This document shows positions 1 to 43,852 of a DNA stretch of 43,852 nt, one piece after another. This stretch comes from Candidatus Dorea intestinavium. GTDB lineage: Bacteria; Bacillota; Clostridia; Lachnospirales; Lachnospiraceae. Each line of letters begins with the position of its first letter. Position 1 is the stretch's first letter. The notes under the pieces are model-generated. The model saw only the letters and a program-made list of their open reading frames with translations. It made no database searches and was not told where the DNA came from. The position numbers were made by a program, and so were the translations under genes. The stretch covers positions 1 to 43,852 of the forward strand of contig DXHJ01000106.1 of assembly GCA_019113475.1 (NCBI GenBank). The letters are read 5' to 3'.

Positions 1-1015
1 CTGTGACAACCGCCATTAAAGCCGTCATACTAATAAAACCAATGCGATAAGCACTTCTTACTCGGTCGTGTTTTCCGGCTCCATAGTTATAACTAATGAC
101 AGGTTGAATCCCTTGGGTCATACCCACGGAAACCACAAACATAATCTGCATAACACTTTGAATAATGGTCATCGCCCCAACGTGAATATCACCACCATAT
201 TTTTGCAAACCACTATTAAAGACAATATTAATCAAACTTTCTGTAATCTGCATAATAAAAGGTGAAACACCAAGCGCTAAAATTGCTAGTAAAATCTTCT
301 TTTCCAAGCGAATATTCTTTCTTTCAATACGAATGCTGCTTTTCTTTGATTTTAAAACCCACAGAATGAAAAATGCGCTGGCAGCCTGAGAAATAACGGT
401 AGCAATCGCCGCTCCCTTTACCCCCAGATTAAAAGTAAAAATAAAAATAGGGTCTAAAGCAATATTTAAGACAGCTCCTAATAAAATAGCCAACATGGAA
501 GTTTTTGACCTACCTTGGCAATTAATAAAAGGATTTAGTCCAATAGCAAACTGCACAAAAATCGTTCCGATTAAATAAATTTCCAAATAATCAAGGCCAT
601 AGGAAATCGTATTTTCACTAGCGCCAAAAGCCATTAACAGAGGTCTTTTAATAATTTCAAAAATAACCGTTAGCAAAAGACCAATGATAATCAAAGAAGC
701 AATAGCATTTCCTAGCATCTTTTGGGCTTTGTCTTGATCCTTTTTTCCTAGTTCAATAGCAGCAAGGGGCGCTCCTCCTGAACCGATTAATTGAGCAAAA
801 GCGGATACTAATAAAAGAACCGGAAAAGTTACACCCACGCCCGTTAGCGCCACTGCCCCAATGTCCTTAATCCTCCCTATATACATGCGATCAACGATAT
901 TATACAAAACATTAATCACTTGCGCTAACATAGCTGGTAGTGATAAGGTCACGATTAGTTTGGGAATCGGCCAATCCGCTAATCTATTTTCATTTTCATT
1001 TCTATTTTCCATCAT
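1..1015 (-). CDS. MATE family efflux transporter (MepA-like), C-terminus beyond left window edge
   Basis: Reverse strand is open from ATG at 1015 (or 1012) to the window edge: MMENRNENENRLADWPIPKLIVTLSLPAMLAQVINVLYNIVDRMYIGRI...GMTQGIQPVISYNYGAGKHDRVRSAYRIGF, typical of MATE proteins. Missing from the supplied ORF track because no stop lies in the window. Confidence 0.93.
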   Translation of the reverse strand, partial: MMENRNENENRLADWPIPKLIVTLSLPAMLAQVINVLYNIVDRMYIGRIKDIGAVALTGVGVTFPVLLLVSAFAQLIGSGGAPLAAIELGKKDQDKAQKMLGNAIASLIIIGLLLTVIFEIIKRPLLMAFGASENTISYGLDYLEIYLIGTIFVQFAIGLNPFINCQGRSKTSMLAILLGAVLNIALDPIFIFTFNLGVKGAAIATVISQAASAFFILWVLKSKKSSIRIERKNIRLEKKILLAILALGVSPFIMQITESLINIVFNSGLQKYGGDIHVGAMTIIQSVMQIMFVVSVGMTQGIQPVISYNYGAGKHDRVRSAYRIGFISMTALMAVVT

Positions 1016-1024
1016 TTATTTTCC

Positions 1025-2236
1025 TTAATACAAATCCTTATTTTTCCTGATAGCTGGTGATAAAATCATCCATAAAGCTAAGATAATTGCCAGAATTCCA
1101 CAAATCATAAAGCAGCGATTAACACCAATAATCTCTGAGAAACTACCGCCTAGGATTAAGCCAACAGGGCCAGCAAAAAGACACACATTAAAAGAAAGAG
1201 AAAGAGCTCTTCCTAAATATTCATCGGGAATTCTGCTTTGAAAAATTGTGGTTCGAAGTCCGTAAAAGAACGGAATCGTAAAGCCCATAATAGCGGCGCA
1301 AATCATAAAATAAGGCAAGGCCGTTGGTAAGAGCAGACCGGATATTAAGGCTCCAATTCCATAAATACCAATAGAAGCGGTAATTCCGTGAATTTTAGAA
1401 ATCTTATTTCCCACAATTCCTAATACAAAAGAGCCAATTAAGGTTCCCGAAGAAAAGATAATTTCCACCATACTAGAATCGGCAATACTTCCGCGAAAAT
1501 ACGTCATGGTAATAAGGGGATACATAGAACCAATGGGAAAGTAAACAAAGGCATAAAGGGTACTAATCACTAAAACTGTCATAAGACCTGGCTCTCTTCT
1601 AATAGCCTCCACCCCTTCTTTGGTATCTTGCCAAATATGCAGTGCACCTGTCTTTTGACAATGCGCTGACTGGGGAATTTTCATAAAGATGACAATAATA
1701 ATAGCTACTGCCGCCCCGATTACATCTAGTAACACAATAAAGCCTAAATCCCAAATACTATATAAAACTGCCGCAAGAGCAGGACTTAAAATCAATGACA
1801 CCGATTCAAAGCCTTGCATAATTCCCGCACATCTTGCTAACTCTTCTTTTGGTACGATCGTTGGGGTAATGGCATTAAGGGAAGGGGAGTGAAAGGCCGA
1901 ACCAATGGATCTAAGGGCTAAAACCAAATAAATAAACCAAATAGGTAACTCACCCATAAAAGAAACCAAAGAGAGCGATAAGGCCATCAAGGCAATTCCC
2001 CCATCGGAGAGAATCAGCACTTTTTTTCGATCAAACTTATCAATAAAAGCCCCAGAAAACATTCCCACAATAGCTCTTGGTAAAAAGCCGCAAAGGGTTG
2101 ATAAAGTAACGATAATTGCCGACTGAGTTTTCTGGGTTAAATACCACACAATTGCCATTTGCAAAATAGAGCTAGTTAGCATAGAAACTGCTTGTCCGAC
2201 CCCTAGCATGGCAAATCTTCTTTTCCAATGTTCCAT
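1025..2236 (-). CDS. MFS transporter, macrolide-efflux (Mef)-like
   Basis: 12-TM-like protein; N-terminus WKRRFAMLGVGQAVSMLTSSILQMAIVWYLT, DKFDRKKVLILSD and LRSIGSAFHSPSLNAITP resemble Mef(A)-type MFS exporters. Confidence 0.85.
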   Translation of the reverse strand: MEHWKRRFAMLGVGQAVSMLTSSILQMAIVWYLTQKTQSAIIVTLSTLCGFLPRAIVGMFSGAFIDKFDRKKVLILSDGGIALMALSLSLVSFMGELPIWFIYLVLALRSIGSAFHSPSLNAITPTIVPKEELARCAGIMQGFESVSLILSPALAAVLYSIWDLGFIVLLDVIGAAVAIIIVIFMKIPQSAHCQKTGALHIWQDTKEGVEAIRREPGLMTVLVISTLYAFVYFPIGSMYPLITMTYFRGSIADSSMVEIIFSSGTLIGSFVLGIVGNKISKIHGITASIGIYGIGALISGLLLPTALPYFMICAAIMGFTIPFFYGLRTTIFQSRIPDEYLGRALSLSFNVCLFAGPVGLILGGSFSEIIGVNRCFMICGILAIILALWMILSPAIRKNKDLY

Positions 2237-2331
2237 TTTTTCATCACTTTCTACAAATTATTTTTTCAGTTCTTTTTCATGCCTTAATAATATATTATAT
2301 CAGGACAAGAAAAGGCTAGCAAATAAAGAAA

Positions 2332-2359
2332 AGGCTTGGTCCCATCTTGGACCAAGCCT
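2332..2359 (-). terminator. Rho-independent terminator after the AGCS symporter
   Basis: Perfect 11-bp stem AGGCTTGGTCC-CATCTT-GGACCAAGCCT; T-rich tract (TTTCTTTATTTG) follows on the minus strand. Confidence 0.85.
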
Positions 2360-2374
2360 AAAATTATTTTTTCA

Positions 2375-3748
2375 TTATTCTTTGTAACTTTTATCCACTT
2401 CTTTTACTACTTTCGTTAAGGCCAAAAGACCCAGTAAGTTTGGTATAACCATTAAGCCATTAAAGCAATCAGCCATATCCCAAACTAAATCTACTTTAAG
2501 AGCGGAACCAATAACAATACAAACACAGACAAGTAAAGCATAGATTTTAACCGCTTTTGTACCAAATAAATATTTAATATTTGCTTCACCAAAGAAGTAC
2601 CAACCAACAATGGTAGAAAAAGCAAAGAAGAAAAGACAAATAGCTAAAAATATCTCACCAAACTTACCAAAAACAGAAGAAAAGGCTGCTTGAGAAAGTG
2701 CAGTACCAGTTAAGGAACCATCTGGTTTTATAACACCAGTAATAATAATAACAAAAGCAGTTAGGTTTAAAACTACAAAAGTATCGATAAAGACACCAAC
2801 CATAGCAACAAAACCTTGTTCAGAAGGTTGTTTTACCTTGGCTACTGCGTGAGCGTGAGGGGTTGAACCCATACCGGCTTCGTTAGAGAAAAGACCTCTT
2901 GCTACGCCTTTTTGTAAGGCTATTTTTAAAGTTGCACCTGTTACACCACCAGCAATTGCATCTGGTTTAAAGGCACCTACGACGATTGCATATAGTACAT
3001 GAGGAAACTGCGTAATATTTGCGCCAATAACAATCAAAGATCCAACAATATAAAAGACTGCCATAACAGGAACTAATAGCTCTGTTACTTGCGCAATACG
3101 TTTAATACCACCCGAAAAAACTACAAAAGCAAGAACAGCTACAATTACACCAATAATCACGGGATTAATACCAAAAGCGGTATTAAAAGCAGCTCCAATC
3201 GAGTTTGATTGAACCGCATTTCCCATAAAACCTAGCGCAAAAATAATTAAGACAGCAAAGATAGCTGCTAATATTTTACCAAACTTTCCTTTATAGGCCG
3301 CCTTTATATAATAAACGGGGCCACCTGTTACCGTACCTTTTTCGTCTACATGTTTATACTTTTGGGCCATAATAGCTTCCGCATAGATTGTTGCCATACC
3401 AAAGAAAGCACTAATCCACATCCAGAAAATAGCACCTGGGCCACCAATGGCAATAGCGGTTGCCGCTCCGGCAATATTTCCGGTACCAACTTGAGCTGCT
3501 ACTGCCGTTGCTAAGGCTTGGAAAGAACTCATGCCATCTTTGCCAGCAGCTTCTTTGCCTTTTTTCTTAAAAATACCGCCAAATACATTTTTCATACCAG
3601 TCCCAAACCTACGGACCTGAATAAAATGTAAATTAAAGGTAAACCAAATTCCCGTTCCTACTAATAAAAAGATTAGTAGTTTGTCCCACAATAGAGCATT
3701 TAATGTACTTACAAAACTAGTTAGAGCTTCCATTTCCATCCTCCTCAA
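2375..3748 (-). CDS. Sodium:alanine/glycine symporter family (AGCS)
   Basis: Motifs VGTGNIAGAATAIAIGGPGAIFWMW, GGPVYYI, ARGLFSNEAGMGSTPHAHA. Real start probably ATG at 3733 (SD AGGAGG then ATGGAA spacer). Confidence 0.93.
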   Translation of the reverse strand: MRRMEMEALTSFVSTLNALLWDKLLIFLLVGTGIWFTFNLHFIQVRRFGTGMKNVFGGIFKKKGKEAAGKDGMSSFQALATAVAAQVGTGNIAGAATAIAIGGPGAIFWMWISAFFGMATIYAEAIMAQKYKHVDEKGTVTGGPVYYIKAAYKGKFGKILAAIFAVLIIFALGFMGNAVQSNSIGAAFNTAFGINPVIIGVIVAVLAFVVFSGGIKRIAQVTELLVPVMAVFYIVGSLIVIGANITQFPHVLYAIVVGAFKPDAIAGGVTGATLKIALQKGVARGLFSNEAGMGSTPHAHAVAKVKQPSEQGFVAMVGVFIDTFVVLNLTAFVIIITGVIKPDGSLTGTALSQAAFSSVFGKFGEIFLAICLFFFAFSTIVGWYFFGEANIKYLFGTKAVKIYALLVCVCIVIGSALKVDLVWDMADCFNGLMVIPNLLGLLALTKVVKEVDKSYKE

Positions 3749-3929
3749 TCTTTTTTGTCACTCTTTCTAATTATCCTATAAATTAACTAAATCATAAGAT
3801 TTTCGGTAGGTTTTTACAATATGAAACTCTTCTTTTCGTAATATTTTCGTTTACCCTATTTTTGTTAAATTGTTATCGATGTTATTTATCCTTTTACTCT
3901 TTTTTATTAGATAATTTTTGCCAATAATC

Positions 3930-4373
3930 TTATAGTTGTAAGATGGCCCCTAAGAAAATAGCAAAATCTCCCAAATTGTAAGTTATATCTGAAAATTTTT
4001 TAGCTTTTACTTTAAAACCAATATAATCCACTACATACCCTCTAATGATGTGGTCATAAGCATTGCTTAAGCCCCCACCAAGAAGAAGTGACATGCCAAT
4101 CTTTTTTAGAATTCCTTTTCCTCTCCAAGTCTTAATCGCTAAAAGAAAAATAATTCCTACAGAAAAAGAAGAACAGAGCTTGACAAGTTTTGGGTTTTTC
4201 TCTAATAGATTTAAAAACATACCATAATTATGTACCTTACGTAGTTCTATTTTTTTATCTTGTAATTCTTCTTTTAAAGAACAGTTGCCTGCTTCTACTT
4301 CTTTTTTTATTAACAAATCGCTCTGACAAACGACGCCTGCAATTACTGGATAGATCATCTTAATTTTTCCCAT
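3930..4373 (-). CDS. Divergent signal peptidase II (LspA)-like membrane protein
   Basis: GGGLSNAYDHIIRGYVVDYIGF...YNLGDFAIFLGAIL retains the VVDY and N-x-x-D Asp pair of LspA; KVHNYGMF resembles the VxNxGxxF motif. Confidence 0.7.
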   Translation of the reverse strand: MGKIKMIYPVIAGVVCQSDLLIKKEVEAGNCSLKEELQDKKIELRKVHNYGMFLNLLEKNPKLVKLCSSFSVGIIFLLAIKTWRGKGILKKIGMSLLLGGGLSNAYDHIIRGYVVDYIGFKVKAKKFSDITYNLGDFAIFLGAILQL

Positions 4374-4377
4374 AAAA

Positions 4378-4421
4378 AACCTCCTTAGTCTAAGTTACTT
4401 ATAACATGAGCCAAGGAGGTT
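4378..4421 (-). promoter_or_regulatory. Hairpin pairing an anti-SD with the SD of the LspA-like gene; may also act as terminator of the upstream operon
   Basis: AACCTCCTT (4378-4386 on +) and AAGGAGGTT (4413-4421 on +) are a perfect 9-bp inverted repeat. On the minus strand the 3' arm is the SD, followed by TTTT and the ATG at 4373. Confidence 0.6.
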
Positions 4422-4428
4422 GTAAATC

Positions 4429-5175
4429 TTAATTATTCTTTTTTTGATTGCGATATTCGTTAGCAGAAACTCCTACCATTTTTTTAAAAACACGGGAAAA
4501 ATGAGCAATATCCATAAATCCTGTTTCCTGTGCAATATCACCAATGCGGTAAAACGGATCTTTTAAGAGTTCTTTCGCTTCTTCAATGCGCTTTTGATTT
4601 AAAATATCCGAAAAACTTTTTCCGGTATGACGATTAAGGAGTTTACTTAAATGCCATTGACTTACATAAACTTGATCCGCTACATCAGAAAGCTTTAACT
4701 TTTCTTTGTAGTGAGCATCAATATAAGTAAGCGCATTTTGCACAATAAAATTATTGGCTACCCCTTCCTCTTCTGCCCCTGTTTCCATCTTCGCGTTCGT
4801 TTCTTTTAACTTTTTCGTCATCACTTCCATGGCTTCATTTAGTTCATCCATCTTTGATGGCTTCGTTAAAAACCTAGTGATTCCTAGTCGGATTGCTTTT
4901 TGTGCATAATCAAAGTTTCGATAACCGGTTAAGATTGATACTTGCAATTTGGGAAACTCTGACTTTAAAGCGGCCAGCATCGTCAAGCCATCCATATTAG
5001 GCATGGAAATATCGGTAAAAACAATGTCTGGATGTTTTTGTCTAATCACTTCAATTCCTTCATTCCCATCTTCAGCAGTACCAACAACTTGCGCGTCATA
5101 CTTTTTCCAATCAAAACCTTTTGACATACCTTCTAGTATAATCGGCTCGTCATCAATCAAAACTACCTTATACAT
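4429..5175 (-). CDS. YesN-type response regulator (REC + AraC-type HTH)
   Basis: MYKVVLIDDEPIILEGM ... DIVFTDISMPNMDGL ... LTKP, plus C-terminal AraC HTH (IGDIAQETGFMDIAHFSRVFKKMVGVSANEYR). Confidence 0.93.
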   Translation of the reverse strand: MYKVVLIDDEPIILEGMSKGFDWKKYDAQVVGTAEDGNEGIEVIRQKHPDIVFTDISMPNMDGLTMLAALKSEFPKLQVSILTGYRNFDYAQKAIRLGITRFLTKPSKMDELNEAMEVMTKKLKETNAKMETGAEEEGVANNFIVQNALTYIDAHYKEKLKLSDVADQVYVSQWHLSKLLNRHTGKSFSDILNQKRIEEAKELLKDPFYRIGDIAQETGFMDIAHFSRVFKKMVGVSANEYRNQKKNN

Positions 5176-5184
5176 ATCCTCTCC

Positions 5185-6039
5185 TTATCCCTTTACGGCC
5201 CCTGCAGTCATCCCTTTAATTATATACTTTTGCAGGCAAATGTAAACTATCAGAATCGGGATAATAACTAGGGCTACAGCTGCTGCCATTAATCCATAGT
5301 TGGTTCCTTCTCGTGAAGTAATCTCGTTTAAGAGTCTGGTAATACCATATTGGTTTCCTCGTAACATAAAGGTCTGAGTAAAGAGATCATTATAGCTCCA
5401 AAGAAAACTAAAGATACCAACGGTGGCAAAAGAAGGCTTTGCTAGTGGCATAATAACTTTGCCAAAAATTTGGAACGCATTACAGCCTTCCATATAAGCT
5501 GCTTCTTCAAGTTCAATCGGTAATTCTTTAATATAACCACTTAATACCACAATGGCAAAAGACATATTCCCAGCAATTTGCGGTAAAATTACAGCAAGCA
5601 AAGATTTCCATACATGCGGTGTATTAACAATACCGATTGCTGCCATCATTCTAAAAACTGGGATAATCGTGGCAAAAACAGGAAACATCATGCCGGCAAT
5701 AACGATATTTTGTAAAATCTTACGGCCTTTAAAACGGTAGCGTACGAGACCATATGAAGCCATACCCGCTAAGAGAATTACAACAAAGGCCACAGTTACG
5801 GAAATAATAATACTGTTGCGATAAGCGCCAATAATGTCTAACCTTTGAAAAGCCGTTGTATAGTTATCCAGCGTAAACTTATCCCCAATTGGTAATGAGA
5901 ATGAATCCGAAACAATAATCTTTCTATCCTTAAAAGAGTTTAAAACAACCCAAAGGATAGGGTAGATGGTGGTGAGCGCCCATTGAATTAAAACAATGTA
6001 GATAATAACCATACCAATACTGGTTTTTTTCTTCTTCAT
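5185..6039 (-). CDS. Carbohydrate ABC transporter permease (MalG/CUT1 type)
   Basis: Six-TM protein with EAAYMEGCNAFQIFGKVIMPLAKP EAA loop. Confidence 0.93.
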   Translation of the reverse strand: MKKKKTSIGMVIIYIVLIQWALTTIYPILWVVLNSFKDRKIIVSDSFSLPIGDKFTLDNYTTAFQRLDIIGAYRNSIIISVTVAFVVILLAGMASYGLVRYRFKGRKILQNIVIAGMMFPVFATIIPVFRMMAAIGIVNTPHVWKSLLAVILPQIAGNMSFAIVVLSGYIKELPIELEEAAYMEGCNAFQIFGKVIMPLAKPSFATVGIFSFLWSYNDLFTQTFMLRGNQYGITRLLNEITSREGTNYGLMAAAVALVIIPILIVYICLQKYIIKGMTAGAVKG

Positions 6040-6053
6040 AATGCCCTTCTCCT

Positions 6054-6938
6054 TTAATAGTCTTTTTGTTTAAACACTTTATTAACCACTTTTGAAAGTA
6101 CCACACCTAAGATAACAATTAAAATCGCAATGGCCGAACTATAATCTACGTCATTTTGATTAAAGACTGTGTGATACATATAAGTACCAGTAAGCCAGGT
6201 GCTATTTACTGGCATACCTTTGGGGAACATTACCCAAGGTAAGTCAAATACTTTTAGTGCGCCAGTTACAGCTAGTACCGCACAAGTACAAATTACATTA
6301 TACGCAAGAGGAACCGTAATATATTTTACCCTTTGAAAAGGAGTAGCACCATCGATTGCTGCTGCTTCATAAAGTTCTCCGGAAATATTATTAAGTCCTG
6401 TTACAATAATGATAAAGTAAAAACCAACATACTGCCAGGTAACTGGTATCATCAAGGTCATAAGCGCATGCGCTTGCTCTTTCCAGTCAATTAAGGTGCT
6501 GCGGCCAAATATTTCTAAGAGTTGGTTAAGCATTCCCTTATCATATAAAAAGATTAAGTTAAACAACAAACCAAGAGCGGTTGCTGATACTACGATAGGG
6601 AAAAAGTAAACAATCTGAAAGAACTTCTTTCCTCGCCTAATATTGTCAACTAACAAAGCTAAACCTAAGGCAATTCCTACTTGAAAAATCAAAGTGACAA
6701 CTACCATAATTGCGGTATTTTTTAATGCTGTGAGCATATTCTTGTCAGTAAACATTCTGACATAGTTTGAATACCAAGGTGAGTTAAGACCCTTTGCAGC
6801 ATTACCAAGACCCCTTATGTTTTGAAAGCTGTTCCATATATTAACGAAAAAAGGATAGTATAAAAATACAAGCATAAATGCAAATGCAGGTATTAGAAAC
6901 ACCAAAAGTGGCTTCTTATTGCGATAAATGTTCGACAT
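6054..6938 (-). CDS. Carbohydrate ABC transporter permease (MalF/CUT1 type)
   Basis: EAA loop ELYEAAAIDGATPFQRVKYITVPL; adjacent to second permease and binding protein. Confidence 0.93.
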   Translation of the reverse strand: MSNIYRNKKPLLVFLIPAFAFMLVFLYYPFFVNIWNSFQNIRGLGNAAKGLNSPWYSNYVRMFTDKNMLTALKNTAIMVVVTLIFQVGIALGLALLVDNIRRGKKFFQIVYFFPIVVSATALGLLFNLIFLYDKGMLNQLLEIFGRSTLIDWKEQAHALMTLMIPVTWQYVGFYFIIIVTGLNNISGELYEAAAIDGATPFQRVKYITVPLAYNVICTCAVLAVTGALKVFDLPWVMFPKGMPVNSTWLTGTYMYHTVFNQNDVDYSSAIAILIVILGVVLSKVVNKVFKQKDY

Positions 6939-6958
6939 TTCATCCTCCTTTTAAAAAG

Positions 6959-6991
6959 AGGACTGCCAACCCCTACTGTGTTGACAGTCCT
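6959..6991 (-). terminator. Intra-operon hairpin between binding-protein and permease genes (attenuator-like)
   Basis: On the minus strand AGGACTGTCAAC...GTTGGCAGTCCT pairs over 12 positions with one U-G wobble, followed by CTTTTT. Confidence 0.7.
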
Positions 6992-7013
6992 TGATATGTT
7001 AGAAAAATTTCAA

Positions 7014-8330
7014 CTATTCTTGAATTTCTTTAACCATTTCCAGCACTTCACTTACGGCTGTCTTAATATCATTGTCTCCGCTTACAAGGCCTGGCATTCC
7101 ATCAAATACAGGTCCTCTTGCATCTGTTGGCACTTGATCTTGAACAGCTCCGGCGATTCCTGTAATATCAGAAATCATGTGGTAACCATCTTTTCCAAGG
7201 CTTGTAAGTGTACTTTCATCAACGTCTGCACCTTCTTTAAGAGCAGTTGCTGATGTTCCCGCAAACTTAGAAACCATTTCATCAGATGTCATTTTAGTAA
7301 TAAAGCTTACTGCTGCTTCACGTTTTGCATCATCATCCCAAGCTTTTTTAGTGATATAGTATCCTGATGATAAGCCACCGATTAGATCAGTTGCTTTACG
7401 ATCACCTTTAGCTGGTACATAAGTTACGGTAAAGTTATCAATATTATCTGTAGCTTCTTCAATTCCGCCAACTTTCCAAGAACCATCTAATAAGAATGCT
7501 GATTTTCCATCAATAAATCCTTGTACTGTTTCATCATCGGTTCCAGATAAAGTATTTTCTGGGAAGAATCCTTTTTCATATAATGTTTTGATATCTTCAA
7601 TACCAGCAACCCAAGCTTTACCGTTTTCATCATCTACTGACTCTGGTAAAGTATTGTGAGTTTTTACTGAATCATGATTAAAGATTGTATATTCAAACCA
7701 GTAGTGAGGTACTTGTGCTAAAGATGCAGCAATTGGATTAAAACCAGCATCTTTAATCTTTTGGCAAGTTTCCATAAATTCATCCCAAGTAGTATCTTTT
7801 CCTGGAACTTCAACGCCTGCTGCCTCAACTACTTCTTTGTTTACAAATAAACCTTCCCAGTAACCATTAACTGGTACAGAATAGTTCTTGCCATCAACTG
7901 GTGATGCACCAAGCATTTCATCTTTCATGTTGGTTGCATAGTCTGGATATTCTTTACGAATATCATCGATAGAAACAACCTTACCAGCCTCTACAAAACT
8001 GTTTGAATCAACCCCGTTAAAGTAGAATAATACATCCGGTTCTGATCCCGCTTGAAAGTCTGCCGCAACTCTTGCTTTAAAAGCTTCATCTGAAGTTTGA
8101 GAAGAATCAGAAACGGTGTTACCTGTTTCTTCTTCCCAAGCTTTTACGCCCTCTTGGAAGTTCTCGGCATTTCCGTCATTACCTGCATAAGTTGTTACTA
8201 CATTTAGCGTAACACCTTTGCCCTTGTCATCCTCTTTTGCTGCTGTGTTATCATCACTCTTGCTGCCACAAGCTGCGAGTGATCCCACGAGCATACATGC
8301 GATTAATGTTGCTACAATTTTCTTTTTCAT
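7014..8330 (-). CDS. Extracellular sugar-binding lipoprotein of ABC transporter
   Basis: Lipobox VGSLAACG; family 1 extracellular solute-binding fold features (FNGVDSNSFVEAGKVVSIDD, FIDGKSAFLLDGSWKVGGIEEA). Confidence 0.93.
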   Translation of the reverse strand: MKKKIVATLIACMLVGSLAACGSKSDDNTAAKEDDKGKGVTLNVVTTYAGNDGNAENFQEGVKAWEEETGNTVSDSSQTSDEAFKARVAADFQAGSEPDVLFYFNGVDSNSFVEAGKVVSIDDIRKEYPDYATNMKDEMLGASPVDGKNYSVPVNGYWEGLFVNKEVVEAAGVEVPGKDTTWDEFMETCQKIKDAGFNPIAASLAQVPHYWFEYTIFNHDSVKTHNTLPESVDDENGKAWVAGIEDIKTLYEKGFFPENTLSGTDDETVQGFIDGKSAFLLDGSWKVGGIEEATDNIDNFTVTYVPAKGDRKATDLIGGLSSGYYITKKAWDDDAKREAAVSFITKMTSDEMVSKFAGTSATALKEGADVDESTLTSLGKDGYHMISDITGIAGAVQDQVPTDARGPVFDGMPGLVSGDNDIKTAVSEVLEMVKEIQE

Positions 8331-8418
8331 TCTATATCCTCCTTTATAGATCTCATTTCTATCTCAATCTTAACCTATAAAGAAACCCTGGTAAATGATA
8401 GGCATTGTGAATTATTGT

Positions 8419-10146
8419 CTATTCTTGTTCACTTTCCCATTTAAGTTTTAGTGTACTAATTGTTTGATTTTTTTGGTTACTTATAATCGTTAATCCACAC
8501 TCTTTCCCGTACAGAATTTTTAAACGAAGATTTACGTTACGAATCCCGATATTCATGGCTCCCGTAGGGATTTCTGGCTGTTCGCTGAGAAGATTTTCTA
8601 TTTTTTTACGATCTTCTTCGGCTAATTTAGCGTGATTCATAATCCGAATTAACAAATAAGAGCCTTCTTTGACAATTTGTATTTTAATGTGAATATTGTT
8701 GTCTTTTCCGCGACCGTGTTCGACAGCATTTTCGACGATTGGTTGAATAATAAGACGTGGCACCAAGACCCCTAAGAGTTCTTCATCAATCTCTCGTTCT
8801 ACTTTTAGTTTTTTCCCGTGTCTTTTTTCAGCAATAAATAAATAGGCGTTCATATAACTTAGTTCTTCGGCTAAATAAACCATTTCTTTCTTATTACGAT
8901 TTAAAGTAGCTTCTAGCATCGTAGATAAGGCTTCAATCATCGTACTAACCTTATAGTCACCATTCATTCTAGCTTCCCAGTTAATAATTTCTAACGTATT
9001 ATTAAGAAAGTGGGGATTAATTTGTGATTGCAAGGCTTTGATTTTTGCATCTCTAAGAGCAATCTCCTCCGAATAAATCATATCAAACTGGCGCTTTAAC
9101 TCTAAAGACATGTGGTTAAAGCTTTCACTTAAATATCCCATCTCTTTACTACTATTAATTTCTTCCATTTTATAGCCTAGGTTGCCTTCTTCGATTTGCT
9201 TAGCAGCCAGGGTTAACTCATCAATGGGCTGATTGATTTCTCTTCTAAAGAAACGAAATACCAGTAAAAATAACGGCAGTAAAAACAGCAGAACCACTCC
9301 TAATAAATAAAAAATGGAAGTTTCTTCTTGCTTATATTCGCTTAAATCAAGGCGCGTAATAATGTCATAGCGCTGGCCATCAGCTTTAATGGATTGCTTA
9401 ATGTAGGTCTCCCCTGCTACTTTGGTTATCTTCCCATCACTTTTAAATTGCGATGGAGAGATTTTCTGGCCATTACCATAGAGATAATCATCATTTATGT
9501 AAACGCAATAGTTGCGATAACCTAAAACGCTTTCTATATTCTTAAAAAGGTTGGTTGGATTTAACTCCATCACCAAAAGAGCAAAGGGCTTAAAATCTCG
9601 TGTTAGCATATTTCGTACCAAATAGACCTGATCATCAATATTGGTAACAAAAGTATTGGTCCCCAGATTTTTAGCTTGTGCTAATAAAATATCTTTAGCT
9701 TCTACTTCAAAGTTTTTTACCTTGTCATAGGCATGTTTTAGTTCCATATCGTTTTTGGTGTAATAGACCCGCTTAGGATACTCATTAAAAACTAACATGG
9801 CTGTGTGAAAATAAGCATTAAAACGATATTGATCCGATAAAAAACGGGTCACTGTTGTATAAAGCTTATAACTATCTTGGTTCTGGAGGTATTCATTATA
9901 CCCTTCTTCAATCATAGACATATAAGAAGCTCCCCTAGAATCTGATAAGGCTATATTTAAATTTTGTTTGATGAGCTCTGCCGCTTTTTCTGTCGAAAGG
10001 GCGGCTTTTCTTTCGATATATTGTTCACTACGAATGTCCAATAAAATAAACATGACAGAAGTTATTAATACCATGGGGATAATCCACCCTAGTATTAATA
10101 ACCTTATCATGTTCCATTTTAACTTTCGCTTTTCTTTTTTTATCAT
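8419..10146 (-). CDS. YesM-type sensor histidine kinase
   Basis: Two TM segments, HAMP-like region, ALQSQINPHFLNNTLEIINW (His kinase motif), IIQPIVENAVEHG. Confidence 0.93.
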   Translation of the reverse strand: MIKKEKRKLKWNMIRLLILGWIIPMVLITSVMFILLDIRSEQYIERKAALSTEKAAELIKQNLNIALSDSRGASYMSMIEEGYNEYLQNQDSYKLYTTVTRFLSDQYRFNAYFHTAMLVFNEYPKRVYYTKNDMELKHAYDKVKNFEVEAKDILLAQAKNLGTNTFVTNIDDQVYLVRNMLTRDFKPFALLVMELNPTNLFKNIESVLGYRNYCVYINDDYLYGNGQKISPSQFKSDGKITKVAGETYIKQSIKADGQRYDIITRLDLSEYKQEETSIFYLLGVVLLFLLPLFLLVFRFFRREINQPIDELTLAAKQIEEGNLGYKMEEINSSKEMGYLSESFNHMSLELKRQFDMIYSEEIALRDAKIKALQSQINPHFLNNTLEIINWEARMNGDYKVSTMIEALSTMLEATLNRNKKEMVYLAEELSYMNAYLFIAEKRHGKKLKVEREIDEELLGVLVPRLIIQPIVENAVEHGRGKDNNIHIKIQIVKEGSYLLIRIMNHAKLAEEDRKKIENLLSEQPEIPTGAMNIGIRNVNLRLKILYGKECGLTIISNQKNQTISTLKLKWESEQE

Positions 10147-10164
10147 CTTTTAGCTCCGGTTAAA

Positions 10165-11574
10165 TTAAAGTTCTAGATCTCCTTCAAAAATCTTACAAAC
10201 TTCAATTGCATCTTCTTTATTATTCATCTCACAGAATATTCGAAGAAGGGGTTCTGTTCCTGAAAATCTAGCACAGACCCAACCGCCATTTCTAAAATAA
10301 ATCTTGCAGCCGTCAAGATAAGAAACCTTCGCTATTTCATAAGGCAGATTGGGTAGCTTCTTTTCGACTAAAAGAGATTGATGAATTTCTTCCTTTTTCT
10401 CCTTCGTAAAGCTATAGGAGCGCTCTTCCATGTAAAGCTCACCAAATTCAGCGACAATTTCTTGATAAAGTTCTGATAGTTTCTTACCTGTTACAGCTAT
10501 CATTTCTACTAAAAGCGTAGCTGCATATACACCGTCTTTCCCATGAATGTGTCCTCTTACGGTTAAGCCTCCTGAAGACTCACCCCCTAAAACAGCATTG
10601 GTATCTTGCATCTTAGCCGAAATATACTTAAAACCAACCGGCACTTCATAACATTCCTCACCAAAAGATTTTGCCTCCATATCAAGCATATGGGTGGTGC
10701 AGATATTACGAACCACTGGTCCCTTCCACTTCTTGTATTTTATGAGATAGTAATATAATAACACAAGAATATCATTGGGGTGTAAAAATCGTCCTGTATC
10801 ATCCACAATTCCCAGGCGATCTGCATCGCCATCTGTCGCAATGCCTAAATCCAAGTTATGAGAAGTAACGTGAAGCTGTAAATCTTTAATGGTTTCCGTA
10901 TTCGGCGCCGGAAGCCGTCCGCCAAAGAGCGTATCATGATATTCATGAATGGTTTCCACATCACATCTCGCCGTTAAAAGTATGGTTTTTAATGAAGTCT
11001 CACTTACCCCATACATTGGATCAAGCGCTATGCGCAGGCTTCTACTTCTGATGGCCTCCATATCAATGTTTTTAATAATACTATCTAAGTAGTCATTGAG
11101 CGGATAAATCTCCTCAATTAAGCTTTTTTTCTTTCCTTCTGCATAAGAAAGCGTGGGAACTGGTTTGGTTACATTTTTAATGTGATTTTCAATTTCTACC
11201 GTTTGTCTTTCATCAGCATCACGTCCACCATAGGTGAAGACTTTTATCCCATTATAAATAGCCGGATTATGGCTGGCCGTAATGACCATGCCATAATGCA
11301 GTTTATTTTTCATTACATAATACATAACTACTGGTGTGGGAACTGATTTATTAATTAGTTTTGCTTTAATGTTGGCACCAGCAAAAACTTCTGCTGCCCA
11401 TTGCATGGATTCTTTCGATAAGAACCTTCTGTCATATCCGAGCACCACTTCTTCATGATTCACTTTTTCTTCTACCATTTTATTGCAAATGGCTTTTGTT
11501 AAAATTTGAATATTTTCTTTTGTAAATTCATCGCCAATAATAGCACGCCAGCCACCTGTTCCAAATTTTATCAT
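10165..11574 (-). CDS. Phosphoglucomutase/phosphomannomutase family phosphohexomutase
   Basis: KFGTGGWRAIIGDEF, ITASHNPAIYNGIKVF (phosphoserine loop), ATDGDADRLGIVD, GGESSGGL, FSGTEPLLRIF. Confidence 0.93.
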   Translation of the reverse strand: MIKFGTGGWRAIIGDEFTKENIQILTKAICNKMVEEKVNHEEVVLGYDRRFLSKESMQWAAEVFAGANIKAKLINKSVPTPVVMYYVMKNKLHYGMVITASHNPAIYNGIKVFTYGGRDADERQTVEIENHIKNVTKPVPTLSYAEGKKKSLIEEIYPLNDYLDSIIKNIDMEAIRSRSLRIALDPMYGVSETSLKTILLTARCDVETIHEYHDTLFGGRLPAPNTETIKDLQLHVTSHNLDLGIATDGDADRLGIVDDTGRFLHPNDILVLLYYYLIKYKKWKGPVVRNICTTHMLDMEAKSFGEECYEVPVGFKYISAKMQDTNAVLGGESSGGLTVRGHIHGKDGVYAATLLVEMIAVTGKKLSELYQEIVAEFGELYMEERSYSFTKEKKEEIHQSLLVEKKLPNLPYEIAKVSYLDGCKIYFRNGGWVCARFSGTEPLLRIFCEMNNKEDAIEVCKIFEGDLEL

Positions 11575-11586
11575 CTTTACACCTTC

Positions 11587-13974
11587 CTAACCCATGGTTA
11601 CGACTATATTATGAATTTTATCATCCTTAAACATCGGAATTTTATCAACCTTTAGTCCATCAATTTCAATGGTCTTTACCCCTTTTGCTACTTTATCAGG
11701 GTTTTTCACTTTAATAATGTAGGTCGCACTTCGCCATTTTCTAATAACTGAAAATCCTTCCCAGTCCTTTGGAATACAGGGATCAATGACTAGTTCTTCA
11801 AAGCCTGGTCTGATACCTAAAATATAACGAGTAGCGGAAAAATAAGCCCAGCCGCCAGTTCCCGTCATAAAAGGATGTCTAGCCCGGCCAAAGGCAGTAT
11901 GATCTGGTCCCATAATAAATTGACAATAAGAATAAGGCTCTGCTTGTCTTGTTTCAATCTGGTCGTTTTGATTATAAGGACTTAAGGCGTCGTAGTACTC
12001 CATTGCCTGGTCGCCATTACCCAGTTTACATTCTGCTGCCCAAACCCAAGGATTGGGATGACTAAAGATGGAAGAGTTTTCCTTAAGCCCTGGACAAACT
12101 CTTGTCACAAAGCCAATATCATCATTTCTAACAGTATAGGCTGGAGCATTGAGACGGATTCCATAAGGGGTAAACAAATGCTCTTTAATGCTATCAAGAG
12201 CGATTTGGCCTTTATCAACAGGTGCTGCCCCTGATAAAACTGCCCAAGCATTAGACTCTAGATGAATTTTTCCTTCTTTATCTTCTTTGCCGCCAATAGC
12301 CGTACCATCTTTGGTATAACCTCTTAGATACCACTTGCCATTCCAAAGCTGTTTGCAAGCCTCTTCTACTGTCTTTGCCATTTTCGTAAAGTGTTTTACA
12401 TCCTCTTCTTTTCCTAAGTACTTTGCTAATTCAAGGAAGTTGGTAATCGCCCAGTAATGAAGGAATGATACTAGGGCACTTTCGCCGCCCCCAAGATTTA
12501 GGCAATCATTCCAATCAGCGCGCAGACCTTTACAAATTCCACTCGCTCCGACTTCTCGATGAGAAAATTCCAAGATGGTTTTCATATGATCATAAACACT
12601 ATCTTCTCCACCATTCGCATAACCTAGCACCATAGTAAGAAAGTCTGTATCACCTGTTTCTTTCAAGTATTCAATAATCGAAGGTACTAGCCACAAAGCA
12701 TCATCTGAACAGGCCTGATCAATACCATGAACCCGGTTTTCTAGCGGAACTGGTACAACTGTTGGTGAATCAGAATTTTCCGGCTCTGCCTCTGGGTCAA
12801 ACCATTCTGGTTCAAATAAATGCACCCCATAGCCTTCTTTGGTTAAAGCACGAAGTAGCTGAATCATACGCTCCTTGCATTTTTTAGGGTTAGAATGAGG
12901 AATGGTCATAGCGTCTTGGGCCGTATCACGGTAGCCAAGTCCGGTTCTTCCTCCCGTTTCAATAAAGGAAGCAAATCTAGAAAACATAACATTGATTTCT
13001 GATTGATAAAGGGTCCAAGTATTAAGTAGGGTGTTCATGCCTTCATTGGGTGTTTGTACTTGTAATCGTGAAAGCTTATCTTCCCACATATTGGCCATTT
13101 CCTCATAAGAGCGGTCCACCTCTTTTAAATCTCTGTACTTCTCTCTAACTTCTCTCGCTTTCTCACGGTTGCCTGTCCCAAGCATATAGATAAAACGCAC
13201 TTCTTCACCAGGACTTAAGGTAATTTCTTTCATTAAACTACCGCAGTGATTGTTTCCTTCCTCACAAAGGCCTGAACACTGGCCCTTTATTACGGCTTGG
13301 GGGTTTGTTTCTGTATGATAAAGGCCAATAAATTGATCCCTTAAAGTATCAAAACCATCAGGCTCAAAGGAAGCAGTAAAGTACTGCTCTTTTCCTGGCT
13401 CATAAAAGAGATACTGCTCGATAATACCATCTTTATAATCAGCACCAGCACTATACATACTCATTTGGAAGTTTTGGTTATCACTACTAATCGCATGGAA
13501 AGAAAATTCACTAAAAGAAAAGATACGCAGTGTTCTTTCTTTTTCATCTGTATTTTTCACTTTTAAATCCCAAAGTAAAACATCCTCCCCTAGCGGAATG
13601 GATAGCCTTAGTTCACTTTGAATCTTTTTATATTCACCGTAATAACGACTATAAGAAAGACCATGAGCGCAGCGATAAGTGGCTTGATCTAAAGGTTTTG
13701 CTACGGGTTGCCAAGTAGCACTCCAATAATCTGCATCTTCTTGGTCACGAAAATATATATCAAAACCGGGGCGATCCATAGGAATCGCATTGCCTCTAAA
13801 TCTGGTCATACGGTGATGTTCTGGAGATTTATGAAACATATAACCACCAGCTGTTTGATTGACAACGGCACAGTTTCGTTCCACCCCTAAATAGTTCGTC
13901 CATGAAGTTGGCACATCTACTTTGTCTATAATATATTCTCTTTTTTCATTATCAAAATAACCATATTTCATCAC
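11587..13974 (-). CDS. GH94 glycoside phosphorylase, N,N'-diacetylchitobiose phosphorylase-like
   Basis: MKYGYFDNEKREYIIDKVDVPTSWTNYLGVE; NQNFQMSMYSAG; NHCGSLMKEITL; GRTGLGYRDTAQDAMTIPHSNP; RADWNDCLNLGGGES (catalytic Asp region), close to remembered Vibrio chitobiose phosphorylase. Likely ATG at 13971. Confidence 0.87.
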   Translation of the reverse strand: MMKYGYFDNEKREYIIDKVDVPTSWTNYLGVERNCAVVNQTAGGYMFHKSPEHHRMTRFRGNAIPMDRPGFDIYFRDQEDADYWSATWQPVAKPLDQATYRCAHGLSYSRYYGEYKKIQSELRLSIPLGEDVLLWDLKVKNTDEKERTLRIFSFSEFSFHAISSDNQNFQMSMYSAGADYKDGIIEQYLFYEPGKEQYFTASFEPDGFDTLRDQFIGLYHTETNPQAVIKGQCSGLCEEGNNHCGSLMKEITLSPGEEVRFIYMLGTGNREKAREVREKYRDLKEVDRSYEEMANMWEDKLSRLQVQTPNEGMNTLLNTWTLYQSEINVMFSRFASFIETGGRTGLGYRDTAQDAMTIPHSNPKKCKERMIQLLRALTKEGYGVHLFEPEWFDPEAEPENSDSPTVVPVPLENRVHGIDQACSDDALWLVPSIIEYLKETGDTDFLTMVLGYANGGEDSVYDHMKTILEFSHREVGASGICKGLRADWNDCLNLGGGESALVSFLHYWAITNFLELAKYLGKEEDVKHFTKMAKTVEEACKQLWNGKWYLRGYTKDGTAIGGKEDKEGKIHLESNAWAVLSGAAPVDKGQIALDSIKEHLFTPYGIRLNAPAYTVRNDDIGFVTRVCPGLKENSSIFSHPNPWVWAAECKLGNGDQAMEYYDALSPYNQNDQIETRQAEPYSYCQFIMGPDHTAFGRARHPFMTGTGGWAYFSATRYILGIRPGFEELVIDPCIPKDWEGFSVIRKWRSATYIIKVKNPDKVAKGVKTIEIDGLKVDKIPMFKDDKIHNIVVTMG

Positions 13975-14029
13975 AACATCCTCCTTTTATTACTTTTAGT
14001 ATAATCGAAAGACTTTCCTCTCACTAGAG

Positions 14030-14051
14030 ATACAAATGTCAATATTTGTAT
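14030..14051. promoter_or_regulatory. Perfect inverted repeat in the divergent GH94/glyA intergenic region (candidate operator)
   Basis: ATACAAAT-GTCAAT-ATTTGTAT: 8-bp perfect arms, 6-bp spacer. Confidence 0.5.
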
Positions 14052-14117
14052 TTTTATGTGCTAAATAATGCTATAATGAGGTTTAATTATCGGGATTATT
14101 GAAAAGGAGGAGATAAG

Positions 14118-15353
14118 ATGTATAGTTTTGCAGAAATTAGTAATTATGACCCAGAAATTGCCGAAGCAATTTCCCAGGAAATTCAGCGCCAAAATACACA
14201 CATTGAATTAATCGCTTCTGAAAATTGGGTAAGTAAAGCTGTTATGGCAGCTATGGGTAGTCCTTTTACCAATAAGTATGCTGAAGGTTATCCGGGAAAA
14301 CGTTACTATGGTGGTTGTGAATGGGTTGATGTTGCCGAAAATCTAGCAATTAAAAGAGCGAAAGAATTGTTTCATTGTGATTATGTAAACGTTCAACCCC
14401 ACTCTGGAGCCCAAGCTAATATGGCCGTTTATTATGCATTATTAGAACCAGGTGATACCGTTTTAGGAATGAATTTAAATCATGGTGGTCATCTAACTCA
14501 TGGCTCAAAAGTTAATTTTTCCGGCCGTTTTTATAATATTATCCCTTATGGGGTAAATGAAGATGGTTTGATTGACTATGACAAAGTCTTAGAACTGGCT
14601 TTAAAAGAAAAGCCTAAAATGATTATCGCTGGGGCTAGTGCTTATCCAAGGGCCATTGACTTTAAGCGTTTCCGGGAAATTGCTGATGCCTGTGGCGCTT
14701 ATTTAATGGTGGATATGGCGCACATTGCTGGCCTTGTCGCAACCGGTTTACATCAAAGTCCTCTACCCTATGCTGATGTAGTTACGACTACCACGCATAA
14801 AACCCTAAGAGGTCCAAGAGGGGGGATGATTTTAGCAAATCAAGAGGCAGCAGATAAGTTTAATTTTAACAAAGCTATTTTCCCTGGTATTCAAGGGGGA
14901 CCCCTCGAACACGTTATTGCGGCTAAAGCCGTTTGTTTTAAAGAAGCTCTCGCACCAGAATTTAAAACTTATCAAGAGCAAACTCTAAAAAATGCTAAAG
15001 TACTTGGCGAAGAACTGCTTAAGAATGGCTTAAAACTAGTTTCTGGGGGCACGGACAATCATCTCCTTTTAATCGATTTAAATGACTCTGCTTTAACCGG
15101 TCAAGAATTAGAAGAGCGTTTAGATAAAGCCCATATTACAGCTAATAAAAACACCATTCCCGGTGATAAAAGGTCACCTCGCATTACCAGTGGGGTTAGA
15201 CTGGGAACTCCTGCTGTTACCACTAGAGGCTTTAAAGAAGAAGAAATGAAACAAGTGGCTAAAGCAATTGCTCTTGTCGCTGAAGATGAAAATAACATTC
15301 CCAAAGCACAAGAAATTATTGCCCTATTAACAACGAAATATCCTTTAATTTAA
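14118..15353 (+). CDS. glyA: Serine hydroxymethyltransferase
   Basis: [59 protein letters not shown] (PLP lysine); SD AAAGGAGG upstream. Confidence 0.98.
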
Positions 15354-15360
15354 TCATAAA

Positions 15361-15392
15361 AAAAAGAAAGCACTTTGCTGCTTTCTTTTTTT
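15361..15392. terminator. Bidirectional terminator between glyA and the convergent SDR gene
   Basis: A-tract, GAAAGCA-CTTTGC-TGCTTTC stem, T-tract. Confidence 0.85.
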
Positions 15393-15410
15393 GCTCTTTG
15401 ATACAATCAA

Positions 15411-16214
15411 CTATGGTCTAAGACCTAAGCCACCTTCTAGAGTAAGGGTTTCACCAGTTAAATATTTAAAATCTGGGGAAGCAAGGGCTACACATGGACG
15501 ACCAATTTCTGTTTCCACATCGCCATAATGTCCCATTGGCGGCATATGAACATTTGCTTTAAAGGCATCTGGATAGTCATTTTCAAACTTCTCTAATTGA
15601 GCAGTCCAAGCAAGTGGACAAATAACATTAACATTAATACCATCTTTGCCCCACTCTGTTGCTGCTACTCTTGACAACCCTCTAATTCCCTCTTTCGCTG
15701 CTGCATAAGAGCCTTGACCAAAGTTACCAAATAATCCAGCTCCGGAACCAAAGTTAATAACCGTTCCTTTGGTTTTTGCTAAATGAGGATAGCAAGCTTT
15801 CATGTAATAGTAGGTTGCATAAAGTCCTGAAAAGATTGCTAAATCAAATTGCTCTGTTGTTTGATCAGCAATCGTTACACCAGAATAAGAAGCCTGGGCA
15901 TTATTAATTAAGACGTCAATTCTGCCAAATTCGGCAATAGCCTTATCAATTACATTTTGTACCACTTCTTCATTGTTGCTACCAACACTTACATCTGCTT
16001 GGACAGCAAGTACTTTTATTTTATAGTTTGCTTCTAATTCTTTTTTGGCATCTTCTAGTTTTTGTACATTTCTACCGGTAAGAACTAGATTTGCTCCTTC
16101 TTTTGCATAAGCTGTTGCAATACCATATCCAATTGAACCACAAGAGCCATCCTTTAATACTGCACGTCCGCCTCCTGTAATAATTGCTGTTTTATCTTTT
16201 AAAAATCCCATCAA
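15411..16214 (-). CDS. Short-chain dehydrogenase/reductase (SDR family)
   Basis: Rossmann start KTAIITGGGRAVLKDGSCGSIGYGIA, LINNAQ, YAAAK catalytic motif. Confidence 0.92.
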   Translation of the reverse strand: MMGFLKDKTAIITGGGRAVLKDGSCGSIGYGIATAYAKEGANLVLTGRNVQKLEDAKKELEANYKIKVLAVQADVSVGSNNEEVVQNVIDKAIAEFGRIDVLINNAQASYSGVTIADQTTEQFDLAIFSGLYATYYYMKACYPHLAKTKGTVINFGSGAGLFGNFGQGSYAAAKEGIRGLSRVAATEWGKDGINVNVICPLAWTAQLEKFENDYPDAFKANVHMPPMGHYGDVETEIGRPCVALASPDFKYLTGETLTLEGGLGLRP

Positions 16215-16346
16215 AATACCTCCTTAATTTGCCGTTCTTCACTTGTTATAATAGCAAGTATTTCCTAATTTAACAATGGTAAATTTTTAACATACTAAAA
16301 AATTGACTTTTTATCAGATTTGGAGTAATCTTATAATATTGTGTAG

Positions 16347-16385
16347 CTTTATCGCATTAAACTGCAACGCTTTATAGCGATAGAG
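16347..16385 (+). promoter_or_regulatory. Leader hairpin in the 5' UTR of the NSS transporter
   Basis: CTTTATCGC / GCGATAGAG pair over 9 positions (one U-G), 21-nt loop, upstream of SD CGGAGG. Confidence 0.4.
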
Positions 16386-16413
16386 TGAATCTTAAAATCG
16401 GAGGAATTACTAT

Positions 16414-17739
16414 ATGAAATCAGACCATACCAAAAAATTTCACTCCCGCTGGGGCTTTATTTTAGCAACTGTTGGATCTGCTGTCGGAATGGCCAATGTG
16501 TGGGGCTTTCCTTATAAAGTAGGGGCCAATGGTGGCGGCGCTTTTTTGCTAGCTTATTTAATCTTTGTCGTTATCTTTAGTTATGTAGGTTTATCGGCAG
16601 AATATGCTGTCGGCAGAAGAGCAAAAACTGGAACATTAGGTGCTTACGAAAAGGCTTGGGAATCAGGCAATCATAAAACACTAGGAAAATATGTGGGTTG
16701 GCTACCTCTTGCTGGTTCTATGTGCATCGCCATTGGTTATGCTGTTATTATTGCTTACGTTCTAAAAGCTTTAATTGACTCCCTAACTGGTTCCATTATG
16801 AAAATTGATTCTGGTAAGTGGTTTGAAGGCTTTTCTTCCACTTCTTATAGCGTGGCACCTTTCCACATTATTATTGTTATTGGTACTTTGTTAACGTTAA
16901 TGCTGGGAGCAAAAAGTATTGAAAAAACCAATAAAATTATTATGCCGATGTTTTTTATTTTATTTTTAGTTCTTGCTGTTCGAGTGGCCTTTTTACCCGG
17001 TGTATTAGAAGGTTATAAATTTATGTTTACTCCTGATTGGCAGTACTTAAAAGATCCTATGACCTGGGTCTGGGCGATGGGACAAGCGTTCTTCTCCTTA
17101 TCCGTTACCGGTAGTGGCATGATTGTCTACGGCGCTTATCTAGGTGATGACGAAGATATTGTAAGCGCCGCCAAACAAACAGCACTTTTTGATACTATTG
17201 CCGGTATGCTAGCAGCCCTTGTTATTATTCCCGCTTCTTTTGCTTATGGCTTAGATGTAGGGGCCGGACCGGGACTCTTATTTGTAACATTACCAACCAT
17301 CTTACAAGACATTCCTTTTGGTCAACTATTTGCCATTATCTTATATACAGCCATGATTTTTGCCGGTGTTAGTTCCTTGCAAAACATGTTTGAAGCCGTT
17401 GGTGAATCCTTGCTCCATAAATTTGGTAAATTAAATCGTAAAATCGTCTTAGTCATTCTTTGTGTCCTTTGTCTAGGCATTGGCATAAACATGGAAAAGA
17501 TTAGTTCCTGGGGTCCTTGGATGGATATTGTTTCCATTTATATTATTCCAATCGGCGCTACTCTTGGTGCTTTCTCTTGGTTCTGGATTATGAAAAAGAA
17601 AGACTTATTGGAAGAAATCAATAAAGGCTCTAAAAAGAAAAAATATGGTAGCTTCTGGTACAACTTAGGCAAATATATTTATGTACCACTAGCCTTACTT
17701 CTTTGTATTATCGCCTTAGCAAAACATATATCCTTTTAA
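16414..17739 (+). CDS. Sodium-dependent transporter, SNF/NSS family
   Basis: RWGFILATVGSAVGMANVWGFPYKVGANGGGAFLLAYL; multi-TM. Confidence 0.94.
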   Translation: MKSDHTKKFHSRWGFILATVGSAVGMANVWGFPYKVGANGGGAFLLAYLIFVVIFSYVGLSAEYAVGRRAKTGTLGAYEKAWESGNHKTLGKYVGWLPLAGSMCIAIGYAVIIAYVLKALIDSLTGSIMKIDSGKWFEGFSSTSYSVAPFHIIIVIGTLLTLMLGAKSIEKTNKIIMPMFFILFLVLAVRVAFLPGVLEGYKFMFTPDWQYLKDPMTWVWAMGQAFFSLSVTGSGMIVYGAYLGDDEDIVSAAKQTALFDTIAGMLAALVIIPASFAYGLDVGAGPGLLFVTLPTILQDIPFGQLFAIILYTAMIFAGVSSLQNMFEAVGESLLHKFGKLNRKIVLVILCVLCLGIGINMEKISSWGPWMDIVSIYIIPIGATLGAFSWFWIMKKKDLLEEINKGSKKKKYGSFWYNLGKYIYVPLALLLCIIALAKHISF

Positions 17740-17743
17740 ACTG

Positions 17744-17767
17744 GGCAGTCGCTAGCAGCGGCTGTCT
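17744..17767 (+). terminator. Terminator of the NSS transporter
   Basis: GGCAGTCGCT-AGC-AGCGGCTGTC followed by TTTTTTATTTCTTTC. Confidence 0.8.
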
Positions 17768-17843
17768 TTTTTATTTCTTTCATCTTTTCGAAGTTTATTA
17801 CCCAAAAAGAAGAAGAAATGGTATGATGAGACTATGAAAGGTT

Positions 17844-19166
17844 GTGATTTTTATGAGTATAAAATCAGCATATATGGTACCTCATCCACCCCTTATTATC
17901 CCCGAAATTGGCGATGGTAGGCAAAGAGGAATAGCTGATACCATCACCGCTTATGAAGAAGTGGGACAAGAAATTGGTAACCTAAAACCGGAAACTATTA
18001 TCCTTATTTCTCCCCATCAAACTCTTTATCAAGATTATTTCCATATCTCACCAGGTACCAAAGCCTTTGGTGACTTTTCTCCTTTTCTAGCCGGTGATGT
18101 TAAGATGGAGCTTCCTTATGATGAAGATTTTACGAAAGCTCTTTCTACTCTTTGTAAAGAAGAAGACTTTCCCGCTGGAACTAAAGGGGAGTTAGAACCA
18201 AAACTAGATCATGGCACCATGGTACCCCTTTATTTTGTTAACAAGTACTGGCAAAATTATAAGTTAGTACGAATTGGTCTTGCCGGACTTTCTCTCGAAG
18301 AGCATTATCATTTTGGAGAATTAATTAACCAGGTAATTCGGGAGTTAAAACGAGAGGTGGTTATTATTGCGAGTGGCGATTTATCTCATCACTTAAAAGA
18401 TAGCGGCCCCTATGAATTTACACCTGAAGGGCCTTTATACGACAAAGAAATTATGGCCATTATGGGCTCTGGAGATTTCTCTAAACTCCTTACCTTTACC
18501 GATAACTTTCTCAGAAAAGCCGGCGAATGTGGTCATCGTTCTTTTACCATTTTGGCGGGAATCTTAAGCCATACCCGAGTTGCTGCCAAAACTCTTTCTT
18601 ATGAAGGTCCCTTTGGAGTTGGTTACGGCGTCGTTAAATACACGCCTTTAACCAGTATTAACCCTTATGTTCAACTAGCGAAAGAGACGATTAAAACTTA
18701 TCTAGCTTCAGGCAATGCTCTGCCTTTGCCAAAAGGTCTACCTGATGATTTTTATCAAAGCCAGGCTGGCGTTTTTGTTTCTCTCAAAAAGGAAGGGCAG
18801 CTTCGAGGTTGTATTGGCACCATTTTACCCACCAAAGATTCTCTAGGGGAAGAAATTATCCAAAACGCCATTGAAGCCTCTGCCTTTGATCCCCGTTTTT
18901 TACCCGTTGCTCCAATTGAACTAGACAAGCTAGAAATAAGTGTCGATATTTTAGGACCTTTAGAGGCAATTACTTCTCTTAATCAACTCGATGTAAAGCG
19001 CTATGGTGTAATTGTCACAAAAGGCGGCAAGCGCGGCTTACTACTGCCGAATCTAGAGGGTGTTAATAGCGTCAAAGAACAAGTGGAAATAGCCAAGCAA
19101 AAAGCGGGTATTGAAGAGGATGAAAATTTAAAATTAGAACGCTTTGAAGTTATTCGCCACACCTAA
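17844..19166 (+). CDS. AmmeMemoRadiSam system fusion protein: MEMO1-like (N) + AMMECR1 (C)
   Basis: N-terminal MVPHPPLIIPEIG...IASGDLSHHL (MEMO/LigB-like); C-terminal GVFVSLKKEGQLRGCIGT...ISVDILGPLEAI (AMMECR1). Track start is GTG; ATG at 17853 is a likely alternative. Confidence 0.93.
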   Translation: MIFMSIKSAYMVPHPPLIIPEIGDGRQRGIADTITAYEEVGQEIGNLKPETIILISPHQTLYQDYFHISPGTKAFGDFSPFLAGDVKMELPYDEDFTKALSTLCKEEDFPAGTKGELEPKLDHGTMVPLYFVNKYWQNYKLVRIGLAGLSLEEHYHFGELINQVIRELKREVVIIASGDLSHHLKDSGPYEFTPEGPLYDKEIMAIMGSGDFSKLLTFTDNFLRKAGECGHRSFTILAGILSHTRVAAKTLSYEGPFGVGYGVVKYTPLTSINPYVQLAKETIKTYLASGNALPLPKGLPDDFYQSQAGVFVSLKKEGQLRGCIGTILPTKDSLGEEIIQNAIEASAFDPRFLPVAPIELDKLEISVDILGPLEAITSLNQLDVKRYGVIVTKGGKRGLLLPNLEGVNSVKEQVEIAKQKAGIEEDENLKLERFEVIRHT

Positions 19167-19178
19167 AAGGAGGCTCTT

Positions 19179-20006
19179 ATGAAACTAACTTGTCCTGTCT
19201 GTTTTCGCCACTGTCAACTGGCACCCAACCAATTGGGGTTTTGCGGGGCCAGAAAAAATAGTAACCAAGAAATTATTTGCGATAATTATGGTCGCATCAC
19301 GGCTATGGCTCTTGATGACATTGAGAAAAAACCACTACGATTATTTTTCCCTGGTAGCAAAATTCTTTCTGTTGGTAGTTATGGCTGTAATTTACGCTGT
19401 GCCTTTTGTCAAAATTATGATATTTCCATGCAAACTCTGACGAATAAGGATACTATTTACCTCTCTCCTAATGCTTTATTAGAAGAGGCCATAAAGCAAA
19501 AGGCTTTTGGTAATATCGGGGCTGCTTTTACCTATAATGAACCATTAATTAGTTACGAATACGTTCTAGATTGTGCCAAACTCTTAAAGAAAAATGATTT
19601 GCAAGTTGTCGTCGTAACCAATGGCTGTATCTCGCCAGCCGTATTAGAAGTTCTTTTGCCTTTCGTTGATGCAATGAATATTGATCTAAAGGGTTTTAGT
19701 GAAGACTATTATAAAAAAGTCGGTGGAGACTTTGAAAGCGTCAAAGCTTTTATTAAAAAAGCTGCGCCAAAATGCCACATCGAATTAACCACCTTAATCG
19801 TGCCAGATGAAAATGATTCTGTAGCAGAAATAGAAAAAGAAGCAAAATGGATTGCTTCTCTCTCACCTGATATTCCTTTGCACCTGACGCGCTTTTTCCC
19901 TCGTTATAAAATGCTTGATAAAGAGGCTACGGATATTAAAGAGCTATTAGCCTTGGCTACCGTCGCCAGAAAGCATTTAAACCAAGTCTTTTTAGGTAAT
20001 TGTTAA
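19179..20006 (+). CDS. amrS: AmmeMemoRadiSam system radical SAM enzyme
   Basis: GSYGCNLRCAFCQNYDIS (CxxxCxxC), TYNEPLISYEYVLD, DAMNIDLKGF, LHLTRFFPRYKM; 12 bp after the MEMO-AMMECR1 gene. Confidence 0.95.
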   Translation: MKLTCPVCFRHCQLAPNQLGFCGARKNSNQEIICDNYGRITAMALDDIEKKPLRLFFPGSKILSVGSYGCNLRCAFCQNYDISMQTLTNKDTIYLSPNALLEEAIKQKAFGNIGAAFTYNEPLISYEYVLDCAKLLKKNDLQVVVVTNGCISPAVLEVLLPFVDAMNIDLKGFSEDYYKKVGGDFESVKAFIKKAAPKCHIELTTLIVPDENDSVAEIEKEAKWIASLSPDIPLHLTRFFPRYKMLDKEATDIKELLALATVARKHLNQVFLGNC

Positions 20007-20572
20007 TGCCTTCTTTGATAAATAATACAATCCGTTAAATGGTCATCCACCATACCTATTGCTTGCATAAAGGAATAGACTATGGTGGAGCCAACAAATT
20101 TAAACCCTCTTTTTTTCAAATCTTTGCTAATCTCATCTGACAAGGGCGTGGTAATAGGAACTTCTTCGCTACTTTTCCAGTGTCCCACAATCGGTTTATT
20201 ATCCACATAGCGCCAGATATAAGTGTCAAAACTCCCAAATTCTTTTTGAATCTCTAAAAAGCTCTTAGCATTATTCACTGCTGCATTAATTTTTAGTTTA
20301 TTGCGGATAATTCTCTCGTCTTTTAGTAGTTCTGCTATTTTATCTGCTGAATAAAGAGCGACTTTTTCTGGCTCAAAATTATCAAAAACTTCCTTAAAAG
20401 CTGCTCTTTTCTTTAAAATAGTAATCCAGGATAGTCCCGCCTGCATACCTTCTAAAATTAACATCTCAAACAATCCTCTTTCATCATGAAGAGGAACACC
20501 CCATTCTTTATCGTGATAAGCAAGATAGATTTCTTGATCTTTTGCCCAAGGGCAGCGTTTTATCTTTTCCAA
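20003..20572 (-). CDS. tag: DNA-3-methyladenine glycosylase I
   Basis: RCPWAKDQEIYLAYHDKEWGVPLHDERGLFEMLILEGMQAGLSWITILKKR; FVGSTIVYSFMQAIGMVDDHLTDC. Confidence 0.96.
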   Translation of the reverse strand: MEKIKRCPWAKDQEIYLAYHDKEWGVPLHDERGLFEMLILEGMQAGLSWITILKKRAAFKEVFDNFEPEKVALYSADKIAELLKDERIIRNKLKINAAVNNAKSFLEIQKEFGSFDTYIWRYVDNKPIVGHWKSSEEVPITTPLSDEISKDLKKRGFKFVGSTIVYSFMQAIGMVDDHLTDCIIYQRRH

Positions 20573-20627
20573 AATATTCTCCTTTTTTTATATTCATAAA
20601 ATAACAATAAAATAATTCTTTCTTGTG

Positions 20628-20656
20628 TTGATTAATGTTCTCGCTTATATTATCAT
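20628..20656 (+). promoter_or_regulatory. Putative sigma-70 promoter of the bacterioferritin gene
   Basis: TTGATT-17 nt-TATCAT. Confidence 0.4.
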
Positions 20657-20727
20657 ACAACTACACATAGTTAATTATAAATTCTGACTATTTGAATAAA
20701 ACTTACGGAGACGAAAGGAGATCTATT

Positions 20728-21195
20728 ATGAAGGGCGATCCAAAATTGATTGACACACTTAATTCTCTATTAGCAGATGAACTAACCGCTATCAACCAAT
20801 ACATGGTTCATGCAGAAATGTGCGAGGACTGGGGTTATGGCAAATTACACAGCCTAATCGAGAAACGTGCCATTAAAGAAATGATCCATGCTGAACGATT
20901 AATCGGAAGAATTCTTTTCCTTGAAGGTACCCCCATTGTTACCGATTTAAAACACATCCACATTGGTGCCGAAGTTGCAAAACAAATAGACCATGATCAC
21001 GACGCTGAAGCGGGAGCAATTAAAGCTTACAATGAAGCGATTATCTTGGCTGGCGAAGTAAAAGACTACGCGACTCGTGATATGTTAATGGAAATACTCG
21101 CTGATGAAGATCAGCACATTGATGAAATTGAAGAATTGCAAGATCAAATAGAACAAATGACCTTACCAATCTTCTTATCAACACTTACAAATTAG
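20728..21195 (+). CDS. bfr: Bacterioferritin
   Basis: MKGDPKLIDTLNSLLADELTAINQYMVHAEMCEDWGY; EMIHAERLIGRILFLEG; ADEDQHIDEIEE. ORF track begins at 20692, but SD AAAGGAG precedes ATG at 20728. Confidence 0.93.
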   Translation: MKGDPKLIDTLNSLLADELTAINQYMVHAEMCEDWGYGKLHSLIEKRAIKEMIHAERLIGRILFLEGTPIVTDLKHIHIGAEVAKQIDHDHDAEAGAIKAYNEAIILAGEVKDYATRDMLMEILADEDQHIDEIEELQDQIEQMTLPIFLSTLTN

Positions 21196-21217
21196 TTTTT
21201 CCTAATCCTCTAATAGA

Positions 21218-21253
21218 AAAGGTCGGCTTAAGATTTTGTTTAGGCCGATCTTT
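21218..21253 (+). terminator. Terminator downstream of bfr
   Basis: AAAGGTCGGCTTAA/TTTAGGCCGATCTTT stem with flanking T-tract. Confidence 0.75.
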
Positions 21254-21259
21254 TCACGT

Positions 21260-22006
21260 CTATTTTATTTGCTGTAATCGTTCAAAAAGCTCTTTCGTCT
21301 CCTCTTTTGTCTCTTGATTTAAGACATAGACATTTTCGTCATCTTTCATAACAATGTATTCATCGTTTTTATTATAAACAAATAAGTAATATTTACCAAA
21401 GGCTTCATTCTTATAATTACCAGCGCTTACTTTAAGGTTCCCTTTGCCGCCAACACGGTCGCCGCGGTCAATATCACTTTCTAGAGTTATTTCCTTAATC
21501 CCCTGTAAATCAATCTTTTTATTCACTAGCGAGCCCGATTTTACCCGTAGATAATCATCCTTAAATTCATAGCTTATCTCTCCTCTAAATAAAAGTAGCA
21601 CAACAATAAAACAAGCGACAAGGCCCAGTACTAAGGCAATAATGTTATTTCTACTGTGTTTTCTATGGTCTTCTTTTGTCATGGTTACTTGCGGTGGATT
21701 TTCTACTTTGGCGTAGGTATGGGCCAAAACCAGCATTACAGCTATAGCTAACATCATAAAAATAAAGAGAAGGGTTCCTAAAAGCGGATGTTCCTCGCCA
21801 AATTCATTCATTAGAAAAAGTGCAATAGCAAGAAAACCTAGTCCACTACCGGTCACTCTACCTAGCTTTTTTGCATCATATTTTGCCTTATCTCTTTTAC
21901 TAGCCGTATTATAGCCAGCAATTAAAAAACTGCCTTTTCCACTCCATAAAATAATCGTAAGTATGGCAAAGATAATTGCCATTCCATTCAGAATATAATC
22001 ACTCAT
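21260..22006 (-). CDS. Membrane protein with DUF3784-like N-terminus
   Basis: MSDYILNGMAIIFAILTIILWSGKGSFLIAGYNTASKRDKAKYDAKKLGR. SD TTAAGGAGGGG before ATG at 22006; the track extends to 22060. Confidence 0.75.
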   Translation of the reverse strand: MSDYILNGMAIIFAILTIILWSGKGSFLIAGYNTASKRDKAKYDAKKLGRVTGSGLGFLAIALFLMNEFGEEHPLLGTLLFIFMMLAIAVMLVLAHTYAKVENPPQVTMTKEDHRKHSRNNIIALVLGLVACFIVVLLLFRGEISYEFKDDYLRVKSGSLVNKKIDLQGIKEITLESDIDRGDRVGGKGNLKVSAGNYKNEAFGKYYLFVYNKNDEYIVMKDDENVYVLNQETKEETKELFERLQQIK

Positions 22007-22043
22007 AAGCCCCTCCTTAATCAAGATGTTGTGGTGATGATAA

Positions 22044-22072
22044 AAAGGACACTTCACCAAGAAGTGTCCTTT
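22044..22072 (-). terminator. Terminator of the iron-type ABC operon
   Basis: Perfect 12-bp stem AAAGGACACTTC-ACCAA-GAAGTGTCCTTT directly after the ATPase stop codon. Confidence 0.85.
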
Positions 22073-22074
22073 AA

Positions 22075-23037
22075 TTATACTATTAATTTGGTTTTTATGC
22101 CATTGTCGATTTTGATTCCTACTTCAGCTCCTACTTGCAAAGAAAAGTTTTCTTGCTCTCTAATTAGAATAATATCTTCTCGTACACGAAGATAATATTG
22201 ATTATAAAATCCTAAGAATTCGGATTTCGTAATGGTCCCGACTGCCTCAGAATTTTCTCTCTCCAAAGAGATACTTAAATCTTCTGGTCGACACTTTATT
22301 ATTTTTCCACTTTTCGTAGTAAAAGTATTAATCGGTCCTAAAAAACCCATGGTGTATTCATCTTTGGGTTGTAAGTATACTTCTTTTGGTGAGCCAACTT
22401 GTGTTAATCTACCTTCATGCATAATCCCAATCTTATCAGCAATTACCATGGCTTCTTCCCGGTCATGGGTAACAAAAATAGTTGTAATTCCAAATTGTCT
22501 TTGAATCTCTTTAATTTCTTCCCGCATTTTAATTCGTAGTTTGGCATCTAAATTGCTTAAAGGTTCATCTAATAATAATACTTTAGGTCTAGTAATTAGG
22601 GCTCTAGCAAGCGCTACCCTTTGTCTTTGTCCTCCGGATATTTCTCCTACCCCTGCTTTAGCGTAGTCTTTTAAGCCCACCGCTTCTAGAAATTTAGTAG
22701 CTTCTTTTAGTGCTTCTCTTTTCTTATAACCTCTAAATTTAAGGCCGTACATAACATTTTTTTCAACTGTCATGTTCGGAAATAAAGCATAGGACTGAAA
22801 GACAGTGGAAACAGGTCTTTTTTGTGGATCTTCTGTCGTGATATCTTCACCTTCAATTAAAATTCGACCACTGTCAGGTTTTAAGAAACCGCCAATCATC
22901 TTAAGGGTGGTGGTTTTCCCACAACCTGAAGCACCAAGAAGGCAAAGAATTTCTCCCTTTTCTACGCCAATCTCTAGTTCTTTTACTACTTTATGATGAT
23001 CAAAACTTTTACTAATCTTATCCAATGTTAGAAACAT
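22075..23037 (-). CDS. ABC transporter ATP-binding protein (Fe3+/polyamine/phosphonate-type, FbpC-like)
   Basis: GASGCGKTTTLKMIGG (Walker A), EISGGQRQRVALARAL, VLLLDEPLSNLD. Confidence 0.93.
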   Translation of the reverse strand: MFLTLDKISKSFDHHKVVKELEIGVEKGEILCLLGASGCGKTTTLKMIGGFLKPDSGRILIEGEDITTEDPQKRPVSTVFQSYALFPNMTVEKNVMYGLKFRGYKKREALKEATKFLEAVGLKDYAKAGVGEISGGQRQRVALARALITRPKVLLLDEPLSNLDAKLRIKMREEIKEIQRQFGITTIFVTHDREEAMVIADKIGIMHEGRLTQVGSPKEVYLQPKDEYTMGFLGPINTFTTKSGKIIKCRPEDLSISLERENSEAVGTITKSEFLGFYNQYYLRVREDIILIREQENFSLQVGAEVGIKIDNGIKTKLIV

Positions 23038-24712
23038 AAGGTGCTCCTTTCTTTTTTCCTTTGGTTAAACCAATAAACAACAAATTCACCACGACGGTGC
23101 AAAAAATCAAAACAGTAGAAATCATCGAGGCTTCCGCATATTTTCCCGTATTAATCGCATCAAACAAGGTAAATACGGCGATTTTTTGACCTGGCGTCAC
23201 CAAGAAAATAACTGCTCCTGCTGTTACCATTGCACTAGTAAAATTATTGACAAAGCCTACCATAAAGGCATTTTTAATATTAGGTAAGATAATATCCTTT
23301 AAGATTTGGGGCTTTGTTGCCCCTAAGTCAGCTGCTGCTAAATCTAACTCTGTGGATAATTGGGTAAGCGAAGCCGAAGTTACTTTGGTAGTAATTGATA
23401 ATTGTTTAAAAATCATATTGAGGACAACGATCACCGCTGTTCCCGTTAGTTTAAGAGGCAGACTATTAAAAGCTAAGATGTAGCCAATCCCAAAACAAGA
23501 ACCAGGAATCATATAGGGAATGGTTACCACAAAATCCCAGAAACTACCTAGATAAATTTTTCTGCGGTCAATATAATAAGAAAGCAATATGCCAATAAGG
23601 CTGCCCACTAGAGCCACAATTAAGGCATAAGTAATGCTACGAATAAACGTGTCTGCACTGCGATTCATCATATTTTGAAAGGGTTCTAAGGAAAAATGTC
23701 GTTTCCCCTTTTTTAACTTACTAAAACTATTCAGGAAAATAGACCCATATTGTAAGGTCATTACACTATAAAAAAGCAAAGATAATGCGATTATCAAAAA
23801 ACCAATGAAGCCACCCGGTCGATACTCAGCCTTTTCTACCTTGGCTTCACTATTTTCCCGGGCTAACCAGCGCTCATTCTTTTTCATTAAGTAACGATAA
23901 AAAATAAAAACTATAATGGCCGGCACTAAGAGCAAAACATTCATGGCTGCGCTTTTTTCTAAATTCGAAAAGCCCACTAACTGCATATAAATTGCCGTTG
24001 CAAGATTTTCATATCTTCCCCCTATTACCACCGGCGTACCATAATCAGCCATCGAGCGAATGAACGAAAGTAAAAAGCAAACGAAGATTGCTGGTTTAAT
24101 TAAGGGCAATAAAACCAATCTATAGGTACTCGAATTTTTCCCGCCTAAATCTTTAGAAGCCTGTAATAAATTTCCATCGACTCGGTCTAATAAACCGATT
24201 AATAATAAGGCATTTAAAGAAGAAAAATAAATAGTTTGCATAATAACAACGCCGATAAAGCCATAAGGATTTAAGGAAAGGCCTAAAAGTCCATGGGTAA
24301 TACTGCCTCTTCTCCCAAAGAGTTGAATATATGCAAGTGAAGAAACAAAAGGCGGTGATACCATGGTAATCAATAAAAAGGTGGAAAATATAGCTTTCGC
24401 TTTAGGTTTTAAAAACACCACAAAAGAAGCCACCGCCACTGATAATAGGGTAGAAAATACTCCTGCTAAAAAAGCCACAAAAACGCTGTTCCATAAAAGC
24501 TTTTTGTTCTTACCAAACAATTCCTGATAAATAGAAAAACTTATGCCTGTTGGGGTTTTAACACTGCGCAAAACCACACATAAGATAGGATATAAAATAA
24601 ATAATAAAATTGCTACAATCAAAACAATAATCATTAATTTATCAATAATGATAAAAAGGCGGGAGCCTTTTGACTGCTCCCGCGTAATTTTAACTTCTTG
24701 CTTACTCTTCAC
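23018..24712 (-). CDS. ABC transporter permease, fused two-domain (FbpB-like)
   Basis: Two permease halves with EAA-like loops (LLQASKDLGGKNSSTYRLVLLPLIKP and LDLAAADLGATKPQILKDIILPNIK). Confidence 0.9.
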   Translation of the reverse strand: MKSKQEVKITREQSKGSRLFIIIDKLMIIVLIVAILLFILYPILCVVLRSVKTPTGISFSIYQELFGKNKKLLWNSVFVAFLAGVFSTLLSVAVASFVVFLKPKAKAIFSTFLLITMVSPPFVSSLAYIQLFGRRGSITHGLLGLSLNPYGFIGVVIMQTIYFSSLNALLLIGLLDRVDGNLLQASKDLGGKNSSTYRLVLLPLIKPAIFVCFLLSFIRSMADYGTPVVIGGRYENLATAIYMQLVGFSNLEKSAAMNVLLLVPAIIVFIFYRYLMKKNERWLARENSEAKVEKAEYRPGGFIGFLIIALSLLFYSVMTLQYGSIFLNSFSKLKKGKRHFSLEPFQNMMNRSADTFIRSITYALIVALVGSLIGILLSYYIDRRKIYLGSFWDFVVTIPYMIPGSCFGIGYILAFNSLPLKLTGTAVIVVLNMIFKQLSITTKVTSASLTQLSTELDLAAADLGATKPQILKDIILPNIKNAFMVGFVNNFTSAMVTAGAVIFLVTPGQKIAVFTLFDAINTGKYAEASMISTVLIFCTVVVNLLFIGLTKGKKKGAPYVSNIG

Positions 24713-25781
24713 CTTTGTCTCCCATTAATGTTTCCCATTTTTCCAGGATAGTATCTCTTTGTGAACCAAATAAGGATAAATCTTCTTTCATCAGCTGTGC
24801 TTGATCAAAATCAAGTTCTAAACCTTTTAGTTCTGGTTTTACTAAAAGTGTAGTATTTTTCTTATCAATTCCAGCTAACATTACTTGATTTTCATCATCA
24901 CTAAAGAACCATTCAATAAAAGCTTTTGCAGCTTTGGTATTATCTGCATTAGCAAAAGCTGCTACTCCTTCTGGTACATAAGGCATGCCATCACTTGGAT
25001 AAATTACTTTAACATTAGCACTTTCTTCCAATTCATCAAGAGTACCATCTAGATAAGTAATACCAATGGCCACTTCGCCAGCTGCTACTTTTGTGCTTGG
25101 ATCTGATCCTCTTTTTGAATAATAAGCAACATTTTCATTTAAATCTTCAAAATATTTCCAGCCTGCTTCTTCACCTTTTTCTTGAAGTAGCGCATTTACT
25201 ACCGCATAGTTTGTTCCTGAAATTGCCGGATTTGACATCAAAATCTCACCCTTATATTGTGGATCTGTTAAATCATCCCAACTTTTTGGTTCTTCTAAAC
25301 CTTTTTCTTTTAAGATGTCTTCATTAACAATAAAGCCAACAACAGTAAGGCCTTTAGAGAAATAATAATTGTCACTATCTTTGTATTCAGGGGCTAAGTC
25401 TTTGCTTGCAGCAAAATCAACTTGCTCTAATAAATCATTTGCTTTTGCATCCATAAAAGCATCAATGCCGCCACCAAACCAAAGATCAGCTGCTGGCGTG
25501 CCACCCTCAGCTTTTAGTTTTGAAAGTACTTCTCCAGAAGACATAGAAATAAACTCTACTTTAGGACCCACCTCTTCGGTGTATTTGTCAAAAAGTGGTT
25601 GATATTCTTCACTGGTTGTAACAACTTTTAATGTTCCCTCTAACTTCTCGGTGGCTGCTTCTTTCTGAGAATCGGTTTCCTCTGTCTTTGTATCTTCTTT
25701 TACTTCTTCTTTTTTACCACAGGCTGCCAAACTAAAAACCATGGTTACCATTAGCAAAAGAGCAATAATTTTCTTTTTCAT
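24702..25781 (-). CDS. ABC transporter substrate-binding lipoprotein (iron FbpA-like)
   Basis: Lipobox VFSLAACG; TLKVVTTSEEYQPLFDKYTEEVGPKVEFISMSSGEVLSKLKAEGGTPAADLWFGG; overlaps permease gene. Confidence 0.88.
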   Translation of the reverse strand: MKKKIIALLLMVTMVFSLAACGKKEEVKEDTKTEETDSQKEAATEKLEGTLKVVTTSEEYQPLFDKYTEEVGPKVEFISMSSGEVLSKLKAEGGTPAADLWFGGGIDAFMDAKANDLLEQVDFAASKDLAPEYKDSDNYYFSKGLTVVGFIVNEDILKEKGLEEPKSWDDLTDPQYKGEILMSNPAISGTNYAVVNALLQEKGEEAGWKYFEDLNENVAYYSKRGSDPSTKVAAGEVAIGITYLDGTLDELEESANVKVIYPSDGMPYVPEGVAAFANADNTKAAKAFIEWFFSDDENQVMLAGIDKKNTTLLVKPELKGLELDFDQAQLMKEDLSLFGSQRDTILEKWETLMGDKGEE

Positions 25782-25819
25782 CTCTTATTTCTCCTATATT
25801 TTTTTGAATTTCTTTTTAT

Positions 25820-25859
25820 ATAGTAACATTTTTAATGAAAAAGGTCTTATTGTTGTTTT
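25820..25859 (-). promoter_or_regulatory. Putative promoter of the iron-type ABC operon with 16-bp shared element
   Basis: Minus strand AAAACAACAATAAGAC(C)-17 nt-TACTAT; the 16-mer recurs at 28262-28277. Confidence 0.5.
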
Positions 25860-25901
25860 CGATACCGATTCATCTTTTATAGTTTTTATCTATTAATGTT
25901 T

Positions 25902-26669
25902 TTACCGCTTCTCCTGGGCTAAGTAGGAAGCACCTAAAGCCCCTGCATACTTTCCCAACTTTTGGTTTTTTACTTCTTGCTTTAACTTCCTACTTAAAAG
26001 AGTGGCGAAAAAATCATTTTCGCTTAAACCTCCGGTTAAAATTAGATTAGCTGGGAGGTTTTTCTTTCTACTAAGTTGTGCTACCTTTTCGGCTACAGAG
26101 TCAACAATTCCGGCAGCAATATCTTCTCTTTTTCTGCCTTCCCCAATATAGCTAATAATTTCCGATTCTGCAAAGACTGTACATAAGGAGCTAATGGGTA
26201 GCACCGTGCCACTTTCTGCTAATAAGAACAGTTCGTCTAACCCAATTCCTAGCCGATTAGCCATAACTTCTAGAAATTTTCCGGTACCAGCTGAGCATTT
26301 ATCATTCATAATAAAATCACTTACTAGGCCTTGCTCTAAAATAATGCACTTGGTGTCTTGACCACCTACATCGATAATACCACATGAATCACCTGCTAGC
26401 TCTTTACCGCCGCGCCCGTGACAAGTAATCTCCGTTATAATATGATCTGCATAATCTACTGCTATTCGCCCATACCCGGTAGCCACCACCTTGACATTAT
26501 CTGCTCTTACATCGATGTTTTCTTCTAAAAGATGCTCTCGAATCGCCTCTGCTGTTTCTTTACTACTCCAACCAGTTGGTACTACAAATTTTTCTTCTAA
26601 GTCTCCTCGCACCACAACCTTTGATGCGGTAGAGCCAATATCAATTCCTACATAAAACATTTTCTTCAT
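25902..26669 (-). CDS. 2-hydroxyacyl-CoA dehydratase/double-cubane reductase activase (BadF/BadG/HgdC ATPase family)
   Basis: MFYVGIDIGSTASKVVV; VGGQDTKCI; NDKCSAGTGKFLEVMANRLG; ILTGGLSEN. Confidence 0.94.
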   Translation of the reverse strand: MKKMFYVGIDIGSTASKVVVRGDLEEKFVVPTGWSSKETAEAIREHLLEENIDVRADNVKVVATGYGRIAVDYADHIITEITCHGRGGKELAGDSCGIIDVGGQDTKCIILEQGLVSDFIMNDKCSAGTGKFLEVMANRLGIGLDELFLLAESGTVLPISSLCTVFAESEIISYIGEGRKREDIAAGIVDSVAEKVAQLSRKKNLPANLILTGGLSENDFFATLLSRKLKQEVKNQKLGKYAGALGASYLAQEKR

Positions 26670-26672
26670 CCT

Positions 26673-26927
26673 TTAGCAGTATTTATCCCTTTGCGGGTTA
26701 ATGTCTTCTTCTATCTCCACTATTTTTTCAATACTAATTTCTTTACCCTTAATAGTCTCTTGAATCTGTCGCAAATTTTCTTTTTTGACAATTAAAGAAA
26801 CTCCACAACACTTACTAGCGCTTCTTGGTGTTGGAGCAATTTTAGCATAGATTGTTTCTTTCCTTAATTCTCGGTAGAGACGCATCGCATTATCGTGATT
26901 AGGAAATAAAATATAATTCATCATCAT
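26673..26927 (-). CDS. DUF3343 family protein
   Basis: Short protein NYILFPNHDNAMRLYRELRK...APTPRSASKCCGVSLIV; tightly packed between reductase and activase. Confidence 0.85.
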   Translation of the reverse strand: MMMNYILFPNHDNAMRLYRELRKETIYAKIAPTPRSASKCCGVSLIVKKENLRQIQETIKGKEISIEKIVEIEEDINPQRDKYC

Positions 26928-28201
26928 TAATTATTTAGCATCTCGATAAAAGCGCTAATTCTTGTTCTTAATTGTTGGGCATCACTATCTGTATAATCAG
27001 TTTCAATACCTAGTACCGGAATGCCGGCTTCTTTCATGGCTCTTTCTACTAAGAATCCTTCTGTATCATATAAATTACAAAATTTAAGGTTTACATCGAT
27101 AATACCATCTACTTTATACTCCTTAGCCAGTCTTAAAATATCATCGATTCTACCCGTATTGGGGGTAAAACAAGCACAATTAATCTTCATGTAACGTTCT
27201 GCTAAGGCTTCGATTTCTTCATCTATAGTCTCTGCTTTTTCATCCACAAAATTTTCAAAATAACGAGTTCCCGTGCAGGTTTCTTCACAGACTACAATTG
27301 CTCCACTGGTTTCAATTAATTGGTGAAGTTTCCAGTTAGGAATTGCCATTGGCGTACCCGTTACCATAATTCGTTTATCTCCTTGTTTACAAACGCTAAC
27401 GCCATTTGTTACTCGCTCTTCTAGCTCATCACAAAGCTTATTTGTCATGGTTGCAAAACGAACCGGATCATCATAGAAAGCAATTTGGGAAATCAATAAA
27501 ACATCTCTTCCGCTAATAGGCACATTTTCTTCTTTTCTAAAGTTATAAAGTCTTGCTAATGCTCTTCTCTTATCACCAATAATTTTAATACTTTTCTTTA
27601 GTGATTCAGCGGTAATTTTATTTCCGGTTTCTTTTTCAACCATTTCCATTAAAGATCTTATTTCTTCTTCCCAAGCCTTGATGTCTTTTGCTCGCTTCAT
27701 TTGTGGTAAATCCATAACATACATAGGAACATCTTCCCCCAGAATTTCCCAGGCTTTTTTCTTACCGTCACAAGTTGTTTCTCCTATATATACATCCGCA
27801 ATCCTAAAAAATGGACAGGTCCGATCAAGTCTTGCTCCTACAGAAGCTTTAATTAGTGGACAAGTATTGGTTGGCAGTACCTTTTCTCCCCCTGGCACCC
27901 AAAACTGAGAGCCACCACAAAGTCCAGTAGCAATTCCCTTAGCGGCAATAATTACTTCATCTGGTACATAAACACAGAAGGTCCCAAAAACTTTGGTGCC
28001 GTTTTTTTGTGCTTCGATAAGCTCCGCTGGTCTAATGCCATGAATATCCGCAACCACCATATCAAAGAAATCCATACTTTCTGGTCTGTTCTCTTGTGAT
28101 AAGTAAACATCCCCAAATGCTTGTGGCAAAACATCACATAAGACATCATGCATTTCCAAATCCATTCCTAGTTCTTTCCACATTGTTTGATTATCAGCCA
28201 T
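26927..28201 (-). CDS. Double-cubane-cluster-type anaerobic reductase (2-hydroxyacyl-CoA dehydratase D family)
   Basis: GLCGGSQFWVPGGEKVLPTNTCPLIKASVGARLDRTCPFFRIADVYIGETTCDGKKKAWEIL; VCEETCTGTRYFENFV; LKFCNLYDTEGFLVER; ETDYTDSDAQQLRTRISAFIEML. Confidence 0.92.
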   Translation of the reverse strand: MADNQTMWKELGMDLEMHDVLCDVLPQAFGDVYLSQENRPESMDFFDMVVADIHGIRPAELIEAQKNGTKVFGTFCVYVPDEVIIAAKGIATGLCGGSQFWVPGGEKVLPTNTCPLIKASVGARLDRTCPFFRIADVYIGETTCDGKKKAWEILGEDVPMYVMDLPQMKRAKDIKAWEEEIRSLMEMVEKETGNKITAESLKKSIKIIGDKRRALARLYNFRKEENVPISGRDVLLISQIAFYDDPVRFATMTNKLCDELEERVTNGVSVCKQGDKRIMVTGTPMAIPNWKLHQLIETSGAIVVCEETCTGTRYFENFVDEKAETIDEEIEALAERYMKINCACFTPNTGRIDDILRLAKEYKVDGIIDVNLKFCNLYDTEGFLVERAMKEAGIPVLGIETDYTDSDAQQLRTRISAFIEMLNN

Positions 28202-28237
28202 TTTATCCTCCTTAGTAATATATATTTTCCTATTACC

Positions 28238-28277
28238 ATACTAGCACTATGGTGGATATTCGTCTTATTGTTGTTTT
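28238..28277 (-). promoter_or_regulatory. Putative promoter of the double-cubane operon with 16-bp shared element
   Basis: Minus strand AAAACAACAATAAGAC(G)-17 nt-TAGTAT. Confidence 0.5.
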
Positions 28278-28306
28278 GTATCGTTGCCGGCAATTATTAT
28301 TTTTTT

Positions 28307-29452
28307 CTATAGAGAAACTATTTCTCTAATTGCCTTTAGACACGTAAGTACTTCCTCTTCTTGATTAAAAGCACCAAAAGAAAAGCGTACCGTTCCCTCT
28401 GGAAAGGTTTTTAAACTTTTATGAGCCATTGGTGCACAGTGAAGACCTACTCTCGTTAAAATTTGGTATTCACTTTCTAATTGATAAGCGACCCTAGCAT
28501 TATCTCTTCCCTTAAAATCAAGCGAGACCACCGCTCCTCGACCAGCTATACTTTTCTTACCAACAATCCTTACTGCTGGTATTTCTTTAAGTCCTTCTAA
28601 AAACTGCTTTGTTAAGTTCATCTTCTCTTGATGAATTGCTCTTATTCCTCGTTTTTCTAAATATTCTAAAGCTTTATTTAAACCCAAGATTCCTGGCAAA
28701 TTTAAGGTACCGCTTTCAAAACGATCGGGTAAAATTTCCGGCATTTGTAATAAATTAGAAAAACTGCCTGTTCCCCCACTAATCAGAGGCTCAATCTCTT
28801 TTTCGCCTTTTTTTGAAAGCATAAAACCGCCGATTCCTTGTGGTCCTAAAAGTGCTTTATGTCCAGTAAAGGTTAAAAAGTCAATCCCCTCTTCTTCCAT
28901 GTTAATAGGTAAGTCTCCTGCTGATTGCGCCGTATCAAGAATAAACAGTAAATTCCTTTCCCGGCAAATTTGACCAATTTCTTGAATGGGCATAATAGTC
29001 CCACAGACATTGGAGGCTTGTAGCATCACTACGGCTTTCGTATTGTCCTTAATTAGCTCGTTAATATCGGAGGCTTTAATGCTTCCTTCCTCATCTGCTT
29101 GAAGGAGATCAAAACTTACACCCTGTTCTTTTAATTGTGTTAAAGGACGCATTACCGCATTATGTTCCATGCTGCTAGTTATAATATGGTCTCCTTTTTT
29201 TAAGACACCTTTTAAAACCATATTTAGTGAATAAGTAATATTAGGGGTAAAAATCACATTTTTTGAATGTTTACAGCCAAATAGACGCGCTAACCGTTCT
29301 CGACACTCTAATACTTCTAATTCCACATTATAAGAGCCTTCATAATTTCCTCTATTAATATTAAAGGCCCCTTTTTCAATAAAATCAGCCATGACTTTAC
29401 CAACTCCCGGGGCTTTAGGAAATGAAGTGCTACCATTGTCAAAATTAATCAT
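28307..29452 (-). CDS. Cysteine desulfurase family (class V aminotransferase)
   Basis: INFDNGSTSFPKAPGVG; FTGHKALLGPQGIGG (PLP Lys); RVGLHCAPMAHKSL (active Cys). Confidence 0.92.
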   Translation of the reverse strand: MINFDNGSTSFPKAPGVGKVMADFIEKGAFNINRGNYEGSYNVELEVLECRERLARLFGCKHSKNVIFTPNITYSLNMVLKGVLKKGDHIITSSMEHNAVMRPLTQLKEQGVSFDLLQADEEGSIKASDINELIKDNTKAVVMLQASNVCGTIMPIQEIGQICRERNLLFILDTAQSAGDLPINMEEEGIDFLTFTGHKALLGPQGIGGFMLSKKGEKEIEPLISGGTGSFSNLLQMPEILPDRFESGTLNLPGILGLNKALEYLEKRGIRAIHQEKMNLTKQFLEGLKEIPAVRIVGKKSIAGRGAVVSLDFKGRDNARVAYQLESEYQILTRVGLHCAPMAHKSLKTFPEGTVRFSFGAFNQEEEVLTCLKAIREIVSL

Positions 29453-29489
29453 CCTTTTTTCCTCCCTTTCTTGCCCTCATTATAACAAA

Positions 29490-29520
29490 AAAAAGACACT
29501 TTCATAGAAAATGTCTTTTT
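29490..29520 (-). terminator. Terminator after the coiled-coil secreted protein gene
   Basis: Minus strand AAAAAGACATTTTC-TAT-GAAAGTGTCTTTTT. Confidence 0.75.
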
Positions 29521-29529
29521 AATCTTAAT

Positions 29530-30576
29530 TTAGCGAATGTAAACATCTAAATGATTGCCACTGGTGCCTCGATCATAAATTTTTCCTTGATAACCAAAAG
29601 GTGTATCATAAACGGTTCCCATGGGGGCTGAGCCAGCTAAACAGATATAGCCAGATCCATCACTTACGTATCCATCAGCATTAACATGTCTGCCCGGTAT
29701 CTGAAGTGCACCACCTGGTAAAACGCTTTGTGAGTAATAAGTAAAAGTATAACCATTCCAGTTAATTCGACCAGCTCGCATAAATTGTGCCAAGCTATAA
29801 AGAGCACTGCTTCCTGATGAACCATTTTCTTCTGGTTGTACCGGTGTTGGTGTTGGCTCAGGAGTCGGTGTTGGTTGTGGTGTTGGTTGGATATTATTGT
29901 TTTGTTCCTCAGATTTAGTCGGTTCTTCTTTTTTGCTTTCTTCTTTCTGAGAAACACTAGGAGAAGAAACCTGAGCTAATTGTTGTGCTTTTTTAAGTTC
30001 TTCTTCTAAAGCTTTCTTTTGTTTTTCTTGTTCAATCGCACTGTTTGTAGAAGCTAAAGTCTTCTCAACACTTTTAATTTTGTTATCAAGACTTGTTTGT
30101 AATAAGGCCAATTCACTACGCTTTGTTTGAAGCTCTTCATCTTTTGTCAGAACTTCTTCGTAGATTTCTTTATACTTTTCAAGCATATTATGATCATACT
30201 CAGTAATGGCTTGTGCATACTCTACATTTGTTTGAATGGCTGCCAAACTATTTGATTCAACAATTGTTTCTAACATTGCATGGGGTCCGTTCTCATACAT
30301 GTAGCGAATCCTAAGCTTCATATCTTCGTATTGCTTTTGCTTCGTTGCTTCAGCTTCTGATAAAGAGGCTTTTTGGCTCTCGATTTCAGCCGCTGTCTCT
30401 TGCATCTTCGTTGTAGCTTCCGATAATTCAGCTTCTAATGTACTTAATTGATTATTTAGACTGCTGGCTTTTTTCTCTAATTCGGTTGCAGAACCGGTAC
30501 TAGAAACACTTAAAGCCAATATTATCACCATAGTAATCATTATAAAAGAACGGAAAAAATGGGTTCTTATTTTCAT
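29530..30576 (-). CDS. Secreted PcsB/CwlO-type coiled-coil protein with Pro-Thr linker and small C-terminal domain
   Basis: Signal peptide; long heptad region (ELEKKASSLNNQLSTLEAELSEATTKMQ...); PTPQPTPTPEPTPTPVQP linker; C-terminus GRINWNGYTFTYYSQSVLPGGALQIPGRHVNADGYVSDGSGYICLAGSAPMGTVYDTPFGYQGKIYDRGTSGNHLDVYIR. Confidence 0.85.
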   Translation of the reverse strand: MKIRTHFFRSFIMITMVIILALSVSSTGSATELEKKASSLNNQLSTLEAELSEATTKMQETAAEIESQKASLSEAEATKQKQYEDMKLRIRYMYENGPHAMLETIVESNSLAAIQTNVEYAQAITEYDHNMLEKYKEIYEEVLTKDEELQTKRSELALLQTSLDNKIKSVEKTLASTNSAIEQEKQKKALEEELKKAQQLAQVSSPSVSQKEESKKEEPTKSEEQNNNIQPTPQPTPTPEPTPTPVQPEENGSSGSSALYSLAQFMRAGRINWNGYTFTYYSQSVLPGGALQIPGRHVNADGYVSDGSGYICLAGSAPMGTVYDTPFGYQGKIYDRGTSGNHLDVYIR

Positions 30577-30685
30577 GATTTATGTATCCTTTCATATTAG
30601 CGGTCTTTCTATAATACAACTTATTAGGCAAATGTGCAAGTTTTTGTGCATATCGTGCTACCTTTAGCGCCTTAAAAAGACTTGT

Positions 30686-30724
30686 TATAATATTTATCTA
30701 TCAATAATCTCACCTATAGATAAA
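30686..30724 (+). promoter_or_regulatory. TATAAT -10 followed by 9-bp inverted repeat (candidate operator) in front of the ArsS-like cluster
   Basis: TATAAT at 30686-30691; TTTATCTAT (30693-30701) and ATAGATAAA (30716-30724), perfect arms, 14-bp spacer. Confidence 0.5.
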
Positions 30725-30748
30725 ACCTATTTTACACTTTCGTTAGCG

Positions 30749-31468
30749 ATGTATATAGTAGAATATATTATGAATTGGATAAGAAAAAATAAGAAAATAA
30801 TCATCTTTATTGCCCTGTTTTTTAGTGTTTTTCTACTTAATAAAATATTGAATTTGTCAGGTTATCTAGATATTCTAGATCATCTGGCTTTTTTGGAGCG
30901 TCTTATTAAAGACAATATTATTTTTGCTCTGCTTATTTATATCGGATTAACTATAATAGGTTCCGTTTTATTGGCACTTCCTGGCATTACTTTTGCCATT
31001 GCCGCTGGCCTGCTATTTGGTCCGTTTCTAGGCACCCTCGCTTGCACTATTGCTGCTACCCTTGGTGCCATTGCTTCCTTTATCATTGGAAGATTCTTTT
31101 TAAAAGATGGTCTGAAACCTTTCATTCAAAAGAATGACTATCTAAACCGTCTGCTTTTTAATAATAATAGTAAAAATGATCTCTTTATTTTAATGATTAC
31201 AAGGCTCGTTCCGCTTTTTCCCTATAATTTACAAAACTTTGCTTATGGGATTACGGATATGAAGTTATCCACTTATGCAATATTTTCCTTTCTTTTTATG
31301 ATTCCTGGTACGGCCATGTATACCATTGGGGCCGCTGGGATTGCGGATAAAGAAAATAGAGGATTACTAATTACAATTACTATGGTTTTAGCTGTTGCTA
31401 TGATTATTTTGGGCCGCTATTTGAAGAAAAAATTTGTCAATACGGAGAACCTCCATGAAGAGAAATAG
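30749..31468 (+). CDS. TVP38/TMEM64 (DedA-like VTT) membrane protein
   Basis: ALPGITFAIAAGLLFGPFLGTLACTIAATLGAIASFIIGRFF; RLVPLFPYNLQNFAYGITDMKLSTYAIFSFLFMIPGT. Start may be ATG at 30770. Confidence 0.9.
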   Translation: MYIVEYIMNWIRKNKKIIIFIALFFSVFLLNKILNLSGYLDILDHLAFLERLIKDNIIFALLIYIGLTIIGSVLLALPGITFAIAAGLLFGPFLGTLACTIAATLGAIASFIIGRFFLKDGLKPFIQKNDYLNRLLFNNNSKNDLFILMITRLVPLFPYNLQNFAYGITDMKLSTYAIFSFLFMIPGTAMYTIGAAGIADKENRGLLITITMVLAVAMIILGRYLKKKFVNTENLHEEK

Positions 31469-32432
31469 AACCCTTGATACTTCTTTATGTATCCATTGTA
31501 AAAAGTGCACAGAAAATTGCTTGTTTTTAACAAAATACAACTTAGATTTTGGAGACAGCAAACAAATTAATGACCTTGCTTATCACTGTTATCTTTGTGG
31601 AAAATGTACTGAAGTTTGTCCTGTAGGAATTGATGGTCGAGAAGTTATTTTAAGAGCAAGACAAAAAGCAGTAAGAAAAAATAAAGGTAAAATTAAAGGC
31701 TATCACTTTCTGCGGCTAGAAAAGCAAAACTATATTTTCAAAAATTATAAAAGGGCAAAGGGAAAAATTATCCTTTTCCCTGGGTGTAATTTTCCGGCTT
31801 TTTACCCGGAAACAACGAAATGCCTTTATACTTTTTTAAAATCCCATTTTAAGATTGGGATTGCCTATGACTGTTGTGGTAAACCGATTGCTGAACTTGG
31901 CTTAGAAAAAGAAGCTAATGAAATTATTGCCAGACAAAATCGTTATTATAAAGAAAATAACATTGCGGAAATTGTCGTCCTTTGTCCTAATTGCTATTAC
32001 TATCTTTCCCCTTTATTAGAAGTAAAAGTTACGAGTATTTATGAAAAACTTCACGAAATCGGCTTCAAGGGCACTATCAAAGAAGATATTTTTAATTTAT
32101 TTATTCCTTGTCCTGATAAAGAATCCCTTAAGTGGAAAAAGGAAATCCTCCCCTTTTTAGACGGTGAGGTAAAAGATATTTCCGGAATTCAATGCTGTGG
32201 TGTCGGCGGTTGTGCTCATCTAACTGAGCCGGAACTTTCAAAAACTCTACTGGAAAATTTAAAAAAGAAATCTTTAGAAAACGTTTATACCTATTGTGGA
32301 ACTTGTGGCGGCAATATTTCTCGATCTGGCGCTAAAGAGGTTCACCATCTTTTACCAGAACTATTAAAAACCAGAGAAGTTGCTGATATTAAGCACTCCT
32401 TAGTGAATAGAATAAAAACAAAATATAAATAA
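31455..32432 (+). CDS. Fe-S protein with two 4Fe-4S motifs and CCG domains (HdrB/GlpC-like)
   Basis: CIHCKKCTENC; CYLCGKCTEVCPVG; LFPGCNFPAFYP...YDCCGKPIAELG; QCCGVGGCAHLTEPE. Track start 31434 lies inside the previous gene; ATG at 31455 has SD-like ACGGAG. Confidence 0.9.
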   Translation: MKRNRTLDTSLCIHCKKCTENCLFLTKYNLDFGDSKQINDLAYHCYLCGKCTEVCPVGIDGREVILRARQKAVRKNKGKIKGYHFLRLEKQNYIFKNYKRAKGKIILFPGCNFPAFYPETTKCLYTFLKSHFKIGIAYDCCGKPIAELGLEKEANEIIARQNRYYKENNIAEIVVLCPNCYYYLSPLLEVKVTSIYEKLHEIGFKGTIKEDIFNLFIPCPDKESLKWKKEILPFLDGEVKDISGIQCCGVGGCAHLTEPELSKTLLENLKKKSLENVYTYCGTCGGNISRSGAKEVHHLLPELLKTREVADIKHSLVNRIKTKYK

Positions 32433-32447
32433 TAAAGGAGATTACAA

Positions 32448-32780
32448 ATGAATACTTATTACAATCCTGAAGACTTAGCAAAATTTGGAACGATCGGAGA
32501 AAAGGCCCCAAGCCTTGCCGAAAAGTTTTTTGATTACTACGGCGATGTTTTCGCTGAAGGTGCTTTAACTGCTCGCGAAAAAGCTTTAATCGCCCTTGCT
32601 GTAGCAACGGCCATTCAATGCCCTTATTGCATTGATTCTTACACTAACACTTGTTTAAACATGGGTGTAGACGAAACTCAAATGACCGAAGCCATTCATG
32701 TAGCAGCAGCAATAAGAGGCGGTGCTACCTTAGCTCACGGCGTGCAAATGAAAAATATTGTCAAGAAATTGGAGTTATAA
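32448..32780 (+). CDS. Carboxymuconolactone decarboxylase/AhpD-like protein (arsenosugar-associated peroxidase-like)
   Basis: AIQCPYCIDSYTNTCLNMGVDETQMTEAIHVAAAIRGGATLAHG; SD AAAGGAG; within ArsS-like cluster. Confidence 0.9.
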   Translation: MNTYYNPEDLAKFGTIGEKAPSLAEKFFDYYGDVFAEGALTAREKALIALAVATAIQCPYCIDSYTNTCLNMGVDETQMTEAIHVAAAIRGGATLAHGVQMKNIVKKLEL

Positions 32781-32784
32781 TCTT

Positions 32785-33738
32785 ATGAGTGATGTAATGG
32801 ATTTTAATGAGCATTTAATCGCTTCTGATTATGCTTATACTGCTAAGAATTTAGATGTTATGCAAATGAACTTAGGAAAGCTTTGTAACTTAAGTTGCAA
32901 ACACTGCCACGTAGAGGCTGGGCCAAAACGTACCGAAATCATGCCTTGGTCTGTTATGGAAGCTTGTCTTTTAGTTTTCGAGAAATATAAAATGAAAACC
33001 ATCGATATTACCGGTGGTGCTCCAGAAATGAACCCTAATTTTGAAAAGCTTCTGCGAAAGGCTGCCAAGATTTCTTCTCATGTCATTGTCCGGACAAACT
33101 TAGTAATTTTAAAAGAGGAAAAATACGCTCATTTTCTCGATTTATATAAAGAGCTTAAGATAGAGGTTGTCTGCTCTCTTCCTTATTATCGTCCTGATAC
33201 TATGAACCGAGTCAGGGGAGATGGAACTTTTGAAACTTCTATCGAAATCTTACAAAAATTGAATCAATTAGGTTATGGCAGGGAAGAGGGACTGGTTTTA
33301 AACCTTGTCTATAATCCCTCAGGTGCTTTCTTCGCTCCGCCCCAAGAAACTATGGAAGCCGAATACAAATACCATTTAAAGAAAGATTTTGCTATTGATT
33401 TTAATCATCTTTTTACCATTATTAATAATCCCGTGGGACGTTTTGGTGCTTTCCTTAAAAGAAGTGATAATTATGATGGTTATTTAAAGAAACTAGAAGA
33501 AAGCTTTAATCCGGCTACACTTGAAGGCATGATGTGCCGTTTTCAATTATCAGTAAGCTATGATGGTTCTGTTTATGACTGTGATTTTAACCAAGCAATT
33601 GACTTAAAAATCACTTCTGATAAGACCATCTTTGATCTTGTTTGCGAGGATTATTCTCCTCGTAAAATACAATTTAAGAATCACTGTTATGCTTGCACAG
33701 CTGGTCAAGGATCAAGTTGTGGTGGTGCTACAAATTAG
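32785..33738 (+). CDS. arsS: Radical SAM protein, ArsS/rSAM-selenodomain family
   Basis: MNLGKLCNLSCKHCHVEAGP (CxxxCxxC); C-terminus MMCRFQLSVSYDGSVYDCDFNQ...HCYACTAGQGSSCGGATN. Track start 32758 is upstream of the likely ATG at 32785. Confidence 0.93.
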   Translation: MSDVMDFNEHLIASDYAYTAKNLDVMQMNLGKLCNLSCKHCHVEAGPKRTEIMPWSVMEACLLVFEKYKMKTIDITGGAPEMNPNFEKLLRKAAKISSHVIVRTNLVILKEEKYAHFLDLYKELKIEVVCSLPYYRPDTMNRVRGDGTFETSIEILQKLNQLGYGREEGLVLNLVYNPSGAFFAPPQETMEAEYKYHLKKDFAIDFNHLFTIINNPVGRFGAFLKRSDNYDGYLKKLEESFNPATLEGMMCRFQLSVSYDGSVYDCDFNQAIDLKITSDKTIFDLVCEDYSPRKIQFKNHCYACTAGQGSSCGGATN

Positions 33739-33747
33739 GAGAAAATT

Positions 33748-34155
33748 ATGACAAAAAATGATATAAATACGGCTTTTGCCGAGGGAACCGATTGTTCCCA
33801 GCTTGTTTTGGAAGCCTTTGCTGATAAACTAGCGATGGATAAAGATTTAGCTCATCGCATTTCTGCTGCTTTTGGTGCCGGCATGCATCAAGGTGAAACT
33901 TGTGGCGCAGTAACTGGCGCCGGTATGGTTTTAGGCCTTAAATATGGAAATGACAAAGAACTTTTGCTCACAAAAACAGAAGAATTTAGAAACCAAATAG
34001 CTAAAAAATATAATTCTTGCATGTGCAAAGGGATTCTTGGCTATGATATTAGTAAAGAGGAAGAGCGAGCAAAAATACTAGAAGAAAATTTATTGTTTAT
34101 CACTTGCCCAGCTGTAGTTTTAGATTCTATTGAAATTTTGGAGAAGCTTTTATAA
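33748..34155 (+). CDS. C_GCAxxG_C_C family redox-type protein
   Basis: DCSQLVLEAFAD...AAFGAGMHQGETCGAVTGAGMVLGLKYG...CMCKGILGYD. Confidence 0.9.
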   Translation: MTKNDINTAFAEGTDCSQLVLEAFADKLAMDKDLAHRISAAFGAGMHQGETCGAVTGAGMVLGLKYGNDKELLLTKTEEFRNQIAKKYNSCMCKGILGYDISKEEERAKILEENLLFITCPAVVLDSIEILEKLL

Positions 34156-35483
34156 TGAAAAAAGCCATTATTATTTTTACTAGGATACCAGCAGAAGGAA
34201 AAACAAAAACTCGGCTTATGCCGAGTTTTTCTCCTAAAGAATGTAAAGACTTTCATATCGCTACTTTAAGGGACCTCTATGATGTTTGTGCCTCTTGCAA
34301 AAAAGACATTATTCTTAGTTACCTAGCAGATGGTGATTTTGCCTCTTTTAAAGCTTTGTTCCCAGCAAATGTAAGATTTATCCCCCAAAGAGGAACTAAT
34401 CTTGGTGAACGTATGTACTATGCTTTACTTGATGCTTTACAAGTCTATGATTGTTGCCTTCTTTTAGGAACCGATGTGCCAGAAGTTAGTAAAAAAGATT
34501 TAAAGCAAGCCTTTTCTTTTTTAAAAAATAAAGACGTTGTTCTCGGTCCCACTTTTGATGGGGGGTATTTTTTAGTTGGCATGAAAAAGCCTATTAAAGA
34601 ACTTTTTAAAGATAAAACTTATAGCCATAGTGAAGTGTTTAAAGAAGCTTATGACTCTGTCACTCCTAATTATTCGGTAGGAATTTTAACAAAAAAGCAT
34701 GATATGGATACGCTGGCAGATATCAAAAGTTACAGAAAACGTTTACAAACAGCTTCTTCTAAACATTATACTTTTACTCGAACACAAAAATTCCTAATAA
34801 AAAAAGAGCTGATTTCCATTATTATCCCCATTTATAATGAAGAAAAAACTATTAAGGACTTACAAAAACAATTGTGGCCGCTTAGAAAAGAATGTGAGAT
34901 CATCTTTGTTGATGGCGGCTCAACTGATTTAACTAAAGAATTAATTTATCCCGATTTCACTTTACTTTTCTCCGGTAAAGGAAGGGCTAATCAAATGAAT
35001 GCTGGCGCCAAAATAAGTCATGGTAGCATCTTATTTTTTCTTCATAGTGATAGTTTTTTGCCTGCTAACTTTTTAACTGAAATTAGAAAAGTTATGATTG
35101 GTCATTCCTTTGGTGGCTTTGGTATTTCTTTTCTCTCTAAGAGCCCTTTAATGCGCATCAATGAGCATTTATCTAATAGACGAATGAAAAGAGGAATTAT
35201 CTTTGGCGATCAAGGGATTTTTATTGACCGTACTCTTTTCTTTAAGATTGGCTTGTATCCTAATATTCCCATTATGGAGGATTACCAGTTATCTCTAACC
35301 TTAAAAAGCCTAGGAATTCGTCCCGGATTTGCCACTAAAACAATTGCAACTTCCGCTAGACGTTATCCCCAAGGCTTTTTAAAGAAACTTTTATTAATGG
35401 CTCAGATGGCAAGACTTCGTTCCGCTTATCGAAACGGAGTTGCCCCCGATTTAATTGCTAAAAAGTATAAAGACATCCGTTAA
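34155..35483 (+). CDS. Fusion of rSAM/selenodomain-associated transferase 1 (TIGR04282-like) and transferase 2 glycosyltransferase (TIGR04283-like)
   Basis: N-half IIIFTRIPAEGKTKTRLMP...LLLGTDVPEV...LGPTFDGGYFLVG; C-half ISIIIPIYNEEKTIKDL...EIIFVDGGSTDLT...GRANQMNAGAKISHGSILFFLHSDSFLP...IFGDQGIFIDRTLFFKIGLYPNIPIMEDYQLSLTLK. Confidence 0.93.
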   Translation: MKKAIIIFTRIPAEGKTKTRLMPSFSPKECKDFHIATLRDLYDVCASCKKDIILSYLADGDFASFKALFPANVRFIPQRGTNLGERMYYALLDALQVYDCCLLLGTDVPEVSKKDLKQAFSFLKNKDVVLGPTFDGGYFLVGMKKPIKELFKDKTYSHSEVFKEAYDSVTPNYSVGILTKKHDMDTLADIKSYRKRLQTASSKHYTFTRTQKFLIKKELISIIIPIYNEEKTIKDLQKQLWPLRKECEIIFVDGGSTDLTKELIYPDFTLLFSGKGRANQMNAGAKISHGSILFFLHSDSFLPANFLTEIRKVMIGHSFGGFGISFLSKSPLMRINEHLSNRRMKRGIIFGDQGIFIDRTLFFKIGLYPNIPIMEDYQLSLTLKSLGIRPGFATKTIATSARRYPQGFLKKLLLMAQMARLRSAYRNGVAPDLIAKKYKDIR

Positions 35484-35487
35484 TGTT

Positions 35488-36213
35488 TTATTGTTCCTTC
35501 TTTTTTTTATCACGGTCTTGATAAATTTTTCGTAAAAGAAAGACAAAGGCTGATAGCGCAAAAAGAATAAAGAGACCTGTTACCAACATTTTTGCTCCAC
35601 CAGTGAGCATGCCACCTACATAGGAATAAATAATCGTTGCTGGTAGCTGGCCAATTCCTGTAGCAATAAAAAACTGGAGAAAAGACATACCCGTAAGCCC
35701 TGCCGCGTAACTTACTATATCAAAGGAGACAAAGGGTAGAAGCCTGGCAATTAGAATGCTTTGCTTACCGTATTTGTTAAAAAACTTATCGATACTTTCT
35801 AAGGCTCCTTTACTTGTTAGCTTGATTACAACGTCACGACCTAGTACTCTGGCAATAAAAAAGCAAAGCGCTGCTCCGGCCATAGCACTACTCCAGGATA
35901 AAATTGCTCCTTGCCACCAACCAAATAGATTAGCATTGGCAAAAGTCAAAAGGAAAGCGGGTAGAGGTGCCACGACAGATTGTAAAATCATCAATAAAAA
36001 GGAGATCGCTGCCGCATAAGCCCCATAGGAAGCCACAAAATTTTTAATAACCTCAAAGTCACCGGTTGCAAACATAGCAAATATTTTATTTGCTTCCTTT
36101 TTTACAGAAGGGACTAAAAAATAGCTTAAAATAGACGCTAAAATAAGTAGGATTACCATAATACGTAGGGTCCATTTTCCTTTTTTAACAGTTTCCTTAT
36201 TCGTTTCTTTCAT
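35488..36213 (-). CDS. TVP38/TMEM64 (VTT) membrane protein, second paralogue
   Basis: PLPAFLLTFANANLFGWWQGAILSWSSAMAGAALCFFIARVLGRD; LPFVSFDIVSYAAGLTGMSFLQFFIATGIGQLPATIIYSYVGG. Confidence 0.9.
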   Translation of the reverse strand: MKETNKETVKKGKWTLRIMVILLILASILSYFLVPSVKKEANKIFAMFATGDFEVIKNFVASYGAYAAAISFLLMILQSVVAPLPAFLLTFANANLFGWWQGAILSWSSAMAGAALCFFIARVLGRDVVIKLTSKGALESIDKFFNKYGKQSILIARLLPFVSFDIVSYAAGLTGMSFLQFFIATGIGQLPATIIYSYVGGMLTGGAKMLVTGLFILFALSAFVFLLRKIYQDRDKKKKEQ

Positions 36214-36360
36214 TTCCTTTATCTCCTTTTTTTACTAAAGCTCATACCTAGTATATTTTAACTGACTCGCTTCGTCTAATCGGTATTTTGAATATCTTGC
36301 TTTTATTAATAGATTTCTTAAATAAAACTTACCAAATAATATCTTATGGAGGAATTTCTT

Positions 36361-37374
36361 ATGACAATTGACCCTTTAATTACCCGCTACTTAGAAAGTG
36401 ACTTCTTTAAAAGCAGGCTAAAAATCCCCACTAAAGCTAATGTCTCTTGGGACTTCCTCGCTCAAGGAGAATACAACCTAAATGTGGTTTTTCTTCATCC
36501 TGTTACGAAAAAGAACTATGTCTTACGCATGAATTTTGGTAGTCAAATGGATTTAGAAAGCCAACTTCGTTATGAAGCAAATGCGCTTAAACTACTAGCT
36601 AAAACGAAAAGGACCCCGCTTCTCTATCTGCTTGATGATAGCAAAAAAGTTATCGAAACAGATGTTTTAATTATGGAATATCTGCCGGGAGAACCTTTAA
36701 ATTACCACACAGACATTCCTTTAGCCATGGAGATATTAGCCGATATCCATAGCTTAAAATTACCCCAAAATCATGGCCTTGTTACACCGTCTTCACCCGT
36801 TGAAGCAATCCTTTTAGAGTGTCGTAAAATGTTTTCTCACTACGAGACTTCTTCTCTAGCAAAGCCGCAAGTAGTGACAAGGGTAAAGCAAATGCTGAAT
36901 CATTTGACAAAAAAAAGTAAAAGTCTATCAATAACTTCTACTCCCTATCGTTGCCTTATTAATACTGAATTAAATAATACTAATTTTCTAATTAACGGAG
37001 CAGGCAAAGAAAACTATCTAATTGACTGGGAAAAACCTATTTATGCTTCTCCCGCTCAAGACCTTGGTCATTTTTTTGCCCCTACAACCACTTTTTGGAA
37101 AACTGATGTGTTTTTAAGTCCTAAAGAGATTAATAAGAATATTGATTACTATATTGCAAGGGTTGACAATCGTTTTCCCACTTCTTCTTTAAAAGAAGAA
37201 ATCAATACATATTTAGAAGTCACCTGTTTAAGAGGCATTACTTGGTGTGCTATGGCTTTTGTTGATTACAATAGTGGTGAAAAAAAACTGACCAACGAAT
37301 CAACCAGATTAAAACTGGGTCAATACATTAGTCAGCAATTCTTAGATAAAATTGAAACTTCTTATTTAGTTTAG
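36361..37374 (+). CDS. Aminoglycoside/choline-kinase-type phosphotransferase family protein
   Basis: QGEYNLNVVFLHPVTKKNYVLRMNFGSQ; LIMEYLPGEPLN; YLIDWEKPIYASPAQDLGHFFAPTT. Track start 36346 overlaps the SD; ATG at 36361 follows GGAGG. Confidence 0.82.
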   Translation: MTIDPLITRYLESDFFKSRLKIPTKANVSWDFLAQGEYNLNVVFLHPVTKKNYVLRMNFGSQMDLESQLRYEANALKLLAKTKRTPLLYLLDDSKKVIETDVLIMEYLPGEPLNYHTDIPLAMEILADIHSLKLPQNHGLVTPSSPVEAILLECRKMFSHYETSSLAKPQVVTRVKQMLNHLTKKSKSLSITSTPYRCLINTELNNTNFLINGAGKENYLIDWEKPIYASPAQDLGHFFAPTTTFWKTDVFLSPKEINKNIDYYIARVDNRFPTSSLKEEINTYLEVTCLRGITWCAMAFVDYNSGEKKLTNESTRLKLGQYISQQFLDKIETSYLV

Positions 37375-37380
37375 CTGCGC

Positions 37381-38238
37381 TTACTTTTCAAAAGCTGCCT
37401 TTGCATCTGCACCTTTGGCACCATCTTTAATAATGAAAAGTTGATCCGCTTTAAATCCAGCATCTTGTAACAGAGATACTCCTGTTTTTGCACATTTGTT
37501 ACCACTGTAACACATGAAATAGACAGGTTTTGCTGGATCAAGATCATTAGACATTTCTACAAGTGACTTTTGAAGTTTTACATCTTCAACATCAGTAAGG
37601 TCGGAATGAAGAGAACCTGCAAGGTGACCTGCCTCAAAGTTTTCATCATCACGAACGTCAATGATTTGCGCATCTTTGTCAGCGATTACATCTTTTGCTT
37701 CGGCATATTGCCAGTCAATGTTTTCATCAACACGACTTGTTGTAAGTGCATTTTTCATCTTTGCAAGTGCTTTAGCGCCACCTTCAACGGTATAGATTAA
37801 ATCTTTATCAATGCCAGCATCTTCTAAAACGCCTGTAGCTTTTTGTGCTCCACGTTGTCCGCTATTGCAAACAATATAAATTTCTTTACCATCCATTAGC
37901 TTATCTTTAGCATAAGTTGTCATTTTTTCAACTAATGATTCGTCTTCTAATGGGAAGATTGGGCACCATTGTGAATTAATAAGTCTGCCTTCTACATAGT
38001 TATCCCATTCTCTTACGTCAAGAATATGAGTCTCGCCAGCTTTAGCTGCTTTTAGTGCCTCGTCGGCAGAAACATATTGCCATTCGCTTTCTTCTTTCGC
38101 ATCGTCCGTTTTAGCACTTTCTTCGGTTTTCGTATCTTCTGTTTTTGCTTCCTCTTTACTACCACATCCCATAGCCAGTGTACCAGCTAAAAGAATTGTC
38201 GCACCTAATAATACTATTTTTCTTTTCACTTTCTTCAT
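37381..38238 (-). CDS. Lipoprotein with two rhodanese domains
   Basis: Lipobox LAMGCG; domain 1 THILDVREWDNYVEGRL...YIVCNSGQRG; domain 2 AQIIDVRDDENFEAGHLAGS...YFMCYSGNKC. Confidence 0.92.
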   Translation of the reverse strand: MKKVKRKIVLLGATILLAGTLAMGCGSKEEAKTEDTKTEESAKTDDAKEESEWQYVSADEALKAAKAGETHILDVREWDNYVEGRLINSQWCPIFPLEDESLVEKMTTYAKDKLMDGKEIYIVCNSGQRGAQKATGVLEDAGIDKDLIYTVEGGAKALAKMKNALTTSRVDENIDWQYAEAKDVIADKDAQIIDVRDDENFEAGHLAGSLHSDLTDVEDVKLQKSLVEMSNDLDPAKPVYFMCYSGNKCAKTGVSLLQDAGFKADQLFIIKDGAKGADAKAAFEK

Positions 38239-38362
38239 CCTCCTTATTATCGGGCTTTAGCCACTCCCTAGGTATTATAGTAAGTACTTACTTTAACCGC
38301 AAGTAGCTTAAAGAAAGTGATAATCGTTATTTTTGATAAGTAAATATTTTAATAGTTCATTT

Positions 38363-39538
38363 CTATAACTGTTTTTCATCTTTACGGATAATAACATTTG
38401 CTACCATAAATAACATGTTAATAGCAATGGCAATAATAATAACCGCCATACCACCTTTAATGCCGGTATGCTTTGCCACGGTTCCGACAATACTTGGCAT
38501 AATAATTGCCCCAAAGCTGCCAATGGTAAGAAGCATTCCTAGGCAAGTTGGGTATTCTTTGACAACGTCGCCAATGCTGGCAATCGTAGTAGCATAGATT
38601 CCGGCCATGAAAAGGCCTACCCCGACAACACCAATAGAAGTAATCACCGAATGGTGAACAAATAATAAAATTAAAGCAAAGATTACGTAACCAATACTAG
38701 TACCTAATAATAAATATTGCTTTTTAATTTTTGTCGAAACAAAAGCGGTTAGTAGTCTACCAATTAAAATAACCAGCCACAAGACACTAGTCATTACTTG
38801 GGAAAACTGGCTACTTAAGATGCCTGAATCTTGTAAATAGGTAACAAGCCAACCATTAATGGATTGCTCTGCACAAAGGTAAAAGAAAATAATTCCAGTT
38901 GCGACAATAAAATATTTATTCTTTAAAAAGGACCAATCAGTTTTTGATCCATCTTTTGCTGCTGGATAGTTATTTGGCACATTCATAAAGAAAACAATCA
39001 GTAAGGATGTTAAAATCAAGGCTGCTTCAGTCAACGCCATGTACATCCAGTTGTGAGGATTGTTCTTGGTGAAAATAAGCACTAAAAAGGGTGCTAGAAA
39101 TGCGCCAATAGAAAAAACTGCATGTAATAAATTTAGCGCCCAAGCTTTACCTGTTGCTACTTCATTGACAACCGAGTTGTTAAAGTTACTAACTGCTCCA
39201 CGGTTTACGCCGGTAAAGAAAAAGGCTAGGATTAGTAAAGCTGGATTTGACGTTCTGGTCATTAAAACAAACGCAATAACACCAAAAGTACCTAAAAATA
39301 TCAATGTATTCTTTCTACCAAATTTAATCGGTAAAATACCGCCTAAAAAACTAGATACTAAATTACCAATGGCGTGAGCAGAAACAAGAAAACCACCGAT
39401 TTGATAATCTAAACCATAGGTATCACGAATAAAGGGTAGAAGTGAACCGATTAAAAGCGTTAGTATCCCATTGACAAAAAAGATATAATAACACCGAACA
39501 AAGATCCCTCTTGTTTCTTTAGTTGTCATCGTGCTCAA
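38363..39538 (-). CDS. MFS transporter
   Basis: 12-TM protein; GGILPIKFGRKNTLIFLG; overlaps HIT gene by 20 nt. Confidence 0.88.
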   Translation of the reverse strand: MSTMTTKETRGIFVRCYYIFFVNGILTLLIGSLLPFIRDTYGLDYQIGGFLVSAHAIGNLVSSFLGGILPIKFGRKNTLIFLGTFGVIAFVLMTRTSNPALLILAFFFTGVNRGAVSNFNNSVVNEVATGKAWALNLLHAVFSIGAFLAPFLVLIFTKNNPHNWMYMALTEAALILTSLLIVFFMNVPNNYPAAKDGSKTDWSFLKNKYFIVATGIIFFYLCAEQSINGWLVTYLQDSGILSSQFSQVMTSVLWLVILIGRLLTAFVSTKIKKQYLLLGTSIGYVIFALILLFVHHSVITSIGVVGVGLFMAGIYATTIASIGDVVKEYPTCLGMLLTIGSFGAIIMPSIVGTVAKHTGIKGGMAVIIIAIAINMLFMVANVIIRKDEKQL

Positions 39539-39959
39539 CCTCCGCTTTTATCTTTTGAATCATCTCTTGATATTCTTCATCGGTAAGATATTTTTTATCA
39601 GGATTCATTAAAAAGGTACCACCCCATTCATCTTCTCCCGCATATTTTGGTACCAAATGAAAATGTAAATGACTTCCTGTATCACCATAAGCTCCATAAT
39701 TTAACTTATCGGGCTGAAATACCTTATGAATAGCTTTTGCTGCCTTATTTACATCTTCAAAGAAATCCCTACGTTCCTCTTCTGATAAGTCCACCATTTC
39801 TCCTACATGACGGTTAAATGCCACAATACAACGTCCTGGTTTGCTTTGTTCCTTAAAAAGAATTAAGCTACTAACTTTAAGTTCACAAATAGGAATACCA
39901 AACTTAGCAAGTGCTTCTCCTCCTACACAATAACCACAATTTTGATCGATCATTTTCAT
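39519..39959 (-). CDS. HIT family protein
   Basis: HLHFHLVPKY (HxHxH triad) with CGYC N-terminus. Confidence 0.93.
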   Translation of the reverse strand: MKMIDQNCGYCVGGEALAKFGIPICELKVSSLILFKEQSKPGRCIVAFNRHVGEMVDLSEEERRDFFEDVNKAAKAIHKVFQPDKLNYGAYGDTGSHLHFHLVPKYAGEDEWGGTFLMNPDKKYLTDEEYQEMIQKIKAEVEHDDN

Positions 39960-40163
39960 ATCCTCCTTCTAGTCTACCTCTTTAAGTACACTTTTCCTCA
40001 TTTATTTCCGACACTTATCGCATCTTACAATTAAAATACTAGTCTTAATACTCGGTAATTGTAACCGCATTTTCTTCATATTAATAGGACTTTCTTACTT
40101 TTCTCCAAATTAAAAGAGAATCTTGCTTAATAACCGGAAAATTCCTTCAATAAGATCAGTTTT

Positions 40164-41249
40164 CTAGTTATCAAAAGGAAATTTAATCACCTGATTTGTC
40201 TTCGTTGCTTGATAAATAGCCGTGAATAATTCTACTGATTTTCTTCCTTCTTTGGCATCAACAAAAGGCTTTTTCTGCGTTAAAATTCCGGTTATAAAAT
40301 CTTCTATTTGTTTCTTGTGATAATAACTGGTAGCATCAACACTGGCAAAAAAGTCGTTATCTTCTTTTTTCCACTTTTCACTATTTTTTTCTTCCCCAGG
40401 AATCGTCCATAAATCATTATAAGGGGCTTCTTCAATAGTCGATTTACCAGGCAAAAACATTGCACCACCATCAGTTTGTACTCCCACTCCAGCGCCATTA
40501 CTACCAAAAATATGGACTTTGCCATAAAGTGCGGGATTTTGACTATTGGAGACCACAATATTACCAATTCCGCCATTTTTAAAACGAATAACGGCAGCCG
40601 CTGTATCTTCAACTTCTAAATAGTCGTGATTGATATTACTACAAAGGCCATAAACTTCATCTACTTCGCCCATGTACCACTGCAATAAATCAAGTTGATG
40701 AAGTGCTTGATTAATCAAAACACCGCCTCCTTCCCCTTTTAGGGTTCCGCGCCAAGGATCACTATCATAATAATCCCGGTCTCGCCACCCGAGCATAGTC
40801 ACAAGTCCTAGCGAAGGAGTCCCTATTTTTCCTTCTTCAATGGCTTTTTTTATTCTTTGACTGGGCTTGTAATAACGCCTTTGAACAATCATCCCTATTT
40901 GCACCTTATTTCTTTTTCCAGCTTCTATAATTTGATCACAATCTTGAAGCGAGGAAGCAAGGGGTTTTTCGATGATTACGTTACAGCCACAATCTGCTGC
41001 CCAAACGGCCGCCTTGGCATGAAGAGGATGAGGTGTACACACACTGACTACATCTAAATCGCATTCTTCAATCATTTGTTTTACATCCGTATAAGCTTTG
41101 ACCTGATATTTATCGGCAAAATTCTTTGTTTTTCCTAGCTCTCTACCACACACTGCGACAAACTGTGACTGCTCTATCTCTCTATAAGCCTTAGCATGAA
41201 AGTCTCCTATTTTCCCACAGCCTATAATTCCTGTTCTTAACCGTTTCAT
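40164..41249 (-). CDS. Gfo/Idh/MocA family oxidoreductase
   Basis: RTGIIGCGKIGDFHAKAYREI; VCTPHPLHAKAAVWAADCGCNVIIEKPLASSLQD; GGVLINQALHQLDLLQW. Confidence 0.94.
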   Translation of the reverse strand: MKRLRTGIIGCGKIGDFHAKAYREIEQSQFVAVCGRELGKTKNFADKYQVKAYTDVKQMIEECDLDVVSVCTPHPLHAKAAVWAADCGCNVIIEKPLASSLQDCDQIIEAGKRNKVQIGMIVQRRYYKPSQRIKKAIEEGKIGTPSLGLVTMLGWRDRDYYDSDPWRGTLKGEGGGVLINQALHQLDLLQWYMGEVDEVYGLCSNINHDYLEVEDTAAAVIRFKNGGIGNIVVSNSQNPALYGKVHIFGSNGAGVGVQTDGGAMFLPGKSTIEEAPYNDLWTIPGEEKNSEKWKKEDNDFFASVDATSYYHKKQIEDFITGILTQKKPFVDAKEGRKSVELFTAIYQATKTNQVIKFPFDN

Positions 41250-41272
41250 TGCTTAATCCTCATTTTTTCCTT

Positions 41273-42160
41273 TTAATAATAGATTGGTACTAGGTATACT
41301 CCTTGTACTGGTACCATACTATAGCGTTTTGTCATGGGAAAGATCTGATAAAGAGCATTGTTGATTTTTAGAACCGCCATCTCTCCCTTTTTCATTTCTT
41401 CCACTTGCTGACCCATCTCTTTGAGAAAGTTTATTGTTTGTTCTCTTCGATTCATAACAGTCGTATTTAAAACAACCATATCGATGAAAATAGCTTTCCT
41501 TCTTTCTAAATAAGGAAAGGCCAGATTAATTCCCTGTAAAAAAGGGTTCTTAAATAAATTGCTTTTAGCTTTTAGAAAATTACTAGAAAGGCTTTCTAAG
41601 CTACTGTGAAACTGCGCTTCCCACACTAGTTTATAAAGCTCATTTTGTAGGGTTAATGCCAACATTTTTTCTTGTACTTTTTCTTGTTCTAAAGCAGAAA
41701 ATAATTCATGGAGACAGCCACTTTCTCTTAGAAGCCACAATAAAAGGATCGTTTTTTCCTGTGGTTCCTGCTCTTCTAGTAGTTCTTTTCTAAGTCCCTC
41801 TTTACTAGTAACATAAGTCTCTTTTTCACTTCTATAGGCCTTTAATTCCAGTCCTGCTGTATAATAATTAATGTCACAGCCCAAGATATCTGGTACTTCT
41901 TCCAGCAAATCTTCTTCCTTTAGAAATAATACTATTTCATTTTCCAATTTTTTTGCTTCTCTTTTCTTTAACCCTTTCGCCGTGAAAACGGCTTCTTCTA
42001 CTTTTTCTTTTTCTAATCCTGCTTCTAAAACAAGAGCTGCTGCCACTGCTCTAAGAACTGCGCTTTTAGCCAGTGAATCGTGAAGACTATCCTGACCATC
42101 TAAAGCGAGAATTGCATATTGTCTAGATAACGTTAGTTCCTCCATATCATTCCTCCCCAA
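41273..42160 (-). CDS. Conserved hypothetical protein (possibly GPP34-like, weak)
   Basis: Long ORF with SD GGGGAGG before ATG at 42145; N-terminus LSRQYAILALDGQDSLHDSLAKSAVLRAVAAALVLE only loosely resembles GPP34. Confidence 0.6.
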   Translation of the reverse strand: MGRNDMEELTLSRQYAILALDGQDSLHDSLAKSAVLRAVAAALVLEAGLEKEKVEEAVFTAKGLKKREAKKLENEIVLFLKEEDLLEEVPDILGCDINYYTAGLELKAYRSEKETYVTSKEGLRKELLEEQEPQEKTILLLWLLRESGCLHELFSALEQEKVQEKMLALTLQNELYKLVWEAQFHSSLESLSSNFLKAKSNLFKNPFLQGINLAFPYLERRKAIFIDMVVLNTTVMNRREQTINFLKEMGQQVEEMKKGEMAVLKINNALYQIFPMTKRYSMVPVQGVYLVPIYY

Positions 42161-42230
42161 GTAGCATTCCTTTTACTACTTGTACTTATGATTTAACGTA
42201 TCTCTTTACCAGTCTTTTGTCAACGAAAAA

Positions 42231-42252
42231 GACGCCATCAAATGATGGCATC
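42231..42252 (-). terminator. Terminator after the ferredoxin-rubrerythrin gene
   Basis: Minus strand GATGCCATCA-TT-TGATGGCGTC followed by TTTTTC. Confidence 0.8.
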
Positions 42253-42272
42253 TCTTTTCTTAATTATTCTAA

Positions 42273-43448
42273 CTAATAATTTTCCGTATTAATCTCAAAA
42301 TAAGCCTTAGGATAAGCGCAAACGGGACATATTTCCGGAGCACAGGTACCAACTACAATATGACCACATCTACGGCATTCCCAAACTTTCACTTCACTTC
42401 TGGCAAAAACTTTGGCCATTTCCACATTTTTTAATAGGGCCCGATAACGTTCTTCGTGATGTTTTTCGATGGCAGCTACCATTCTAAACTTCGCTGCTAA
42501 AATCGGAAAGCCCTCTTCTTCAGCCGTTTTAGCAAAGCCATCATACATATCTGTCCACTCATAGTTTTCTCCCTCAGCAGCTGCTTCTAGGTTTTCTGCC
42601 GTATTTCCAATTCCAGACATTTCTTTGAACCACATTTTGGCATGTTCTTTTTCATTATCTGCTGTTTTAAGGAAGAGAGCGGCAATCTGTTCCATCCCCT
42701 CCTCTTTGGCTTTTGAAGCAAAATAAGTGTACTTATTTCTTGCCTGTGATTCGCCAGCAAAGGCTGCTTCTAAATTTTTTTCTGTCTGAGTCCCGGCGTA
42801 TTTGTTCTTGCTATTTTCATTTATTTCTTCCAGGTTTTCACCTTTTGCCTTGCAGACTGGGCAAATAGGCTCTACTCCTTCTGCTACTTCAAAAACGGCA
42901 TTACAAATTTTACATTTGAATTTTTTCATTGTCGCTTTCTCCTTTGGCGGGTTTTCGTTACAAGGTATTAACTCTAAAAGTCTTTTTGCTACTTCCAGGG
43001 GAAAATCTTCAGTTGGTGGATGAGCAATCAGCTCTTTTAATAGGTTCCTTGCATTTGCACTTTGCGGCAACATAAAACCTGCTTCACGCAGTAAATCTTC
43101 GGCATTTAATCTAGCTGATTTTGCAAAAGCTCGCATAAGACGATTGAGTCCTTCGTTTTCTGTTTTCTTAGCTAGTGCTTGCGCAATGTTTTCTTGTTTT
43201 ATTTTGCTTTTAGCTAATGCATTTAATGCAGCTATTACTTCTTCATCCTTTTTTTGTTGTGGTGGCATTTCTACCGGTATTAAAGAAATAGCTTTGCTAG
43301 GACAGGCCTCGGCACAAACTCCACAGCCAATGCATTTATTAACATCGATAATACTGTTTTCTGTATCCGTGGCATTCGTAGGACAAACGTAAAGGCAAAG
43401 GCAATCTTTTGTACACAGTCTTATATTTCTAACAGCAACTTTTTTCAT
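42273..43448 (-). CDS. Ferredoxin + helical linker + rubredoxin-like + rubrerythrin + rubredoxin fusion protein
   Basis: [12 protein letters not shown] and [63 protein letters not shown]...EKEHAKMWF...[38 protein letters not shown]. Confidence 0.93.
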
Positions 43449-43852
43449 TGGGCACTCCTCCTTTCTATTTTTTCAAATTTCCAAGAAGGAACTTTGCAAA
43501 CCGGACAAAGTGTGGGAGCCTCATCTCCGATAAAGACAAATCCACAAGCAGTACATACCCAAATCTCGGTATCGGCAAGAAGAGCTTCCCCTTCTTTCTC
43601 ATATCTTTGTAGTAAACTATTTAAAATACGAGTTACCTTTTCGCTCCAGGTATTCGCTCTTAGTGCGCCGCGATCACCCTTCGCACTTGCTGTTGTTTTA
43701 ACATCAACCAAACCATGTTTTAAATCACTTTGAATAAGTTCTGCTATTTCTGTCGTTTTAGCTGTTTCTACTACAGAGGCAATATCCATAAAATATTGAG
43801 CAAGTTTTGTAAAAAGTTCACTTTCTTCCTGTTTGTACTGCTTTTCACATCC
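43445..43852 (-). CDS. Protein with C-terminal rubredoxin-like domain, N-terminus beyond right window edge
   Basis: [33 protein letters not shown]. The frame stays open upstream of the track's ATG (43789) to the edge: [28 protein letters not shown]. Stop overlaps the next ATG (ATGA). Confidence 0.85.

Follow-up and report, generated by a model that had tools for sequence, protein, structure and literature searches.

Automatic annotation labels ArsS, TIGR04169, TIGR04282, and TIGR04283 proteins "arsenosugar biosynthesis." ArsS operons are widespread in anaerobes, and most ArsS carriers in the two phyla sampled here lack ArsM, the enzyme that normally makes the arsenic substrate of ArsS. The window analyzed here (the whole 43,852-nucleotide stretch of DNA, from Candidatus Dorea intestinavium) carries such an operon, which raises the question of what ArsS and the proteins encoded beside it act on. 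ArsS adenosylates arsenic in oxo-arsenosugar biosynthesis, according to literature cited in PMC12159101. The reading that we tentatively favor, at a probability of about 0.48, is that the operon encodes this arsenosugar-type ("rSAM/selenodomain") pathway in a version without ArsM, most likely fed methylated arsenic by neighbors.

The locus is a tightly packed, co-directional run of six genes followed by a convergent gene for a second TVP38 protein (Table 1). All seven ORFs were confirmed in the order and on the strands given in the original prediction, overlapping or lying a few base pairs apart as it described. The start given there, position 30686, is intergenic, and the first gene opens at 30749. 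Counting from ATG 31455, the likely start of the Fe-S protein (the longest ORF begins at TTG 31434), this gene overlaps the TVP38a gene by 14 bp. Gaps of 15, 4, and 9 bp separate the Fe-S gene from TIGR04169, TIGR04169 from ArsS, and ArsS from the C_GCAxxG_C_C gene, respectively; the last of these and the fusion gene overlap by 1 bp, and the end of convergent TVP38b lies 4 bp past the operon end. A search of Rfam found no match, and promoter-like matches were at chance level.

Table 1. Genes of the ArsS operon and its surroundings (positions within the window)
Feature	Coordinates	Strand	Assignment and support
TVP38a	30749..31468	+	VTT/DedA-family membrane protein, COG0398-like, YdjX type; PF09335, 75.5 bits
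Fe-S protein	31455..32432	+	N-terminal 4Fe-4S dicluster and two CCG (HdrB/LutA-like) domains; PF02754, 42.5 bits
TIGR04169 protein	32448..32780	+	"Arsenosugar biosynthesis-associated peroxidase-like" CMD/AhpD protein; 195.7 bits (cutoff, 120); CPYC motif
ArsS	32785..33738	+	Radical SAM with DUF3641 C terminus; TIGR04167, 428 bits (equivalog cutoff, 300)
C_GCAxxG_C_C redox protein	33748..34155	+	TIGR01909, 51.2 bits (cutoff, 47.4); PF09719, 92 bits
TIGR04282-TIGR04283 fusion	34155..35483	+	Nucleotidyltransferase-like (residues 5-190) and GT2 glycosyltransferase (residues 220-438)
TVP38b	35488..36213	-	Second VTT/DedA membrane protein, YdjZ type, convergent; PF09335, 96 bits
Double-rhodanese lipoprotein	37381..38238	-	Two rhodanese domains; system membership uncertain

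The window's ArsS is the Cys (not Sec) form, with CNLSCKHC as the radical SAM CxxxCxxC motif, a DUF3641 C terminus (PF12345, 177 bits), and the C-terminal end HCYACTAGQGSSCGG. It keeps all catalytic and C-terminal motifs, which are invariant alignment columns, and its structure was predicted with a pLDDT of 90; our PDB copy held no solved ArsS structure, the nearest folds being generic radical SAM/SPASM enzymes. The fused transferase scored 165 bits against TIGR04282 (cutoff, 134) and 208 bits against TIGR04283 (cutoff, 182); in other loci having both, these families are separate ORFs. An ArsS far over its equivalog cutoff with every motif in place, together with TIGR04169, TIGR04282, and TIGR04283 scores that also exceed their cutoffs, favors the arsenic reading. 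The protein originally described as a two-cluster/CCG Fe-S protein does have Fe-S and CCG parts, but a more apt description is HdrB/LutA-like, with a ferredoxin part at the N terminus: the alignment shows two CCG motifs, a profile search matched HdrB, and a fold search matched LutA/HdrB.

The host genome, a 1.9-Mb MAG in 201 contigs, is 91% complete. Contamination or a foreign contig was considered and rejected, as the composition of the window agrees with that of the other contigs. As originally noted, arsM, arsR, and ars efflux genes are missing; none turned up in the window's ORFs of 110 aa or more. The absence of ArsM extends to the whole 91%-complete MAG, in which no match to NF008823 or NF038099 was of ArsM quality; the best candidate (on contig C92, 61 bits) was rejected as a 205-aa UbiE-like methyltransferase with a single cysteine. 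Acr3 was likewise not found in the genome, which counts against the arsenic reading. As a candidate for the enzyme that would strip adenine from the adduct, MTA phosphorylase was sought with a single query, a fragment of the Acinetobacter protein; it had no hit in the window, in the loci compared with it, or in a sample of 17 further contigs of the genome, and this may count against arsenic as well. selD, the other gene for which a genome-wide search had been proposed, is present (contig C124, 386.6 bits, one in-frame TGA); its presence is at most necessary, and not sufficient, for a selenium-dependent small-molecule pathway.

The distribution of these genes was examined across 399 genomes of the window's phylum and 188 genomes of Synergistota. 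ArsS was found in 40 genomes of this sample, and ArsM was no commoner with it (10/40) than without it (145/547), leaving no statistical link between the two (odds ratio = 0.92 in the two phylum samples). The ArsS cluster without ArsM on which the original prediction was built is thus both real and general: 30 of the 40 ArsS genomes lack ArsM, as does the window's own genome, which, with the missing link, weighs against the arsenic reading. Within these two large anaerobic phyla, inheritance of the ArsS cassette is uncoupled from that of the arsenic methyltransferase expected to supply its substrate. These counts also bear on the explanation that a partner methyltransferase completes the arsenosugar pathway here and lies in the unassembled 9% of the MAG or is of an unrecognized type. 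A separated ArsM is plausible in this genome because a related genome of the same family (G006) has ArsM beside ArsS, and the MAG is both incomplete and fragmented. However, the ArsM-free ArsS genomes include one assembled as a single contig (G445), the control Synechococcus elongatus matches ArsS and neither ArsM model at the cutoffs used, and the best local candidate is the UbiE-like protein described above; we consider a hidden partner quite improbable.

The same cassette was found in dozens of ArsM-free loci. TIGR04169 is present in 34 of 42 ArsS loci (the window counted), and a TVP38b homolog lies within 8 kb in 28 of 42; rhodaneses also recur close to ArsS in other loci. A profile seeded "ArsM_1" drew in ArsS proteins through an ArsM-ArsS fusion, and its counts in this locus comparison were left out. 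Because the gene set recurs across two phyla, in differing orders, the combination is not due to chance. This recurrence largely refutes the idea that the genes share no pathway, having come into one transcript by chance or being the remains of a decaying system. Such an idea could draw on the rarity of ArsS in the window's family (2 of 60 relatives) and on the lack of a pathway-starting enzyme in the operon, but all frames are intact, spacing is tight, and every active-site motif is retained, making it very improbable. A named genome collection searched with the ArsS protein yielded only three loci, and TIGR04169 had no match in plasmid records.

A more substantial alternative is that the nucleophile used by ArsM-free cassettes is selenium or sulfur rather than arsenic. 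The product would then be a lipid or glycoside carrying a 5-deoxy-5-seleno- or -thio-ribosyl group, and ArsM-linked ArsS would be a specialized branch. ArsS tracks SelD rather than ArsM: SelD occurs in 39/40 genomes with ArsS versus 354/547 without (pooled Fisher P = 2e-6, an association confounded by lineage and completeness), with P values of 0.010 for the Bacillota_A-type group and 2.6e-4 for Synergistota. Across a run of 57 Synergistota genomes, a block chosen post hoc, there were 17 ArsS and no ArsM, and SelD was found in 17/17 ArsS-positive versus 19/40 ArsS-negative genomes. In the window's family, SelD was present in both ArsS-positive genomes and in none of the four ArsS-negative genomes sampled. 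Yet SelD is required for Sec in any case, and ArsS and TIGR04169 themselves use Cys. When the cassettes were read stop to stop with TGA as U, TIGR04169 was recovered in many loci where an ORF filter had hidden it, always with Cys; no Sec was found in ArsS or TIGR04169, the window having Cys and the compared loci no in-frame TGA. Missed cassette selenoproteins were therefore rejected, the only real Sec candidate being a rhodanese (locus L058) with Sec at its active site. Together with the recurrence of rhodaneses in the cassette, that protein speaks for selenium or sulfur chemistry, although Enterococcus gilvus has a rhodanese paired with a YdjZ-type protein in an arsenic operon, too. We know of no selenium or sulfur adduct made by ArsS, which counts against this alternative.

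The closest relative of the window's ArsS also points toward arsenic. Its sister is the ArsS of G006 (SH-aLRT = 98, 62% identity), whose gene immediately follows those for TIGR04169 and an ArsM; this ArsM is 46% identical to that of the Acinetobacter ArsS cluster. TIGR04169 adjoins ArsS in both the G006 cluster and the window and is 81% identical between them; in G006, by contrast, ArsM adjoins and the transferases and TVP38 are absent within 8 kb. An ArsM-ArsS fusion was found in another genome (G405). Catalytic residues are alike in ArsS proteins with or without ArsM, and no alignment column separated the two groups in a test that held only three ArsM-linked rows. The ArsM-adjacent sister, the fusion, and the uniform ArsS columns speak against an exotic substrate, so that the arsenic-free product originally suggested is no more than a possibility. 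We regard the selenium/sulfur alternative as possible but on balance unlikely. Its broader form is unlikelier still: in anaerobes without ArsM, selenium (or sulfur) rather than arsenic would be what ArsS-family enzymes adenosylate, the product would be a membrane lipid of a new seleno- or thio-ribosyl class, and much of the family would carry a mistaken "arsenosugar biosynthesis" label.

Under the favored arsenic reading, ArsS would join the 5′-deoxyadenosyl radical from SAM to a trivalent atom bearing a lone pair, most likely that of dimethylarsinous acid supplied by other community members with ArsM. The HdrB/LutA-like Fe-S, AhpD-like, and C_GCAxxG_C_C proteins may supply electrons or hold the substrate in its reduced state. 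Release of the modified ribose would fall to a nucleoside-cleaving enzyme encoded elsewhere; the fused TIGR04282-TIGR04283 protein could then activate this sugar and transfer it, probably onto a lipid or glycerol acceptor. The two TVP38 proteins may move the product across the membrane; proteins of their group, COG0398, are putative phospholipid scramblases (PMC10127716). If methylated arsenic does come from neighbors, the operon would be part of a previously undescribed route for arsenic that operates at the community level in guts and digesters; a different element as substrate would mean that many genomes are misannotated.

Known clusters offer partial parallels. The annotated arsenosugar cluster on Pseudanabaena galeata plasmid pPg_02 encodes two TVP38s, a MerA-like protein, ArsM, and ArsS, and that on Acinetobacter portensis plasmid pJNE5-X3 encodes a TVP38/FAD oxidoreductase fusion, ArsS, both transferases, ArsM, and MTA phosphorylase. 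The window shares ArsS and TVP38 with these ArsM-ArsS clusters, and TIGR04282 and TIGR04283 with Acinetobacter as well. It differs in having no ArsM and no MTA phosphorylase-like match nearby, in having HdrB/LutA-like Fe-S and C_GCAxxG_C_C proteins in place of the MerA-like oxidoreductase, and in the fusion of its two transferases. The E. gilvus acr3-arsC operon holds a YdjZ-type TVP38 and a rhodanese. That operons annotated as arsenosugar or ars in other organisms repeatedly include genes for TVP38, rhodanese, and glycosyltransferase proteins also favors arsenic.

A close counterpart without ArsM nearby is a cassette of 9 to 10 genes in Synergistota (for example, loci L109 and L126), in the order Tgase-TVP38b-TVP38a-YdjY-X-FeS/CCG-TIGR04169-ArsS-TIGR04283-TIGR04282. 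TVP38a, TVP38b, the CCG protein, TIGR04169, ArsS, and both transferases are common to it and the window. Missing from the window are genes for YdjY and the transglutaminase-like protein; for its part, the window has the C_GCAxxG_C_C protein, a CCG protein extended by a ferredoxin part, and the fused transferase. The ydjXYZ-ynjABCDE region of Escherichia coli lacks ArsS and the transferases. It encodes an AhpD-like protein, YnjA, that BLAST did not match to the TIGR04169 protein of the window, as well as orthologs of the window's TVP38a (YdjX, 38% identity) and TVP38b (YdjZ, 60% identity over 225 aa), and it has YdjY and a YnjE-like rhodanese in common with the Synergistota cassettes. The cassette links uncharacterized E. 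coli proteins of the YdjX, YdjZ, YdjY, and YnjE types to ArsS chemistry.

The ArsM-free ArsS cassette is a variant of an already known cluster type. The naming of its parts in the original prediction agreed with curated and domain models, and four identities (TIGR04169, ArsS, TIGR04282, and TIGR04283) are beyond doubt from curated models, the last two being halves of a single fused protein of 442 residues. Read from the sequence with sensible start codons, the six operon genes are spaced, in order, by −14, 15, 4, 9, and −1 bp, with GGAG ribosome-binding-like stretches preceding the chosen starts. Because of this spacing and these starts, the six genes are likely carried on one transcript; a consensus promoter search of the cluster region gave matches no better than chance.

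Features of the ArsS cluster, its surroundings, and compared genomes
Feature	Location	Strand	Model or remark
Six-gene operon	window 30749-35483		one direction
TIGR04169 protein	operon		195.7 bits (cut-off 120)
ArsS	operon		TIGR04167, 428 bits (cut-off 300)
TIGR04282 half	operon		165 bits (cut-off 134)
TIGR04283 half	operon		208 bits (cut-off 182)
C_GCAxxG_C_C protein	operon		TIGR01909, 51 bits (cut-off 47)
Fe-S protein	operon		4Fe-4S dicluster + CCG domain
TVP38a	operon, first gene		VTT/TVP38
TVP38b	window 35488-36213	-	VTT/TVP38; seventh gene, ends 4 bp past the six
APH/choline-kinase-like gene	window 36346-37374	+	adjoins cluster
Lipoprotein	window 37381-38238	-	two rhodanese domains; beside cluster
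Reductase/desulfurase genes	window 25905-29452	-
ABC transporter	window 22075-25781		2-aminoethylphosphonate type; adjoins reductase/desulfurase genes
LigB-AMMECR1 fusion, then radical SAM protein	window 17844-20006	+
selD	G000 (window's genome), C124:1603-2520	+	in-frame TGA
ArsM-ArsS fusion	G405, L054:4008-6038	-	~676 aa
Rhodanese	G368, L058:13160-14122	+	beside ArsS cassette

Alignment with Synergistota homologues revealed two CCG motifs in the Fe-S protein, a five-member profile of which matched HdrB of heterodisulfide reductase; its predicted model, of moderate confidence, matched LutA and HdrB folds. The predicted ArsS model was good (pLDDT 90), and its closest solved folds were generic radical SAM/SPASM enzymes. 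TVP38b is 60% identical to Escherichia coli YdjZ across 225 residues and TVP38a 38% identical to YdjX; the E. coli ydjXYZ-ynjA-E locus contains both, plus AhpD-like protein and rhodanese genes. According to a recent analysis (PMC10127716), members of this DedA subfamily (COG0398) are putative phospholipid scramblases and frequently occur as fusions with mercuric-reductase-like domains.

We compared 42 ArsS loci (the window, 13 regions from its own phylum, and 28 from Synergistota), counting neighbors within 8 kb. TIGR04282 (34/42), TIGR04283 (33/42), TVP38b (28/42), the CCG protein (24/42), and TVP38a (23/42) recurred, as did TIGR04169 (34/42 once in-frame overlaps were allowed for); a true ArsM neighbor was found at three loci only (L053, L054, and L058). 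Many Synergistota share the order transglutaminase-like, TVP38b, TVP38a, YdjY, small protein, CCG protein, TIGR04169, ArsS, TIGR04283, TIGR04282. In other lineages, the cassette instead has a MerA-like oxidoreductase (L063 and L065) or, at L059, L060, and L062, a flippase-like membrane protein.

The predicted ArsM-free pattern proved real and general, with ArsM absent genome-wide here and in 30 of 40 ArsS-positive genomes of two phylum samples. In the window's genome, a 1.9-Mb metagenome assembly that is 91% complete, NF038099 had zero matches, NF008823 gave partial low scores alone (best, 61 bits), and Acr3 was absent. The best NF008823 match, a UbiE-like protein of 205 aa with one cysteine, was rejected as ArsM. 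ArsS was rare, occurring in 2 of 60 relatives, 12 of 399 genomes of the window's phylum, and 28 of 188 Synergistota; at the cut-offs used, ArsM occurred in 104 and 51 genomes of the latter two samples. ArsM was present in 3/12 ArsS-positive versus 101/387 ArsS-negative genomes of the phylum and in 7/28 versus 44/160 Synergistota, with no association when both samples were pooled (odds ratio = 0.92, P = 1). One ArsS-positive, ArsM-negative genome (G445) is assembled as a single contig. In the control Synechococcus elongatus, ArsS was matched and neither ArsM model was, at the cut-offs used. The ArsS-ArsM picture varies by lineage, since a run of 57 Synergistota genomes, picked post hoc and presuming that handle order follows taxonomy, held 17 with ArsS and 0 with ArsM, versus ArsM in 7/11 ArsS-positive genomes beyond it.

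Lack of ArsM did not justify the suggestion of an arsenic-free product, because the closest ArsS relative is ArsM linked; such a product is a less likely alternative. Several observations point to retained ArsS chemistry. The window's ArsS is sister (SH-aLRT, 98) to that of G006, a genome of the same family, where the gene adjoins those for ArsM and a TIGR04169 protein 81% identical to the window's. ArsM status switches at least nine times along the tree; 61 alignment columns are invariant among 30 ArsS proteins, and no column of the alignment distinguishes ArsM-linked (just three rows) from ArsM-free sequences. Of the three ArsS genes in G405, the first is fused to ArsM, the second lies ~12 kb from a true arsenosugar-type ArsM (524 bits), and the third belongs to a TVP38/transferase cassette with no ArsM nearby.

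Plasmids carry similar clusters. That of Acinetobacter portensis combines ArsS, a TVP38-FAD oxidoreductase fusion, DUF547, TIGR04283, TIGR04282, MTA phosphorylase, and an ArsM-like methyltransferase (177 bits; 46% identity to G006's ArsM); that of Pseudanabaena galeata comprises TVP38, a mercuric-reductase-like gene, ArsM, TVP38, and ArsS. Clusters of Burkholderia thailandensis, Hymenobacter, and Thiodictyon had no annotated arsM within 7 to 8 kb of ArsS. On Enterococcus gilvus plasmid pCR1C (L154), acr3 and arsC precede genes for a rhodanese and for a TVP38 of the YdjZ type (51% identity to the window's), placing this pair inside an arsenic resistance operon.

The main rival reading makes selenium or sulfur the substrate of ArsM-free cassettes. 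It draws its best support from SelD, found in 12/12 ArsS-positive versus 252/387 ArsS-negative genomes of the phylum, 27/28 versus 102/160 Synergistota, and 2/2 versus 0/4 genomes sampled from the window's family. Greater genome completeness by itself should have raised ArsM as well, so ArsM provides an internal control for it; lineage remains a confounder and is the main weakness. SelD is also encoded in the window's genome, where the in-frame TGA probably specifies selenocysteine.

Oxo-arsenosugar biosynthesis is reported to involve adenosylation of arsenic by ArsS (PMC12159101, citing Cheng et al. 2021). In the most likely reading, ArsS would add 5′-deoxyadenosyl to dimethylarsinous acid coming from ArsM-bearing neighbors, and the Fe-S, AhpD-like, and C_GCAxxG_C_C proteins may supply electrons or maintain a trivalent substrate. 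For the window's operon, we infer all steps after ArsS: adenine would be removed by an enzyme encoded elsewhere, the CofC-like TIGR04282 half would activate the modified ribose, the TIGR04283 half would transfer this ribose to an acceptor, either a lipid or glycerol, and the TVP38 pair would move the lipid.

Among flanking genes, the APH/choline-kinase-like gene lacked homologues in the vicinity of the other ArsS loci; rhodanese genes, in contrast to it, repeatedly accompany ArsS elsewhere. The G368 rhodanese, in which an in-frame TGA takes the place of the active-site Cys codon (IVYU-TMGIRSG), is probably a selenocysteine rhodanese. Of the reductase/desulfurase genes, the reductase is of the double-cubane-cluster type and is encoded with its activase; the desulfurase is a TIGR01977 cysteine desulfurase that comes close to selenocysteine lyase model NF040779. 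The LigB-AMMECR1 and radical SAM genes look like an AmmeMemoRadiSam pair.
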